From: Ideonella aquatica
GTDB taxonomy: Bacteria; Pseudomonadota; Gammaproteobacteria; Burkholderiales; Burkholderiaceae_C
Direction: 5' to 3'
DNA length: 64,000 bases
Assembly (NCBI RefSeq): GCF_018069755.1
Contig: NZ_JAGQDE010000013.1
Span: 1-64,000, forward strand
This document shows, in pieces, positions 1 to 64,000 of this stretch. How positions within the stretch are numbered: the first letter of the stretch is position 1; every line of letters begins with the position of its first letter. The notes beneath the pieces were generated by a model. The model saw nothing but the letters and a program-made list of their open reading frames with translations. It did not search any database and was not told where the DNA came from. A program made the translations under genes and the position numbers.

Positions 1-489
1 GTCAAATCAACGCCCGTGGCATGCGCCGCGGTTTCCTCCCTCGAGGCTTGTGCGACACCTGCCCTCAGGTCAGCATCGACTCGATGCGCCGCCGCATGCG
101 CGGGCAGGTATCCCACAACCCTAAACAGAAGCGGCCACCGAGCCTATCGGCAAGACCCGACCGCACGCATCCGCCCAGATGCTTTGCTAGGTCAGCTCTC
201 TCAGGGCGCCATGTGGCGGTACCTGTCAGGTACCGACCCATGATAGACGGTCGCCGATGTGGATTTCGCTACCGGGAGGCGGGAGTAATAGCGCAGTCTG
301 CGGATAACCGAGACCAAGGCTATTGCCGCCGTGCAGAAATTCAGATCGGGATCATAGCCTCTAGTAAGCGCGCGCGTCCTGTGAGCATCGTGGTGGCAAA
401 ATGCCAGCATCGCCCGTTACCGAAGCTGTGCAGAATTCCGTCCGCACAGAAGAATGGACAAATAGTAAATATCTACATGGGGGGATGCG
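1..489. other. left flank without a supportable gene
   Basis: I see no reading frame here with convincing protein-like composition or a ribosome binding site. The overlapping open frames on both strands are rich in Arg, Ser and Pro and look like non-coding read-through. Composition is mixed and less GC-rich than the chromosome after 8.2 kb. The only clear structure is a palindrome at 217-235. The last ~50 bases are the leader of the nuclease gene that follows. Confidence 0.5.
217..235. promoter_or_regulatory. perfect 9-bp inverted repeat, operator-like
   Basis: CGGTACCTG and CAGGTACCG are exact inverted copies separated by one T. The short spacing suits a dimeric DNA-binding protein better than a terminator, and no T-tract follows. 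It lies about 250 bases upstream of the nuclease-like gene at 490. No regulator gene is adjacent, so the ligand protein is unknown. Confidence 0.3.
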
Positions 490-1290
490 TTGAAATCTGA
501 TGACTTAGCCCAACAAGCGCTGACGCAGCTAGGTTTCAGCGTACAAAAACTGCCTGAATCCGCGGAATGCGGCAAGAAGATGCCGGACTTTCTCGTTAGG
601 CGTGGTGTCGCAAGCGCTTTGGTGGAAGCCAAGCTCAAGGTCGACGATTCTGAAAAGGCCAGCATGCGGGAGAGAGCCTTGGATTCCGGCGAAGTCTACG
701 TCTCCGAACACGTACTCGGTCGAGACGAGACCCTCTCGGGCATTGTACGAAATGGCGCGAATCAGTTGAAGGCCGACGCCGGAGTCGACGCTGAATTCAA
801 GGTCCTTTTCGTCCTGATGGATTGCATCAATGCTTATGTTGTAAGTGAGCAGCTTGTCGATACGCTCTACGGTAGAACGAGCGTCTTCGAATACGGCAAA
901 CCACCTCAACTCAAGCATTGCTACTTCTACAGGAACAGCGATTTCTATAGAAGACAGGAGACCGATGCCGCAATCGTCGGACTTGTGCAACCGTACGACG
1001 TCATAAAGATACTGAGGATCTGCCTAAATCCTTTTTCGCCACGCTATCTGAAGCTCAAGACATCCGAGTTCCTGGTGCCATTTAACAAAGCGGTGTTGGA
1101 CCCAATCGAAGAAGAAGAAGCCGGTCGGGCTTATATCCCCGACGCTAAGGTTGAACGAAAGGAACAGGAGTTTACGCAGGCTTTTCCGCTCTACGATCCA
1201 GTTCTTCACCATCTGGCCGAAAAATACAAAACAGCGCCGCTTGTACGTGCCGACTTCAACGCGTCGGAGTTTGCCATTAGGTCACGGTAA
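490..1290 (+). CDS. PD-(D/E)XK nuclease-fold protein, putative defence nuclease
   Basis: A 266-residue protein with a strong match to the PD-(D/E)XK nuclease active site near its N-terminus: P32-D33, a short beta-hairpin-like stretch, then E46-A47-K48 in a hydrophobic strand (VEAKLK). Known families with this core are restriction, Holliday-junction or Card1/Can-type nucleases; which one this resembles is not evident. The C-terminal ~200 residues are not recognised. The start is a TTG, chosen because a run of six G (479-484) sits 5 bases upstream and the nearby ATG at 485 is closed at once by a stop. It stands alone, with no methyltransferase or helicase beside it, in a lower-GC block with two other conflict-type operons, so a role in nucleic-acid defence is an inference. 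Confidence 0.6.
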   Translation: MKSDDLAQQALTQLGFSVQKLPESAECGKKMPDFLVRRGVASALVEAKLKVDDSEKASMRERALDSGEVYVSEHVLGRDETLSGIVRNGANQLKADAGVDAEFKVLFVLMDCINAYVVSEQLVDTLYGRTSVFEYGKPPQLKHCYFYRNSDFYRRQETDAAIVGLVQPYDVIKILRICLNPFSPRYLKLKTSEFLVPFNKAVLDPIEEEEAGRAYIPDAKVERKEQEFTQAFPLYDPVLHHLAEKYKTAPLVRADFNASEFAIRSR

Positions 1291-1567
1291 CTTCGTCGGA
1301 TGCTGCTTCAACCCGCCAAGCAGTCTTTGCAACCGACCGCTCTTGGCCGACCGCCCACAGCCATGAACGTCAGCTTCCTAATCATCCGCCTTGAATGCCA
1401 GCTGTCCTACGGCGAGTTCGGGGGAACTGCCGGCGGCGGACGACTCATCAGCGACATTCGCCTGGCTGGATTCGTCACCCAAGAGCCGACCATCGCGCGG
1501 AAACCAGCGAACTTGGCTCATGCAGACTCATTGCTTTGGCGCGCGCTTGTACGCCAGTCGCCAACGA

Positions 1568-2626
1568 TCATTCCCAGACGGGCCTAGCCGAGGCCGGAGA
1601 GATACCACCGAACGACGCCAGCGCCATGCGTTGTTGGAGCCAACGCGAACCGTGGTACACAACGAGATATGACATACATGCAGGATCGACGCGCGCATGG
1701 AGGCAGTAGATTGCAGCTTCGTGAAGCAGCATGTCATTAATGGCGTCGAGAGGCACCCAACCGTCGCGACGTGCATTGACTTTTGAATACCAGCGACCTG
1801 CATATTCCTCGTCGCTTTCGAGACCATGGAGAACTGCGCTCCAAAGGCTGATAATCGCCTCCCATGGGTAGATCTGCGCCGCTTCGCCCACTTCTCGAAC
1901 TCTGCGATCGAACTCACGCCTGACCAGAAGTCCGGGATCAGTGCCGGACTTAAGATGTCGCCACGCCACCGCGAGCAGCGGCCCTATCGACGGTGAATCC
2001 GAGACATCGGCGAGACGGCGCTCCAACTCTCGTTCAGATTTGTGGCTGCCATCAAGTATTCGCGAGGGCGCAGTCCTGACAAAATGAAGCAGCGCGTCGA
2101 GCCTCATTCCGGGCTCCGGGAGAATGACTGTACGGTAGCCGCGCCTTTCGGCACACTTTGCCATGTCATGGCACATCCGAGAGTGCGCGGATGTGTCAGC
2201 AGGACGATCTAGTTGGTGCATCAAGCTGACGACTAGGAGATTGGAAGAGCGTCCATTTCCTCCACCACTAAAAATCCGGCGCAGAAGAGTGTTCGGTTGC
2301 AGTTTATCTGCCAAGGCGCCGAGCGCTCCTACATAGCAGGTCAAGGCGAAGTCGGCGTCCTCCTGTCTGTAAACCGTCGACAGCCTTCTCTCCACGAGGC
2401 CGTCGAGGGTCGTCGCGTAGACCTTCATGGAAGTGGCTCTTAGCCAGCGAATAATTGCTTCGAACAACACGCCTTCTGAAGTTGCGGGAATCACGAAGCA
2501 CGAACGAGCCTGCACTTCCGAGGTGAGCGCAGCCTGCAGGCTCCGGGTTGCCTGTTCACACGCTGCATCCTCCAACTCAGCCCGGAGCTTGCCGAAATAG
2601 TGCCAATAGATCTCGGGCTCTAACAT
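1568..2626 (-). CDS. unrecognised partner protein of the vWA-TIR gene
   Basis: A 352-residue protein of unknown family. No signal peptide, membrane segment or nucleotide-binding loop is visible. It appears soluble and mostly helical, with a short Gly-rich stretch (SGGGNGR, around residue 118). It starts 30 bases downstream of the stop of the vWA-TIR gene on the same strand, so the two are probably one operon. By analogy with TIR NADase and vWA conflict systems, the partner would be expected to sense the trigger or regulate the effector. That is position-based inference only; the sequence itself shows no function. Confidence 0.6.
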   Translation of the reverse strand: MLEPEIYWHYFGKLRAELEDAACEQATRSLQAALTSEVQARSCFVIPATSEGVLFEAIIRWLRATSMKVYATTLDGLVERRLSTVYRQEDADFALTCYVGALGALADKLQPNTLLRRIFSGGGNGRSSNLLVVSLMHQLDRPADTSAHSRMCHDMAKCAERRGYRTVILPEPGMRLDALLHFVRTAPSRILDGSHKSERELERRLADVSDSPSIGPLLAVAWRHLKSGTDPGLLVRREFDRRVREVGEAAQIYPWEAIISLWSAVLHGLESDEEYAGRWYSKVNARRDGWVPLDAINDMLLHEAAIYCLHARVDPACMSYLVVYHGSRWLQQRMALASFGGISPASARPVWE

Positions 2627-2656
2627 ACTCAGTCAGTTCTCTACTGATCCTGAAAG

Positions 2657-3955
2657 CTATCGCCGCTTTTTGAGCGACTGGAGCGTATTCCGAATGCCAG
2701 CCGCCACTTCAGCGAACGCTGATGCTCTGCTCCTCCATTTCGTAATCGGACGTGCGTCAGTAGGAAGTGCGGCAAGCTTGCTGAATGGCGTACCGTGCCA
2801 ATCGACTGGTTTGAGAATAATCGGCACGACGATCGCCTCGTTTGCTTCATGCCGTTCCAACGCGCGCTTGAGCTCGATGTCGTAGCAGTAGTCGGAATGC
2901 AAGAAGTCCTCGCTAATGAGTAGGAGGATCAGATCGGCCGAATTGAGATTGGCGTCAATCGCACCCTTCCATTCCGCTCCAGCGGTGATCTTTCGATCGT
3001 TCCAGATGTCGACGAGGCCCTGCCGCCGAAGAGCGGAAAGATGCTTCTCGAGCTGAACACGGAAATCTTCATCCTCGTGTGCATAGGAAATGAAGACCTG
3101 GAATGACTCGTCCGCCGCGGGAGATGTCGGCGTTGAGACAGGCGTGATGACTGCGTTCATGAACTCAGTGAGCACATCGGATCGATTGATCTGCGCGAAT
3201 AGCCGCGCTGGGCGATCGATCGTCCAGCCGAATTCCAATAGGTAGTCGGTAAATGCCGATTCGGCAGCAACTTGTGAGGCACAGTCGAACATTAACTTCG
3301 CGCCATCCGGCCAGTGAGGATCAGGGCGGTCATACAGGCGCCGCGGCTCCGTGATATCTTCGTCAGTGACGTAACAGGAGACCACTATGTGGTGCCGGCC
3401 CTTTATGGAGGCGGCCAAGGCATCCACGGCCGCTTCCGTTCCCCGGTTTGGCATACCATCGGACAGCAGAAACAGAACACTAGTCTCATGGAAGGCGTCA
3501 CTCCTGAGTTCGGCGTCGAACCTGTCTCTGACCATTTCCAGCGCTTCTCGCATGGGCGTGCTGCCCAGCATATCAACGGCGAGATTGGTAAGGTGGGCCT
3601 CGTATCGCCCCCAGTTGTCGGCAACCTCAACAATCGAGACAAGCGATGTGTTCATTCCCGGTAGGTCAAAGAGATCGCGAACGGTTGGCCCTTGACGCCC
3701 GAGTAGCACGGAGAGGGGATTGCCAAAGCCGAAACCGTATGCAAACAGCCGAACTAGCGATCCACCCTCGTGGGGCGGCCTACGCGAAAGCTCCCTTCCG
3801 CGTTCCGCCAGCTTCCTGAGCGAGTCACGAAAAGCCTCCAAGCGGTTGAGACTTGGACCAGAAGGGTTCTGGATCGCGCTCGTCATCGAGCCGGATACGT
3901 CGATCGCCAAGCCAACAAGCATCGGGGGAGCGGAAGGGGCGCGTTCGCTTCGCAT
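2657..3955 (-). CDS. vWA-TIR fusion protein, putative NAD-cleaving defence effector
   Basis: A 432-residue two-domain protein. Residues ~12-225 are a von Willebrand factor A domain with an apparently intact metal-binding (MIDAS) site: DVSGS at 19-23, the GSTPM loop supplying the Thr, and LLSDG. Residues ~285-432 are a bacterial TIR domain: it opens FQVFISYAHEDEDF and has the SDYCYDIE segment with a candidate catalytic Glu at 361, then RALERHE and VVPIILKPVDW. Bacterial TIR domains of this kind commonly hydrolyse NAD+ or make signalling derivatives during phage defence; vWA domains mediate metal-dependent protein contacts. The usual MoxR ATPase partner is absent; the only neighbour is the unknown gene downstream. 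The domain calls are firm; the defence role is inferred from family and context. Confidence 0.85.
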   Translation of the reverse strand: MRSERAPSAPPMLVGLAIDVSGSMTSAIQNPSGPSLNRLEAFRDSLRKLAERGRELSRRPPHEGGSLVRLFAYGFGFGNPLSVLLGRQGPTVRDLFDLPGMNTSLVSIVEVADNWGRYEAHLTNLAVDMLGSTPMREALEMVRDRFDAELRSDAFHETSVLFLLSDGMPNRGTEAAVDALAASIKGRHHIVVSCYVTDEDITEPRRLYDRPDPHWPDGAKLMFDCASQVAAESAFTDYLLEFGWTIDRPARLFAQINRSDVLTEFMNAVITPVSTPTSPAADESFQVFISYAHEDEDFRVQLEKHLSALRRQGLVDIWNDRKITAGAEWKGAIDANLNSADLILLLISEDFLHSDYCYDIELKRALERHEANEAIVVPIILKPVDWHGTPFSKLAALPTDARPITKWRSRASAFAEVAAGIRNTLQSLKKRR

Positions 3956-4189
3956 TGATTTATGTCGTCAGGAGCAGGATATCAATTGCGGGGGCGCCTA
4001 CAGGTTGCTGATATGCAGGCGTGCTCTCAGGATAAGGTCTCCCTGAAATTCGAGCAACAACAGGTGCCGGTGGCGAGCGACCGTTGATGGCCGGATGCTT
4101 CCAGACGCGCTTGCTGCAATCAGCCGCCCTTCAAAACTTACGGAGCCGCGTGCGTGGCAGAGCCGCGCCGTGCCATCCGGCCGCCACCG

Positions 4190-4520
4190 ACAGCCACCTG
4201 GCACGCGAACGAGGGCCCGGACTCGGCCAGGAACGGCCGCCGGTGAAAGCCAGCTACAGAGGCAGCCGATCAGGTGCGACCGCGGCACCAACTCGGCCAG
4301 CCGCTTCATGAACTCCAGCAGGTTCATCATCAGATGCGTCGTGCCTTCGAGCAAAGTCGTATTGAACTTCAGCTCCACCTGGCCGGCGGCGTCGAGCTAT
4401 CCCCCCGTTAGTTCGACAGCGCCGGCCGGGTGCTGTAGCGGCACAACTGCCCCAGCCGCTTGCCGTCGTTCGCCTCGACCCGCACTGCTGCGTGTAGGCT
4501 GAAGCCGTCGATGTCGGGAA
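4190..4520 (-). pseudogene. IS91-family (Y2 type) transposase fragment, frameshifted
   Basis: Read on the minus strand, about 4518-4415 encodes GFSLHAAVRVEANDGKR then LGQLCRYSTRPALSN, and about 4390-4250 encodes VELKFNTTLLEGTTHLMM then NLLEFMKRLAELVPR. A shifted frame then gives PGRVRALVRVPGG. These match the order of conserved C-terminal blocks I know from IS91/IS801-like Y2 transposases (CRYxTRPAL, DGTTH, LEFMxRLAALVPRP, FHGVLAPNAKLR). At least one stop and two frame changes separate the blocks, and the catalytic N-terminal half is missing. It lies between two probable defence operons. The remaining bases of the 3956-4595 gap hold nothing else I can support. Confidence 0.6.
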
Positions 4521-4595
4521 AGGGGCCGGAGTCTTTAAGCGGGCAATGACCGCAATGCAGACCGCCTTACTGCCGGGCCCACGGCGGCTGTGTCG

Positions 4596-6503
4596 TCACA
4601 AGATGGCGAGCGACCTGCTGTTCTCTGAGAACTGCCGGGCAACGACGTATGCATCGTTTTCGAGCTTGGGGGAAATCTGCGAAGTCGAGAAAATCAACTG
4701 ATAATCACATTCGAAGCGACTGCATTCTTCCACAATAATCTCTTGGAGGCGATAGGAGCGCTCAAGCTCCATCCCGCCGTCTTCAATGCCGTCGAGGATT
4801 AAGAGTCGAGGCAGTCGCATTTCTGGTATCCGTGTCGATGCGCTGAGCAGTGCGAGATGGAAAAGATGCCTCAGAACTACGGTTGAGCTCTCGGAAAATT
4901 GCGTTGAACCTTCCACGGAAACCATATTATCCGTGAAGCTGAATTGGATATTTCCTGCCCTGGAAAATTCCGCCTGTCTATTCAGGTCTTGTCGCAACAG
5001 TCTGCCGAGAGTTGATGCGACTTCTTCCTGCACCTTTTGTTTTCTAGTCTCTTGCGTGTAAAACAGTGACTCAATAGAAGAATCAAGCTCGTTAATGCGA
5101 TTTCCAAGCTCTTCCCGCTTCGCCTGAAGCTGACGGATGGCCTCTGCAAGGCGCTGATTTTCATAGAGCCCCTTAATCTCTTGCTCAAGTCCGCCGATTT
5201 TCCTAGCGGTCTCCTCAATGGCCGTTTCGATATCGGACGACCATGTAGTGCTGGACTCTGCGTATCTCTTCTCAAGGGACTTTAGGCGTTGCCGTAGCGC
5301 AGGGACTGCGTTGTGAAGACGCTGCAACTCCGTTTCGCGCTCTGCGATTAGTGCGGTCGACTCAGATAGCTGAATGCGTAGCTCGTTTCGCATCCTCAAA
5401 ACTTGCGCATCTGCGGCAACGGCATTGAGTGGACTCTTGCAAAGGCTGCAATTCGTGCTCTCCTTTTCGGGAGGCTGCACCTCTGAAAGGCAGCATGGGC
5501 AAAACGCAAATGCCAGCTTCCCAAAGTAATTTCTCGTGGTACTCGACTCGTCGAGTGTCCTTAATCGCAATTCAAGTTCTTCGACGAACTTCTTTGAGTC
5601 AGTGATATCGACCTCACCTCGTGAAATCTGGTCTTGCGCCTCGCTAAGCGCCTTCTTGGCGGCATCAAGTTGAGCGCGCAAGTTGATATCGCCAACGGCT
5701 TTCTTTATATCTGCGGAGACGGTACGCTCCTTGCGCAGACGCGCAAGCTCGGCGTTGGAGATGTCTCGCTCGCGCTCCAAGTTCAAAATCTCCTGCCCGA
5801 TGAGCTCGAAGCCGGTATTTTGCTCGGATTTGGCAAGCACTCTGAAGATGCTCTTTAATTCGGCATCAAGCGATTGCATCTGCTTTTCAAGCTCCCGCTT
5901 TTCGAGCTGAGCTACGTACAGCTTGTCATCGTAGACGCCGGTCAGATACGAACCAACGGTCTCGCGATTAAGTGCACTATCAAATGCATCAGTTCGGAAG
6001 ATTGGGCTGTGCAGGGACGGTTGGTCCGCATAAAGCACCCGGAGAAGCTGATGCAGTGTGATGTTCGACGCGCCGTCACCTTGGGCTTCAGACAAGTCCA
6101 TAGCTAGCAGAAGAGCTTGTGTAAAGCTCAGTTTTGTGCTGCTGCGACGAAAGCCAAAAATTTCCCAAGAGGTAATCGGGGCTTTATCCGCCTCTTCAAA
6201 TGAGCCCCAGTAGATATACAGCGGGTTAAGTGGCCTATTATTAACCGCGCGACGCACGGTGACTAATTTTCCGTTGAGGGCGACCTCTGCCGTCGACCAA
6301 TCACAGAGAAGCGCTTCTTGCTTCCACGGAATGTATTCTGCTCCTAGCGTGTAGGCGATAAAGTCAAGAATTGTCGTTTTACCGCTACTGTTGTGCCCGT
6401 GAATAATGTTTACGCCATTGTGAAACGTCGAGTTAAACACTACTCGATTGTCTTTATGGATGCACAGGCGACGCAGCGCTAGTGTAGGCTTAAGCAACGT
6501 CAT
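4596..6503 (-). CDS. ABC-3C-type Rad50/SMC-like ATPase with zinc hook
   Basis: A 635-residue ATPase. The Walker A motif GHNSSGKT is at residues 36-43 after an N-terminal strand typical of SbcC/Rad50/RecN-type ABC ATPases. A long coiled coil follows, interrupted in the middle by CPCC and CSLC cysteine pairs that look like a Rad50-type zinc hook. A second coiled coil then leads to a C-terminal lobe with a Walker B-like LLILDGIED. The start at 6503 (MTLLKPTLALRR) is preferred to the Met at 6560, because it overlaps the stop of the middle-component gene by 14 bases and begins directly with the ATPase strand. It is the last gene of a four-gene minus-strand operon. In ABC-3C systems this ATPase is thought to sense invading nucleic acid and license an effector. 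Confidence 0.8.
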   Translation of the reverse strand: MTLLKPTLALRRLCIHKDNRVVFNSTFHNGVNIIHGHNSSGKTTILDFIAYTLGAEYIPWKQEALLCDWSTAEVALNGKLVTVRRAVNNRPLNPLYIYWGSFEEADKAPITSWEIFGFRRSSTKLSFTQALLLAMDLSEAQGDGASNITLHQLLRVLYADQPSLHSPIFRTDAFDSALNRETVGSYLTGVYDDKLYVAQLEKRELEKQMQSLDAELKSIFRVLAKSEQNTGFELIGQEILNLERERDISNAELARLRKERTVSADIKKAVGDINLRAQLDAAKKALSEAQDQISRGEVDITDSKKFVEELELRLRTLDESSTTRNYFGKLAFAFCPCCLSEVQPPEKESTNCSLCKSPLNAVAADAQVLRMRNELRIQLSESTALIAERETELQRLHNAVPALRQRLKSLEKRYAESSTTWSSDIETAIEETARKIGGLEQEIKGLYENQRLAEAIRQLQAKREELGNRINELDSSIESLFYTQETRKQKVQEEVASTLGRLLRQDLNRQAEFSRAGNIQFSFTDNMVSVEGSTQFSESSTVVLRHLFHLALLSASTRIPEMRLPRLLILDGIEDGGMELERSYRLQEIIVEECSRFECDYQLIFSTSQISPKLENDAYVVARQFSENSRSLAIL

Positions 6504-6990
6504 AACGGTGTTCCATGAGGCCGGTCCGGTGTTTAAGCCCGTCAGTGCCAAGTAAATCAAGCTGGCCTAATTTATTCACCAGATAATCTACAAGTGTTTT
6601 GTTGCCAACAAGTGCGCCCGCCAGCGGTGCTTTAAGTTCGTCGGGAATCGCAAGGTCGGTGCGACGAACTAGACCGGACTCGAACTCATTCGACGTAATA
6701 AGCTGGGACGCCGCAAGCGTTTTAAACGCCGCAATCTGGATGTGCTCCATATCCCGGAACGCCTGATGCATGCTCACCGGTCCGTGATAATGGTTTGCTG
6801 AGGACTGAGCCAGGCGTCGCGCCTCTGAGTGTTCGCGCGGCAGCCGAATGCGCTGTATTTCCGCTGGAAAGCACAAGAAGAAATCGAGAATGCGCAGTTT
6901 CGCAACCTCGATTACCTTTATGTGATTGGTAATGAGCAGCGACCGAAAAACGCAGTGGTATGCGTCATAAGCCGGGTGATAGACTAGCAT
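6490..6990 (-). CDS. ABC-3C middle component
   Basis: A 166-residue protein beginning MLVYHPAYDAYHCVFR, a start typical of the small middle components that bridge the ATPase and effector in ABC-three-component systems. The numbered subfamily cannot be fixed by eye. It is mixed alpha/beta with no membrane segment. I chose ATG 6990 because GAGGTG lies 6 bases upstream; the longer TTG start at 7011 would place this site inside the gene. The start overlaps the stop of the upstream effector gene (ATGCTAG) and its 3' end overlaps the ATPase start, so the three proteins are probably translationally coupled and made in fixed ratio. Confidence 0.65.
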   Translation of the reverse strand: MLVYHPAYDAYHCVFRSLLITNHIKVIEVAKLRILDFFLCFPAEIQRIRLPREHSEARRLAQSSANHYHGPVSMHQAFRDMEHIQIAAFKTLAASQLITSNEFESGLVRRTDLAIPDELKAPLAGALVGNKTLVDYLVNKLGQLDLLGTDGLKHRTGLMEHRYDVA

Positions 6991-7544
6991 TTGTCCCACC
7001 TCACATGACAATTGCCACCGAGATAAAACAGTAAGCCCAGAATGTCTGCTGGAGAAAGCATAAGATCATTATCGCCCAGCATGTCTGCTGCAGGTTTAAT
7101 GACCTTCTCGTTAATCAGTGCATCGACTTCTTCTCGGCTTTTCCCTGCTTCAATGGCTGGCGTGACGTTCAGCAAGAATGCTGAATAAAGCTGGCCGAGG
7201 ATAATCGTCAGAATATCCTGTGCTATGCCGGAAGTCTGCCACTTCATAATAATCTTAGTGGCTGCTTCCTTTAGCTTGGATGCTGCGCGGATTAAGTCTT
7301 GGCGGTCTGCCGCGGTGAGTTTGACATCTAAGCCTCGCACGTCTCCATCGGTATCAACAGAGCAGTAATGCTGAAGCTGTTCCGAAATTTGAGCGATGTA
7401 AGGTTGCCCCTCGCTAGCAGCGCGGAACTTCTCGTATAGCTTCGCCAATGGCGACGGAGAGGCGTAGACGTTGGTTACCGTCTTCGTCTGATTGCCACCA
7501 ACAATATCGCCATCAGCTTTGTTGCCTGACTGCGAAGTGAACAT
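6984..7544 (-). CDS. ABC-3C effector-side component with N-terminal GDIVGGN motif
   Basis: A 186-residue protein. Residues 6-18 are SGNKADGDIVGGN, a motif that recurs in the small membrane protein encoded just upstream. A Thr/Val-rich linker follows, then a helical domain (residues ~30-186) likely to be one of the C-terminal domains that dock to the middle component in ABC-3C systems. No nuclease or protease motif is visible, so the killing activity, if any, is not identifiable here. Four bases separate it from the upstream gene, and its stop overlaps the start of the middle component. The ABC-3C assignment rests on gene order, sizes and the motif together. Confidence 0.6.
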   Translation of the reverse strand: MFTSQSGNKADGDIVGGNQTKTVTNVYASPSPLAKLYEKFRAASEGQPYIAQISEQLQHYCSVDTDGDVRGLDVKLTAADRQDLIRAASKLKEAATKIIMKWQTSGIAQDILTIILGQLYSAFLLNVTPAIEAGKSREEVDALINEKVIKPAADMLGDNDLMLSPADILGLLFYLGGNCHVRWDKC

Positions 7545-7548
7545 CGTT

Positions 7549-7740
7549 CTACTTCGCGTTCTTCTTCACACTGTCGCCGCCAATGATGTCTCCACCTGCC
7601 TTGTTGTTCTTTTGCGATGTAATGCGAACTGACGACTTCGAAGATTTACGGCGGTCAATGGTGAACTTAAATGCAATGCCCGCTGCGATTATTGCCGCAA
7701 TAATCGGCGCGGCCCATTTTCCGATGGCTACCCAGTCCAT
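7549..7740 (-). CDS. small single-pass membrane protein with a GDIIGGD motif
   Basis: A 63-residue protein, first gene of the operon. Residues 6-26 form one hydrophobic helix (IGKWAAPIIAAIIAAGIAF) followed by basic residues (RRKSSK), so the C-terminus should be cytoplasmic. Residues 42-55 read QKNNKAGGDIIGGD, nearly the same as the motif at the start of the next gene's product. The start is well supported: GGGGAGG lies 4 bases before the ATG. The likely role is a membrane anchor or pore that pairs with the effector component through the shared motif. That is inference; the sequence shows only the helix, the motif and the coupling. Confidence 0.7.
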   Translation of the reverse strand: MDWVAIGKWAAPIIAAIIAAGIAFKFTIDRRKSSKSSVRITSQKNNKAGGDIIGGDSVKKNAK

Positions 7741-8226
7741 TTGACCTCCCCGTCAGCGCCCCTACAAGTGGGCGCGTAAGAATGTAAGCGTTGGAGGATA
7801 CGAGAAGTCTTGCGCCGTTGCTAGTGGGCGCCGCCCGTATCCCAAAGTCCTCCGTCCGTTTGGGCTGCGCAGGCGTCCAGCCGGCGTAGCGACTGAGCCC
7901 CAGGCGCAGGCGCGGTCTTACCTGCTGGGGGAGCCAAACGCGCAAATGCGTAGACCGCGACCGAGGCCGGAGGCTAGTCTCGAACGGCGAGGGGCAGCTT
8001 AGGGTCGAGTCGAGTCTGCCGGCCTGATACGGACCGGCCATTCGCCCCGGGCAGGCAAGCTGGCAGCTCAGGTGACCGCTGTCCATCGCGTCGCTGTCAT
8101 CGACGGCATCGCCAGCCGTCTGGCTGACGGGCAGCTTGGTGGCGGTCAGCGTGACTTCGCCGGAACCGAACCATTGACTGCTGACGCTGCGAAGCAGCCC
8201 CCCCACCTCAGCCGACCACCTCCCCC
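7741..8226. other. gap at the accessory-block boundary
   Basis: About 490 bases between the ABC-3C operon and the dctM stop. It contains the operon's ribosome binding site and, just upstream of it, a short inverted repeat (GCGCCC at 7756-7761 with GGGCGC at 7770-7775). A minus-strand frame of protein-like composition (roughly 8050-8200) has no start or family I recognise and may be the remains of a gene cut by the insertion. I see no tRNA gene or clear attachment-site repeat here. The promoter of the minus-strand operon must lie in this stretch, but no -35/-10 pair is convincing. Confidence 0.5.
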
Positions 8227-10287
8227 TCACCTCCCGTACAACACCTCCGGCAACCACAACCCAATCCCCGGGAACAGGTACAGCAGCACGATGGCCACCA
8301 CCTGGATGCCCATGAAGGGCAGCATGCCGGCGAAGATCTGGTTCAGGGTGACGTGGGGCGGGCTGACGCCCTTCAGGTAGAAGGCGGCCATGGCCACCGG
8401 GGGGCTGAGGAAGGCGGTCTGCAGGTTCAGCGCCACCAGCAGGCCGAAGAACAGCGGGTCGACGCCGAAGTTGTCCAGCAGCGGGATGAAGATGGGCATG
8501 AAGATCACGATGATCTCGGTCCACTCCAGCGGCCAGCCCAGCAGGAAGATGATCACCTGACTCAGCACCAGGAACTGGGTCTTGGTCAGGTTCATCGACA
8601 TCACCCACTGCTCCACCAGCTCCTGCCCGCCCAGCAGCGCAAACGCGGCCGAGAAGATGGCCGAGCCGACGAAGAGCCAGCACACCATGGCGCTGGTCTT
8701 GGCGGTCAGGAACACCGATTCCTTCAGCACGCCGAAGGTGAACTGCCGGTAGGCCACGGCCAGCAGGAAGCCGCCGAAAGCGCCCACCGCGGCAGCCTCG
8801 GTGGGGGTGGCCAGGCCGAAGACGATGGAGCCCAGCACGGCCAGGATCAGCACCAGCAGCGGGAAGAAGCTGCTGAGCAGCATCTTGAACACCTCCAGCC
8901 GTTGGAAGCTGAGCAGTGCGTACAGCGCCACCAGTGCCACAGCGCCCACGCCGGTGCCGATCCAGAAGCCCTGGGTGGCGGGGGTGCGTGCGCGTGGCGC
9001 ATCGGCTGCGGCCGCGCCGGCCGGGGTGGTCAGCGTGCCGCCGCTGGCGCTGGGGGGTTCACGCACGCCGCTGGTGGCGCCAGGGGGCTCGGCCAGGCCG
9101 CCGGGTGCGGCGCCCGGGGGTTCCTGCAGACCACCGCCGGCCGATCCGGGCGGCTCCTGCAGGCCACCACCCGCGGCGCCAGGGGGCTCCTGCAGGCCGC
9201 CGCTGCTGCCAGGGGGTTCTTGCAGTCCACCAGCGGCCGCCGGCTCGCGCAGGCTGGATGACGCGCCGGGCGGCTCGGCCACGCCGCCGCTCTGAACCAC
9301 GGCTGGCGCATTGGCATCCACGCTGGCGCTGGTGTTCAGGTGCCAGGCCAGGCCGGTGGCCGCCGCAAACACCAGCGCGGGCAGCAGCGCCACCAGCAGC
9401 TCGCGCAGCAGCAGGCCGATGGGCACGTTGGCATTGCGCGGGCCGGCCAGCGCGCGCAGCAGCGACGGCAGCGCCAGCGGGCTGAAGGCGCGGGCCAGGT
9501 CTTCGCTCAGCGGGGGCAGCGGCACCAGGCGCTCGGCGGCGCTCAACGGCGGCATCAGCGCGGGCTTCAACTTGGCCAGGATCACCACGTAGACGATGTA
9601 CAGGCCGGCCAGCATCAGGCCGGGGAAGAAGGCGCCGGCATACAGCTGCACCACCGACACCCCCGCGGTGGCGCCGTAGACGATCAGCATCACCGACGGC
9701 GGGATCAGGATGCCCAGGCAGCCGCCGGCGGTGATGGCGCCGGCCGACACGCGCACGTCGTAGCCGCCGCGCAGCATCTGCGGCAGCGCCAGCAGGCCCA
9801 TCAGCGTGACCACCGCGCCGACGATGCCGGTGGCGGTGGCAAACACCGCGCAGGTGAACAGCGTGGCCACGGCCAGCGAGCCGGGCAGGCGCGCCAGCGC
9901 CAGGTGCAGGCTGCGGAACAGGCGCTCGATCAGGTTGGCCCGCTCCACCAGGTAGCCCATGAAGACGAACAGCGGGATCGAGATGAGCACGTCGTTGCCC
10001 ATCACCGCAAAGGCGCGCTGCACCATCAGGTCCAGCGTCTGCGTCACCGCGCCGCCCACCGTCTGTCCGCCCGAGTGGTAGGCGAAGAAGGCGAACAGCA
10101 TGCCCATGCCCATCAGCGTGAACGCGGTGGGAAAGCCCAGCATGATGGCCACCACCACCAGCGCCAGCATCAGCAATCCGTAGTGGCCGTTGGTGAGCTG
10201 ATCGGTGCTCAGCACCATCGCCGCCGTGCCGGCCAGGATCAGCCCCATCAGCGTGAAGCCGAACCACAGTTCCTTGCGCAGTGTCAT
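8227..10287 (-). CDS. dctM: TRAP transporter large permease DctM with repeat insertion
   Basis: The large membrane subunit of a tripartite ATP-independent periplasmic transporter, the Na+-coupled uptake channel for an organic acid. The N-terminal ~245 residues and the C-terminal ~210 residues are standard DctM, with many membrane helices and a late ATPTEAAAVGAFGG motif. The protein is 686 residues instead of the usual ~430. The extra ~200 residues between the halves include two more predicted helices and, between them, a Gly/Pro repeat (roughly residues 333-415). It starts MTLRKELWF and overlaps the dctQ stop by four bases (ATGA). The core identity is sure; the substrate is not visible from this subunit. 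Confidence 0.9.
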   Translation of the reverse strand: MTLRKELWFGFTLMGLILAGTAAMVLSTDQLTNGHYGLLMLALVVVAIMLGFPTAFTLMGMGMLFAFFAYHSGGQTVGGAVTQTLDLMVQRAFAVMGNDVLISIPLFVFMGYLVERANLIERLFRSLHLALARLPGSLAVATLFTCAVFATATGIVGAVVTLMGLLALPQMLRGGYDVRVSAGAITAGGCLGILIPPSVMLIVYGATAGVSVVQLYAGAFFPGLMLAGLYIVYVVILAKLKPALMPPLSAAERLVPLPPLSEDLARAFSPLALPSLLRALAGPRNANVPIGLLLRELLVALLPALVFAAATGLAWHLNTSASVDANAPAVVQSGGVAEPPGASSSLREPAAAGGLQEPPGSSGGLQEPPGAAGGGLQEPPGSAGGGLQEPPGAAPGGLAEPPGATSGVREPPSASGGTLTTPAGAAAADAPRARTPATQGFWIGTGVGAVALVALYALLSFQRLEVFKMLLSSFFPLLVLILAVLGSIVFGLATPTEAAAVGAFGGFLLAVAYRQFTFGVLKESVFLTAKTSAMVCWLFVGSAIFSAAFALLGGQELVEQWVMSMNLTKTQFLVLSQVIIFLLGWPLEWTEIIVIFMPIFIPLLDNFGVDPLFFGLLVALNLQTAFLSPPVAMAAFYLKGVSPPHVTLNQIFAGMLPFMGIQVVAIVLLYLFPGIGLWLPEVLYGR
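9045..9290 (-). repeat. in-frame imperfect tandem repeat in dctM (LQEPPG units)
   Basis: About eight imperfect units of roughly 9-12 codons, each built on (L/V)(Q/R/A)EPPG followed by a short Gly/Ala/Ser run. The central four units are the most alike (LQEPPG with GSSGG, GAAGGG, GSAGGG and GAAPGG tails). The units keep the reading frame, so copy number could change without breaking the gene. The peptide is hydrophilic and flexible and should sit in a loop between two extra helices. Confidence 0.85.
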
Positions 10288-10919
10288 CGGGCCTGCTCCT
10301 GCGCGGCGGGGGCGGTGCCGGTGACAAAGCGGTCCAGCGCCTCGATGTCCTCGTCCTTCACGTGCACCATCTGCTTGAGCTTGTCGACGTCCACCTCTTC
10401 CACGTCCTGCTCACGCGATGGCCACTCGCCGGTCTTCAGGCAGGCCACGCAGCGCACGATCTCCACCACGCCCTGCAGCAGCAGCATCGCGCCGGCCAGC
10501 GGGATGATGAACTTGAACGGGTACAGCGGCAGCGGCGTGGCCGAAAAGGTCTTCTCGCGGATGGCCAGCGATTCATTCGCGTAGGTCCAGCCGGCCCAGG
10601 TGAGCGCCACGATGCCGGGCAGGAAGAACACCAGGTACAGCAGCAGGTCGATGCTGGCCTGGGTGCGCGGCTGGAAGAAGCCGTAGAGCACGTCGCCCCG
10701 CACATGGCCGGCCTTGGCCAGGGTGTAGGCGCCGGCCATCATGAACAGCGTGCCGTACAGCATGATCTGGCCGTTCAGCGCCCAGTCGTGCGGGTTGTTC
10801 AGCACGTAGCGGCTGAACACCTCATACGAGATGCCCAGCGTCAGCAGCACGATGGACCAGGCGAAGAACTGGCCGATCCAGGTGGACAGCCGGTCAACAG
10901 CAAGCAGCAGCTTCTGCAT
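10284..10919 (-). CDS. dctQ: TRAP transporter small permease DctQ
   Basis: A 211-residue small membrane subunit. It has four predicted helices with the family features EVFSRYVLN after helix two and WALNGQIMLYGT, followed by an acidic soluble tail (~40 residues, EEVDVDKLKQMVHVKDED). The ATG at 10919 (MQKLLLAVDRL) is preferred to the Val/Met further upstream because the extra 25 residues would run into the hairpin at 10957-10990. DctQ pairs with DctM in the inner membrane. Its stop overlaps the dctM start by four bases. Confidence 0.85.
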   Translation of the reverse strand: MQKLLLAVDRLSTWIGQFFAWSIVLLTLGISYEVFSRYVLNNPHDWALNGQIMLYGTLFMMAGAYTLAKAGHVRGDVLYGFFQPRTQASIDLLLYLVFFLPGIVALTWAGWTYANESLAIREKTFSATPLPLYPFKFIIPLAGAMLLLQGVVEIVRCVACLKTGEWPSREQDVEEVDVDKLKQMVHVKDEDIEALDRFVTGTAPAAQEQAR

Positions 10920-10956
10920 GGCGAGCGCGGCCAGCGGCCGGGTGAAATGCACACAC

Positions 10957-10990
10957 AAAAAAGCCGCGGGCGGCACGCGCCACCCGCGGA
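10957..10990 (-). terminator. intrinsic terminator or attenuator between dctP and dctQ
   Basis: On the minus strand a GC-rich hairpin (CCGCGGG at 10989-10983, CCCGCGG at 10970-10964) is followed directly by six T (10962-10957). It lies in the 90-base gap after dctP and before dctQM. This placement would let most transcripts stop after the binding protein, giving more DctP than membrane subunits, as is common in binding-protein operons. Confidence 0.7.
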
Positions 10991-11009
10991 CCACAGCCAG
11001 CGCAGGCGC

Positions 11010-12125
11010 TCAGCGGCGGCCGAAGTAGTGGTTGTAGGCCATCTTGAAGTCGACCATGTAGTCGTTCTGCCAGGGGATCACGCGTTGGGCGTAGGCCTTC
11101 TGGCTGTCGAGCACCTTCTTGAAGATCGGGTTCTCGCCGGACTTCTTGGCAATCACCTTGTCCCAGGCCTCCAGCTGGGCGCGCAGGATGGCGTCGGGCG
11201 TCTTGTAGAAGTTGACGCCAGCCTTCTTCAGCTCGGCGTAGTCCTTCGAGTTGCGCTCGATGGCCTTCCAGCTCATGTCGGCGCTGGCGGCTTCCACGGC
11301 CACGTCGATGGCCTTTTTCAGCTCGGCCGGCAGGCCGTTGTACTTCGGGCCGTTGAACAGGATTTCGAACTGCTCGCCGCTTTGGTGGAAGCTCTGCAGC
11401 ATGCAGTTCTTGGCCACGTCGGCAAAGCCCAGCACGCGGTCGGAGCTGGCGTTGTTGAACTCGGCCGCGTCGATCAGGCCGCGGTCCAGCGCCGGCACGA
11501 TCTCGCCACCGGGCAGCGGGTTCACCGCCGCGCCCAGCTCGGTGAACACGTCCACCGCCAGGCCCACGGTGCGGTACTTCAGGCCCTTCAAGTCTTCCAC
11601 CTTGGCGATGGGCTTCTTGAACCAGCCCAGCGGCTGGGTGGGCATGGGGCCGTAGACAAAGGACTTCACGTCCATGTTCAGGCTCTTGTAGATCTCCTGC
11701 AGCAGCGCCTCGCCGCCGCCGTAGTAGTGCCAGGCCAGCACCATGTTCGGGTCCATGCCAAAGGCCGGGCCCGATCCCCACAGCGCCAGCGCCGAGTTCT
11801 TGCCGTAGTGGTAGGCCAGCACGCCGTGGCCGCCGTCCAGCGTGCCCTTGGCCACCGCTTCCAGCAGCTGGAAGGCCGGCACCACCGCGCCGGCGGGCAG
11901 CACCTCGATCTTCAGCCGGTTGCCAGCGATGTCATTGACCTTCTTGGCAAAGTCGTTGGCGTACTCGTGGAAGATGTCCTTGGCCGGCCAGGTGCTCTGA
12001 AAGCGCAGGGTCACTGTCTGCGCGCGCGAGATGGCGGGCGCCGCCAGCGCCCCGGCACCCGCGGTGGCCGCGGCGGCAGTCTTCAGGAAACGGCGGCGCT
12101 TGGCCGGGGTGGGGTTCGATTCCAT
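11010..12125 (-). CDS. dctP: TRAP transporter solute-binding protein DctP/TakP type
   Basis: The periplasmic binding protein of the TRAP system, 371 residues. It begins with a twin-arginine type signal (AKRRRFLKTAAAATAGAGA, cleavage near ISRAQ), so it is probably exported folded. The mature part has TakP-like blocks YGPMPTQPLGWFKKP and KGLKYRTVGL and the conserved EFNNASSD region, which suggest a 2-oxo acid or related monocarboxylate ligand. The ATG at 12125 is used because it sits right before the signal peptide. It heads the dctPQM operon, with a hairpin after its stop. Confidence 0.85.
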   Translation of the reverse strand: MESNPTPAKRRRFLKTAAAATAGAGALAAPAISRAQTVTLRFQSTWPAKDIFHEYANDFAKKVNDIAGNRLKIEVLPAGAVVPAFQLLEAVAKGTLDGGHGVLAYHYGKNSALALWGSGPAFGMDPNMVLAWHYYGGGEALLQEIYKSLNMDVKSFVYGPMPTQPLGWFKKPIAKVEDLKGLKYRTVGLAVDVFTELGAAVNPLPGGEIVPALDRGLIDAAEFNNASSDRVLGFADVAKNCMLQSFHQSGEQFEILFNGPKYNGLPAELKKAIDVAVEAASADMSWKAIERNSKDYAELKKAGVNFYKTPDAILRAQLEAWDKVIAKKSGENPIFKKVLDSQKAYAQRVIPWQNDYMVDFKMAYNHYFGRR

Positions 12126-12172
12126 GCTGTCTCCAGGGGGTTGGACGGCACTGCGATGTGCCGTGGTTTGCG

Positions 12173-12190
12173 ACATCAAGCACCTGATGT
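12173..12190. promoter_or_regulatory. inverted repeat upstream of dctP
   Basis: ACATCA and TGATGT form exact inverted arms around a six-base spacer, 48 bases upstream of the dctP start. The size and position fit an operator for the TRAP operon. Which regulator binds is unknown; the GntR at 13412 is a candidate only by distance. Confidence 0.3.
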
Positions 12191-12294
12191 TCTGGGAAGC
12201 CGCAAATCAGACTCAACTCGTAGATACCCCGGAGGGAACGGGGGACCGACCCGTAGACGCGCGCGACACATTGACGCAGCCGCCGGCCAGCCGA

Positions 12295-13308
12295 TCAGGG
12301 CTCGACCGGCTCCAGCAGCAGCGCCTGAATGCCCTCTTCCGGGCGGTAACCCCACGCCAGGATCTGGCCAGCGTCGTTGATGTCGTAGGCATCGTAGAGC
12401 TGCCACAGGCCTTGCTGTTCGGGCACGATCAGGTCGTCCAGCCAGCGCATCTGGCCGTTCTCCCACAGGAAGGGGCCGTAGCGGCCGTTCAGGCCGCGCT
12501 GGCCGACGATCTGGCCGCGGTTGTTGATGCCGTGGGCGCCACTGGAGCCCGATGGTGAAGGGTCCAGGTCGATGCTCTGGCCGTTGCGCCACAGCATGGC
12601 GTGTTGAAGCGCTTGGCGCGGCCCGGCGCCGCCCACCACGTCGCCGGCATCGTTCAGGTCCTCGGCCTGGCCGAACAGCCCGCGGCCCAGCCGGTGCACG
12701 CGCCCGTGGTGCCACATCACCGGCAGAACGGCGTCGCTGGCCAGGCGCGACAGGCCCACCGCCACGCCGCGCTGGTTCAGCGCCCTCGGGTAGCTGCTCA
12801 CGGCCTGACGCAGGTGCGGCAACACCTGCGCCACGCCCTGGTGGTAGAGCACGGCCGTGCTGCTGTCGAACGCGGGGTCGATCCACACGGCCAGCACGTC
12901 GCCGTGGCTGTTGATCGCCTGGGCCGCGCCGCCGAGGCCTTCGGGCACAGGCAGCAGTTGCATGGCCCCGTGCTGGTCAACGAAGGGCAGGTCGCGGCCG
13001 TCCAGCCGGATCTGACCCACCACCACGCCGTGGTCGTTCAGGCCCCGGGCTTCGCTGAATTCATCGGCCAGGCCGGCGTGGCGCGCCAAGTCGATGCGGC
13101 GGCCAGCCTTGTACAGCACTGCACGCCACTCGTCGCCTCGGGCGAGCCACAGCGCCGCCACGTCGCCCCGCTCGTTCAGAGCACGGCCGATGCTGCCGCC
13201 GTGCGGGTTGTGTGGCCCCGGCAGGCTGATTCGGTAGCTGGTGGCTTGGGCCAGCCCGGCGAGCAGCAGGGCGCCGCAGGCGGCGAGCAGGCGGAGGGTG
13301 GGACGCAT
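12295..13308 (-). CDS. secreted HAF-repeat protein
   Basis: A 337-residue protein with a signal peptide (MRPTLRLLAACGALLLAGLAQA). It then has several repeats of the HAF type: a short strand, then (A/G)(L/I)N(E/D/N)xGxVVG, for example RALNERGDVA, GLNDHGVVVG, AINSHGDVLA, DLNDAGDVVG, GINNRGQIVG and DINDAGQILA. These are predicted to form a beta-propeller-like extracellular domain of unknown ligand. The start at 13308 was chosen because the signal peptide begins there. It lies between the TRAP operon and gntR with no evident functional link to either. Confidence 0.75.
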   Translation of the reverse strand: MRPTLRLLAACGALLLAGLAQATSYRISLPGPHNPHGGSIGRALNERGDVAALWLARGDEWRAVLYKAGRRIDLARHAGLADEFSEARGLNDHGVVVGQIRLDGRDLPFVDQHGAMQLLPVPEGLGGAAQAINSHGDVLAVWIDPAFDSSTAVLYHQGVAQVLPHLRQAVSSYPRALNQRGVAVGLSRLASDAVLPVMWHHGRVHRLGRGLFGQAEDLNDAGDVVGGAGPRQALQHAMLWRNGQSIDLDPSPSGSSGAHGINNRGQIVGQRGLNGRYGPFLWENGQMRWLDDLIVPEQQGLWQLYDAYDINDAGQILAWGYRPEEGIQALLLEPVEP

Positions 13309-13380
13309 GGAGGACTCCCTGAAAAGCGGCGAACAGCATGCGGGCACCCGGCCGCCGCTGCCATCCCCACGATCGCGGTC

Positions 13381-13393
13381 GATTGTTAACATG
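13381..13393. promoter_or_regulatory. candidate GntR operator upstream of gntR
   Basis: GATTGTTAACATG lies 19 bases before the gntR start. It shares ten of twelve bases with GATTGTTGACAA at 15980, which sits between the divergent acyl-CoA genes. The TTGT-n2-ACA core fits FadR-subfamily GntR operators, so autoregulation is likely. Confidence 0.45.
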
Positions 13394-13411
13394 CCTTGAA
13401 CCCGCCCCGCC

Positions 13412-14158
13412 ATGCCTGCCACCGCCACCGCCGCCGACCACGCCGCCTTTGATCACTGGGCGGCGCCGATCGAGTTCCGCCTGTTCGCCGATTCGGCGGG
13501 ACCGACGCTGACGGTCTCGGAGCAGATTGCCGCCAAGGTGGGCGACCGCATCGTCAGCGGCCGCCTGGCGCCGGGGGTGCGGCTGGGCGAGCAGGAACTG
13601 GCCGACGAATTTGCCACCAGCCGCGGGCCGGTGCGCGAGGCCATCCGCATCCTCGAGCGCGAGGGCTTGGCGGTGGTGCTGCCGCGCCGCGGCGCGGTGG
13701 TCACCAGCCTGTCGGCCGATGAGCTGCGCGAGCTGTTCGAGGTGCGCGCCGGGCTCTACGAGATCGTCGTGCGCAAGCTGGCCGAGCAGCGCCCGCCCGA
13801 GCTGCTGGCGGTGATGCGCGCCGGCGTGGCACGGCTGGCGGCGCTGGTCGACGACCCGGCCGGCGGCGACGCCTACGCCGAGACCGTGCACCGGCTGATG
13901 CTGGTCAGCGCGCGCTTTGCCGGCAATGAGCGGCTGCGGCGCCTGCTCACCGCGCTGTCGCTGCAGAGCCTGCGCTACAGCAAGCTGGGCCTGGCCTCGG
14001 CGGTGCGACGGCGCGAGTCGGTGCGGCTGTGGCAGCAGGCCACGCAGGCGCTGGCGCGCGGCGACGCTGAAGGCGTGATGCGCCTGGCGCGCGAGCGCGC
14101 CCAGGCCTCGGCCGAAGAGGCCACGCGCGTGATCGGCGACGCCGCCGTCCGCGGCTGA
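13412..14158 (+). CDS. GntR-family regulator, FadR/FCD type
   Basis: A 248-residue transcription factor. An N-terminal winged helix (about residues 32-95; GVRLGEQELADEFATSRGPVREAIRILEREGL) is followed by an all-helical FCD ligand domain with the expected metal-site residues (ELRELFEVRAGLYEIVV, and a late His region). FCD regulators sense small organic or acyl acids. Its stop abuts the stop of the acyl-CoA synthetase gene (TGATCA). Matching sites before this gene and at 15980 suggest that it controls itself and the acyl-CoA operons next door. Confidence 0.85.
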   Translation: MPATATAADHAAFDHWAAPIEFRLFADSAGPTLTVSEQIAAKVGDRIVSGRLAPGVRLGEQELADEFATSRGPVREAIRILEREGLAVVLPRRGAVVTSLSADELRELFEVRAGLYEIVVRKLAEQRPPELLAVMRAGVARLAALVDDPAGGDAYAETVHRLMLVSARFAGNERLRRLLTALSLQSLRYSKLGLASAVRRRESVRLWQQATQALARGDAEGVMRLARERAQASAEEATRVIGDAAVRG

Positions 14159-15712
14159 TCAGCCGAAGCGCTCGCGCAGCGGCGCCTTCATCACCTTGCC
14201 CGCGCCATTGCGTGGCAGCGCGCTGACGAAGACCAGCCGCCGCGGCTTCTTGTAGCCGGCGATGCGCTCGGCGCAAAAGGCCTGCAGCGCGGCGGCGTCG
14301 GCCTGCGCGCCGTCGCGCAGCACCACCGCGGCGGCCACCACCTCGCCCCATTCGGCATCGGGCAGGCCCAGCACGGCCGACTCCAGCACCGCGGGGTGGG
14401 CGGCCAGCGCGTCTTCCACCTCGCGGGCGTAGACATTGAAGCCACCGCTGATGATCATGTCCTTGTTGCGGCCGACGATGTGCAGGAAGCCGTGGCGGTC
14501 GAAGCGGCCCAGGTCGCCACTGTGGAACCAGCCGTCGCGCACCAGCTCGGCCATCAGCTCGGGGCGGCGCCACAGCTGCACCGCGGCGGCGCCCTCATGG
14601 GCCAGCGTGACCTCGCCCACCTCGCCTGGGGGCACCGGGCGGCCCTGCGGGTCGCGCAGCACGATGCGCACGTTGGCGCTGGGCCGGCCGCAGGAGCCGA
14701 TGGGCTCGTCGGCGCCGTCCTCGCTGTCGCCCAGGTGCTCGTGCGGGTACAGCACGGTCAGCGGCTGCACCGCCTCGGTCATGCCGTACTGCTGGCGCAG
14801 GATGGGGCCGAAGATGCGCAGCGCGCGGCGGATCAGCGCCACCGGCGTGGGCGCGGTGCCGTAGTGGATGCGCACCAGCGAGGACCAGTCGGCGCGCAGG
14901 CCCTGCTCGATCGCCTCGACCAGCCGGCTCATCATCGTGGGCACCAGCATCAGGTGGGTGATGCGGTGCTGCTCCACCGCGGCCAACAGCGAGCGCGGGT
15001 CGAAGCGGTCGAGGATGACATTGCGCGCGCCGCGCAGGAAACAGGGGAACAGGTACACGCCGGCGGCGTGGGTGAGTGGGCCCACGTGCAGCATCGCGTC
15101 GTCCACCGACAGGCCGTACTCCATGGCCATGAAGTGGTTGGTCAGCCGGGCCTGCAGGCGCTCCTGGGTGTAGGCCACGCCCTTGGGCTGGCCGGTGGTG
15201 CCGCTGGTGTAGGCGATGCGCACCAGGTGCTGCGGGCCGATCTCGATGGCCGGCGCCTGCTCGGGCGCGGCGGCGCAGGCGGCACGAAAGTCCAGCACGC
15301 CCGGGGCCGCCACATCCAGCCCCAGCACCAGGCGCAAGGCGGGCAGACGCTGGCCGGCGGCGGCCGTCAGCGCGCCGGCCAGCTCGGCGAACTGCGGTCC
15401 CAGCAGCACTGCGCTGGCCTGCGCGTCGGCCAGGATGTCCAGGTGCTCGGCCAGCGTGTGGCGGGCGTTCAGGGCCACACAGGTGAGGGCCGCCTTCTCG
15501 GCGCCGAACAGGCTGTCCAGGCTGTCGGGCGAGTTTTCCAGCAGCACGGCGAAGCGCTCGCCGGGCTGCAGGCCCAGCGCGATCAGTGCCTGCGCAAAGC
15601 GGTTGCTGCGCGCCTCCACCTCGCGGTGGCTGTAGCAGCGCTCGCCAAAAACCAGGGAGGGCCGCTCGCCGTGCTGGGCCGCCGCCCAGCTGATCAGGCG
15701 GCCGGCGATCAT
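14159..15712 (-). CDS. AMP-dependent acyl-CoA synthetase/ligase
   Basis: A 517-residue member of the ANL adenylating superfamily, which activates a carboxylic acid with ATP and joins it to CoA. Visible motifs are the P-loop YTSGTTGQPKGV, the QYGMTEA box, the GWFHSGDLGRFD hinge region and the catalytic C-terminal Lys in PRNGAGKVMKAPL. The substrate is not evident. Its ATG overlaps the stop of the biotin carrier gene by four bases (ATGA), so the two are coupled. With the carboxyltransferase across the divergent promoter this suggests activation and carboxylation of an unknown acyl group. Confidence 0.85.
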   Translation of the reverse strand: MIAGRLISWAAAQHGERPSLVFGERCYSHREVEARSNRFAQALIALGLQPGERFAVLLENSPDSLDSLFGAEKAALTCVALNARHTLAEHLDILADAQASAVLLGPQFAELAGALTAAAGQRLPALRLVLGLDVAAPGVLDFRAACAAAPEQAPAIEIGPQHLVRIAYTSGTTGQPKGVAYTQERLQARLTNHFMAMEYGLSVDDAMLHVGPLTHAAGVYLFPCFLRGARNVILDRFDPRSLLAAVEQHRITHLMLVPTMMSRLVEAIEQGLRADWSSLVRIHYGTAPTPVALIRRALRIFGPILRQQYGMTEAVQPLTVLYPHEHLGDSEDGADEPIGSCGRPSANVRIVLRDPQGRPVPPGEVGEVTLAHEGAAAVQLWRRPELMAELVRDGWFHSGDLGRFDRHGFLHIVGRNKDMIISGGFNVYAREVEDALAAHPAVLESAVLGLPDAEWGEVVAAAVVLRDGAQADAAALQAFCAERIAGYKKPRRLVFVSALPRNGAGKVMKAPLRERFG

Positions 15713-15927
15713 CCGATCACCACCACGTCCTGGCCTTCGTTGACCAGCTCGCCCTCCTGCACCAGCAGCTGCAGCACGGTGCCGGCGTGTGGGGCGGTGA
15801 CGGGGATCTCCATCTTCATGCTCTCGAGGATGACCAGGGTCTGGTCGGCGCTGACGGTGTCGCCCTCGCGCACCTCCACCTTCCAGACGGTGCCGGTGAC
15901 ATCGGCGGGCAGGCGGGTCTGGGGCAT
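15709..15927 (-). CDS. biotin carrier (biotinyl domain) protein
   Basis: A 72-residue single biotinyl/lipoyl domain with the biotinylation motif ESMKMEIPV, Lys38 being the acceptor. It ends GQDVVVIG, as such carriers do. The start at 15927 follows AGGAG at a proper distance. It would carry carboxyl groups from a biotin carboxylase to the carboxyltransferase encoded at 17026. No biotin carboxylase gene is in this window, so the carrier must use one encoded elsewhere. Confidence 0.85.
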   Translation of the reverse strand: MPQTRLPADVTGTVWKVEVREGDTVSADQTLVILESMKMEIPVTAPHAGTVLQLLVQEGELVNEGQDVVVIG

Positions 15928-15979
15928 GGCGGGCTCCTGGAAAGCAAGCTGAAAGTCCAAGCATCCTAGGTGACATTAC

Positions 15980-15993
15980 GATTGTTGACAATC
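15980..15993. promoter_or_regulatory. palindromic GntR operator between divergent acyl-CoA operons
   Basis: GATTGTTGACAATC is a palindrome with arms GATTGT and ACAATC around TG. It sits mid-way in the 112-base gap between the biotin carrier gene (minus) and tctC (plus), where it could control both. It matches the site at 13381 upstream of gntR. Confidence 0.55.
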
Positions 15994-16039
15994 CAGGGGG
16001 TGGGTGCTTCAATCCTTGTCGCCACCCCGAGGAGACCGC

Positions 16040-17029
16040 ATGCACCGTCGCACCGCCACCGCCTGGATCGCCGGGCTGGGCCTGTCCGGCCTGACCGCGC
16101 CAGCCCAGGCCAGCTGGAACCCCAGCGAGCGCATCAACTACATCATCGGCGTGGCACCCGGCGGCACGGTGGACCTGTACGCCCGCGGCATCAAGGACAC
16201 CCTCGACAGCCTCAAGCTGACCCACGGCCAATCCGTGCTGGTCGAGAACAAGGTGGGCGCAGGCGGCGCGATTGCGATGCAGTTCCTCAAGGGCCAGGCC
16301 GGCAACGCCCACTACCTGGGCACCTTCCACACCGGCGCGATTGCCGGCGCGGTCAGCGGGCTGATCAAGGCCGACCCGCGCGACTTCCTGCCGGTGGCGA
16401 TGCTGGTCGAGGAGACCTCGTTGGTGGCGGTGCGCGCCGACTCGCCGCTGAAGGACGGCCTGGACCTGGTGGCCGCGCTGAAGGCCGAGCCCGCCAAGCT
16501 GCGCATCGCCGTGGCACCGGCCCTGGGCCAGAACACCCACCTGGCGCTGGCCAAGCCGCTGAGCGTGGCCGGCGTGGCCATCGGCCAGCTGACGATCGCG
16601 CCGTTCCGCTCCTCGGGCGAGTCGGTCACGGCGCTGATCGGCGGGCATGTGGACGTGGTCTCGGCCACCGCGCCGGTCATCCTGCCCCAGGTGCAGGCCG
16701 GCAAACTGCGCATCCTGGCCAGCGCCGCACCCGAGCCGGGCAACGGCGCGCTGGCGGGGGTCAAGACCTGGCGCCAGCTGGGCGTGGCGGCCGACTACGT
16801 CAGCTACAACGGCGTGACGCTGCCGCCCGGCGTCAACGCCGATCAGATCCGCTTCTGGGAAGAGGCGCTGCGCCAGGTGGCGCACGACAAGGCCTGGATC
16901 GCGATGGTCGAGAAGTCGGGCAACAAGCCGATCTTCCGCGGCTATGTCGACTCGCACCGCTACCTGCAGTCCGAGTGGACCGCCACCACCGAGCTGGTGC
17001 GCCAGCTCAACCTGGGAGCGGGCAAGTGA
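16040..17029 (+). CDS. TctC/Bug-family solute-binding protein (acyl-CoA locus)
   Basis: A 329-residue periplasmic binding protein of the Bug family. It has a signal peptide (MHRRTATAWIAGLGLSGLTAPAQA), then RINYIIGVAPGGTVDLYARG, the family's first ligand loop, and VENKVGAGGAIAMQF. It is more divergent than the two other Bug proteins in this window. GAGGAG precedes the ATG. It shares GTGA with the next gene, the carboxyltransferase. No TctA/TctB membrane subunits are nearby, as is usual for Bug proteins in Burkholderiales. It may deliver, or sense, the acid handled by this locus. Confidence 0.8.
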   Translation: MHRRTATAWIAGLGLSGLTAPAQASWNPSERINYIIGVAPGGTVDLYARGIKDTLDSLKLTHGQSVLVENKVGAGGAIAMQFLKGQAGNAHYLGTFHTGAIAGAVSGLIKADPRDFLPVAMLVEETSLVAVRADSPLKDGLDLVAALKAEPAKLRIAVAPALGQNTHLALAKPLSVAGVAIGQLTIAPFRSSGESVTALIGGHVDVVSATAPVILPQVQAGKLRILASAAPEPGNGALAGVKTWRQLGVAADYVSYNGVTLPPGVNADQIRFWEEALRQVAHDKAWIAMVEKSGNKPIFRGYVDSHRYLQSEWTATTELVRQLNLGAGK

Positions 17030-18588
17030 GCATCGACAGCGCCTTCGAGCCCGGCGGCGAGTGGGCCGACGAGCTGAGCGAGCTGCAGGCCCGCCGCCGC
17101 AGCGCGTTGGCCATGGGCGGGCCCGAGGCCTTGGCCAGGTTCAAGGCCACCGGCCGGATGAACGCGCGTGAGCGCATCGCCGCGCTGGTCGACGAAGGCA
17201 GCTTCCATGAGCTGGGCACGCTGGCCGGCAAGGGCCACTACCACGCCGATGGCCGCTACGACCGCACCGACCCCACCAACGCCATCGTTGGCACCGCGCG
17301 CATCGACGGCCGCAAGCTGGCCTTGCACGTGGACGACTTCACCATCAAGGCCGGCAGCTCCGAGGGCACGATCGCCGACAAGTGGATCTACATCGAGCGC
17401 CTGGCGCACCAGCTGCGCATGCCGCTGGTGCGGCTGGTGGATTCGGCCGGCGGCAGCGTCAAGCTGCTGATGCAGATCGGCGGCACCAAGATCCCCGAAT
17501 ACACCACCTGGCCCGCGCAGGACCTGCTGAACACCGTGCCGGTGGTGGGCGTGGCGCTGGGCGCCTGCGTGGGCCAGGGCGCGGTGAAGGTGCTCTCCTC
17601 GCACTTCTCGGTGCTGGTGCGCGAGCAGGCGCAGGTGATGGCCGCCGGCCCGCACGTGGTGCGCCAGGCCTATGGCGTGGAGGTGGACAAGAACGAGCTG
17701 GGCGGCTGGAAGGCCCACCGCAAGAGCGGCCTGGTCCACAACGAGGCGGTGGACGAAGCCGACGCGCTGGCCCAGGTGCGCCGCTTCCTGTCCTACCTGC
17801 CGCGCAGCGTGCACGAGCTGGCGCCGGTGCTGCCCTGCGACGACGACCCCGGCCGCGCCGATGACTGGCTGAAGGACGCCATCCCGCACGACCGCCGCAA
17901 GATCTACGACCCGCGCAAGATCCTGGACGCGGTGTTCGACCGCGGCAGCCTGTTCGAGATCGGCCGCTGGCAGGGGGGCTCGGTGATCACGATGCTGGGC
18001 CGCCTCCAGGGCATCCCGGTGGGCGTGATCGCCAACGACCCCAAGGTGGCCGGCGGCGCGATGACGCTGCAGGCCGCCACCAAGATGGAGCGCCACACCC
18101 GGCTGTGCAGCCTGTTCGGCCTGCCGGTGGTCAACCTGGTCGACCAGCCCGGCAACGCCACCGGCCTAGAGGCCGAGCTGGCCGGTACGCTGCTGGGCGC
18201 CACGCGCCTGGGCGAGGCGCTGGCCGAGTGCCGCTCGCCCTGGGTGTCGATCCTGGTGCGGCGCTGCTTCGGCATGGCCGGCGCGCTGCACGGGCCCAAG
18301 GGCGGCGACCGGCTGAACCACCGCTTCGCCTGGCCGTCGGCGCGCTGGGGCTCGATCCCGATTGAAGGCGGCGTGATGGCCGCCCACAAGGCCGAGATCG
18401 AGGCCGCCCCCGACCCCGCCGCCCAGCGCGCCGCGCTGGAAGCGCACTACCTGGCGATGACGTCACCCTTCCGAACCGCCGAGAAGTTCGGCGTGCTGGA
18501 GATCATTGACCCTCGCGAGACCCGGCGCGTGCTGTGCGACTGGGTGGAAGACGCCTGGTACGTGGTGCAGGGCGACCGCGGGCGCTGA
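17026..18588 (+). CDS. acyl-CoA carboxylase carboxyltransferase subunit
   Basis: A 520-residue carboxyltransferase of the PCC-beta/MCC-beta class, which moves the carboxyl group from biotin to an acyl-CoA. Both crotonase-like halves are visible, with the oxyanion loops SAGGSVKLL and GACVGQGAVKV in the first and DQPGNATGLEAE and RRCFGMAGA in the second. The GTG start at 17026 overlaps the tctC stop (GTGA). With the biotin carrier and acyl-CoA synthetase on the other strand this makes a split carboxylase without its biotin carboxylase. The acyl substrate cannot be named from sequence. Confidence 0.85.
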   Translation: MSIDSAFEPGGEWADELSELQARRRSALAMGGPEALARFKATGRMNARERIAALVDEGSFHELGTLAGKGHYHADGRYDRTDPTNAIVGTARIDGRKLALHVDDFTIKAGSSEGTIADKWIYIERLAHQLRMPLVRLVDSAGGSVKLLMQIGGTKIPEYTTWPAQDLLNTVPVVGVALGACVGQGAVKVLSSHFSVLVREQAQVMAAGPHVVRQAYGVEVDKNELGGWKAHRKSGLVHNEAVDEADALAQVRRFLSYLPRSVHELAPVLPCDDDPGRADDWLKDAIPHDRRKIYDPRKILDAVFDRGSLFEIGRWQGGSVITMLGRLQGIPVGVIANDPKVAGGAMTLQAATKMERHTRLCSLFGLPVVNLVDQPGNATGLEAELAGTLLGATRLGEALAECRSPWVSILVRRCFGMAGALHGPKGGDRLNHRFAWPSARWGSIPIEGGVMAAHKAEIEAAPDPAAQRAALEAHYLAMTSPFRTAEKFGVLEIIDPRETRRVLCDWVEDAWYVVQGDRGR

Positions 18589-18597
18589 GCCCGCGGC

Positions 18598-19785
18598 TCA
18601 GCGCGGCGCGGCCGTGCGCGCCAGCATCGGCGTGACCACCGGCACTGTCAGCATGGTGCTGGCCACCGCCATCAGCAGCAGCGCGGTGAAGGTCTCGGCG
18701 GTGATGACCTGCTTGTCCAGCAGGATGTTGGCGAAGATGATCATGATCAGCGCCTTGGTCTGCAGCAGCCAGCCAATCAGGCTGGCCTCGCCCGGCGGCC
18801 AGCCCAGCACCCGGCCGGCCAGGCGCAACCCGGCCAGCTTGCCGATCAGCTGCGCCACCAGCAGCAGCGCGGCGGCGCCGAACACCGCCACGCCGCCGCT
18901 GTCCCAATGCGTGCGCAGGCCGGTCGACAGGAAGAACACCGGCATCAGCACCAGCAGCACATGGTGGCGCAGCAGGTCCATCTTGTCCTGGTCGAACCAG
19001 TGTGCGTCCAGCACCGCGCCGGCCAGGAAGGCGCCCACCATGAAGTGCAGGCCTGCCCAGTCCGCCACAAAGCCGCTCAGCGCCAGCCACACCAGCGCCA
19101 GGTACCAACGGTCGCGCTCGGGCACGGCCTGCATCAGGCGCCGCATGGCCCAGGCGCACAGCACAAAGATCCCCAGGAAGGCCGCCTGGCGGCCCACCCG
19201 CTGCCAATCCATCAGGATCAGCGCCAGCACGCCCCAGATCGCGATGTCGTCCAGGCTGGCATAGCGCAGGATGCGCTGGCCCAGCGGCTGGCGCAGGATG
19301 GCCAGTTTTTCCATGAACAGGATCAGGATGGGCAGCGCGGTGACCGCGCAGGCCATGCCGATGCCCAGCACGAATTGCCAGGGCTGGGCCTGGGCGCCCA
19401 TCCAGCCGGCCTGGTTCAGCAGCACCAGCGCGGCGCCGCTGCCCAGCAGCAGCGGCATGCCCAATGCCAGGCCGGCGGTGATGCCGCTCTCGCGGCGGTG
19501 CTGCCAGGCGGCGCGCAGGTCCAGCTCGATGCCGGCGATGAAGACGAACAGCATCACCGCCCACCAGGCCAGGCCATTGAGCGACTGGATCACCGTCGGC
19601 GTGAAGACAAACTGGTAGTACGCCGGCACGGCGGCGCCCAGCACGCCGGGGCCCAGCAGGATGCCCCCGACGATCTGCACCACCACCAGCGGTGCCCAGT
19701 ACTCGGTGCGGCCCAACCGCCACACCAGGTAGGGCAGGCCGAAGATGATCGTCATCGCGATCAGGAAGAGCTCAGAGGTGTTCAT
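18598..19785 (-). CDS. CPA2-type cation:proton antiporter (Kef-like)
   Basis: A 395-residue inner-membrane exchanger with about 12 predicted helices and no cytoplasmic RCK domain. Family features are GGILLGPGVLG, ELDLRAAW after a helix, YASLDDIAIWGVLAL (the acidic ion-binding pair), and FFLSTGLRTHW. It probably exchanges Na+ or K+ for H+. MNTSEL at 19785 is taken as the start; MAQCAPA at 19806 is possible and neither has a clear ribosome binding site. It converges on the carboxyltransferase gene with a nine-base gap. Confidence 0.8.
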   Translation of the reverse strand: MNTSELFLIAMTIIFGLPYLVWRLGRTEYWAPLVVVQIVGGILLGPGVLGAAVPAYYQFVFTPTVIQSLNGLAWWAVMLFVFIAGIELDLRAAWQHRRESGITAGLALGMPLLLGSGAALVLLNQAGWMGAQAQPWQFVLGIGMACAVTALPILILFMEKLAILRQPLGQRILRYASLDDIAIWGVLALILMDWQRVGRQAAFLGIFVLCAWAMRRLMQAVPERDRWYLALVWLALSGFVADWAGLHFMVGAFLAGAVLDAHWFDQDKMDLLRHHVLLVLMPVFFLSTGLRTHWDSGGVAVFGAAALLLVAQLIGKLAGLRLAGRVLGWPPGEASLIGWLLQTKALIMIIFANILLDKQVITAETFTALLLMAVASTMLTVPVVTPMLARTAAPR

Positions 19786-19842
19786 CGCAGGGGCGCACTG
19801 TGCCATGCCCGCCAGCGCCCGGCCTGCGGGAAGACGCGCGGG

Positions 19843-20247
19843 TCATAGCCAGCCGCGGCCCCAGTGCGCGCGCGCCGCCACCGCGGCGCTGGCCACGCCC
19901 AGCGCCAGCGCGATCAGCGGCAACACGGTGTCGGGCGGCTGGTCCAGCCAGGGCTGCCACCAGGGCAGTGTCCAGGCGGCCAGCGCGCCGCTGGCAAACG
20001 ACACCGCCACCGCCGCGCCCAGCACCTGGGCGCTGCCGCGCCAGCGGCGCTGGCGCAGCTGCGCGCGAGCCCGGGCCAGCTCGGCCTCCAGGGCGGCCTG
20101 CCGATGCTGCAGCTCGGCCACGGACAGGGGCTGACGGGCCTGGGCCAGGCTCGCCTGCACCCTCGCCAGCAGAGCGCCGGGCACGGGGGGCGGCAGCGCG
20201 TGGCGCTGCAGGGCGGTATCGAGCCAGTCGGGGGTGGGATCGGTCAT
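19843..20247 (-). CDS. single-pass membrane protein paired with ECF sigma factor
   Basis: A 134-residue protein with a soluble N-terminal ~80 residues, including a short coiled coil (AELQHRQAALEAELARARAQLRQ), and one or two C-terminal membrane helices. It starts 11 bases after the sigma gene on the same strand, the usual place for an anti-sigma factor. It lacks the zinc-binding HxxxCxxC motif of typical ZAS anti-sigma factors, so that function is inferred from position only. Confidence 0.55.
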   Translation of the reverse strand: MTDPTPDWLDTALQRHALPPPVPGALLARVQASLAQARQPLSVAELQHRQAALEAELARARAQLRQRRWRGSAQVLGAAVAVSFASGALAAWTLPWWQPWLDQPPDTVLPLIALALGVASAAVAARAHWGRGWL

Positions 20248-20258
20248 CGCGGTCTCCT

Positions 20259-20840
20259 TCACAGCCACAGCGCGGGGTCGTCCAGGCCTTGATCGGCCAG
20301 CGCCTGGCGCAGCCGCGCGCGGGCGCGGTGCAGGTGGGTTTTCACGGTGTTGTCGGGCAGGCCCAGCTGGGCGGCCACCTCGGCCACCGAGCGGTCCTCC
20401 CAGTAAAAGAGTTGCAGGCAGGCGCGCGGCGTCTCGGGCAGCGCGTCGATCAGCGTCTGCAGCGTGGCGCGGGCGTCGGCCGGCGCGGCTTCGGGCTGGG
20501 CCAGCGTGGCGGCCAGGGTCTCGCCGTCGGGCTCGTCCAGGGACAGCGCCTGCAGCGCCGGGCGGCCCAGCAGGCCCAGACAGTGGTGGCGGGTGATGCT
20601 GTAGAGCCAGGTGGACAGCGCGGCGCGCGCCGGGTCGTAGCTGTCCAGCGCGCGCCAGGCGCGCAGCAGGCTGTCCTGCACCGCGTCCTCGGCGTGGGCG
20701 CTGTCGCGCAGCAGCAGCCAGCACAGGCGGTACAGGCGCGGCGTGTAGCGCACCACCAGCAGATCGAAAGCGGCGGCGCGCTCGCCACGGCCCAGCGCGG
20801 CGACCAGGTCGGCATCGCGCGCGCGGGCGTCGGAGGTCAT
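20259..20840 (-). CDS. ECF-subfamily RNA polymerase sigma factor
   Basis: A 193-residue sigma factor with region 2 (FDLLVVRYTPRLYRLCWLLL, DSAHAEDAVQDSLLRAWRAL) and region 4 (LPETPRACLQLFYWEDRS, VAEVAAQLGLPDNTVKTHLHRARARLRQAL). It redirects RNA polymerase to a small stress regulon. It is followed by a membrane protein that probably holds it inactive. A promoter upstream of 20840 is expected to be self-recognised, but no pair of motifs could be confirmed. Confidence 0.9.
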   Translation of the reverse strand: MTSDARARDADLVAALGRGERAAAFDLLVVRYTPRLYRLCWLLLRDSAHAEDAVQDSLLRAWRALDSYDPARAALSTWLYSITRHHCLGLLGRPALQALSLDEPDGETLAATLAQPEAAPADARATLQTLIDALPETPRACLQLFYWEDRSVAEVAAQLGLPDNTVKTHLHRARARLRQALADQGLDDPALWL

Positions 20841-20967
20841 GGGGCCTGATAGTGCCGGCCGGGCGCCCCGGTTTCATCGCAGCGCAGAAAAAAATTGTGG
20901 TCTGGTTGAAACCGATCCGGCCCAGCCCGGCTATCAAGGGCATCACCTACTGCACGGAGCCGACTCC

Positions 20968-21381
20968 ATGGACGCCGAAGCCCTTCTTCTCAAGCAGCTG
21001 CTGGGTCTGCTGATCCCCATTTGCGGCATCGTCGGCGGCGTGGCCGTGGCCCTGCTGTGGCTGGGCACCGAGCACAAGCGCCGCAGCCAGCTGCTGGAGC
21101 AGTCGCACCGCGAGCGCATGCTGGCCATCGAGCGTGGCCTGCCAGTGCCGCCCTTGCCGCAGGAGCTGTTCGACCCCGAGGACCGGGTCGACCCGCTGGA
21201 TGTGCGCAGCCGCGCGCTGCGCCGCGGCCTGACCTTCGTGCTGGGCGGCCTGGCCGTCTCGGCGGCGCTGGCGATCAACCGCGACATCGACACCGCGGCC
21301 TGGGGCCTGATCCCGATCGCCATCGGCATCGCCAACCTGATCTTCGTGCGCCTGGGCCCGACGATGGCCAAGCCGGACTGA
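20968..21381 (+). CDS. small membrane protein, DUF6249-like
   Basis: A 137-residue protein with an N-terminal helix (LLIPICGIVGGVAVALLWL), a basic amphipathic segment with HRERMLAIERGLPVPPLP, then two more helices. The RERMxAIExGxPxP block is typical of a widespread family of small bacterial inner-membrane proteins of unknown role. Start 20968 follows GGAG. It is divergent from the ECF sigma gene and converges on the next gene with abutting stops (TGATCA). Confidence 0.6.
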   Translation: MDAEALLLKQLLGLLIPICGIVGGVAVALLWLGTEHKRRSQLLEQSHRERMLAIERGLPVPPLPQELFDPEDRVDPLDVRSRALRRGLTFVLGGLAVSAALAINRDIDTAAWGLIPIAIGIANLIFVRLGPTMAKPD

Positions 21382-21825
21382 TCAGCGCGCCAGCAGCTTG
21401 TCCACCCGCGCCTCGGCGCGGTTGCCCACCAGCAGCCGCTCCAGCACATTGGCCTGCTTGAGCAGCCGGGCGCCGTCGGCGCGGCAGTTCTGCGACAGCG
21501 TGCGCAGCGACTCGGCCGACGCGCGCTTGTGCGCCGCCTCGGCCTCCTCCAGCAGACGATCGGCCAGCGGCTCGCGCAGGCCCTGCTTGTAGGCGGTGCC
21601 GATGAAGGCAAAGCCCTGCTCGGTCAGGCGCTTCATCTCGGGCTTCAGGCCCGGCGTGCCGGCCCAGCTGCGGTCGCGCAGGGCCAGTACATCGGCCTTG
21701 AGCACCGCCACGCAGGCCGAGGCCTGCTGCCAGCGGGCCAGATCGGCGGGCGAGGGGTCGGACTGGGCCGCGGCGGCGCCGCACAGGCCGGCCAGCGCCA
21801 GCGCGACAAGGGGGTGGTTTCGCAT
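21382..21825 (-). CDS. secreted protein of unknown function
   Basis: A 147-residue protein with a signal peptide (MRNHPLVALALAGLCGAAAA) and a mostly helical mature part with two Cys (ASACVAV, LSQNCRADG) that could pair in the periplasm. No family is recognised. The start at 21825 is set by the signal peptide. It converges with the DUF6249-like gene and is divergent from tag, 73 bases away. Confidence 0.55.
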   Translation of the reverse strand: MRNHPLVALALAGLCGAAAAQSDPSPADLARWQQASACVAVLKADVLALRDRSWAGTPGLKPEMKRLTEQGFAFIGTAYKQGLREPLADRLLEEAEAAHKRASAESLRTLSQNCRADGARLLKQANVLERLLVGNRAEARVDKLLAR

Positions 21826-21898
21826 CGGTCGGGGCTCAACGCGGCGTCGGCCCGGGCTGTTGACCGCGGCATTGTCGGGGCTGGCGCAGAATCCGCGC

Positions 21899-22504
21899 AT
21901 GAGCCTGACCACCGACGCCGGCCCCGACGGCCGCCCGCGCTGCCGCTGGTGCCTGTCCACCGCCCAGTACCTGGCCTACCACGACCAGGAATGGGGATTT
22001 CCGGTGGCCGACGACCGGCGCCTCTTTGAGAAGCTCAGCCTGGAGGCCTTCCAGTCGGGCCTGAGCTGGCGCACCATCCTGGAAAAGCGCGAGAACTTCC
22101 GCGCCGCCTTCGATGGTTTCGACTTTGCCCGCATGGCCCGCTACACCGAACGCGACGTGGCCCGCCTGCTGGCCGACGCCGGCATCGTGCGCCACCGCGG
22201 CAAGATCGAGGCGGTGATCCACAACGCCGCGCGCGCGGTGGAGCTGGTGCAGGCTGAGGGCTCGCTGGCGGCCTTTCTGTGGCGCTTTGAGGAGCCGGCC
22301 GACGAGGATCCGCCAATGCGCGCCACCTCGCCGCAGTCGGTGGCGCTGGCGCGCGAGCTCAAGCGCCGCGGCTGGAAGTTCGTCGGCCCCACCACCGCCT
22401 ATGCCTTCATGCAGTCGATGGGCCTGGTCAACGACCACGCTCCCGCCTGCACCATCCGCGCCGCGGTGACGGCGGCGCGCCAGCGTTTCAAGGTGCCCCA
22501 ATGA
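21899..22504 (+). CDS. tag: DNA-3-methyladenine glycosylase I
   Basis: A 201-residue base-excision repair enzyme that removes 3-methyladenine from alkylated DNA. It shows the zinc-site Cys15 and His28 (RCRWC, YHDQEWG) and the C-terminal NDHAPAC pair. The active-site segment is LFEKLSLEAFQSGLSW with the base-binding Glu49. The length matches the family. Its 3' end overlaps the next gene by four bases (ATGA), so they are co-translated. Confidence 0.93.
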   Translation: MSLTTDAGPDGRPRCRWCLSTAQYLAYHDQEWGFPVADDRRLFEKLSLEAFQSGLSWRTILEKRENFRAAFDGFDFARMARYTERDVARLLADAGIVRHRGKIEAVIHNAARAVELVQAEGSLAAFLWRFEEPADEDPPMRATSPQSVALARELKRRGWKFVGPTTAYAFMQSMGLVNDHAPACTIRAAVTAARQRFKVPQ

Positions 22505-23211
22505 GTCAGCCGATCCGCGCGCTGATCTTTGACGTCTTCGGCACCCTGGTGGACTGGCACGGCGGTGTGGTGCGCGAGGTGCGCGCCCACCTGGCGCCGC
22601 TGGGCATCGAGGTGGATGCCCCGGCCTTTGCGTTGGCGTGGCGCAACCAGTACCAGCCGGCGATGGACGAGGTGCGCCGCGGCCTGATCCCCTTCGGCAA
22701 GCTCGATGTCCTGCACCGCCGCAACCTGGATGTGGTGCTGCGCGAGCTGGGCCTGGATGCGCGGGTGGACGAGGCCACGCGCCAGTCGCTGAACCAGGCC
22801 TGGCACCGCCTGGACGCCTGGCCCGAGGTGCCGGCCGCGCTGGCCCGGCTGCGCCAGCGCTTTGTGCTGGCGCCCTGCTCCAACGGCCACATCGCGCTGA
22901 TGGTGAACCTGGCGCGGCGCAACGGCCTGCGCTGGGACGCGGTGCTGGGCGCCGAGATCGCCCGCGACTACAAGCCCACGCCCGTCGTCTACCAGGCCGC
23001 CGCCGCCGCGCTGGACCTGCCACGCGAGCAGGTGATGATGGTGGCGGCCCACTCCTGGGACCTGGCCGCCGCCGCGCGGGCCGGTCTGCGCACCGCCTTC
23101 ATCGCCCGGCCGAACGAGCACGGTCCCGGCGTGGGCGAGACCCGCGCCCAGGTGCCGGTGGACTACGAGGCCGCCGACCTGGCCGCGCTGGCCGACACGC
23201 TGGGCTGCTGA
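22501..23211 (+). CDS. HAD-superfamily haloacid dehalogenase type II
   Basis: A 236-residue hydrolase of the L-2-haloacid dehalogenase type. The nucleophile Asp11 lies in LIFDVFGTLVD; APCSNGHIALM gives motif II and EIARDYKPTPVVYQ the motif III Lys. The last acidic residues and Asn/Asp of motif IV are altered (MMVAAHSWDL in place of the usual VASNxxD), still within the type II pattern. True substrates of such proteins are often unknown. Its 3' end overlaps the convergent epimerase gene by 49 bases. Confidence 0.8.
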   Translation: MSQPIRALIFDVFGTLVDWHGGVVREVRAHLAPLGIEVDAPAFALAWRNQYQPAMDEVRRGLIPFGKLDVLHRRNLDVVLRELGLDARVDEATRQSLNQAWHRLDAWPEVPAALARLRQRFVLAPCSNGHIALMVNLARRNGLRWDAVLGAEIARDYKPTPVVYQAAAAALDLPREQVMMVAAHSWDLAAAARAGLRTAFIARPNEHGPGVGETRAQVPVDYEAADLAALADTLGC

Positions 23212-24149
23212 AGTCCCTGCACCGTCACCTCCATCGCCTGCGCCAGGGGCGTGACGGTGGCGGGCCGCGGCAGCGCGTCCACCAGCGCGTGCGGGCGTTC
23301 CCACAGGTAGGCCATCTCGGCGATCTCGCGCGCCATCGGCACCAGCGGCGCGGCCAGCCGGATCGGCCACCAGGCCATGCGCCGCTCGCGCCAGCCGCGC
23401 GCGGGCTGCAGGCCCTGGGCCTCGGCGGCGCTGCGCAGGCCCTGCAGCAGTTCGGCGCCGGTCAGCGTGTGGCCGGCAAACTGCCAGCGGGCGAAGGGGC
23501 GCGACTCGGCATGGGCGGCCACATCCACGAAGGCGCGCGCCAGGTCGGGCAGGAAGGCCCAGGCGTGGGGCACGCCCATCGGCCCGGGGTAGTCCAGCCG
23601 GCCGGCGCCCAGGTGCTTGGCGATGACCAGGTCGATCCAGCTGCCCGGGCCGCCGCCGAAGAAGTCGCCCGCACGCAGCACGCTGCTGCGCAGCCTGCCG
23701 GCCTGGGCGCGCTGGCGCAGCTCGGCTTCCAGCGCGATGCGCAGCGCGCCCTTGCGGGTGTTGGCCACCTCGGGCGTGTCCAGCGTCAGCTGCGCTGGCA
23801 GCTCGCGCCCGAAGTTGTAGACGTTGCCCGGCAGCAGCAAGCGCGCGCCCAGCGCCTCGGCCACGTCCATGCCCTGGCGCGCCAGCGGCAGCATCTGCTG
23901 CGGCCAGCGGGTGTAGGGCGGGTTGACCGCGTAGACCACCGTCTGCGCGCCCTGGGCGGCGGCGGCCAGGGCGGCGGTGTCGGCGAGCGGCACGTTCAGC
24001 GCACGGGCGCCCGCGGGCAGGTCGGGCTGCGGGCGGCGGGCCTGGGCCCAGACGCGCCAGCCGGCGGCGGCAAAGGCCTGCACGGCAGCCTGGCCCAGTC
24101 GGCCCTGGCTGCCCAGGACCAGCACGGAAGGAGCAGTGGTGTATTCCAT
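23163..24149 (-). CDS. NAD(P)-dependent epimerase/dehydratase-like SDR
   Basis: A 328-residue extended short-chain dehydrogenase. The nucleotide loop is VLGSQGRLGQAAV. The later LLPGNVYNFG has a Tyr at the place of the extended-SDR YGxxK motif but without the Lys (YNFGREL), so catalysis may be atypical. A further GDFFGGGPGSWID segment fits sugar or flavonoid-type reductases of this group. It is divergent from the LysR gene (71 bases), a layout that often means the regulator controls it. Confidence 0.75.
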   Translation of the reverse strand: MEYTTAPSVLVLGSQGRLGQAAVQAFAAAGWRVWAQARRPQPDLPAGARALNVPLADTAALAAAAQGAQTVVYAVNPPYTRWPQQMLPLARQGMDVAEALGARLLLPGNVYNFGRELPAQLTLDTPEVANTRKGALRIALEAELRQRAQAGRLRSSVLRAGDFFGGGPGSWIDLVIAKHLGAGRLDYPGPMGVPHAWAFLPDLARAFVDVAAHAESRPFARWQFAGHTLTGAELLQGLRSAAEAQGLQPARGWRERRMAWWPIRLAAPLVPMAREIAEMAYLWERPHALVDALPRPATVTPLAQAMEVTVQGLQQPSVSASAARSAAS

Positions 24150-24220
24150 GCCCGGCAGTCTGCGCGCGGGCGATCCATCCGACAATTGGCGAACCCTGTA
24201 TCTCAACCATACGGATCCGC

Positions 24221-25153
24221 ATGAGCACCCTGGCCCGCCCCGACGCCTTCGACTGGACCCTGGTGCGCAGCTTCCTGCTGGTGCTGGAGGCCGGCAGCCT
24301 GACCGCCGCGGCACGCCGCCACGGCCTGCACCAGCCCACGCTGTCGCGCCATGTGGCCGAGCTGGAGGCGCAGCTGGGCGCGCCACTGTTCGAGCGCACC
24401 GGCCGCGGCGTGCGCGCCACGCCGGTGGCGCTGGCCATGGCCGACGCGGCACGGCAGATGCGCAGCGCCTCTCAGGCGCTGTCGCAGGCGGTGGCGGCCC
24501 GGCGCGAGAGCCTCTCAGGCACGGTGCGACTGGCCACCAGCGAGGTGGCGGCGTTCTACCTGCTGCCCGAGGTGCTGGTGACGCTGCAGCAGGCCGAGCC
24601 GGGGATCCAGGTGGAGCTGGTGGTGTCCAACACCGTGAGCAACCTGCTGGCGCGCGAGGCCGACATCGCGGTGCGTATGGTCCGCCCGGCCCAGGCCACG
24701 CTGGTGGCGCGTCAACTGGCCGAGCTGCCCATCGTGCCCTGCGCCCACCGCGACTACCTGGCCCGCCACGGCACGCCGCAGCGCCCCGAGGACCTGGCGC
24801 GGCATCGCCTGATCGGCTTCGACCAGGACGACACCATCCTGCGCGGCTTTGCCCGCATGGGCCTGCCGCTGGGCCGCGAGGCCTTTGCGCTGCGCTGCGA
24901 CAACCAGCTGGCCGCCTCCGCGCTGCTCGCGGCCGGTGCCGGCATCGGCTTTGCCGCGCGCTATGCGTTGCCGTTGCTGCCGGGGGTGGTGCCCATCCTG
25001 CCGCAAATCGCCATCCCGCCGATGCCCTGCTGGCTGGCGGTGCACCGCGAGCTGCGCGGCAGCGCGCTGGTGCGGCGGGTGTGGGAGCACCTGGCGGAGG
25101 CGATTCCGCAGGTGCTGGCCCGGCGCGAGCTCAGGTCACCGGTGCCGGATTGA
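24221..25153 (+). CDS. LysR-family transcriptional regulator
   Basis: A 310-residue LysR regulator. The N-terminal winged helix (residues ~11-70; [46 protein letters not shown]) is followed by a periplasmic-binding-like effector domain ([18 protein letters not shown] onwards). It is divergent from the epimerase gene, so that gene is the likely target. An inverted repeat (CATACGGATCCGCATG, 24208-24223) overlaps its own start codon. Its 3' end overlaps the garD stop by 23 bases. Confidence 0.85.
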
Positions 25154-26687
25154 ACAGCACCAGGGCGTTGTGCAGCCGGTGCTGCTCGGCCCAGGTGCGT
25201 TGCCCGCTGGCCACCGCCAGCAGCTGCTGGAACAGCGCCCAGCCGGCCTCCTCCACCGTCTGTTCGCCACGCGCGATGCGGCCGGCGTCCACATCCATCA
25301 GGTCGTGCCAGCGGCGTGCCAGCTCGCTGCGCGTGGCCACCTTGACCACCGGGCAGGCCGCCAGGCCGTAGGGCGTGCCGCGGCCGGTGGTGAAGACGTG
25401 CAGGTTCATGCCGGCGGCCAGCTGCAGCGTGCCGCAGATGAAGTCGCTGGCCGGTGTGGCGGCGAAGACCAGGCCGCGCTGATCACGCGCCAGCTTCTCG
25501 CCCGGTGGCAGCACATGGGCGATCGCGGCGCTGCCGCTCTTGACGATCGAGCCCATCGCCTTCTCGACGATGTTCGACAGGCCGCCGGCCTTGTTGCCCG
25601 GCGTGGTGTTGGCCGAGCGGTCGACGTGGCCGCGCTCAAGGTAGGCGTCGTACCAGGCCAGCTCGCGCACGATGGCCTCGGCCACCGCGGGCGTGGCGGC
25701 GCGCGCGGTGAGCTGCTCCACCGCGTCACGCACCTCGGTGTTCTCGCTGAACATCACCGTGGCGCCGGCGCGCACCAGCAGGTCGGCGCAGGCGCCCACG
25801 GCGGGGTTGGCGGTGACGCCCGAGAAGGCGTCGGAGCCGCCGCACTGCACGCCCACCACCAGCGCGCTGGCGGGGACGGTCTCGCGGCGGCGCGCATTCA
25901 GGCGCGCCAGCATCGGCCGGGCGCGCACCAGCACGTCGTCGATCATCGACGCGAAGCCCACGTGGGCAGCGTCCTGCAGGCACACCGTCTCGGGGCCGTC
26001 CTCGGCGCGGCGGCCATCGACCAGCGGGAAGCTGCCCGGCGGCAGCAGGCGCGCCGGCTGCAGTTTTTCGCAGCCCAGGCTCAGCACCAGCACCTCGCCG
26101 CCGAAGTTGGGGTTCTGGCTGATGTGGCGCAGCGTGCGGACGGGGATCTCGGCGCCGGGGGCGTCGATCGCCACGCCGCAGCCGTAGGTGTGCTCCAGGC
26201 CCACCACGCCGTCCACGTTCGGGTACAGCGGCAGCAGCTCCTGCTCGATGCGCCGCACCGCGTGCGCCAGCACACCCGCCACACACTGCACGGTGGTGGT
26301 GATGGCCAGCAGGTTGCGCGTGCCCACCGAGCCGTCGGCGTTGCGGTAGCCCTGGAAGGTCTGGCCGACCAGCGGCGGCGCCAGGGGCTCGGCCTGGGTG
26401 GCCATGGGCAGGTCGCGCAGCTCGCGTGCGGCGGGCATGGCCAGGCGCTGCTCGTGCACCCAGCTGCCGGCCGGCAGGTCCTGCGTCGCCATGCCAATGG
26501 TCACGCCGTAGCGCGTGACGGCGGCTCCGGCGGGAATGTCCACCAGCGCCAGCTTGTGCGCCTGCGGCACGGCCTCGCGCAGGACCAGACCGCCGGGCAG
26601 CACGGTGCCCGCCGACAGGCCGCCGTCGTTGCCGACGATGGCCACATTGTCCTGCGGCTGCAGGCGGATGAGGACCGGCGTGCTCAC
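25131..26687 (-). CDS. garD: galactarate dehydratase (UxaA/GarD family)
   Basis: A 518-residue enzyme that dehydrates D-galactarate (mucate) to 5-keto-4-deoxyglucarate. It has the short N-terminal SAF-like domain ([21 protein letters not shown]) and the long dehydratase domain with [56 protein letters not shown] and [18 protein letters not shown]. Order and length match GarD rather than altronate dehydratase. Seven bases separate it from tctC upstream. Its product feeds KdgD encoded on the other strand. Confidence 0.85.
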
Positions 26688-26694
26688 GCCGCGC

Positions 26695-27654
26695 TCACTC
26701 GACCTTCAGGCCGCCGGCCTGGACCACCTTCAGCCACTTGTCGCGCTCACGCGCCTCGAAGGCGGCCAGCTCGTCGGGCGCCATGCCCGAGGGCTCCAGG
26801 CCCATGGTTTCCAGCCGCTGGCGGATGTCGGGACTCTGCAGCACCTTGGCGATCTCGGTCTGCAGCCGCAGCACCAGCTCGCGCGGCGTGCCGGCCGGGG
26901 CGTGCACGGCCTGCCAGCTCTGCACGTCGTAGCCGGGCACGCCGGACTCGGCCAGCGTGGGCACGCTCTCGAAGCCCTTGACCCGCTTGCCGGCGGTCAC
27001 CGCCAGCACCCGCAGCGTGCCGGCCTTGATGTGGGCGGCGGCGGCCACCAGGGTGTCGATGCCGAAGTCCACCTGGCCGGCGATCACGTCCTGGATCGCC
27101 GGACCGCTGCCGCGGTAGGGGATGTGCAGGATGAAGGTGCCGGCCATCTGCTTCAGCAGCTCGCCGCTCATGTGCTGGCTGGTGCCGCTGCCGGCTGAGC
27201 TGAAGCTGAGCTTGCCGGGGTTCCTGCGGGCAAAGGCCAGCAGCTCCTGCACCGTCTTGAATGGGCTGCCCGCAGGCACGATCAGGCAGTTGCTGGTGGC
27301 GCCGATCATCGTCACCGGGGCAAAGTCCTTGCCGGCGTTGTAGGGGATCTTCGGGTTCAGCGCCGGGTTGATGGCTTGGGTGGAGATGGTGCTGCCCAGG
27401 ATCGTGTAGCCATCGGCCGGCGACTTGGCCACCGAGTCGGCACCCAGCACGCCACCGGCGCCGGCCTTGTTGTCCACCACCAGCGTCTGGCCCAGCGCGG
27501 CGCCCAGCTTGGGGGCGATCAGGCGCGCCAGGATGTCGGTGGTGCCGCCAGCGGCGAAGGGCACGACATAGCGGATCGGCTTGGTGGGCCAGCTCTGCGC
27601 CCGGGCGATCAGGGGCAGCAGGGCGGCGGCGGTCAGCAGGGTGCGGCGTTGCAT
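26695..27654 (-). CDS. TctC/Bug-family solute-binding protein (galactarate side)
   Basis: A 319-residue Bug protein. It has a signal peptide ([19 protein letters not shown]), then [34 protein letters not shown] and the [13 protein letters not shown] loop. The start at 27654 is set by the signal and a GGAG upstream. It heads the minus-strand tctC-garD operon, whose promoter region contains the operator-like site 27717-27737. A role in galactarate/glucarate binding is inferred from context; no membrane partners are present locally. Confidence 0.85.
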
Positions 27655-27716
27655 GGGAACTCCGAAAGGGCGGTGGGGTGACGACTCGGCTACAGTGGGT
27701 GACCGGCTTGTCATCC

Positions 27717-27737
27717 GTTGTCGGTTGTCGTACAACT
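27717..27737 (-). promoter_or_regulatory. GntR operator-like site, tctC-garD / gntR promoter
   Basis: Read on the minus strand this 21-base site begins AGTTGTACGA and ends GACAAC. It matches the site 28606-28626 at 18 of 21 positions. It lies in the 142-base gap between divergent tctC and gntR. The same stretch also forms GTTGT-n3-ACAAC, typical of FadR-type GntR dimers. Confidence 0.6.
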
Positions 27738-27796
27738 ATGATCGTCGGGACCTGCCGTCCCTGTCAATGCCACCCGGCCCCGGGATATCCCCAGCC

Positions 27797-28528
27797 ATGA
27801 CCCTGCCGCCCGCCACCGAACGCCGCCGACCCCGCTCCCTCGCCCTGGAACTGGTGCAGGACCTGGGCGACCGCATCCGCGATGGCCGCCTGGCGCCTGG
27901 CGACAAGCTGCCGACCGAGGCCACGCTGATGACCGAGTTCGGCGTCAGCCGCACCGTGGTGCGCGAGGCGATCTCCAAGCTGCAGGCCGCCGGCCAGGTC
28001 GAGACGCGGCATGGCATCGGGACCTTCGTGGTGGGGGTGGGCGAGGCCGGGGGCTTTCGCATCGCCCCGGAGCAGATGGCCACGCTGCGCGACGTGATCG
28101 CCGTGCTGGAGCTGCGCATCGGCCTGGAAACCGAGGCCGCCGCGCTGGCCGCGCAGCGCCGCACCGCCGAGGACCTGGCCCAGATGCGCCAGGCCCTGGA
28201 CGCCGTGGCACAGGCACTGGAGCAGGGCAAGGACGCAGTGAGTGCTGACTTTGCATTTCACCTGTCAATTGCCCGCGCGACCCAGAACCCGCACTTTGCC
28301 GAGCTGGTGAGCACGCTGGGCTCGCGCATCATCCCGCGCGCCCGCCTGGAGGGCGCCGAGGCCATGACCGACGAGCGCCGCGCCTACCTGCGCCGCGTCA
28401 ACGCCGAGCACGAGAACATCCTCGACGCGATCGCCGGCGCCGATGCCGACGCGGCCCGCGCCGCCATGCGCACGCATCTGGCCAACAGCCGCGAGCGTCG
28501 GCGCCGCGCCAGCCTGGGCGCCGGCTGA
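27797..28528 (+). CDS. GntR-family regulator (FadR type) of hexarate catabolism
   Basis: A 243-residue regulator with a winged helix ([51 protein letters not shown]) and an FCD domain with metal-site residues ([31 protein letters not shown]). The ATG at 27797 is chosen as closest to the HTH; 27767 is possible. It is flanked by the garD and kdgD operons, and matching 21-base sites lie in both promoter regions. A role as the glucarate/galactarate-responsive repressor is therefore likely. Confidence 0.85.
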
Positions 28529-28605
28529 AGGACCCGTCCGGGCCGGCCCGTAGCGCCTGCCTACGTGTTCCCACGGATCCGGAAGGACTTGCAAAGTCCG
28601 TGGAT

Positions 28606-28626
28606 AGTTGTACGATGACGGACAAC
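28606..28626 (+). promoter_or_regulatory. GntR operator-like site upstream of kdgD
   Basis: This 21-base site starts AGTTGTACGA and ends GACAAC, 54 bases before the kdgD start. It is the second copy of the motif at 27717-27737; only three central positions differ. It is well placed to repress the kdgD-tctC-gudD-aldehyde dehydrogenase operon. Confidence 0.6.
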
Positions 28627-28680
28627 ATAGCCGACCTGACTGTCCGCATCCCCGACGCCCATCCGACCGGAGCCCACCCC

Positions 28681-29592
28681 ATGAGTCCCCACGAGCTGAA
28701 GCAGGCCATGTCCCACGGCCTGCTGTCCTTCCCGCTGACCGACTTCGACGCCCAGCTCGAGTTCGACCCGGTCGGGTACCGCCGGCGTCTGGAGTGGCTG
28801 ATGCCCTATGGCGCCACGGTGCTGTTCGCCGCCGGTGGCACGGGCGAGTTCTTCTCGCTGGAGCCGAAGGAATTCGGTGAGGTGATCAGCGTGGCCGTGG
28901 ACACCTGCCGGGGCCACACCCCGATCATCGCTGGCGCGGGCGGCGCCACCCGCATGGCCATCCAGTACGCCCAGGAGGCCGAGCGCCGCGGCGCCCAGGG
29001 CATCCTGCTGATGCCCCACTACCTGACCGAAGCCAGCCAGGACGGCCTGCTGGCCCATGTCGATGCGATCTGCCAGAGCGTGAAGATCGGCGTGGTGCTC
29101 TACAACCGCGGCGGTGCCCGCTACGCCCCCGACACCGTGGCCCGGCTGTGCGAGCGCAACCCCAACCTGATCGGCTACAAGGATGGCGTGGGCGACATCG
29201 AGCACTTCGTGCAGATGCGCCGCACCCTGGGTGAGCGCGTGACCTACCTGGGCGGCCTGCCCACCGCCGAGTTCTACGCTGCGCCGTACTACGCGATGGG
29301 CTGCCACGTGTACTCGTCGGCGGTCTTCAACTTCATCCCGAAGACGGCGATGGACTTCTACAAGGCCCTCGATCAGGGCGACCAGGCCACCTGCAACCGC
29401 CTGCTCGACGACTTCTTCATGCCCTACATCGCGCTGCGCAACCGCGGCCAGGGCTATGCGGTGAGCATCGTCAAGGCCGGTGCCGACCTCGTCGGCCATG
29501 GCGCCGGCCCGGTGCGCCCGCCGCTGTCGGACTTGAAGGCCGCCGAGCGTGACGAGCTGGCCACGCTGATCGCCCGCCTGGGCCCCCAATAA
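28681..29592 (+). CDS. kdgD: 5-dehydro-4-deoxyglucarate dehydratase
   Basis: A 303-residue member of the DHDPS/NAL aldolase family. It decarboxylates and dehydrates 5-keto-4-deoxyglucarate to 2,5-dioxopentanoate. Visible are FPLTDFD, the [12 protein letters not shown] carboxylate loop, VVLYNRGG and the Schiff-base Lys167 in [10 protein letters not shown]. The start at 28681 is preferred to upstream in-frame Met codons because GGAG precedes it and the operator site would otherwise lie in the gene. It is the first gene of the plus-strand hexarate operon. Confidence 0.92.
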
Positions 29593-29612
29593 ACCACCAC
29601 CGGAGACAGACC

Positions 29613-30569
29613 ATGTTCAAGCACTGCTTCGCCGTCGCCGCCCTGGCGGCCACCACCTTGTCGGCCTTCGCCTGGCCCGACAAGCCCGTCACGCTGGTGG
29701 TGCCCTTCCCGCCTGGCGGCTCCACCGACACCATCGCCCGCGCCATCGGCCCGAAGCTGCAGGAACGCTTCGGCCAGACCGTGCTGGTCGACAACAAGGC
29801 CGGTGCCACCGGCACGATTGGCGCCACCCAGGTCAAGCGCGCGGCGCCAGACGGCCAGACCTTCCTGGTCACCTCGCTGGGCCCGCTGGTGGTGGCGCCG
29901 CACCTGCTGAAGAACGTGCCCTACGACGCCGGCAAGGACTTCGACCTGCTCAGCGTGCTGGTGCAGGCGCCCAACGTGCTGGTGGTGCCGGCGGCCTCGC
30001 CGTACAAGAGCGTGGCCGATGTGCTGACGGCGCTGAAGGCCAACCCGGACAAGCTGAGCTTTGCGTCCTCGGGCAACGGCTCGTCCGACCATCTGACGGC
30101 CGAGCTGTTCTGGCTGCAGACCGGCACCAGCGGCCTGCACATCCCGTACAAGGGCGGCGCGCCGGCCATCTCCGACCTGCTGGGCGGCCAGGTCGACGCC
30201 TCGTTCCAGAACGTCAACGCGGTGCTGCAGCACATCAACGCCGGCAAGCTGCGTGCGCTGGCGGTGACCGGCGACAAGCCCTCGCCCGTGCTGCCGGGCG
30301 TGCCCACGCTGGCCGAGGCCGGTGTGAAGGGCGTGGACGTCTACTCCTGGCAGGCGATCGTCGCCCCCAAGGGCCTGCCGGCCGAGGTGCGCACCAAGAT
30401 GACGGAGGGCCTGCAGGCCGCGCTGGCCGACGCCAAGCTGCGCCAGCAGTTCACTGCGGTGGGCCTGGAGATCGTTGGCAGCACGCCGGAGCAGTTCGCC
30501 GCCTTCCAGGTCAGGGAGAACGCGCGCTGGAAGACGCTGATCGAGACCCGCAAGATCACCGCCGACTGA
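29613..30569 (+). CDS. TctC/Bug-family solute-binding protein (glucarate side)
   Basis: A 318-residue Bug protein with signal peptide [20 protein letters not shown]. Then come [33 protein letters not shown] and [20 protein letters not shown]. It sits inside the operon between kdgD and gudD (20 and 7 bases away), so it is made together with the catabolic enzymes and probably binds glucarate or galactarate in the periplasm. Confidence 0.87.
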
Positions 30570-30576
30570 GCCCCCG

Positions 30577-31917
30577 ATGACGCACGACGCCCCCCGCATC
30601 ACCGCGCTGCGCGTGATCCCGGTTGCCGGCCGGGACGGCATGCTGCTGAACCTCTCGGGCGCACACGCGCCCTTTTTCACCCGCAACCTGCTGCTCCTCA
30701 CCGACAGCGCCGGGCGCACCGGTGTCGGCGAGGTGCCCGGCGGCGAGAAGATCCGCGCCACGCTGGAGGACGCCACCGCGCTGGTGGTGGGCCAACGGGT
30801 GGGCGCCCACCTGGGCGTGCTGCAGGCGGTGCAGCAGGCCTTCGCTGACCGCGACAGCGGCGGCCGCGGCCTGCAGACCTTCGACCTGCGCATCACCATC
30901 CACGCGCTGGCCGCCATCGAGTCGGCGATGCTCGACCTGCTCGGCCAGCACCTGGGCCTGCCGGTGTGTGACCTGCTGGGCGAAGGCCGCCAGCGCGACC
31001 GCGTCGAGATGCTGGGCTATCTGTTCTTCGTCGGTGATCGCACGAAGACCGATCTGCCCTACGCCGGCCCGGCCGACGAGGCAGACGACGCCGACGACTG
31101 GTGCCGCCTGCGCCATGAGGCGGCGATGACACCCGACGCCGTGGTGCGCCTGGCCGAGGCAGCGCGCGCGCGCTACGGCTTCAACGACTTCAAGCTCAAG
31201 GGCGGCGTGCTGACCGGCGACGCCGAGGTGGACGCCGTCACCGCACTCCACGAACGCTTCCCCGAGGCCCGCGTCACGCTGGACCCCAACGGCGGCTGGC
31301 TGCTGAAGGACGCGATCCGCCTGGGCCAGCGCATGCGCGGCGTGGTGGCCTATGCCGAAGACCCCTGCGGCGCCGAGGGCGGCTTCAGTGGCCGCGAGGT
31401 GATGGCCGAATTCCGCCGCGCCACCGGCCTGCCCACGGCCACCAACATGGTGGCCACCGACTGGCGCCAGTTCGTCCATGCGCTGAGCCTGCAGAGCGTG
31501 GACATCCCGCTGGCCGACCCGCACTTCTGGACCATGGCCGGCAGCGTGCGCGTGGCCCAGACCTGCCGCGACTGGGGCCTGACCTGGGGCAGCCACTCGA
31601 ACAACCACTTCGATGTGTCGCTGGCCATGTTCACCCATGTGGGCGCTGCCGCCCCGGGCAAGGTCACCGCCATCGACACCCACTGGATCTGGCAGGACGG
31701 CCAGCGCCTGACGAAGGACCCGCTGCAGATCATCGGCGGCCATGTCGAGGTGCCGAAGAAGCCGGGCCTGGGCGTCGAGCTCGACATGGTCGAGGTCGAC
31801 AAGGCCCACCAGCTCTACCTGCAGCACGGCCTGGGCGCCCGCGACGACGCGATCGCGATGCAGTTCCTGATCCCCGGCTGGACCTTTGACAACAAGCGGC
31901 CCTGCCTGGTCCGCTGA
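30577..31917 (+). CDS. gudD: glucarate dehydratase (enolase superfamily)
   Basis: A 446-residue enolase-superfamily enzyme that dehydrates D-glucarate (and L-idarate) to 5-keto-4-deoxyglucarate. The KxK pair is at 206/208 (FKLKGG), the metal ligands include Asp236 (TLDPNGG) and Glu261 (YAEDPCG), and the general base is His340 in [13 protein letters not shown]. Length and motifs match GudD, not the shorter mandelate-racemase types. Seven bases separate it from the tctC before it. Its product is the KdgD substrate. Confidence 0.92.
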
Positions 31918-31933
31918 ACACGGACCTCCACCC

Positions 31934-33421
31934 ATGCTGACTTCCTTCGACGCCCGCACTGGCGTACCGCTGGCCGAACTGACCGCCAGTGGCCCCGCCG
32001 ACATCGACGCCGCCTGCGCGGCCGCCGCCGCCGCCTTCGCCGCCTGGCAGGGCAGCGACGGCGTCACCCGCGGCGCGCTGCTGCGCGCGCTGGCCACGGC
32101 ACTGGAGGCCGAACGCGAGAGCCTGGTGGCACTGGCCGACCGCGAGACCGCGCTGGGCCCGGTGCGCCTGAACGGCGAGCTCGACCGCACGGCCTTCCAG
32201 CTGCGCCGCTTCGCCGACATCGCCGAGCGTGGGGAGCCCTTCAAGGTCGTAGACGATCCGGCGGTGGCCGGTGCGCCGCCCGCGGGCCACCCGGCGATGC
32301 AGCGCTGGCGCGTGCCGCTGGGCCCGGTGGCGGTGTTCGCCGCCAGCAACTTCCCGTTCGCCTTCTCGGTGCTGGGCGGCGACACCGCCTCGGCGCTGGC
32401 CGCCGGCTGCCCGGTGGTGGTGAAGGCCCATCCGGGGCATCCGCAGCTGTCGCAGCAGACCTTCGCGCTGATCCAGCGCGTGCTGGCCGCGCAGGGCTTG
32501 CCGGCGGGTCTGATCGGCGGCGTGCAGGGCGCGGCGGTGGAGGTTGGCGTGCAGCTGATCCGCCACCCGCTGATCGCTGCCGGCGCCTTCACCGGCTCCA
32601 CCCGCGGCGGTGCGGCGCTGGCGGCCGAGGCGGCGGCGCGTCCGTGGCCCATCCCGTTCTTCGGCGAGCTGGGCTCGATCAACCCGGTGATCGCGTTGCC
32701 CACCGAGCTGGCGGCCCAGGGCGCCGCGCTGGCCACCACGCTGGCTGGCTCGATCGCGCTGGGCTGCGGCCAGTTCTGCACCAACCCCGGCGTGGTCGTG
32801 CTGATCGACGAGGCCGCGGGCCTGGACGCACGCGCTGTCAACGACGCGTTCGTGGCCCAGCTGGCCGAGGCCCTGAAGGCGCAGCAGCCGCACGCCATGC
32901 TGACCGCGGGGATGCGCCGGGCCTTTGACGCCGGTGTCGGCCACTGGGCCGAGGCTGGCGCGCAGTTCCTGCAGCGTGAGGCCGCCGCCGACGACCAGCC
33001 GCCGCGGCCGGTGCTGGCCCAGGTCGGCGCGACCGAGTTCATCGCCCGCGCCGCGCTGCGCGACGAGGTCTTCGGGCCGTCCAGCCTGGTGGTGCGCTGC
33101 GCCTCGCACGCGCAGGCGCTGCAGGTGCTGCAGGCGGTGGGCGGCTCGCTGACCGTGACCGTCTGGGGCGCCCAGGCCGACAGCGCACCGGTACGCGACC
33201 TGGTGCGCGGCGCGATGGCCATCGCCGGCCGCGTGCTGTTCGCCGGCGTGCCCACTGGCGTGGCCGTGACCGCGGCGCAGCAGCACGGCGGCCCCTGGCC
33301 CAGCAGCACGCGGCCCGAGAGCACTTCAGTCGGCGACGCCGCCCTGGGCCGCTTCCTGCGGCCGGTGGCCTTGCAGGAGGCCCCGGCCTGGTTGACCGAG
33401 CGGGCCGGGCGCCCACTGTGA
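31934..33421 (+). CDS. 2-oxoglutarate semialdehyde dehydrogenase (NADP+)
   Basis: A 495-residue aldehyde dehydrogenase with catalytic Cys282 (GCGQFCTNPG), general base Glu245 (FFGELGSINP), the cofactor-binding AASNFPFAFS and FTGSTRGGAAL. This set is typical of KGSADH enzymes that oxidise 2,5-dioxopentanoate to 2-oxoglutarate. It is the last gene of the hexarate operon and completes the route into the citric acid cycle. The start at 31934 follows the gudD stop by 16 bases. The following 33422-33570 holds no supported gene. Confidence 0.88.
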   Translation: MLTSFDARTGVPLAELTASGPADIDAACAAAAAAFAAWQGSDGVTRGALLRALATALEAERESLVALADRETALGPVRLNGELDRTAFQLRRFADIAERGEPFKVVDDPAVAGAPPAGHPAMQRWRVPLGPVAVFAASNFPFAFSVLGGDTASALAAGCPVVVKAHPGHPQLSQQTFALIQRVLAAQGLPAGLIGGVQGAAVEVGVQLIRHPLIAAGAFTGSTRGGAALAAEAAARPWPIPFFGELGSINPVIALPTELAAQGAALATTLAGSIALGCGQFCTNPGVVVLIDEAAGLDARAVNDAFVAQLAEALKAQQPHAMLTAGMRRAFDAGVGHWAEAGAQFLQREAAADDQPPRPVLAQVGATEFIARAALRDEVFGPSSLVVRCASHAQALQVLQAVGGSLTVTVWGAQADSAPVRDLVRGAMAIAGRVLFAGVPTGVAVTAAQQHGGPWPSSTRPESTSVGDAALGRFLRPVALQEAPAWLTERAGRPL

Positions 33422-33570
33422 ACCTCACGCAGACCCGCATCGGCCACTCGCCCGAGCTGCGCTGCCACACACGCCGGCCGGGCGAGCGCCGAGCGGGTCC
33501 TGGCCAACCCGGCGGCGGTCTTCGAGCGTGGGGCGGTGCTCAGCCGCGCGCTGTCGGCGCTGCGCCGGCC

Positions 33571-33855
33571 TCAGGCCGACACGTCGAGCAGCGAGCCCAG
33601 CACCGGGTCGTGCCGCGGCAGGCTCTTCAGGCTGGCCTGCAGGCGCTCGAGCGCGCGGCGCTCGGACTGCATCTCCTGCTCCAGCTGTCGCCCCATGGCT
33701 TCGGCGTTCTGGGCCGCCGGGCTGGGCGTCGGCGGACGGTGCGTGGCGGCGGTCACGGCGGCGCGGGGGTCGCGGCGCGGCCCCAGCGTCTCAAGCCGGG
33801 CCTGCGTCACGGCGGTCTGCAACGCCGTCAGCGTACTGGCGGTGGAGGTGTTCAT
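33571..33855 (-). CDS. hypothetical protein with C-terminal coiled coil
   Basis: A 94-residue soluble protein. The first ~55 residues are Thr/Ala/Pro-rich and probably disordered; the rest is an amphipathic helix (AMGRQLEQEMQSERRALERLQASLKSL) ending HDPVLGSLLDVSA. The ATG at 33855 is taken as the start as it begins a sensible MNTSTAST leader. No family is recognised. It converges with the hexarate operon but is 149 bases away. Confidence 0.45.
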   Translation of the reverse strand: MNTSTASTLTALQTAVTQARLETLGPRRDPRAAVTAATHRPPTPSPAAQNAEAMGRQLEQEMQSERRALERLQASLKSLPRHDPVLGSLLDVSA

Positions 33856-33955
33856 GCCGCGCGCATCGGCCGATCGGGGGCCGCCTTGAGCGGCGGCCAC
33901 CCTCGGAGTGCAACCATTTGTTTCTAGGGCGGGTCGAGCGCGTCAGAATGCACGC

Positions 33956-34609
33956 ATGTCGCGTTCCGTTCTGCTGAAGCTCGCCGCGGTGAGCGGCCTC
34001 CTGACGATCCTGGCCGCGCCGTGGGCGCTGGCCATGCCGCCGCTGGCCTGGGTCTGCAAGCCGCTGACCACCGCGCTGCTGATCGCCTGGGCGGCCGGTC
34101 GGGGCCTGAGCGACCCGATGCGCCGCCCGCTGCTGCTGGGCCTGGTGTGCTCGTGGGTGGGTGATGTCGCGCTGCTGTGGCCGCAGCAGGGCTTCCTGCC
34201 GGGGCTGGTGAGCTTTCTGCTGGCCCATGTGGCCTATGGCGTGGCGCTGTGGCGCGGCGGTGCGCGGCCCTGGTGGCCGGCGATCGCGCTCTACGCCGTG
34301 GTGGCGCTGGCGGTGCTGCAGCGCCTGTGGCCGGGCATTGCACCGGCCTTGCAGGGGCCGGTGGTGGCCTATGTGCTGGCCCTGGCCGCCATGGCGGCGC
34401 TGGCGGCCGCGCGCTGGCGGCGGCTGCGCAGTGTCGGCGCGGCCTGGGGTGCGCTGGGCGGGGCGCTGTTCATGCTGTCCGACGCCACGCTGGCGTTTGA
34501 CCGCTTTGCAGCGCCGGTGCCGCTGGCCTCGCTGTGGATCCTGGCCAGCTACTGGGCCGCCCAGGCCTGCATCGCGGCGGCGTTGCCACCGCCGCGATCG
34601 GCCAGCTGA
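33956..34609 (+). CDS. YhhN-family membrane protein (lysoplasmalogenase-like)
   Basis: A 217-residue integral membrane protein with about eight helices. It has the YhhN/TMEM86 features KPLTTALLIAWA, LLLGLVCSWVGDVALLWP and the later GALFMLSDATLAFDRF, where two conserved Asp face the active site of lysoplasmalogenases. Bacterial members have been linked to plasmalogen or lysophospholipid hydrolysis, but many hosts lack plasmalogens, so the substrate is unclear. The start is set at 33956 at the beginning of the first helix. Confidence 0.8.
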   Translation: MSRSVLLKLAAVSGLLTILAAPWALAMPPLAWVCKPLTTALLIAWAAGRGLSDPMRRPLLLGLVCSWVGDVALLWPQQGFLPGLVSFLLAHVAYGVALWRGGARPWWPAIALYAVVALAVLQRLWPGIAPALQGPVVAYVLALAAMAALAAARWRRLRSVGAAWGALGGALFMLSDATLAFDRFAAPVPLASLWILASYWAAQACIAAALPPPRSAS

Positions 34610-34625
34610 GCGGCCGCGGCAGACC

Positions 34626-34901
34626 TTACTGGGCGCCGGAAGCGCCCGAGGCCTTCCTGTCAGCCTTGCGGGCGGCCTTGCGATCGGCCTTGCGCTCCTC
34701 CTGGCGAGCCGTCTGGCTGCCATCCTGGCGCTTGTCCTGGCGGGCCTCCTGACGGGCTTCCTTGCGGGCGGCCTTCTTGTCGGCATTGGCTGCCGATGCG
34801 GCCGGCGCCGCCTGGGCGGCCGGAGCGGGAGCGGCAGGGGCTTGCGCGAACGCGGTGGCCGAGGCGAACAGCAGGGACAGCAGGGGCAGACGGAAGTTCA
34901 T
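34626..34901 (-). CDS. small secreted Lys/Arg/Ala-rich protein
   Basis: A 91-residue protein with a signal peptide (MNFRLPLLSLLFASATAFA). A Pro/Ala spacer is followed by a strongly charged tail of repeated ARKEARQEARQDKRQ and ADRKAARKADRKA blocks. Nothing catalytic is visible. The tail could bind nucleic acid, polyphosphate or cell-surface acids, but that is a guess. It converges with the YhhN gene 16 bases away. Confidence 0.6.
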   Translation of the reverse strand: MNFRLPLLSLLFASATAFAQAPAAPAPAAQAAPAASAANADKKAARKEARQEARQDKRQDGSQTARQEERKADRKAARKADRKASGASGAQ

Positions 34902-35060
34902 GGTGGGCCTGTGACAAAAAGGGTTGGATGAGGGCCCCGACAATACAGCCAGAGACTGCTGCCGGGTGATCAGCCAACGCGGCGGTGCTCGCCGCCGTTG
35001 ACGGCCCGTCCCACGATTGGCAGTAAACCCTTGAACCGGCCCGACCCCCAGGAGCCCCCC

Positions 35061-35351
35061 GTGGATGCCCCGCTGCCCTCTTTCGACGAGTTTGCACAGG
35101 CCCGGCGCGCCCAGGGCTTCGACGAAGTGGCCGAGCGCCACTGGCCACCCGAGGCGGTGGTGCCCACCCACGCCCATCCCTTCGCGGTGGAGGCGCTGAT
35201 GGTGGCCGGCGAGATGTGGCTGGGCACCGGCGACGGTGTGCCGCGCCACCTGCGGCCTGGGGACCGCTTCACGCTGGCGGTCGGGCAGCCCCACGACGAG
35301 CGCTACGGCCCCGACGGCGCCACTTATTGGGCCGCGCGCCGCCACGCCTGA
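35061..35351 (+). CDS. cupin-domain protein
   Basis: A 96-residue single cupin. HWPPEAVVPTHAHPF carries the first His motif; the second motif is VGQPHDERYG, with LRPGDRFTLAV between them. The GTG start at 35061 is used because AGGAG precedes it; longer frames lack a site. Small cupins like this bind a metal and often act on or sense small molecules. No substrate can be named. Its stop abuts the next gene's stop (TGATCA). Confidence 0.7.
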   Translation: MDAPLPSFDEFAQARRAQGFDEVAERHWPPEAVVPTHAHPFAVEALMVAGEMWLGTGDGVPRHLRPGDRFTLAVGQPHDERYGPDGATYWAARRHA

Positions 35352-36008
35352 TCAGGTCTGGATGACCTCGATGTGGTACAGGCCCCAAGGGCAGCGCTGG
35401 AAGCGTTCGGCCAGCGGCAGGTCCTGGATGCCGGGCAGGCGGTCGGCGTCATAGACCGCCCACAGCGGGCCCAGGCCGCCGATCGCCAGACTCTGGCCGT
35501 CGATGCGGGTGGCCAGGATCATCTTCCAGGCGCGCACATCGGCCAGGCTCAGCTCCATGCGGTAGCCATCCACCGCGCGCAGCGCCAGCATCACGCCGGG
35601 CTGTCCGGGGGTGATGCCCAGCGTGGCCAGCACCATCTCCAGCGGCGGGCCGCTCAGCGTGTGCGCCTTGGCGTCGTACTCCAGCGTGGGCTGGATGGTC
35701 TCGGCCGGCAGGTTGGCCAGTGCGGCGGCATCAAAGGTGTAGGCCTGCTCCCAGGCCAGGCCGTGCTTGGCGGCCATCTGGTCAAGCGCCTTGTCCAGCG
35801 GGCCGCGGTTGCTCTTCTTGATGGCGCCGCTGATCGTCAGCAGCACCGGGCTGCGCAGCGGCGGCGGGGCGGGCGCACGGGCCGGTGCCGTGGGTCGGCG
35901 CGGCGGCGCCTTGCGCGCCGGCGCGGCACGCTTGACCGGTGCCGCCTGGGCGGCCGGCAGCACGGCCGCCACGGCGCCCAGCAGGAAGGCACGCTTGAGC
36001 AGGTTCAT
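35352..36008 (-). CDS. periplasmic protein with oxidoreductase molybdopterin-binding-like fold
   Basis: A 218-residue exported protein. A signal peptide (MNLLKRAFLLGAVAAVLPAAQA) is followed by a basic Pro/Ala linker, then LLTISGAIKKSNRGPLDKA, a conserved opening seen in cofactor-free relatives of the SUOX/YedY molybdopterin domain. The central Cys that ligates molybdenum in true enzymes is not evident. The C-terminus GPLWAVYDADRLPGIQ is also family-like. Function unknown. Confidence 0.65.
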   Translation of the reverse strand: MNLLKRAFLLGAVAAVLPAAQAAPVKRAAPARKAPPRRPTAPARAPAPPPLRSPVLLTISGAIKKSNRGPLDKALDQMAAKHGLAWEQAYTFDAAALANLPAETIQPTLEYDAKAHTLSGPPLEMVLATLGITPGQPGVMLALRAVDGYRMELSLADVRAWKMILATRIDGQSLAIGGLGPLWAVYDADRLPGIQDLPLAERFQRCPWGLYHIEVIQT

Positions 36009-36110
36009 GGGCAGGGTCCGTGAACAGACAAAGGGGGCTGATCTTAGCGGGCTCCTGCGCGGTGGCTCCAGCCTTTACCATGGCGGGCTTCACCGCACCT
36101 GCACCGCACC

Positions 36111-36638
36111 ATGGCCCTCTATGCACTCGATGATCAGCAGCCCGAACTCGCCCCCGGCGCCTGGGTGGCCGACTCGGCCGAGGTGATCGGCCAGGTCCGC
36201 CTGGGCGAGGACGCCAGCGTCTGGTTCGGCGCCGTGGTGCGCGGCGACCAGCCCGAGCCGATCACCATCGGCGCACGCAGCAACATCCAGGACGGCAGCG
36301 TGCTGCACGCCGATGCCGGCCTGCCGCTGACGATCGGCGAGGACGTCACCGTGGGCCACAAGGTCATCCTGCACGGCTGCACCGTGGGCGACGGCACGCT
36401 GATCGGCATGGGCGCGGTGGTGCTCAATGGCGCGGTGATCGGCCAGGGCTGCCTGATCGGTGCCGGCGCGCTGGTCACCGAGCGCCAGCAGATCCCGGAT
36501 GGCTCGCTGGTGGTGGGCAGCCCGGCGGTGGTCAAGCGCCAGCTCAGCCCCGAGCAGCAGCAGCGCCTGGCCTTCGGTGCCGCCCACTATGTGCACAACG
36601 CCCAGCGCTATGCCCGGGGCCTCAAGCGCATCGGCTGA
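36111..36638 (+). CDS. gamma-type carbonic anhydrase-like protein
   Basis: A 175-residue left-handed beta-helix with hexapeptide repeats ([44 protein letters not shown]). The three Zn/Co-ligand His are at 66, 83 and 88 in the canonical spacing. It belongs to the YrdA/PaaY/CaiE branch; these trimers may hydrate CO2 or hydrolyse thioesters. It lies three bases before the RlmN-like gene and may be co-transcribed. Confidence 0.88.
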
Positions 36639-36641
36639 GCC

Positions 36642-37679
36642 ATGCGCGTGACCGAGCTGCGCCAGCGCCTGCAGGCGCTGGGCGCGCAGCCGCTGCACCT
36701 GCAGCGCGTGCTGCGCGAGTGGACCCACGCGCTGCCGCCCGACGCCCACAAACGCCGGAACGACGACTTCCTGCCGCTGGCGCTGCGCGACGCACTGCCC
36801 GCGCTGCGCACCGAGCTGGCCGGCCTGGCCACGCTGCGCGAGCAGCACCCGGGCGAGGACGGCTCCTCGCGCCTGCTGGTGGGCCTGCACGACGGCCAGG
36901 CTGCCGAGGCGGTGCTGCTGCCGCGCGATGGCGTGTGCGTCTCCACCCAGATCGGCTGCGCCGTGGGCTGCGCCTTCTGCATGACCGGCACCGGCGGCCT
37001 GGTGCGCCAGCTCGGCAGCGCCGAGATCGTCGCCCAGGTGGTGCTGGCGCGCACGCTGCGGCCGGTGAAGAAGGTGGTCTTCATGGGCATGGGCGAGCCG
37101 GCCCACAACCTGGACAACCTGCTCGAGGCGATCGAGCTGCTGGGCACGGTGGGCCAGATCGGCCACAAGAACCTGGTCTTCTCCACCGTGGGGGACGAGC
37201 GCGCCTTCGAGGCCCTGGCGCAGATGCGCGTGAAGCCGGCGCTGGCGCTGTCGCTGCACACCACCAAGGCCGACTTGCGCGCGCAGCTGCTGCCGCGCGC
37301 GCCGCGCATCGCGCCTGAAGAACTGGTGGAACGCGCCGACGCCTACGGGCGCCTCAGCGGCTACCCGGTGCAGCTGCAGTGGACGCTGCTGCAGGGCGTC
37401 AACGACGGCGACGACGAGCTGGAGGGCATCGTGCGCCTGCTCCACGGCCGGCGCATGGTGCTCAACATGATCCCCTACAACGCCGTGCCCGGCCTGCCCT
37501 TCGAGCGCCCCAGCTGGGAGGCCGCCGCTGACATCGCCCGCCGGCTGTACCGCCGCGGCGTGCTGACCAAGCTGCGGCACTCGGCGGGTCAGGACGTGGA
37601 CGGCGGCTGCGGCCAGCTGCGCGCGCGGGCCGAGGATGGCGTCAGCGTGGTGCGCGGGCCGGCGCGGCGGCGTGCCTGA
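36642..37679 (+). CDS. RlmN/Cfr-family radical SAM RNA methyltransferase
   Basis: A 345-residue radical SAM enzyme with the cluster-binding CxxxCxxC at 106/110/113 (GCAVGCAFCMTG), the GMGEP SAM motif and SLHTT. A late Cys in DVDGGCGQLRA provides the methyl-carrying residue of the RlmN/Cfr mechanism. These enzymes methylate C2 or C8 of adenine A2503 or tRNA A37. It is close to, but may not be, the housekeeping RlmN; a paralogue role is possible. Confidence 0.85.
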   Translation: MRVTELRQRLQALGAQPLHLQRVLREWTHALPPDAHKRRNDDFLPLALRDALPALRTELAGLATLREQHPGEDGSSRLLVGLHDGQAAEAVLLPRDGVCVSTQIGCAVGCAFCMTGTGGLVRQLGSAEIVAQVVLARTLRPVKKVVFMGMGEPAHNLDNLLEAIELLGTVGQIGHKNLVFSTVGDERAFEALAQMRVKPALALSLHTTKADLRAQLLPRAPRIAPEELVERADAYGRLSGYPVQLQWTLLQGVNDGDDELEGIVRLLHGRRMVLNMIPYNAVPGLPFERPSWEAAADIARRLYRRGVLTKLRHSAGQDVDGGCGQLRARAEDGVSVVRGPARRRA

Positions 37680-37686
37680 GCGGTGA

Positions 37687-38241
37687 TCAGCGGGCCGCCC
37701 ACTCCCGCGCCAGCAAGCCGTAGATCGCCGAGTCCGACGGTCGGCCGTCGATGATCCAGCGCTCGCGCAGCCGGCCCTCCAGCCGAAAGCCCAGCGACTC
37801 CAGCGCGCGGGCCGAGGCCAGGTTGTCGGGGTCGATGTCGGCCTCCAGGCGGTTCAGGTCCAGCGGGCCGAAGGCGTGGTCAATCACGCTGCTGACCGAC
37901 TCGCGCTGGTAGCCCTGGCGCCAGTGCGCGGGCGCGATGCCGTAGCCGATCTCGGCGCGGCGGCAGCCGGCGTCCAGGTGGAACAGCGACACGGTGCCGA
38001 TCAGCGCGCCGCCGTCGCGCAGGACAACGCCCAAGCGCAGGTGCTCGCCGGCCGGCAGCTCGCGCTGGTCGCGCTCGATCATCGCGTGGGCCTGGTCGAT
38101 CGAGGTCCACGGCGGCGTGCTCCAGAAGCGCATGAAGTCGGCGTCGCCGTAGATTGCGAACAGGGCCGGCGCATCGCCGGGCTGCAGTGGGCGCAGGTGC
38201 AGGCGCGGCGTGAGCAGCTGCAGCGTGGAGAAGTCGGGCAT
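37687..38241 (-). CDS. GNAT-family N-acetyltransferase, RimJ/RimL type
   Basis: A 184-residue acetyltransferase. TPRLHLRPLQPGDAPALFAIYGD opens the fold; IGYGIAPAHWRQGY supplies the acetyl-CoA loop and LNRLEADIDPDNLASARALESLGF the final conserved helix. RimJ-type members acetylate protein N-termini or small amines. Its start overlaps the stop of the DUF3299 gene (TGATG), so it is the last gene of the putative zinc operon, perhaps as an unrelated passenger. Confidence 0.8.
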   Translation of the reverse strand: MPDFSTLQLLTPRLHLRPLQPGDAPALFAIYGDADFMRFWSTPPWTSIDQAHAMIERDQRELPAGEHLRLGVVLRDGGALIGTVSLFHLDAGCRRAEIGYGIAPAHWRQGYQRESVSSVIDHAFGPLDLNRLEADIDPDNLASARALESLGFRLEGRLRERWIIDGRPSDSAIYGLLAREWAAR

Positions 38242-38795
38242 CAGCGCGCCGGCGCCTTGTACGGCTCGACCAGCTCGGCCGCCAGTGCATAGCCGCTGAC
38301 GCCCATGTCGGTGTTGCTGCGCTCGGTGGCCAGCGCGCCGGTGACCCAGACGGTGTCCATCGCGTGCCAGACCGCCGGGGTCTTGAGCCGCACATGGACG
38401 ATCTGGTTGGCCGGTGGCGGCGGGCTGTGGATGCAGGCGCCGAAGTAGGGCACCAGCAGGAACTCGCCGATCTTGCCGCCGGGCTGGTTGTCCAGCGGCA
38501 CCACGTAGCCGGGCAGGCGGATGCGGGCGCCCTCCAGGTCGGCGCGGGTGGGGGCGTTGTCCCAGACCGTGCGCATCTCGCGCATCATCGCCAGCTCGTT
38601 GGCGCTGCCTTCGCGCACCTTGGCGGGGTCGCGGTTGCGCTGGCCCTTGAACGGGTCCCAGTCCTTGGGCACCAGCTCGGACCAGGCCAGGGTGCGCGGT
38701 GCGCTGCCCTGGGCCCAGGCGCGGTGGCCGGCCAGGCCTGCCGCGGTGGCGATCAGAACGGCTCGGCGCCGCGGGTGGACACAGCTCTTGGACAT
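38241..38795 (-). CDS. DUF3299 exported protein
   Basis: A 184-residue protein with an N-terminal RRR-type signal (HPRRRAVLIATAAGLAG). The mature part shows the DUF3299 core: GYVVPLD, FLLVPYFGACIHSPPPPANQ and a terminal SGYALAAELVEPY. Proteins of this family sit next to DUF2796 and an ABC transporter in Vibrio zrg-type zinc loci, and Cys/His in the ACIHSPPPP motif may bind metal. Here it follows the permease with a TGATG overlap, matching that arrangement. Confidence 0.8.
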   Translation of the reverse strand: MSKSCVHPRRRAVLIATAAGLAGHRAWAQGSAPRTLAWSELVPKDWDPFKGQRNRDPAKVREGSANELAMMREMRTVWDNAPTRADLEGARIRLPGYVVPLDNQPGGKIGEFLLVPYFGACIHSPPPPANQIVHVRLKTPAVWHAMDTVWVTGALATERSNTDMGVSGYALAAELVEPYKAPAR

Positions 38796-40060
38796 CAGCT
38801 TCCTCGGGGAGTCAGGCCATCGGCCAGCGACAGCCGGTAGGCGCGCCAGCCCGGCAGCAGGCCGGCCAGTGTGCCAGCCAGCACCACGCTGCCCAGCAGC
38901 AGCCACTCAACGGGCCGGGGCCCGCCGCCGCTGAGCGTGATGCCCCAGCGCGTCTGCACCCAGGGCGCCGCCAGCGCCCGGATGATGGCCCAGGCCAGCG
39001 CGCCCAGCAAGGCGCCGCTGGCGCCCAGCACCGTGCCTTCCAGCGCCAGCAGCGTGAACACCCGCGACGGCCCGGCGCCCACCGAGCGCAGCACCGCCAA
39101 CTCGCGGCGGCGCTGCTCCAGCGCGGTCACCACCACCGCCACCAGGCCGGCCAGGCTGACGGCGCCGACCAGCACGCTCATCAGCACCAGCGCGCGCTCG
39201 GCCTGGCCCACGGCGTCCCACAGCTCGTCCAGCGCCACGCCGGGCAGCACCGCCATCAGCGGTTCGGCCTCGAACTCGGCCACCCGGCGCTGCAGGCCGA
39301 ACACCGCGGCGCGCGACTTCAGGCCCACCAGCACCGCGGTCACGGTCTTGGGGCTCAGGTCATGCTGGTTCACCTGGTCGGCCGGCACCGCCAGGCCCGG
39401 CAGCGGCACGCCGGCCGCCCAGTCCAGGTGGATGGCTTCCATGCCGGCCAGGCCGATGTGCACCGAGCGGTCCACCGGCGTGCCGGTGCGCGCCAGGATG
39501 CCCACCACGGTGAAGGGCTTGTCGGCGTGGTCGTTGCTGTCCAGCTCGCCGCCGCCGTGTCGCAGCACCAGCGGCTGGCCCAGACCGTAGCCCAGCCGCT
39601 CGGCCACCTCGGCGCCGATCACGGCGTCGAACACGCCCTCGAAGCGCCGGCCCTGGGCCAGCACCAGCGGCTGACGCGCGCCCCAGCGGAAGTGGGTGAA
39701 GTAGTCGGCCGTGGTGCCCACCACCGGGAAGCCGCGGTGCGCATCGCCCAGCGACAGCGGCACGGTCCAGGCCACCGCCTTGTCCTGCGCCAGCGCCTGC
39801 ACGCTGGACCAGCGGATGGTGTTGGTGGGCTGGCCCAGGCGGAACACCGCGTAGAGCATCAGCTGCACGCCGCCGGTGCGCGCGCCGACGATCAGGTCGG
39901 TGCCGGAGACCGCACTGGCGAAGTTCTCGCGCACATCGTGGCGCAGCCGCTCCACCGCCAGCAGCAACAAGGCCGACAGCGCCACCGACAGCACCACCAG
40001 CGACAGCGCAAAGCGGCGGTGCCAGGCGCTGCGCGCAGCCAGCGCGAGCAGGCCTCTCAT
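38795..40060 (-). CDS. FtsX/MacB-type ABC transporter permease
   Basis: A 421-residue permease with one N-terminal helix (RFALSLVVLSVALSALLLLAV), a large periplasmic MacB-like domain (~residues 50-270), and three C-terminal helices. It pairs with the ATPase encoded upstream, overlapping it by four bases. In Vibrio zrg-like clusters a similar permease and ATPase accompany DUF2796 and DUF3299 proteins in zinc uptake, though MacB-type machines usually transduce force rather than import solutes. The start at 40060 (MRGLLALAARSAW) is set by the first helix and the overlap. Confidence 0.8.
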   Translation of the reverse strand: MRGLLALAARSAWHRRFALSLVVLSVALSALLLLAVERLRHDVRENFASAVSGTDLIVGARTGGVQLMLYAVFRLGQPTNTIRWSSVQALAQDKAVAWTVPLSLGDAHRGFPVVGTTADYFTHFRWGARQPLVLAQGRRFEGVFDAVIGAEVAERLGYGLGQPLVLRHGGGELDSNDHADKPFTVVGILARTGTPVDRSVHIGLAGMEAIHLDWAAGVPLPGLAVPADQVNQHDLSPKTVTAVLVGLKSRAAVFGLQRRVAEFEAEPLMAVLPGVALDELWDAVGQAERALVLMSVLVGAVSLAGLVAVVVTALEQRRRELAVLRSVGAGPSRVFTLLALEGTVLGASGALLGALAWAIIRALAAPWVQTRWGITLSGGGPRPVEWLLLGSVVLAGTLAGLLPGWRAYRLSLADGLTPRGS

Positions 40061-40776
40061 GACGGCAGCGCGGCGTGCCCCGCGCGGTTGATGGCCGGCA
40101 GATCCAGCACGCGCACGAAGTGCTGGGCCAGGCGCTGGTCGTGGCTGACGAACAGCAGCGCGCTGCCGACGCGCTCGCACTGCGCGATCAGCAGGCGCAT
40201 GAAGGCGTCGCGCCGGCCCTCGTCCAGCGCCGAGGTGGGCTCGTCGGCGATCACCAATTCAGGCTCGCCGATCAGCGCCCGCGCCGCCGCCACCCGCTGC
40301 TGCTGACCCACCGACAGCGCGGTGGCCGGGCGCGGCCACAGCGCCGCTTCCAGCCCCAGCGCCTGCAGCAGCGCTTGGGCGGCGGCGCGCTCGCTGGCAT
40401 GGTGGGCGCGGGCGCGCTGCGCACGGCGGGCCGAGAAGCGGCAGGGCAGCAGCACGTTGTCCAGCACGCTCAGGTAGGGCAGCAGGTTGAACTGCTGGAA
40501 CAGGTAGCCGACGTGGTCCACGCGCCGCGCATCGCGCGCACCCGGGCGCAGCGCCTGCCAGTCCTGGCCCAGCAGCGCCACGCGGCCGGCGCGCGGCAGC
40601 AGCACGCCCGCGGCCAGCGACAGCAGCGTGCTCTTGCCGCAGCCGCTGTCGCCGCGCAGCAGCACGCGCTCGCCCACGGCCAGTGCCAGCGCGGGCAGGT
40701 CCAGCGTGTCGGTGGCCTCGCCGGGGTAGGCGAAGCGCACGCCGTCGAAGGACAGCACCGGGCCGCTCACGATCAC
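40057..40776 (-). CDS. ABC transporter ATPase, LolD/MacB type
   Basis: A 239-residue ATPase with Walker A GDSGCGKST, Q-loop YLFQQFNLLPYLSV, signature ALSVGQQQRVAAARAL, Walker B LVIADEPTSALD and the H-loop His in LLFVSHD. The signature has SVGQQ in place of the usual LSGGQ, a small change. A GTG start at 40776 overlaps the DUF2796 stop (GTGA). It energises the permease downstream. Confidence 0.85.
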   Translation of the reverse strand: MIVSGPVLSFDGVRFAYPGEATDTLDLPALALAVGERVLLRGDSGCGKSTLLSLAAGVLLPRAGRVALLGQDWQALRPGARDARRVDHVGYLFQQFNLLPYLSVLDNVLLPCRFSARRAQRARAHHASERAAAQALLQALGLEAALWPRPATALSVGQQQRVAAARALIGEPELVIADEPTSALDEGRRDAFMRLLIAQCERVGSALLFVSHDQRLAQHFVRVLDLPAINRAGHAALPS

Positions 40777-41294
40777 GGCGCCAGGCGCAGGCGGGGTTGG
40801 CTGCGACTCAGCCGGGCCTGGCGCTGGCCGCTGGGCAGGGCGGTCTGCACATCGACGCGTTCCAGGCGGCTGAAAGCCTCGAAAAGGCGCACGTCCACCT
40901 CCGCCAACCGCGCCGGCTGGGCGCAGCGGAAGCGGTATTCGGCGTCGACATCGGCATGCGCGCCGGCTGCTGCCCCCGGCCGCTCCAGCACCGGGGCCGA
41001 CACCGTGGCCGCCTGCAGCGTGCACTGCGCGGCGGCATCGGGGCGCCACAGCGCGGCGCCGTCACGCAGCCGGGCCAGTGCCGCCTGGGCGGCCTGGCGC
41101 TCGGCCGGCGTGCGCGGCGCGCGCTCGAAGCCCAGCAGGCTGTCCAGCGGCATCTCCAGCGCGATCGTCAGCTCGGCGCCGTCCAATGCCAGGTCAACGC
41201 GGGCGATGCCATGCTGGTGGGCGGGGCCGGCCCAGGCCGAGGCCGTGAGCAGCGCCAGCAGGGGCAGTCGACGAATCAAGGTGACAAGGTTCAT
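40773..41294 (-). CDS. DUF2796 (ZrgA-like) periplasmic protein
   Basis: A 173-residue protein with a signal peptide (MNLVTLIRRLPLLALLTASAWA) and the start HQHGIARVDLALDGAELTIALEMPLDSLLGFERAP, typical of DUF2796. A later RFRCAQPARLAEVDVRLFEAF is also conserved. The best-studied relative is Vibrio ZrgA, a zinc-uptake protein. The His-rich loop of ZrgA is much reduced here, leaving only HQH, so metal affinity may differ. It heads the ABC/DUF3299 operon. Confidence 0.75.
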   Translation of the reverse strand: MNLVTLIRRLPLLALLTASAWAGPAHQHGIARVDLALDGAELTIALEMPLDSLLGFERAPRTPAERQAAQAALARLRDGAALWRPDAAAQCTLQAATVSAPVLERPGAAAGAHADVDAEYRFRCAQPARLAEVDVRLFEAFSRLERVDVQTALPSGQRQARLSRSQPRLRLAP

Positions 41295-41330
41295 CGGGGG
41301 GTCCGGCGGATCGCGGGCCGCCAGTGTGCC

Positions 41331-41834
41331 TCAGGCGCCCGGTGCGCGGCCCAGGCGCGCGGCCGCGGCCCGCAACAGGGCGCGGGCATAGGCGTGGTGC
41401 AGGCCCACCAGCAGCCCGGCCAGTCCGAAGCGCCGCCAGCGGCTGGTGCCCGCGCGCGGCAGCAGCGCCGAGCCAAACAGCAAGCGCGTGCCGCCCTGCG
41501 GCAGCCGCTCGACCATCCACCAGCTGCGGATGCGCTCGCCTTGCACCGCCATCAGCAACTGATCGCGCACGCGGGCCTCGACGCGCCAGAGGGCGAACTG
41601 CTGCGCGCTGCCCATGGCCAGCGCCTGCACGTCAGAAGCGGTGGTCGGGTGGCCGGCCCAGCCCAGCAGGCGGCGCTCCAGCCGGAACAGCCAGCTGTGG
41701 GCAAAGCCCAGCAGGTAGTCGGTCAGGTCCAGGCTGTGCGGCAGCGTCAGCGCCCAGCAGTCGACCAGCGCGCCGCGCTCGGCGTAGGCGCGCAGCAGCG
41801 CGGCCTCGGGCAGGGGCGCGGCGACAGCCTTCAA
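41331..41834 (-). CDS. hypothetical protein, SRPBCC/DUF2867-like fold suspected
   Basis: A 167-residue soluble protein. DCWALTLPHSLDLTDYLLGFAHSWLFRLERRLLGWA near the start and FALWRVEARVRDQLLMAV, RSWWMVE and TRLLFGSALLPRAG later resemble small SRPBCC-type polyketide-cyclase relatives, but the match is from memory and weak. The TTG start at 41834 overlaps the AEC gene's stop (TTGA) and GAGGGTGG lies just before it, so it is coupled to that gene. Confidence 0.5.
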   Translation of the reverse strand: MKAVAAPLPEAALLRAYAERGALVDCWALTLPHSLDLTDYLLGFAHSWLFRLERRLLGWAGHPTTASDVQALAMGSAQQFALWRVEARVRDQLLMAVQGERIRSWWMVERLPQGGTRLLFGSALLPRAGTSRWRRFGLAGLLVGLHHAYARALLRAAAARLGRAPGA

Positions 41835-42799
41835 TGCGCCACCCTCGGCACCCAGCCGGCCGCCAGCAGCGGCACGCTGATCACCGCCAGCGCGGTGGAC
41901 AGCAGCACGATCCAGGCGATGCGGCCGGCATCGGCCTCGTAGCGCTCGGCCAGCATGGTCACGTTGCTGGCCGAGGGCAGCGTGGCGGCCAGCACCACCA
42001 CGCCCAGTGTGAACGGGTCCATCGGAAAGCCCAGCGCCGCCACGCCCAGGCTGGCCAGCCACACCGCCAGCGGGTGCAGCGCCAGCTTGATGGCGACGAT
42101 CCAGCCCTCGTCCACCGCGCCATGCGGCGCCTCGCCGGCACCCGCCGAGCGGGCCAGCACGCCCCCCAAGGTGAACAGCGCCACCGGGCTGGCGGCATCG
42201 GCCAGCAGGCCCAGCAAGCGCGCCGCTGGCGCCGGCAGCTGGAACCCGGTGGCCGAGGCCAGCACGCCCAGCACGATCGCCCAGGGCAGCGGGTTGGTCA
42301 GCATGCCCTTGAACATCCGCCCCACCGCCTCGCCCGCATGGCCGGCGCCGATGCGCGACAGCGCGATGCACACCGAGGTGGTGATGACCATGTCCACCGC
42401 CACCGTGACGATCACCGGCCCCGCCGCCTGGGCCCCCAGCAGCGCCACCAGCACCGGCACGCCCACGAAGCCCGAGTTGGGGAAGGCGGCCACCAGCGCG
42501 CCGAAGGACGCATCGTTCCAGCCCACCGCGCCGCGGCGGGTGGTGGCGATCGTCAAGCCCACGATCACCGCCGCCGCCAGCCCCCAGGTCAGCGCCACCG
42601 CCGGGTCCAGCAGGCGCTCGATCGGTGTGCTGGCGCCAAAGCGGAACAGCATGCACGGCAGCGCCACCCACAGCACGAAGGTGTTCATGCCCGGGATGGC
42701 CGCCATCGGCAGCCAGCCGCGCCGCCAGCCCAGCCAGCCCAGGCCGACCAGCGCGAAAAATGGCGTGGTCACGCCCAGCACCTGCACTACACCGTTCAC
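41831..42799 (-). CDS. AEC-family (auxin efflux carrier-like) transporter
   Basis: A 322-residue membrane protein with ten predicted helices in two halves. AEC features are GMNTFVLWVALPCMLF, PNSGFVGVPVLVALLG, and the second-half LKLALHPLAVW and ATLPSASNVTMLAERY. Bacterial members move malate, lactate, malonate or amino acids. The substrate is not evident. It is coupled to the small downstream gene by a four-base overlap. Confidence 0.85.
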   Translation of the reverse strand: MNGVVQVLGVTTPFFALVGLGWLGWRRGWLPMAAIPGMNTFVLWVALPCMLFRFGASTPIERLLDPAVALTWGLAAAVIVGLTIATTRRGAVGWNDASFGALVAAFPNSGFVGVPVLVALLGAQAAGPVIVTVAVDMVITTSVCIALSRIGAGHAGEAVGRMFKGMLTNPLPWAIVLGVLASATGFQLPAPAARLLGLLADAASPVALFTLGGVLARSAGAGEAPHGAVDEGWIVAIKLALHPLAVWLASLGVAALGFPMDPFTLGVVVLAATLPSASNVTMLAERYEADAGRIAWIVLLSTALAVISVPLLAAGWVPRVAH

Positions 42800-42809
42800 G
42801 CGGATGTCC

Positions 42810-43964
42810 TCAGGGTCTAGGCCACAGCGCCCACACGCGCAGCGCCTGCTTGGTGCGGCCGGCCTGGGCCTCGGGCTCGTCGCCCCAGCCCCAGAAGAAG
42901 TCGGCGCGCACCGCGCCGACGATCGCGCTGCCGGTGTCCTGGGCCATCACCAGGCGCTGCAGTGGCCGGGTGGACAGCGGCTCGGTGCTGTCGATCCACA
43001 CCGGGGTGCCATACGGAATGCTCTGCGGGTCCACCGCGATCGAGCGGCCGGGCGTCAGCGGCACGCCCTGGGCGCCCTTGGGGCCCAGCGACGGGTCGGG
43101 CAACGGCTCCTCGCGGAAGAACACATAGCGCGGGTTCTGCCACAGCAGCTCCTGCACCCGCCTGGGGTTGCGCCGCGCCCAGTCCTTGATGCCGGGCCAG
43201 CTGGCCTCGCCGGGCTTGAGCTCGCCCTGGTCCAGCAGCCAACGGCCGACCGACCGGTAGGGCTGGTCGTTGTGGCCGGCAAAGGCCACGCGCACCAGCT
43301 TCTCGCTGCCGTCGGGCTCGGTCAGGCGCAGCCGGCCCGAGCCCTGGATCTGCAGCACCAGCGCGTCCAGCGGGTCGTCGACATAGGCGATCTCGCGGCC
43401 CTTGAGCGCTACCGCGGCGGCGCCGGGGGTCTCGATCTGCTGGCGGGTGTACCAGGGCTTGCGCTGAGCCAGATCGGCCGGCACCGTGTACAGCGGCACG
43501 CGGCGCGTGGCGGTGGGCTTGCGGCTGGCGGCCACCAGCGGCTCGAAGTAGCCGGTCAGCAGGCCCTCGGGGTTGGCATCGGGCGATTCCACGCGGTAGA
43601 CCACCAGGCGGTCTTCCAGGAAGCGCCGCAGCGCAGCGTCGTCAGGGGCCTTCAGCGCCGCCAACTGGCTGCACAGGGCCACCCAGGGGTCGACCGGCAC
43701 CGCGCAGCCGGCGCGCAGTGCGGGCAGCCACTCGCTCAGGCGATCGACGCCCCAGCCGGGCAGCTCGCCCCAGGCGGCGGGAATCCAGTGGGCACGCGGG
43801 CGCGCCAGGCCGCCCGGTGGCAGCGGCACGGGTTCGGTGCTGAGCTTCAGGTCGGGCCGGCGCTGCTCCACAGGGGCCGGGCCCTCGGGGCGCGTCGCCA
43901 GCAAGCCGCAGCCAGCCAGCGCCGCCAGCAGCGCCGAGGCGGCAAGGTAACGGGACGAATGCAT
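42810..43964 (-). CDS. mltA: membrane-bound lytic murein transglycosylase A
   Basis: A 384-residue outer-membrane lipoprotein that cleaves peptidoglycan glycan strands. The lipobox is AALAGCG, the MltA core has LTGYFEPLV, VLQIQGSGRL and AGHNDQPYRSVGR, and the C-terminal 3D domain carries VMAQDTGSAIVGAVRADFFWG with the catalytic Asp. The start at 43964 precedes the signal. It lies 16 bases after the recombinase-family gene. Confidence 0.92.
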   Translation of the reverse strand: MHSSRYLAASALLAALAGCGLLATRPEGPAPVEQRRPDLKLSTEPVPLPPGGLARPRAHWIPAAWGELPGWGVDRLSEWLPALRAGCAVPVDPWVALCSQLAALKAPDDAALRRFLEDRLVVYRVESPDANPEGLLTGYFEPLVAASRKPTATRRVPLYTVPADLAQRKPWYTRQQIETPGAAAVALKGREIAYVDDPLDALVLQIQGSGRLRLTEPDGSEKLVRVAFAGHNDQPYRSVGRWLLDQGELKPGEASWPGIKDWARRNPRRVQELLWQNPRYVFFREEPLPDPSLGPKGAQGVPLTPGRSIAVDPQSIPYGTPVWIDSTEPLSTRPLQRLVMAQDTGSAIVGAVRADFFWGWGDEPEAQAGRTKQALRVWALWPRP

Positions 43965-43980
43965 TGCCCCAGATGGTAGG

Positions 43981-45970
43981 TCACCCACGCGGCGGCCAGA
44001 AGAAACTGGCCGGCGCGCGCCGCAGCCGCCCGAGGATGGCGTCACGCAGCCGGGCCTGGTCCTTGAGCTTGAGTTGACGCGAGGCCAGCGCCACGCGCAG
44101 CGCCAGGAAGAAGCTGACGCCCAGGTTCAGCGCGCCGATCACCGGAATCGCCGCCAGGCAGCGCCAGAACTCGGGTTGCTGCAGCAGCTCGGTGCCCAGC
44201 GCGCCCAACGCGGCGGCCAGCTGGCCCATGGCCAGCGTGACGTGGCGCACCTCGATCGGCAGGCCGAAGAAGCTGCCCAGCGCCGGCACCAGGCCCAGCA
44301 GCAGGCCCAGCGAGGTGTTGGCGGCCAGGCCCGAGACATTCGCGCGCCACCACAGCGCCCAGCGCTGCGCGCGCTCAGGGCCCAGCAGCGCGCGGCTGCG
44401 TGGGTTCCAGGCGATGGCGCTGTCCAGGCGCTGGAAGACGAACCAGTTCTCCACCCAGCCGGCGATCAGGCTGGAGGCAAACAGCAGCACGCCGGTGAAG
44501 GCGGCAAAGAGGGCGCTGGGGCCCAGGATGTCCAGCGAATGCAGCACGTAATGCGCGTCGGTCTGGCCCACCAGCGGCGCGCCGGCCCACCACCAGCCCA
44601 GGCCCTGCAGCGCCAGCACCACCGGCACCACCAGCGCCAGGTTGCCGACGATGCCGGCCATCTGCGAGCGCAGCAGGTGGGCCACCTCGTCGACGAAGCC
44701 CTCCACCGCCTGCTCGTCGCGGCCGATGCCGTCCAGCCGCGCGGCCATGCTGGGCGCGGTCATCGCCGGCTGCTTGGTGGCCACGGTCCAGTGCAGCAGT
44801 TGCACGATGACAAAGCTGATCGCGTAGTTCAGCCCGGCGGCCAGGCCCGCCCAGAAGATCGGCAGCGCCAGCGCGCCCAGCGCGAACTTGGCCAGCGTGG
44901 TCAAGCCGATCACCGCGCCGCCGCCGGCCGCGTGGCGCAGCATCTCGAGCCAGCCGGCGCGGTCGCGGGTGATGTAGTGCTCGCCGGTCTCGGCGCTGCG
45001 CTCGGTGACCTTGCGCGCCAGCAGCGCGTAGTGACGCGCCAACAGCCGGCCCAGGCCGCGGCGCTCGGCGGCGGCCTCGGCCAGGGCCTCGATCAGGCGG
45101 CGCCAGGCCGAGGCCGGCTGCGGCGCCAGCAGCAGATCGAGCAGCAGCTCCATGCGCTCGCGACGGCGGCGCAGCTGGTCGATCTGGAACACCAGGTCCA
45201 CCGAGATGCCGTGTTCGTCCAGGTGCTGGCGCACGCTGTCGGCGGCGGCCACGCAGGCCTGCAGCACGGCGCGCAGGTACTGCGCCTGCTGCAGGCGCTC
45301 GGCGGCGTCGGCGCCGTCACGGTGGGCCACGCGCAGGGCCTCCGCGGTGCGCGCCAGTTCATGAAACGGGCGCTGGGCCAGCGCGGCCGGGGGGGGGGGG
45401 GGGGCGGCGGGGCCCCCCCCCCCCGGCCAGGCCGGCGGCGCGCATCTGGCCGGCCAGCAGCTGCAGGGCGTCAATCAGCACCGCCTGCGGCGGCTCCTCG
45501 GGCGTGTCGGTGCACAGCGCGGCCAGGCCCAGCAGCGTGGCGTCGTCCAGCGCGGCCAGCCAGGTGGCGTCGCCCTCGGCGCACAGCAGCTGGAACAGCT
45601 CGCCCAGGTCATGGGTCTGCGGCGTGCCCGGCAGCAGACCCAGGCGCAGCCGCTCGGCCAGTTCGCTGACAAAGCCCTGGCGCGGCGAGAACCCGAAATC
45701 GGCCAGCAGGCCGGCCGGGTCCAGCGCGGCCAGCGTCTGGCGCAGCAGCGCGCTGACGCGGCCGTGGGCGTCGGCGTCGTGGTCCAGCGCGCTCAGCAGG
45801 TGGCGCAGCCGGCGCACCGGCCAGGGCACGTCGCGCAGCGGATCGGCTTCGTCCACCGCCGGGCCGTCGGCGCGCACCCAGGCCAGCAGACGCACCAGCC
45901 ACAGGTGGCGCTCGACCGCGGGCGCCGCCGCATCCGCCTGCGCCAGCAGCGCGGCCAGTCCGGTCATCAA
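43981..45970 (-). pseudogene. SpecificRecomb-family membrane protein, frame broken at a G/C tract
   Basis: Two overlapping frames together give one ~660-residue protein of the 'site-specific recombinase' family (PF10136), a membrane protein despite its name. The first part (45970 to ~45425) has [15 protein letters not shown] and FGFSPRQGFVSELAERL. The second (~45390 to 43981) has KVTERSAETGEHYITRDR, several helices, and RSRALLGPERAQRWALWWRANVSGLAANTSLG. The frames differ by one base and meet exactly at the G16/C12 tract 45389-45424. Either the assembly is wrong there or the gene is switched off or phase-variable. It starts with ATGA overlap on apaG. Confidence 0.75.
45389..45424. repeat. G16 - C12 homopolymer pair within a coding region
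   Basis: Sixteen G (45389-45404), then CGGCGGGG, then twelve C (45413-45424). The two runs are complementary and could form a hairpin. Runs this long are rare in coding DNA and prone to length error in sequencing or slippage in vivo. They coincide with the frame change in the SpecificRecomb gene. Confidence 0.9.
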
Positions 45971-46341
45971 TGCAGCGCGCTGGCCTGCGCCAGTTCGAAG
46001 GGCGCGATCGGGGTGTCGAACCAGTGCGCGTCCTCGGTGATGCAGAAGAAGCTGCCCTGCATGCGCCCGCGCGGCGTGGCCAGCCGGGTCCAGCTGGTGT
46101 ACTCGAACTGCTCACCCGGCTGCAGCAGTGGCTGGTGGCCCACCACGGCCAGGCCGCGCACCTCCTCGGTGTGGCCGGCGCTGTCGGTGATGATCCAGTG
46201 GCGCGCCACCAGCTGCGCCGCGATGTCGCCGGTGTTGCGCACCGTGATGGTGTAGGCAAAGGCCCAGACATGGTCGGCGGACGAGGACTGCTCGGGCAGG
46301 TACTGCGTGGCCACCGAGACGCTGAATTGCGGAGTCGACAT
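45967..46341 (-). CDS. apaG: ApaG protein
   Basis: A 124-residue protein of the ApaG family, a single fibronectin-III/Ig-like fold of uncertain role (linked to Co2+ resistance and Mg2+ efflux in enteric bacteria). Blocks seen: [50 protein letters not shown] and [10 protein letters not shown]. The length matches the family. It is divergent from rpe and coupled to the SpecificRecomb gene by a four-base overlap. Confidence 0.93.
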
Positions 46342-46413
46342 CGGGTCATCCTAGCGCGGCTCCGTAAAATCAAGGTTTCGGCCCGCGCCAAGCCCCTTCA
46401 CGCCACACCCGTC

Positions 46414-47091
46414 ATGACCACCTACCGCATCGCTCCCAGCATCCTGTCGGCCGACTTTGCCCGCCTGGGCGAGGAGGTGAAGAACGTCCTGGCAGCCGGG
46501 GCGGACTGGATCCACTTCGACGTGATGGACAACCACTACGTGCCCAACCTGACCTTTGGGCCGATGGTCTGCCAGGCGCTGAAGAAGCACGCCGTCAAGC
46601 CCGATGGCACGCCCGCCCCGATTGACGTGCACCTGATGGTGCAGCCGGTGGACGCGCTGGCGCTGGAGTTCGCCAAGGCGGGCGCCGACATCATCACCTT
46701 CCACCCCGATGCCTCCACCCACGTGGACCGCACGCTGCAGCTGATCAAGGGTGCCGGCTGCCAGTGTGGCCTGGTGTTCAACCCGGCCATGCCGCTGGAC
46801 GTGCTGGAGTGGACGATCGACAAGCTCGACGTGATCCTGCTGATGAGCGTGAACCCCGGCTTCGGCGGCCAGAGCTTCATCGAGCACACGCTGCGCAAGG
46901 CCGAGCAGGTGCGCAAGTTGATCGATGCCAGCGGCCGCGACATCCGCCTGGAGATCGACGGCGGTGTCAAGGGCGACAACATCCACCGCATCGCTGACGC
47001 CGGCGCCGACACCTTCGTGGCCGGCAGCGCGATCTTCGGCAAGCCCGACTACAAGGCCGTGATCGACGAGATGCGCGCCGCGCTGGCCTGA
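46414..47091 (+). CDS. rpe: ribulose-phosphate 3-epimerase
   Basis: A 225-residue TIM barrel that interconverts ribulose-5-phosphate and xylulose-5-phosphate in the pentose phosphate and Calvin cycles. [33 protein letters not shown] (metal and catalytic Asp/His), VDVHLM-type [18 protein letters not shown] and LEIDGGV are all present. The ATG at 46414 is the only good start. Six bases after it comes a MarR-family gene. Confidence 0.95.
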
Positions 47092-47096
47092 CGATC

Positions 47097-47555
47097 TTGG
47101 CCGATTTCCCGCTCGACGCCCTGCCGGGCCACTACATCCGGCGCCTGCAGCAGATCGCGGTGGCGGTCTTCCTGGAGGAGACGGCCGAGTTCGGCATCAC
47201 GCCGGTGCAGTTCGCCGCGCTGCAGGCCGTGCGCCAGCAGCCGGGCCTGGACCAGCGCAGCCTGGCGCGCACGATCGGCTACGACACCTCCACCATCGGC
47301 GGCGTGGTCGACCGCCTGGAAAAGCGCGGCCTGCTGCAGCGCCAGGCCTCGCCCAGCGACCGCCGCGTGCGCCAGCTGGTCCTCACGACCGAGGGCGAGC
47401 GGGTGCTGATGCTGATCATCGCGCCCATGCAGCGCGCCCAGCACCGCATGCTGGCGCCGCTGCCGCCGGACCAGCGCGACGAGTTCCTGCGCATGCTGGT
47501 GGCCCTGGTGCAGGGCAACAACGAGCTGGCCCGGGCGCCGGGCGAGCTGGGCTGA
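47097..47555 (+). CDS. MarR-family transcriptional regulator
   Basis: A 152-residue winged-helix regulator. Seen are FGITPVQFAALQAVRQQPGLDQRSLARTIGYDTSTIGGVVDRLEKRGLLQRQ and SDRRVRQLVLTTEGE, the wing. MarR proteins sense phenolics or toxic compounds. The start is a TTG. It is convergent with the GNAT gene, with abutting stops (TGATCA). Confidence 0.85.
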   Translation: MADFPLDALPGHYIRRLQQIAVAVFLEETAEFGITPVQFAALQAVRQQPGLDQRSLARTIGYDTSTIGGVVDRLEKRGLLQRQASPSDRRVRQLVLTTEGERVLMLIIAPMQRAQHRMLAPLPPDQRDEFLRMLVALVQGNNELARAPGELG

Positions 47556-48005
47556 TCAGCGCACCGTGCGCGAATAAGCCCGGAACACCTGGTCGCGCAC
47601 CCAGCCCATCGACTCGTACAGCGCCTGCGCGCCGATGTTGTCGTGGGCGGTGGTCAGGTCGATGCGCTGCTTGTTGTCGTCGCGCGCCGCGTTCACGGCC
47701 GACAGCAGCAGCAGCCGGCCGGCGCCCAGGCGCCGCGCCACCGGTTGCACGTAGATGTCGTAGAGCACGTAGATGGGCGCCAGCTCGAGCGAGCACCAGC
47801 TGGGGTAGAGCTGGCAAAAGCCGATCACGCCGGCCGCAGCGGTTTCGGCCACGATCACCCGAGATTCGCCCGTCACCAGGCGTTGCTGCAGGAAGGCCTG
47901 GGCCGCCACGCGGCCCGGGGGGCAGTGGTAGAACTGGCGATACTGCTCGAACAGCTCGCCCAGCCTCGGAAGGTCGGACAGGGCGGCGTCACGCGTGCTC
48001 AGCAT
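47556..48005 (-). CDS. GNAT-family N-acetyltransferase
   Basis: A 149-residue acetyltransferase with YVLYDIYVQPVARRLGAGRLLL (acetyl-CoA loop RRLGAG) and DNIGAQALYESMGW. An FYHCPP segment near the N-terminus is family-typical. The acceptor substrate is unknown. It overlaps the PACE gene by 17 bases, so both are probably on one transcript. Confidence 0.82.
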   Translation of the reverse strand: MLSTRDAALSDLPRLGELFEQYRQFYHCPPGRVAAQAFLQQRLVTGESRVIVAETAAAGVIGFCQLYPSWCSLELAPIYVLYDIYVQPVARRLGAGRLLLLSAVNAARDDNKQRIDLTTAHDNIGAQALYESMGWVRDQVFRAYSRTVR

Positions 48006-48453
48006 GGGGGTTCCCGGGGTTGGCTCGGGCCGACTCGGGCAGCCCGAAGACGCGGTCGAAGGCCCAGGTGAAGGCCACCGCGTAGATGAAGAAGAAGGCG
48101 ACGATACCCAGGTCAGCCAGCAGCGCGGCCCACAGCGTGGTGTTGAGCCACCAGGCCATCAGCGGCACCAGCATCACGACCAGCCCGCCCTCGAAGCCGA
48201 TGCCGTGCGCCAGCCGGCGCCGCCACGAGCGGCCTTTGACCGCCTGGCGTGCCTCCCAGCGCTCGAACAGGCTGTTGAACACCCCGTTCCAGACCAAGGC
48301 CACGCTGGACAACAACAGCGCCAGCGCCAGTGATGAGGCCATCGGCGCGTCGAACAGCCAGGCCATGGCCGGGCCGACCGCGGTGATCGCGATCGCCTCA
48401 TAGAGCACGGCCTGCACAACGCGGCGGGCGATGGGGGTCAGGGCCAGGGGCAT
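47989..48453 (-). CDS. PACE-family efflux transporter (AceI-like)
   Basis: A 154-residue membrane protein with four helices in two tandem 'bacterial transmembrane pair' repeats (RRVVQAVLYEAIAITAVGPAMAWLFDAP and GIGFEGGLVVMLVPLMAWWLN). The conserved Glu of helix one and of helix three fit AceI, which exports chlorhexidine and short-chain polyamines with protons. The usual LysR regulator is not nearby. Confidence 0.82.
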   Translation of the reverse strand: MPLALTPIARRVVQAVLYEAIAITAVGPAMAWLFDAPMASSLALALLLSSVALVWNGVFNSLFERWEARQAVKGRSWRRRLAHGIGFEGGLVVMLVPLMAWWLNTTLWAALLADLGIVAFFFIYAVAFTWAFDRVFGLPESARANPGNPHAEHA

Positions 48454-48498
48454 CGGCCCATCATAGGGGCGCCAAGCTGCCGGCGCGCTGACAAGGGA

Positions 48499-48834
48499 TC
48501 AGCGTGCGGGCGCTGAGGCCACCGGCGGCACGTAGACGTTCTCAGGAGCGATGCTGCGCGGGACCAGCCGGCAGTGCAGGGCTTCACCGGCCACGGTCCA
48601 GTCCAGACGCGGGCCGCGCAGCTCGACCTTGGCCTTGTGGGCGCCGTCGACGTAGACGGCCTCGCGGCCCTCGCGCACGCGGCGCAGCGACCAGCGCTTG
48701 CTGTCCAGCTCCACATGCGCCATGAAGGGCGTGCTGGTGAGCTTGAGCACGCGGCCGTCCTCGCAGCGGTAGTCGGCCGGCGCGGCCTGGACGGCCAGCG
48801 GCAGCGTGAGCAGCACGGCGGCCAGCGGGCGCAT
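48499..48834 (-). CDS. MliC-like lysozyme inhibitor domain protein
   Basis: A 111-residue exported protein with a signal peptide (MRPLAAVLLTLPLAVQA), then YRCEDGRVLKL, typical of the MliC/PliC fold, and a second Cys in EALHCRLV. Known MliC members block host C-type lysozymes. It lacks a lipobox, so it is likely periplasmic. Its start overlaps the pyrE stop (TGATG). Confidence 0.65.
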   Translation of the reverse strand: MRPLAAVLLTLPLAVQAAPADYRCEDGRVLKLTSTPFMAHVELDSKRWSLRRVREGREAVYVDGAHKAKVELRGPRLDWTVAGEALHCRLVPRSIAPENVYVPPVASAPAR

Positions 48835-49514
48835 CAGGCGTCGATGCCGTAGCGGGCGCGGTAGGCCGCCACGCGCTCGAGGTTGGCGGCCAGCGCGGCA
48901 TCGCCGGTGGTCTGCAGCAAGGCCATCAGGTCGGCCAGCGTGGCGATCGAGACCACCCGCAAACCGAGCTCCTGCTCCACATACTGCACGCCCGAGCGGC
49001 GGTTGGCCGGGTCGTCGCTGGCGCGCTCCTGGCGGTCCATGGTGATGGCCACGCCCACCGGGGTGGCGCCGGCGGCGCGAATCATGTCGGCGGCTTCGCG
49101 TTTGGAGGCGCCGTCGGTGATCACGTCGTCGATGATCAGCACGCGGCCGCGCACCGGCGCGCCCACCAGCGTGCCGCCTTCGCCGTGGTCCTTGGCTTCC
49201 TTGCGGTTGTACGCAAAGGGCACGCTGCGGCCTTCCTTGGCCAGGCCGATGGCCACCGCCGCGGCCAGCGTGATGCCCTTGTAGGCCGGGCCGAACAGCA
49301 TGTCGAATTCGAGGCCCGAGGCGATCAGCCGGCGTGCATAGAATTCACCCAGCCGCATCAGCTTGGCACCGTCGTCAAAGAGGCCGGTGTTGAAGAAGTA
49401 GGGCGACTTCCGGCCGGCCTTGGTGGTGAAATCGCCGAAGCGCAGCACCCCCGCCTCCACCGAGAACATGACGAATGCCTGGGCCAGGGCGTCGGTGGTG
49501 GGCGTGGTCGACAT
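48834..49514 (-). CDS. pyrE: orotate phosphoribosyltransferase
   Basis: A 226-residue enzyme that joins orotate to PRPP in pyrimidine synthesis. Seen are FTTKAGRKSPYFFNTG, the YNRKEAKDHGEGG flexible catalytic loop and VLIIDDVITDGASKREA, the PRPP loop. The ATG at 49514 is usual in length for the family. It is divergent from the exonuclease III-type gene with only 13 bases between starts. Confidence 0.95.
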   Translation of the reverse strand: MSTTPTTDALAQAFVMFSVEAGVLRFGDFTTKAGRKSPYFFNTGLFDDGAKLMRLGEFYARRLIASGLEFDMLFGPAYKGITLAAAVAIGLAKEGRSVPFAYNRKEAKDHGEGGTLVGAPVRGRVLIIDDVITDGASKREAADMIRAAGATPVGVAITMDRQERASDDPANRRSGVQYVEQELGLRVVSIATLADLMALLQTTGDAALAANLERVAAYRARYGIDA

Positions 49515-49527
49515 GAAGGGACAGACG

Positions 49528-50334
49528 GTGGGTTTCAGACTGGTTTCGCTCAACCTGAACGGCATCCGTTCGGCGGCTACCAAGGGCTTTCGCGAGTGGG
49601 CGCAGGCCCACGCGCCGGATTGTATGGGGGTGCAGGAGGTCAAGGCGCAGGCGCCGGACGTCGAGGGGGTCTTCGACCACCTGGGCGAGCTGCGCGGCCA
49701 CTTCCACTACGCCCAGAAGAAGGGCTACTCCGGCGTGGGCCTGTACACCCGCCACGAGCCCAGCGACGTGAAGATCGGCTTCGGGGTGCCCGAGTTCGAC
49801 GACGAAGGCCGCTGGGTGGAGCTGCGCTTCGACAAGCCCGGCCGCCAGCTCAGCCTGATCAGCTGCTATTTTCCCAGCGGCTCCAGCGGCGAGGACCGCC
49901 AACAGGCCAAGTTCCGCTTTCTGGATGCGATGGCGCCGCACCTGGCCAAGCTCAAGAAGACGCGCGAGTTCATCCTGGTGGGCGACGTCAACATCGCGCA
50001 CCAGGAAGCCGACCTGAAGAACTGGAAGTCCAACCAGAAGAACAGCGGCTTCCTGCCCGAGGAGCGTGCCTGGATGACCCAGTTGTTGGGCACCGGCAAG
50101 GGCCAGGGCGGCCTGGTCGACGTCTACCGCCGCCTGCACCCGACCACCACCGATGAGTGCTACACGTGGTGGAGCAACCGCGGCCAGGCCTACGCCAAGA
50201 ACGTGGGCTGGCGCCTGGACTACCACCTGGCCACGCCAGCGCTGGCCGAACACGCGAAGGCGGCGGCGATCTACAAGGACCAGAAGTTCAGCGACCATGC
50301 GCCGCTGACGATTGACTACGGGTTCAAGCTCTAG
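49528..50334 (+). CDS. exonuclease III-family AP endonuclease
   Basis: A 268-residue EEP-fold DNA repair enzyme. Seen are LVSLNLNGIRSAATKGF, GVQEVKAQ (catalytic Glu), YSGVGLYTR, VGDVNIAHQEADLKNWKSN, RLDYHLAT and SDHAPL (catalytic His). It cuts DNA at abasic sites. The GTG at 49528 is chosen since GAAGGGA precedes it; the ATG at 49513 would interlock with the pyrE start codon. Its 3' end is followed by an inverted repeat at 50356-50390. Confidence 0.9.
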   Translation: MGFRLVSLNLNGIRSAATKGFREWAQAHAPDCMGVQEVKAQAPDVEGVFDHLGELRGHFHYAQKKGYSGVGLYTRHEPSDVKIGFGVPEFDDEGRWVELRFDKPGRQLSLISCYFPSGSSGEDRQQAKFRFLDAMAPHLAKLKKTREFILVGDVNIAHQEADLKNWKSNQKNSGFLPEERAWMTQLLGTGKGQGGLVDVYRRLHPTTTDECYTWWSNRGQAYAKNVGWRLDYHLATPALAEHAKAAAIYKDQKFSDHAPLTIDYGFKL

Positions 50335-50829
50335 CGCCTGAAGGCGGCTGACTGCCCTTTGCAGTCAGTCGAGGGGGTTGACTGCAAAGGTGGTGGCGCA
50401 GCCAAGGCCCGAACGGCCAGGGCCTGTCGTCGCAGACGGTGGCGGTCGGCTGCGCCGACTTCCCTGCGGTGCTCGGCCTGCAGGGCGGCCCACAAACTCG
50501 CTCCGCTCGCCTGCGGCTCGCTCTGCTCAAACAGTGTGGGCCAGTCAGAAGGGAATGCCCTGCAGTCCTGCGCTCCTCGGCGCCCCCGACAGCGCCGCCA
50601 GGCCCTGGCCGTTCGGTCCTTGTCTGGGGCAGCCGTTGCGGGACTGCTCGCGCGGGCAGTGCGTGAACGTGGGCAGCGGGTGAGGGGGAGTTCGCTTGGC
50701 CGAAGTCAAGGAGGAGGCCGCAGGCCGGGGGACATGAGGACAAGCGAACTCCCCCTCGCCCGCCGCGTCACACCACCGCAGTCATCCCAGCGGCCGGTCA
50801 GGGCAGCAGTCAGGCCCCCCGAAAACAAC
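50335..50829. repeat. intergenic stack of inverted repeats
   Basis: I see no gene in this stretch. It contains a perfect 12-bp inverted repeat (50356-50367 with 50379-50390) just past the exonuclease gene. A long-range pair follows with 22 of 23 matches (50404-50426 with 50599-50621), enclosing 9-bp (50478-50486 with 50557-50565) and 8-bp (50487-50494 with 50535-50542) pairs. A last pair has 22 of 23 matches (50676-50698 with 50741-50763). It resembles a family of palindromic intergenic repeats common in Burkholderiales rather than a coding region. Confidence 0.75.
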
Positions 50830-50851
50830 AAAGCCCGCCGAAGCGGGCTTT
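50830..50851 (-). terminator. intrinsic terminator
   Basis: AAAGCCCGC and GCGGGCTTT pair around CGAA. On the minus strand the hairpin is followed by TTTGTTGTTTT, so it works best in that direction. It lies ~24 bases after the stop of the short frame ending at 50875, fitting the end of a minus-strand gene. Confidence 0.85.
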
Positions 50852-50874
50852 GCCTTGTGCGCCAGACCAGCAGG

Positions 50875-51009
50875 TCAGGCGGCGCTGAGCCACATCGCCG
50901 TGTCGAAGGCGCTGCTCATCATCGGCATGTTCATGCCGAAGTTTGGATTGATGCCGTTCTTGGCTGCCGCCTTCGCGGCAGGCTTGGCTGCTTCCTGGGC
51001 CGTCTCAGC
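50875..51009 (-). pseudogene. 3' fragment of an unidentified gene
   Basis: A frame with real-protein composition (AAETAQEAAKPAAKAAAKNG, INPNFGMNMPMMSSAFDTA, MWLSAA, stop) reads into the perfect hairpin at 51010-51046 and then out of frame sense. It has no ribosome binding site or good start, yet a proper terminator follows it (50830-50851). The simplest reading is the C-terminal remnant of a gene whose 5' part was replaced by the RNase-barstar genes. A small intact gene starting in the hairpin is possible. Confidence 0.4.
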
Positions 51010-51046
51010 AGCCCGCTCCCATGACCCGTTTTCCTGGGAGCGGGCT
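51010..51046. repeat. perfect 12-bp stem-loop at the barstar stop codon
   Basis: AGCCCGCTCCCA and TGGGAGCGGGCT are exact inverted copies with a 13-base loop. One arm covers the barstar stop codon. No T-tract follows on either strand, so it is not a standard intrinsic terminator. It marks the border between the barstar gene and the fragment at 50875. Confidence 0.7.
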
Positions 51047-51440
51047 ACTGAAAAGAATAGAAACATCGGAAGGGTATCTTCCGGTCTCCCCAAAAGTCAG
51101 CTGCGTCGCGGAACACATCCAGCAACTGCTCGCGCGACTCGCGGTCGAAGCGGCTGTTGTCGGGGATCTGTTCAAGCACGACCACAAAGCCCGGCTGCTG
51201 GCCCGACTTGTGGACCAGGTCGGTCATGCAGTCGTACAGGGCGTCGAGGTTCTTGCCGAAGTGCGATGGGAACAGGAACGCGCTCGCGATGCCTTCCAGC
51301 ACGTCCTGTTTGGACTGTGCCTCGGTGAGGTTGGCATACAGGAAATGCTGGCCCGACTCCTGTGCCGCGCGCATCAGGTCATCGACCCGGTACGCGCGTA
51401 TCGCCTGCACGATGTTGGGACGGACGGTCTGCAAGAGCAT
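51045..51440 (-). CDS. barstar-family ribonuclease inhibitor
   Basis: A 131-residue cytoplasmic protein. The barstar core is seen in FLFPSHFGKNLDALYDCMTDL and GFVVVLEQIPDN, followed by REQLLDVFRDAADFW. Barstar binds and blocks its partner ribonuclease in the cytoplasm. The ribonuclease gene lies 50 bases upstream on the same strand, a toxin-before-inhibitor order. The start at 51440 has GGAACGAG before it. Confidence 0.85.
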   Translation of the reverse strand: MLLQTVRPNIVQAIRAYRVDDLMRAAQESGQHFLYANLTEAQSKQDVLEGIASAFLFPSHFGKNLDALYDCMTDLVHKSGQQPGFVVVLEQIPDNSRFDRESREQLLDVFRDAADFWGDRKIPFRCFYSFQ

Positions 51441-51490
51441 GGTCTCGTTCCTCCGTTGATCAAATGTCTGTCGTTCGTCGTCCGCGGGTT

Positions 51491-51940
51491 TCAGGGCACG
51501 ATGCGCCGGAAGCTCGCGTAATGGTCTTGGGTGTAATAACAGGCTTCTGGTTCCCTGGGTCGCTCGCCACCGCAGACGATGCGCCGGGCACCCCGGTCGC
51601 GTGAGCCTGGCGTGCGCACGGTGTATTCGCGGTAGTGACCTCGGGGCTGGCGCGGTAGCAGTCGCTCGCGGTTGCCGAACACCGTGCCATCCTTGGCATA
51701 CGGGAACGGACCGCCGGCGCGGATCAGGCTGTCGGTGCGGCGGGCCTCGTCCGGCAGATCGTTCAGCCGGACCGTGGCCATCGCCGAGTCGGTCGCAGGG
51801 CCTGTGTCACGGGCCTGCGCCGCCGTCGCGGCAGCCCCCAGGACACCCACTGCGGCCACACCGACGACCGCCGCTGATGCGATGGTGAGCCCCCACTTGC
51901 GTAAGGTTCTGCCCACCAGCAGCGGATCGCACGAGACCAC
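51491..51940 (-). CDS. secreted guanyl-specific ribonuclease (RNase Sa/barnase class)
   Basis: A 149-residue exported ribonuclease. The first ~43 residues are a signal with RTLRKWGLTIASAAVVGVAAV and AQA at the cleavage site. The mature domain has LIRAGGPFPYAKDGTVFGNRE, Glu105 in YREYTV, Arg119/120 in GARRIV and His140 in YYTQDHYASF, matching the catalytic Glu, Arg and His of microbial RNases. The start is a GTG with AGGG upstream. It probably acts outside the cell, with the barstar protecting the producer. Confidence 0.85.
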   Translation of the reverse strand: MVSCDPLLVGRTLRKWGLTIASAAVVGVAAVGVLGAAATAAQARDTGPATDSAMATVRLNDLPDEARRTDSLIRAGGPFPYAKDGTVFGNRERLLPRQPRGHYREYTVRTPGSRDRGARRIVCGGERPREPEACYYTQDHYASFRRIVP

Positions 51941-52064
51941 GGGTTTACCCTGAAGACTTAAACAGTCATGCTACCGGATTGGCGGGAAAACCACAAGTGC
52001 GCTGCACCATGGCGGCGCAGCGCAAGGCCTTTCAAGTAAGCATTTGCTTACTTGCTTTACGTTG

Positions 52065-54362
<2,298 letters not shown>

Positions 54363-54473
54363 GCAGGGGCCTCGGCGCAGCGGATCGGGGGACGGATTGT
54401 AGGAGTCGCACCCGGTCGCGCTGCTGCGGTAACTGCGTAGCCCGGGGCAGCGGCAGGGCCGGATACTTCCGCC

Positions 54474-56507
54474 ATGTCGCCCACCGCCAGTCCGACCACC
54501 GCGCCAGCGCTGCGCGTGCGCGTCCTGTGGGTGGCGCTGGTGCTGATGCTGCTGGTGGCCCAGTCGCTGTTGGTGTGGCTGACGCTGGACTACGAATCAG
54601 GCCGCGCCCAGGACCGCAGCGCCGAGGTGGCCGCACAGTCCGCGGGCGAGCTGCGCCGCCAGGCCCAACAGCTGCTGGAGTCGGTGCAGGTGCTGGTCTG
54701 GTCGCCGGGCGCCGAGGCCGCCTGGCGCCACGAGAGCCTGGGCCTGCTGCGCGAGCGCCGCGCCCTGCTGCGCCTGGAGCGCCGCGACGACCAGCTGCGC
54801 CTGCTGTCGGCCAGCGACACCCCCTATGGCGCCGCGCCCTTCTCGGCCATGAGCCGGCGCGCGCTGGAGCTGGAGCTGGCGCCAACCTGCGCGCTGGCGG
54901 CGCGCACCTCCACCCCCACCTTCTCGCGCAGCTACTTCATGCCGCAGCCGGCGGGCCAGGGCCAGGAGGTGGTGGACCTGTGCTTTGCGGTGGAGGGCGG
55001 TGCGCGCTACGTGGTGGCCACCGTGTCGCTGCCTGAACTGCTGGAGAAGGTGGCGGCCGGCACGCGCGGCGAGCACGAGCTCTCGCTGGTCGAGCCCGAC
55101 GGCACCCGCCTGGCACGCGCCGGCAACCTGCGCGGCCAGGGCGTCTACCAGGCCACGCGCCTGGTCAGCCTGCCGGGCCTGTCGCTGCTGCTGCGTGCCG
55201 ACGCGGTGGCGGGCCGGCCGGGGCTGATCCCCAACCTGGCGATCGCGCTGGTGCTGGGCCTGTCGCTGAGCCTGTTGGGCGTGGTGGGCCTGCTGGTGCG
55301 TGACATCCGCCGCCGCAGCGCCGCCGAACACGCGGTGGCCGAGGCCCTGGCCTTTCGCCGCGCGATGGAGGACTCGCTGGTCACCGGCCTGCGCGCGCGC
55401 GACCGCGACGGTCGCATCACCTACGTCAACCCGGCCTTCTGCGCGATGGTGGGCTGGGACGCCGAGTCACTGGTGGGCCAGGACACGCCGCCCTACTGGC
55501 CGCCCGAGCGGGTGGACGACTACCGCCGCCGCCAGGCCGAGCGCCTGCAGTTGGGTGCCGACGACAACGCCCAGCGCCAGGGCTTCGAGACGCTGTTCAT
55601 GCGCCGCAACGGTGAGCGCTTCCCGGTGATGATCTACGAGGCGCCGCTGCGCGACCGCGAAGGCCGCCACACCGGCTGGATGAGCGCAGCGGTGGATGTC
55701 AGCGGCGAGCGGCGCATGGAGGAGCTTTCGCGCCAGCAGCAGGAGCGCCTGCAGGCCAGTGCCCGCCTGGCCACGGTGGGCGAAATGGCCTCGCTGCTGA
55801 GCCACGAGCTGAACCAGCCGCTGGCGGCGATTGCCAGCTATGCCACCGGCTCGCTGAACCTGATCGACGCGCCCGATGAGGACCCGGCCGCGCTGAAGGA
55901 CCTGCTGCGCCAGGCGCTCACGCGCATCGCCGAGCAGGCCGAGCGCGCCGGCCGGGTGATCAAGAGCGTGCACGGCTTCGTGCGGCGGCGCGACGGCGCG
56001 CGCGAGGCCCTGGCCGCTGATCAACTGGTCGAGGCCGTGCTGCCGCTGGTGCGCCTGCAGGCCCGCAAGAGCGGCACCCGCATCGAGGTGGCGCTGCCCA
56101 GGCCGGTGCCGCGCGTCTGGGCCGACCGCACGATGGTGGAGCAGGTGCTGCTCAACCTCACCCGCAACGGCATCCAGGCGATGGACGAGGCCACGCCCGC
56201 CGCCGAGCGGGTGCTGCACATCGAGGTGGTGCAGACCCACCCGCGCTGGGTGCGCTTCACCGTGCGCGACGCCGGCCCGGGCATCCCGCCCGAGGTGGCG
56301 GCGCGCCTGTTCACGCCCTTCTTCACCACCAAGACCGAAGGCATGGGCCTGGGCCTGTCGCTGTGCCGCACGGTGATCGAGCAGCACGGCGGCGCATTGG
56401 ACTTTGGGCCGCCACCGGGCGAAAGCGCTGGCCGCGGCACCGAGTTCCGGTTTACCCTGCCGGTGCCCGAATCCCCGCCCCGCAAGCCCGCCGACAACCC
56501 GCCATGA
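54474..56507 (+). CDS. DctS-like PAS-containing sensor histidine kinase
   Basis: A 677-residue inner-membrane kinase. Helices at ~17-37 and ~252-276 flank a periplasmic sensor region. A PAS domain follows (~295-410, RITYVNPAFCAMVGWDAESLVG), then the phospho-acceptor His444 in LLSHELNQPLAAIA and an ATPase domain with QVLLNLTRNGIQAM, DAGPGIPPE and TEGMGLGLSL. Length, layout and the divergent malic enzyme gene resemble Rhodobacter DctS, which senses C4-dicarboxylates. It overlaps the response regulator gene by four bases (ATGA). Confidence 0.85.
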   Translation: MSPTASPTTAPALRVRVLWVALVLMLLVAQSLLVWLTLDYESGRAQDRSAEVAAQSAGELRRQAQQLLESVQVLVWSPGAEAAWRHESLGLLRERRALLRLERRDDQLRLLSASDTPYGAAPFSAMSRRALELELAPTCALAARTSTPTFSRSYFMPQPAGQGQEVVDLCFAVEGGARYVVATVSLPELLEKVAAGTRGEHELSLVEPDGTRLARAGNLRGQGVYQATRLVSLPGLSLLLRADAVAGRPGLIPNLAIALVLGLSLSLLGVVGLLVRDIRRRSAAEHAVAEALAFRRAMEDSLVTGLRARDRDGRITYVNPAFCAMVGWDAESLVGQDTPPYWPPERVDDYRRRQAERLQLGADDNAQRQGFETLFMRRNGERFPVMIYEAPLRDREGRHTGWMSAAVDVSGERRMEELSRQQQERLQASARLATVGEMASLLSHELNQPLAAIASYATGSLNLIDAPDEDPAALKDLLRQALTRIAEQAERAGRVIKSVHGFVRRRDGAREALAADQLVEAVLPLVRLQARKSGTRIEVALPRPVPRVWADRTMVEQVLLNLTRNGIQAMDEATPAAERVLHIEVVQTHPRWVRFTVRDAGPGIPPEVAARLFTPFFTTKTEGMGLGLSLCRTVIEQHGGALDFGPPPGESAGRGTEFRFTLPVPESPPRKPADNPP

Positions 56508-57154
56508 ACTCCGCCCGCTTCGGCCTGCCGATGGTCTACCTGGTTGACGACGAGGACGTGGTGCGCGACGCCCTGGCCTGGCTGCTGCGCTCGCGCCGCC
56601 TGCTGTCCGAGGCGCATGCCAGTGCCGAGGCCTTCGAGACCATGCTGCGCCAGCGCCTGGACGCCGGCGCCTGGCCCAGCGCGCCCAGCTGTCTGCTGCT
56701 GGACGTGCGCATGCCCGGCATGAGCGGCCTGGCGCTGTTTGACCGCCTGGTGGAGCTGGGCCTGACGCGGCTGCTGCCGGTGATCTTCCTGACCGGCCAT
56801 GCTGACGTGCCCACCGCGGTGGCTTCGGTCAAGCGCGGCGCCTTCGACTTCGTCGAGAAGCCCTTTTCCGACAACGCCCTGGTCGACCGCGTGGAACAGG
56901 CCCTGGCCCTGAGCCTGCAAGCCCTGACCGAACGCGCCGACGCCCGCGCGCTGGAGCGCGCACTGGCCGAGCTCACCGAGCGCGAGCGCGAGGTGATGCA
57001 GCTGGTGGTGGAGGGCAAGCCCAACAAGCTGATCGCCGATGCGCTGGACATCAGCGTGCGCACGGTGGAGGTGCACCGCGCGCGCCTGTTCGAGAAGATG
57101 AACGTCAAGTCGGCCGTGGAGCTGGCCAACCTGCTGCGGCCCGGCGGCGGCTGA
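56504..57154 (+). CDS. DctR/FixJ-like response regulator
   Basis: A 216-residue two-domain regulator. The receiver has VYLVDDEDVV, phospho-acceptor Asp67 (LLLDVRMPGMSG), and the Lys of FVEKPF. The LuxR-type HTH has LTEREREVMQLVVEGKPNKLIADAL and SVRTVEVHRARLFEKM. It is co-translated with the kinase. Likely targets are C4-dicarboxylate transport or malic enzyme genes, by analogy with DctR. Confidence 0.88.
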   Translation: MNSARFGLPMVYLVDDEDVVRDALAWLLRSRRLLSEAHASAEAFETMLRQRLDAGAWPSAPSCLLLDVRMPGMSGLALFDRLVELGLTRLLPVIFLTGHADVPTAVASVKRGAFDFVEKPFSDNALVDRVEQALALSLQALTERADARALERALAELTEREREVMQLVVEGKPNKLIADALDISVRTVEVHRARLFEKMNVKSAVELANLLRPGGG

Positions 57155-57162
57155 GGCGCCGC

Positions 57163-57540
57163 TCAGTTCTCGTCGAAGCGCGTCGGCTCGAACGAGGTGC
57201 CGCTGATCACGTGGCCCTGGCTGGAGGCCTCGACCAGCGCGCGCAGCTTGGCGCGCTCTTGCTTGAGGTCTTCCTCGATGTCGGCGATCTCGCCGGCGTG
57301 CGAGCGCTTGAGCGCCTCCAGCGAACGCAGGTGACGCTGCTCCTGGCGCTCGAGGCGGGTTTCCAGTTCGCGGTTGTCCTCGCGCAGCTTTTCCAGCAAA
57401 CGGCGCTGCTGGGAGTCGGCCAGGGCCTCGCGGGCGCGTTGGCTCTCGCGCTGCGCGCGTGCCGGGCCGACCAGCAGCATCACCACCGCGCCAATCACGG
57501 CGCCGGTGAGCAGCCAGGCTGCGCCGATCAAGGGGTCCAT
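57163..57540 (-). CDS. membrane-anchored coiled-coil protein (YhcB/DUF1043-like)
   Basis: A 125-residue protein with an N-terminal helix (LIGAAWLLTGAVIGAVVMLLVG), then a long coiled coil (residues ~30-100, ESQRAREALADSQQRRLLEKLREDN). The topology resembles YhcB/ZapG envelope-organising proteins, but the sequence match is weak. It lies 18 bases after a similar gene on the same strand. Confidence 0.55.
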   Translation of the reverse strand: MDPLIGAAWLLTGAVIGAVVMLLVGPARAQRESQRAREALADSQQRRLLEKLREDNRELETRLERQEQRHLRSLEALKRSHAGEIADIEEDLKQERAKLRALVEASSQGHVISGTSFEPTRFDEN

Positions 57541-57558
57541 GGGGGGTCTCTCCTGGGG

Positions 57559-58158
57559 TCAGTGCCGCTGCGCCGAGCCGGGCAGCAGTTCAGTGCTGGC
57601 GAAGGTGGTGGTGTCGGCCTCGTCGGTGCCGTCATGCGGGCCCATGCGGCGCCAGCGCTCGACCTCGGCCTCCAGCGCCTTCACATGGTTGGCGTGGGCC
57701 TTGTGGATGCCGTCGACCTGCTCCACCAGCAGCGCCATCAGGTGGCGCAATTCGGTGGAATGCTGCTGGCGCAAGGTCTCGACACGCTCGTCGTAGTCGG
57801 CGCGCGCCTCGGCCAGTTCTTCATCCTTGGTGCGCAGCAGCTTGGCGTGCTGCGCCGCGCTGGCCTTGAGCTGCGCGGCCAGGTCCAGGTTGCTCTGGCG
57901 CAGGTGCTCCAGCAGGCGTTGCTGCGGGGATTCGGCCGGGCTGCCAAAACGGCTGGCGCCGGGCAGCACCGAGGTGGGTAGCTCGCTGGCGGGTTTGCTC
58001 AGGCGGCTGTCGCTGGGCGGCCGGCTGGCCGCGCGCTGCGGCCGCCGCTTGGCCTTGGTGCGTCGCAGGTGCCACGCGCCCAGGCCCAGACCCAGCCCCA
58101 GGCCGCCGAAGGCGCCGAGCACCTGCCAGGCCCAGCTGGGAATGTCCGCCCACTGCAC
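57559..58158 (-). CDS. membrane-anchored coiled-coil protein
   Basis: A 199-residue protein with one N-terminal helix (WAWQVLGAFGGLGLGLGLGAW), a basic/Ser-Pro linker, and a coiled coil (residues ~78-170, LLEHLRQSNLDLAAQLKA, EELAEARADYDERVETL). It has the same layout as the next gene but no clear sequence similarity. They probably form a pair. No family is recognised. Confidence 0.55.
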   Translation of the reverse strand: MQWADIPSWAWQVLGAFGGLGLGLGLGAWHLRRTKAKRRPQRAASRPPSDSRLSKPASELPTSVLPGASRFGSPAESPQQRLLEHLRQSNLDLAAQLKASAAQHAKLLRTKDEELAEARADYDERVETLRQQHSTELRHLMALLVEQVDGIHKAHANHVKALEAEVERWRRMGPHDGTDEADTTTFASTELLPGSAQRH

Positions 58159-58451
58159 GCGAGTCCCTCCATCCGCGCCGTACCGCAGGCGCTGTCATGC
58201 CCGATTGTGCGGGCAAACCCAGGTAGGCACCAACTGCAGACCTCCGGGCAGTGTAGCCCCTGGCGCAGCCTCATGGCGGCGGCGACAGTCGCAGGTACTC
58301 CGTCACAGCAGCACGCCACCGCCTGTCCCGTGCGTGATCTTGCCGGGGCAGGGGGGTTCTCACCGTCGGGCATGACAGGCACACTGCCCGAACAACCAGA
58401 CCGAAGCGCCGCCGGCTTGCCGGCGGCCCGAACGGCCCACAGGAGACACCC

Positions 58452-59018
58452 ATGGGAGACGTGACGGTCCTGCTTGACGCCGCCCGGCAAGGCGAGACCC
58501 TCGCCGTGGGCCGCCTGTTCGAGCTGCTCCACCCCGAGCTCAAGCGCATCGCCCATGCCAAGCTGCGCTACCGGGATGACCGCCTGCTGCTGGACACCGG
58601 CGCGCTGGTCAACGAGGCCTATCTGCGCCTGCTGGGCACCGAGCGCCTGCTGGCGCGCGACCGCGGTCATTTCCTGGCCTACGCCGCGCAGGTGATGCGC
58701 TCGATCGTGGTGGACACCGTGCGCCAGCAGCAGGCCGCGCGCCGCGGCGGCGGCCCGCAGGGCTTTGTCACGCTGGACACCGGCGCGATCAACCAGGCCG
58801 CAGGCCAGCAGGGCGAGGACGAGATCCTGGCCGTGCATGAGGCGCTGCAGGAGTTGGCCGCGATCGACGAGCGCCTGGTCAGGGTGGTCGAGATGCGCTA
58901 CTTCGTCGGCCTGTCCAACCAGGAGATCGCCGACAGCCTGGGTGTCACCACCCGCACCGTCGAGCGCGACTGGGAAAAGGCGCGCAGTTTTCTCTACAAC
59001 CATCTCAAAGGCGGCTGA
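58452..59018 (+). CDS. ECF-type sigma factor of the kinase-linked group
   Basis: A 188-residue sigma factor with the start VTVLLDAARQGETLAVGRLFELLHPELKRIAHAKLR and LLLDTGALVNEAYLRL, typical of the Sigma70_ECF (PF07638) group often found next to Ser/Thr kinases. Region 4 is FVGLSNQEIADSLGVTTRTVERDWEKAR. AGGAG precedes the ATG. The kinase gene follows after 144 bases containing two stem-loops; kinase control of the sigma factor is a plausible link. Confidence 0.88.
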   Translation: MGDVTVLLDAARQGETLAVGRLFELLHPELKRIAHAKLRYRDDRLLLDTGALVNEAYLRLLGTERLLARDRGHFLAYAAQVMRSIVVDTVRQQQAARRGGGPQGFVTLDTGAINQAAGQQGEDEILAVHEALQELAAIDERLVRVVEMRYFVGLSNQEIADSLGVTTRTVERDWEKARSFLYNHLKGG

Positions 59019-59082
59019 CCGCCTTGCACGGGCCGGGCCGCCTGTCGGTTCCGGTCGGCCCGTTGCGTGTACCCGGATGCCC

Positions 59083-59108
59083 CGCCCGTCGATCAGGATC
59101 AACGGGCG
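59083..59108. promoter_or_regulatory. stem-loop between sigma and kinase genes
   Basis: CGCCCGTCGATC and GATCAACGGGCG pair at 11 of 12 positions around AG. No T-run follows, so it may shape mRNA processing or ratio between sigma factor and kinase. Another, weaker GC-rich hairpin lies just upstream (about 59032-59062). Confidence 0.35.
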
Positions 59109-59162
59109 TGCCCGGTTGTCTCTCCCGCCCTGCCGCACTGATGCCTGCTCTGGATACCCGCC

Positions 59163-61943
59163 ATGCCGATCGCCCGTGATGAGTGGCCGCGACTGCTGAG
59201 CTTGCTTGAGCAGGCGCTGGAGTGCCCGACCGATCAGCGCGAGGCCTGGCTGCAGGCCCAGAATCTGCCAGCGCCGCTACAGGCCTCGCTGCGTGGCCTG
59301 CTGGCGCAGCGCCGGGCGATCGAGACCGGCGACTTTCTTGTCGGCCTGCCGGCCATCGCCCCACCGCCCGCAGGCGCCCGCCTGCAGCCCGGCGCGATGG
59401 TCGGCCCCTGGCGCCTGCTGCGCGAGATCGGCCAGGGCGGCATGAGCAGCGTCTGGCTGGCCGAGCGCGCCGATCAGCAGCTGCAGCGCCAGGTGGCCCT
59501 GAAGCTGCCGCATGCCGGGCCCGGCCAGGACCTGCTGGCCGCCCGGCTGCTGCGCGAGCGCGGCATCCTGGCCGGGCTGGAGCACCGCAACATCGCCCGG
59601 CTGTACGACGTCGGCCTGACCGACGCCGGCACGCCCTACCTGGTGATGGAGTACGTGACCGGCGACACCCTGCTGGCCCACGCCGACCGCCAGCGCCTGG
59701 ACATCCCGCAGCGCATTGCGCTGTTCCAGCAGGTGCTGCGCGCGGTGCAGTACGCGCATGGCCAGCTGGTGCTGCACCGCGACCTCAAGCCCGGCAACAT
59801 CCTGGTCAACGAAGCGGGCGATGTGAAGCTGCTGGACTTCGGCATCGCCAAAGTGTTGGCCGGCGAGGGCCGCACCCGCGAGGACACCGAGCTGACCCGC
59901 GCCGCCGGCCGCGTGCTCACCCCCGCCTACGCCAGCCCCGAGCAACTGCGGGGCGAGCCGCTGGGCACCGCCAGCGATGTCTACGCCTTGGGCGTGGTGC
60001 TGCACGAGCTGCTGGCGGGTCAGCGGCCCTTTGCCCACCTGGGCGGCTCGGCGCTGCGGCAGGAAGACGCCGTGCTCAACGAGCTGGCCCGTGCACCCAG
60101 CCGCCTGAGCCTGGCGCCCGAAGTGCTGGCGCTGCGCCGCTGCAGCGCCCGGCAGTGGCGCTCCACCCTGGCGGGCGACCTGGACGCCATCGTGCTGCGC
60201 GCCTTGGGCACCGAGCAGGCCCGGCGCTATGCCTCGGTCGACCTGCTGGCCACCGATCTGACCCGCTGGCTGGCCCGTGAGCCGGTCAGCGTCACCGCGC
60301 CCAGCCGCTGGTACCACGGGCGCCAGTTCGTGCGGCGCCACCCTTGGGGCGTGGGCCTGGGCAGTGTGGCCACCACGCTGCTGCTGCTCAGCAGCACGCT
60401 GGCGCTGTGGCAGGGGCAGCGCGCCCTGACCGAAGCGCACCGTGCCAATGCCTCGAAGGACTTCCTGCTGGGCATCTTCGAAGACACCAACCCCCAGGCC
60501 ACCACCGGCCGCGACCTGTCGGCGCTGGAGCTGCTGGAACGCAGCCGCGACAAGCTGCTGCGCACGGGTGCGCAAGACCCGCTGCTGCCGGTGCCCGAGC
60601 TGCTGCGCGGTCTGTCCAACGCCCAGGTCCGGCTGGGTGACCGCACCGGTGCGGTGGCCACGCTGGAGAGCCTGCTGCAGACCCTGCCAACAGACAGCGC
60701 CGATCCCCAGCGCCTGAGCACGCTGATCAGCCTGGCCGAGGAAGAGGCGCTGCAGAGCAACCTCACCCGAGCGCGTCACTGGTTGGGCCAGGCACTCGAT
60801 CAGGCGAAGCGTCATTCGACCACCCGCGCGCAGTGGCGCGAGCTGAGCCGCGTGGCCGGTCTGGTGGCGCTGTACGACCCCACCCGCACGGCCGTGGCCC
60901 GTGACGCCCTGCGGGCCTATTTCGCGCTGGCCGACGAGCCGGACCGGGCGCCCGCCATGGACAGGCTCAACGCGCGGCTCAACCTGGCCAAGACCGAGTC
61001 GCTGCTGGGCCAGCGCCAAGCCGCGCTGGATCAGCTGCAGCAGGCCGATCAGTTCGCGCAGACGCAGGCGGCGCAGCTGGAACCCGGCGCGCTGTTCCGG
61101 CCGCTGGCCGCCTACCGCGCCAGCGTCGACGGCGACTGGGGCCAGTACGCCGCCGTGCAGGCCTGGCTGCCGCCGGTGCTGGAGCGTTGCCGCCAGGCCA
61201 TGGGGCCGGCCTATGAGGACTGTCTGGATCTGACCGGCCACCTCATCCGCGCCCAGCTCAAGAGCGGCCACGCCGAACAGGCTGCCCAGCAGGCGCTGCA
61301 GCTGCAGGCCCAGGCCGACAACAGCCAGTCGCCGCGCCGACAGCTGGAGGCCCGCGTGCTGATGGTGCGGGCCTGGGCGGCGGCCGATCAGCCCAGCCGC
61401 CTGGAGCCGCCGCGCCGGCAGTTGGCCCAGCAGGTGACGCAGACCGGGACCCGCGCCTTGCCGGCCCCGCTGCGCCTGCAGGGCCTGAACATCCTGGCCG
61501 AGGTGGCGCTGCTGCGGCGCGACCCGGCCACCGCCCTCAACTGGACCCGCCAGGCGCGTGTGCTGCAGCAGCAGGCCGGCTTGTCACCGCACTCGCGCGA
61601 GGCGCTCAAGACGGCGCTGTTTGAAGGCATCGCCTGGCAGCGCCAGGGCCAGCACGCCCAGGCCCTGGAGCGCCTGGCACCGCTGTGCGACACGGACCGG
61701 CTGGCCCGCAGCCGCCAGACCGCGGTGATCGATCACCTCTACAGCCTGAACTGCGTGCCCTCGCTGCAGGCGCTGGGCCAGCGCGAGCGCGCCCGCGCCC
61801 TGCTGGACCAGGCCCTGCCGGTGCTGACACCCGCGCTGGGCGCCGACGCCCCCACGCTGCAGCGCGCCCGCCGCCTGCGGACCGATTCCCCGGCGACGAC
61901 GCCGACCCCACCGGCCGACTCCGAACCGGCCTTTTTCACCTGA
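59163..61943 (+). CDS. transmembrane Ser/Thr protein kinase with TPR-like C-terminal region
   Basis: A 926-residue Hanks-type kinase. Seen are the glycine loop GQGGMSSVW (90-98), Lys114 (VALKLP), catalytic Asp207 (HRDLKPGN) and Asp225 (DFGIA). A membrane helix follows near residues 395-417 (SVATTLLLLSSTLALW), then ~500 residues of helical TPR-like repeats outside. The order fits bacterial kinases paired with ECF sigma factors. It lies in a likely operon with the sigma gene and two further unknown genes. Confidence 0.88.
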   Translation: MPIARDEWPRLLSLLEQALECPTDQREAWLQAQNLPAPLQASLRGLLAQRRAIETGDFLVGLPAIAPPPAGARLQPGAMVGPWRLLREIGQGGMSSVWLAERADQQLQRQVALKLPHAGPGQDLLAARLLRERGILAGLEHRNIARLYDVGLTDAGTPYLVMEYVTGDTLLAHADRQRLDIPQRIALFQQVLRAVQYAHGQLVLHRDLKPGNILVNEAGDVKLLDFGIAKVLAGEGRTREDTELTRAAGRVLTPAYASPEQLRGEPLGTASDVYALGVVLHELLAGQRPFAHLGGSALRQEDAVLNELARAPSRLSLAPEVLALRRCSARQWRSTLAGDLDAIVLRALGTEQARRYASVDLLATDLTRWLAREPVSVTAPSRWYHGRQFVRRHPWGVGLGSVATTLLLLSSTLALWQGQRALTEAHRANASKDFLLGIFEDTNPQATTGRDLSALELLERSRDKLLRTGAQDPLLPVPELLRGLSNAQVRLGDRTGAVATLESLLQTLPTDSADPQRLSTLISLAEEEALQSNLTRARHWLGQALDQAKRHSTTRAQWRELSRVAGLVALYDPTRTAVARDALRAYFALADEPDRAPAMDRLNARLNLAKTESLLGQRQAALDQLQQADQFAQTQAAQLEPGALFRPLAAYRASVDGDWGQYAAVQAWLPPVLERCRQAMGPAYEDCLDLTGHLIRAQLKSGHAEQAAQQALQLQAQADNSQSPRRQLEARVLMVRAWAAADQPSRLEPPRRQLAQQVTQTGTRALPAPLRLQGLNILAEVALLRRDPATALNWTRQARVLQQQAGLSPHSREALKTALFEGIAWQRQGQHAQALERLAPLCDTDRLARSRQTAVIDHLYSLNCVPSLQALGQRERARALLDQALPVLTPALGADAPTLQRARRLRTDSPATTPTPPADSEPAFFT

Positions 61944-61969
61944 CGTCCTCTTGTCCAAGGAGCCCACCC

Positions 61970-62749
61970 ATGGCCACCCGCATCCATCCGCGACTCGCGC
62001 CGGCTGAGCCGGCCTCACCACGTCTTGAGCCGAATGCCGAGATGCTGCTGGCGCCGCCGCCCAACCTGAGCAAGCGGCTCACGGCGTCGGTGCACCGCAG
62101 CCTGCCGGGTTGGACCCTGCAGGTCATCGTCCAGCGCTGGACCGAGGACCGCGTGCGCGTGCTGATCACCGGGCGGCGCGACGCCGGCATGGTCGCGCCG
62201 CCGGCACCGCCCACGGGCAGTGAACAGGCCGAAAAGCTTGAGAGAGGCACGGAGCGCGCGCTCAAGCGCATCCTTGAGCAGGACCAGCCAGGCACCGAAT
62301 GGGATGTTGCCGCGCGCTACGCCAAGCGCACCGAGAACGAGTTCACCATCAGCGCCTTTGGCGAAGAAGAAGGCAAGAAGAACGACCCGCCCACCTGTAT
62401 TGATGGCGACGTGATCTTTCCAGGTGAAACCTATCGCGTCAGCGAAACGGACACCATCCAGGTGAACTACAAGCCTCCGAAGCGGCCCCCGGGACCGACG
62501 CTTGTCGGTTCGACAGACCATTGTGTGTATTTCCATTACCACGGCGATCTTTCGCCGGTCACATCCTTTCCTGCCGCACCGCTGAGGGACTACCCCTTGC
62601 GGCACTCCCCGCCGGCGCCGACTCTGATACACGCCAATGCGGTGGTCCCGCTGACGCCGGGATTGACCTTCGTCTATGTCCTGACCCCCGGGAGCTTGCC
62701 CTTGGTCATGCAGATCGGCGATCTGCAGGATTGGTGGGTCTGGTGGTGA
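61970..62749 (+). CDS. hypothetical protein downstream of the kinase
   Basis: A 259-residue soluble protein with no signal peptide. It has a charged helical middle (SEQAEKLERGTERALKRIL) and a beta-rich C-terminal half with Pro/Tyr-rich NYKPPKRPPGP and HCVYFHYHGDL, ending DLQDWWVWW. AAGGAG precedes the ATG. No family is recognised. It is a candidate substrate or effector of the kinase because it lies 26 bases after it. Confidence 0.6.
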   Translation: MATRIHPRLAPAEPASPRLEPNAEMLLAPPPNLSKRLTASVHRSLPGWTLQVIVQRWTEDRVRVLITGRRDAGMVAPPAPPTGSEQAEKLERGTERALKRILEQDQPGTEWDVAARYAKRTENEFTISAFGEEEGKKNDPPTCIDGDVIFPGETYRVSETDTIQVNYKPPKRPPGPTLVGSTDHCVYFHYHGDLSPVTSFPAAPLRDYPLRHSPPAPTLIHANAVVPLTPGLTFVYVLTPGSLPLVMQIGDLQDWWVWW

Positions 62750-63075
62750 CTTGTTCCACGAGCGCGGCTCGCCAGCGTGTCTGAGCTCGGCGACCCCGCT
62801 CCCCCACGGACCGGCTCGGGCTGCTGAGCCCGGTCGAGCCGGCTTCGGATCACCCGGCCGGCGGGTGCGCGGCGGTCTTGCTTTGGGCCTACGTCGCCTG
62901 GTGCCCATTGACGCCCCTAGATTCGCAGCCGACATGCATGTCGCGAATGGCACCCCGGACAACGTGTTCGTGGGCGTGAGTCGATCGGAATCAATCCCTT
63001 CCGACGTCCACCGCCCTTCCTCGCACCTCTGCGGATGGCGGGCGACCCTCCACCCACCGTGCCAAGGAATGACCA
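62750..63075. other. leader of the last gene
   Basis: About 325 bases with no supported gene. A stem-loop (CCGGCTCGGGCT at 62811-62822 pairing with AGCCC and GAGCCGG at 62827-62842) has no T-run. AAGG at 63065-63068 is the ribosome binding site of the following gene. A promoter is likely but not identifiable by eye. Confidence 0.45.
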
Positions 63076-64000
63076 TGTCCCACGAACACTCTGCAGGCGA
63101 TCCCCACGCCACCCCTGACGCCGCAGCCCGGCGCTTCGTACCCACCACGCCCTACCATCCTCGCTTGACGGGCATGACGGCCTGCGGCAACGGCAGCCTC
63201 GACGACAGCCTCGACCCGACGCAATGGCAGGGCGCCGTCGGCCGCCGAAATCAGATCCGTCACGAACCGGGCAACATCTTTGCCGAGTTCGAGGAGGGCC
63301 TGTTCCCGGGCGCCCCTGGCGTCCTCGACGGCCATCCCCATCAGGCCCATGTCACCAGCGGCACGGCGGACCCCCTGGTCGGCATCTCCCAGACAGCGCC
63401 GGGATCCACGGGTGCTGTCCGGCTGGGCAACAGCCGGAACTGGCCCGACGCCGAATTGTCCTGCGAGGTGTTGTCGAAGACCTTCATCGTGCCGCTCGAC
63501 CAACCCTTCCTGAGCTTCTGGTACGCCGTGGTTCAGCACGGCGGACCCGACAACCACAACGGCGGCTCGCAAGCCTATTTCCGTGTCCGGGTGACCGATG
63601 CCCAGGGGGTCTTGATTCCGGGTGCGTTCAGCTTCGGCAATGGCCTGGGCGCGCTGACCAACTCCGGCTACCCGGATGACACGCTGGTGGCCAACCCCAA
63701 GCACCCACTGTTCCAGAGCGCTGAATCCGGTACCAGCGATCCGTATCTGTACAAGGACTGGAGCTGCGCGCAAATTGACCTGAGCACCCACCTGGGCCAG
63801 CAGGTGACCGTGGAGTTCATCACCGCAGATTGCGCGCACACCGGACACTTCAGCTACGCCTATATCGACAACATCTGCGGGACTTGCGCCGGCTCGCCTT
63901 CGGGCAGCTTCCGCTACGCCTGCGAAGCCAGCGACCACTGCGGCGCGGGCAAGATCTGCTTCGACTACAGCCTGCCGAGCAAGGTGGACAAGCAGGGCCT
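63076..64000 (+). CDS. cysteine-containing protein of unknown function, incomplete at window end
   Basis: At least 308 residues, running off the window. It starts MSHEHSAGDPHATPDAA without a clear signal peptide. The visible part is beta-rich and contains GNSRNWPDAELS, FLSFWYAVVQHGGPDNHNGG, FRVRVTD and a Cys-rich stretch (CGTCAGSPSGSFRYACEAS, DHCGAGKICFDY). This resembles extracellular carbohydrate-binding or adhesin modules, but the family is not identified. The ATG at 63076 has AAGG seven bases upstream; 63070 is in frame but too close. It follows the kinase operon and may be its target gene. Confidence 0.65.

Follow-up and report, generated by a model that had tools for sequence, protein, structure and literature searches.

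A vWA-TIR gene and an orphan partner gene in a low-G+C island: a possible two-gene defence module

The gene pair and its surroundings

The window considered here is a stretch of 64,000 nucleotides from Ideonella aquatica, whose position 1 is also the first base of a contig (C4) of 146,938 bases. Close to this contig end, which lies 1.6 kb past the pair, two genes are arranged in tandem on the minus strand. The first (2657..3955) encodes a 432-residue protein, which we shall call vWA-TIR after its two domains, and the second, downstream of it (1568..2626), encodes a protein of 352 residues, the partner. The two open reading frames are separated by 30 bases and both are intact. A sequence-only reading of this DNA had placed two genes in the interval 1568-3955, where they are indeed found; their location on the minus strand is a detail that it did not contain. 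The G+C content of each gene is 0.573, with GC3 values of 0.644 for vWA-TIR and 0.606 for the partner, and the codon-position profiles of the two match, as does their G+C. Between positions 1200 and 4700 there are two promoter-like sites (1.3 in shuffled sequences) and two terminator-like sites (2.9 in shuffles). No RNA family was found in positions 1-8300, and no repeat in that region could be attributed to the pair.

The composition of this end of the contig is distinctive. Taken in 1-kb steps, G+C is 51-59% over positions 1-8000 as against 64-74% over positions 8001-16000, and GC3 is 0.535-0.644 in six island genes as against 0.915-0.962 in ten genes of the flanking genome. We read this stretch of some 7 kb, low in G+C and with a codon usage foreign to the genome, as an acquired island that holds the pair. 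Upstream of the pair, in the same island and on the same strand, is an ABC-3C/Lamassu-like operon (4596-7544, or to 7740 with a small frame of 63 residues), in which an LmuB-like ATPase (PADLOC, E 2e-48), Middle Component 5 (MC5; Pfam, E 3e-46) and CTD9 (Pfam, E 6e-31) are recognised; ABC-3C belongs to the Lamassu defence superfamily according to PMC10586767. The interval between this operon and the pair (about 3956-4600, minus strand) is a broken stretch in several frames with a match to Y2_Tnp (E 0.085, below the cut-off), and is perhaps the remnant of an IS91-type transposase. Because this possible remnant lies just upstream of the pair, the island itself may be decaying.

On the downstream side the pair is bounded by a convergent gene on the plus strand (490-1290), just as it is bounded upstream by the ABC-3C operon. 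The product of this gene, 266 residues long, has no Pfam match. Its N-terminus resembles a PD-(D/E)XK nuclease by eye, which the tools did not confirm, and it has weak relatives on three Piscirickettsia plasmids (25.5% identity over 89% of the query). The contig end also shows two short matches, to Acidovorax and Hydrogenophaga plasmids, which together with the gene content would suggest a betaproteobacterial host. Separately, the gene at 8227-10287 (minus strand) appears by eye to encode a TRAP-type transporter-like protein with a low-complexity insert of LQEPPG-like repeats in the middle of the chain.

The vWA-TIR protein

The C-terminal part of the protein, approximately residues 287-421 (2693..3097, minus strand), is a TIR domain. 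It matches the Pfam models TIR_2 (E 4e-16, above the cut-off) and TIR, and its best PADLOC match is ThsB1 (E 2e-55), which covers the TIR domain only; among PDB entries it aligns with the TIR domains of Cat1, BtTir, AbTIR and Roq1. On these matches the identification as a TIR domain is firm. Alignments with related TIRs and with the PDB chains place Glu361 (codon 2873..2875, minus strand) where TIR NADases have their catalytic glutamate. Twenty-nine loci were fetched by similarity to the TIR domain, and in the 25 of these that could be aligned the Glu361 column contains glutamate 20 times, another residue twice and a gap twice, one locus not reaching it; each of the 16 strongest TIR relatives has glutamate at this position. 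Glu361 is also paired with glutamate in all five PDB alignments listed, namely those with Cat1, 7uxr (BtTir), two Roq1 chains and 7uwg, the last being entered in the PDB as 'Molecular chaperone Tir'. In the numbering of PMC10022894, the catalytic glutamates are E85 in ThsB and E208 in AbTir. Judged by these alignments, Glu361 is an intact catalytic-type glutamate of a predicted NADase. It should be noted that the TIR fold with a catalytic glutamate, by which TIR NADases are recognised, is seen here in sequence, Foldseek being only suggestive: the AlphaFold model of the protein (mean pLDDT 38.3) is too poor for use, and it returned BcThsB first (E 1.7e-3), with other TIRs scattered among unrelated folds and no match of any kind at E <=1e-3.

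The N-terminal part, from about residue 10 to about residue 210 (3326..3928, minus strand; limits approximate), carries the motifs DVSGSM (residues 19-24), STPM (132-135) and SDGMPN (165-170), which make up a complete MIDAS set (D19/S21/S23, T133 and D166). Pfam VWA_2 and VWA match residues 114-208 below threshold, VWA_2 at E 0.0028 with the whole protein and at 8e-4 with residues 1-265, both under the curated cut-off. Two NCBIfam models, both presumably vWA-containing, match the region very weakly (E 0.032 and 0.18). No vWA chain was among the phmmer matches of this half to PDB sequences, nor was a vWA structure among the best 50 Foldseek matches of the poor model. Taking the complete MIDAS motifs together with the sub-threshold profile matches, the vWA assignment is most likely right. 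Two aspartates are named for the MIDAS in PMC7159879, and the metal-binding aspartates expected of the vWA proteins of MoxR-vWA ternary systems are present here as motif residues (D19 and D166, with S21, S23 and T133), the profiles remaining below threshold. The domain begins at about residue 10-12, which leaves too little space for an N-terminal helical extension. The description of this protein as a MIDAS-competent vWA domain fused to a TIR domain with an apparently intact catalytic glutamate is thus upheld: the MIDAS residues, the firm TIR match and Glu361 are all in place.

The partner protein

The partner had been described as belonging to no recognised family, and we come to the same view: Pfam, PADLOC, NCBIfam and PHROGs, searched at E up to 1, contain no family that matches it, and nothing among PDB sequences does so at E up to 10. 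A line for RskA_N on one fragment of the protein (E 0.44) is at the level of chance. SIR2, SLOG, macro and membrane features were not found (Pfam at E up to 1, and hydropathy), the best 19-residue hydropathy mean being 1.2, without any stretch typical of a membrane helix. The frame is unlikely to have arisen by chance. When its bases were shuffled 2000 times, as a control blind to codon structure, no shuffle retained a frame of at least 350 codons, and among the six reading frames the sense one scores highest in codon log-odds, if narrowly (0.097 vs 0.035). A structure search, which had been proposed as a check, was run on a single-sequence AlphaFold model of mean pLDDT 36.9; it gave no notable match (best E 0.63), and the model is too poor for use.

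Distribution of the pair and its parts

Searches for the partner gave no credible relative in 399 genomes of the order, 398 of the phylum, 240 of the family and 16 of the genus (these sets overlap and each contains the genome of origin), so that within the genus it was not found in any of the 15 further genomes searched. Nor did a relative turn up among viral contigs, plasmids or phages, or when a single genome was taken for each of 84,980 species. Several candidates were set aside as chance. That in genome G389 (E 4.8e-5, partner residues 2-89) crosses two stops and involves the short helical end of a small unrelated gene; those in G749 and G541 (E 0.006) were read as antisense to larger genes; those in G826 and G828 (E 0.006 and 0.009) were dropped on score and length; and a match on a Rhodococcus plasmid (E 6) has no vWA or TIR gene among its 12 annotated neighbours.

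For the vWA half, no credible relative was found in 300 genomes of the order, 239 of the phylum, viral contigs or plasmids, and a 101-residue core of the domain found none in the contigs of one genome per species (84,980). For the partner as for the vWA half, the contig and viral scans detect close relatives only, and distant ones may exist. Three places on Ensifer plasmids (E 0.7) lie under an acyl-CoA dehydrogenase, and two matches in the phylum genomes (both E 0.005) fall, in one case, inside an unrelated gene, by eye a sugar nucleotidyltransferase, and in the other antisense to other genes. The whole vWA-TIR protein has no match among phages.

The TIR half on its own is, by contrast, common. 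Relatives occur in 29 of 399 genomes of the order, its own included (at most four candidates were scored per genome), and on 47 of 72,556 plasmids, none of these last spanning 80% of the query. The vWA half gave no tblastn match at E 1e-3 at the 29 TIR loci, and two frames there flagged by a loose motif scan (L029 and L030) are not the TIR frames. In frames taken from the first start codon, the TIR domain lies within the first 55 residues in eight of the ten nearest relatives and later in two (L012 and L013). Pfam recognises DnaB_C in one of the ten, a response regulator in two, nSTAND4/AAA in one, TPR in one, a weak TFIIE_alpha in one and TIR alone in four; it finds a vWA domain in none of them. 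With TIR relatives that have no detected vWA, it therefore appears that the TIR module was moved by shuffling onto an unusual vWA protein.

The genome of origin itself has 12 TIR_2 matches above the cut-off, on nine contigs; any match at all is seen in only four of 14 control genomes. This genome is rich in TIR domains and may hold several TIR defence systems. In the stretches around the other 11 of its TIR_2 matches, neither the vWA half nor the partner was detected (phmmer at E up to 10, frames of at least 100 residues); a frame flagged there by the loose motif scan (L055) has no phmmer match. A survey for conserved co-occurrence, which the sequence-only reading had made a condition of its proposal, has thus yielded no second pair. 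Since the members of the pair are themselves missing from the data searched, evidence is lacking here and the proposal is not thereby refuted.

Function of the pair and alternative explanations

We favour the reading, at a probability of about 0.45, that the locus is a rare, horizontally acquired two-gene defence module with a TIR effector, in which the vWA domain and the partner control assembly of the TIR domain and cleavage of NAD+. TIR domains can act as NADase effectors that require oligomerisation (PMC13174449). In such a module, the metal site of the vWA domain would bind a protein or peptide ligand, and the partner would either sense infection or hold vWA-TIR inactive. Infection would then bring the TIR domains together, NAD+ would be cleaved, and the infected cell would stop growing or die, as in abortive defence. 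The TIR domain, the MIDAS set, Glu361, the tandem order on one strand, the foreign composition and the adjoining defence operon are all directly seen at the locus, and from these we infer joint action of the two genes, a phage trigger and depletion of NAD+ rather than production of a signal. Counting against the module are that the pair is a single example, that the vWA profile scores stay under the curated cut-offs with no vWA structure matched by sequence or among the Foldseek matches listed, that the contig end hides any genes beyond position 1, and that the island may be decaying.

It has also been considered whether the pair exemplifies a MoxR-independent, two-component type of defence, in which a new family controls vWA-TIR and the metal site of the vWA switches on TIR assembly. 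This stronger claim is at present rather doubtful. The earlier statement that MoxR is lacking holds in that no MoxR gene adjoins the pair and no AAA_3 (MoxR-family) match lies on its contig, and the contig end leaves a gap in this test. The genome has six AAA_3 matches (three above the cut-off), on C9, C33, C26, C57, C58 and C14, hence none of the six on the 147 kb of C4. The strongest, on C9, adjoins what appears by eye to be a DUF58-type gene, and the C9 gene appears to be a housekeeping one. If the pair does work alone, a vWA domain would be able to gate a TIR enzyme without the usual MoxR ATPase; the role of vWA domains in conflict systems would become testable in a minimal setting, and an orphan family would gain a function.

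An alternative is signalling of the Thoeris kind, in which vWA-TIR would be the sensor and make a cyclic ADP-ribose-type signal that activates the 352-residue protein as effector. That the best PADLOC match of the TIR domain is ThsB1 is consistent with this, as are the presence of two genes, as in ThsA-ThsB, and the finding that some ThsB proteins sense a phage capsid protein (PMC12578639). However, the ThsB1 match spans the TIR domain only, the partner shows none of the SIR2, SLOG, macro or membrane features expected of the effector, and there is no SIR2_2 match near the pair, the three in the genome being on other contigs (C33, C15 and C55). We consider this explanation unlikely.

Alternatively, the island might be a mosaic in which a rare but intact vWA-TIR gene has come by chance to lie next to an unrelated and possibly partly decayed orphan, with no joint function. 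Co-occurrence was not found and both parts are rare, and the possible transposase remnant at about 4000-4595 would fit a mosaic of this sort. Against it, the genes share a strand, are only 30 bases apart, match in G+C and codon-position profile, and have intact frames, all of which makes mere juxtaposition improbable. Somewhat less likely still is that vWA-TIR serves as the effector arm in a ternary system of the MoxR-vWA kind, the MoxR and the third component having been lost, acting from elsewhere in the genome or falling past the contig end: fusion of TIR to the vWA component is known in such systems (PMC7159879), AAA_3 matches exist on other contigs and the sequence stops 1.6 kb past the pair, but the contig has no AAA_3 match and the strongest one appears to be housekeeping, the pair is enclosed by the opposite-strand gene at 490-1290 and the ABC-3C operon, and the vWA domain, which starts at about residue 12, lacks the VMAP-type N-terminal helical extension.

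Comparison with known systems

The vWA-TIR architecture is not new, because TIR-vWA fusions have been described in MoxR-vWA ternary systems: according to Kaur et al. (PMC7159879), vWA proteins of these systems gained TIR domains on several occasions, in actinobacteria, cyanobacteria and deltaproteobacteria. TIR is likewise often involved in TERNS3 systems (PMC8195603), and vWA, MoxR and TIR genes occur together at loci of diversity-generating retroelements (PMC10907252). The fusion is thus already in print together with MoxR, and what differs here is the absence of a linked MoxR and the orphan partner. In the mostly open-access literature searched, no paper was found that uses the name vWA-TIR or TIR-vWA, nor one that treats von Willebrand factor and TIR domains together with anti-phage defence and NAD. 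The proposal of an undescribed defence system survives in part. The defence-type location and the partner in the same orientation support it; a conserved two-gene system was not found, and the fusion was already known from PMC7159879. An undescribed two-gene system is possible and unproven.

The pair resembles the MoxR-vWA ternary systems (VMAP, iSTAND, iSTAND2 and TERNS3) in combining a MIDAS-containing vWA with a C-terminal effector, TIR being among the effectors known from PMC7159879 and PMC8195603. It differs in that MoxR is absent from the contig and no known third component is recognised, the partner matching nothing in Pfam at E up to 1; from the VMAP type in particular it differs in having no N-terminal helical extension on the vWA. 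The likeness to Thoeris lies in a TIR of the ThsB profile (ThsB1) with its catalytic glutamate, E361, and in a two-gene layout like that of ThsA-ThsB; in contrast to Thoeris, the TIR domain sits behind a vWA, and the partner is not recognisable as a ThsA effector of the SIR2-SLOG, macro or membrane kind. Finally, the pair can be compared with TIR NADases that carry an auxiliary domain (TIR-STAND for example, with Swarozyc/DUF4062 as an analogue), with which it would share a TIR enzyme joined to a likely sensing or oligomerising domain; here, the auxiliary domain is an N-terminal vWA, and a second gene accompanies it.
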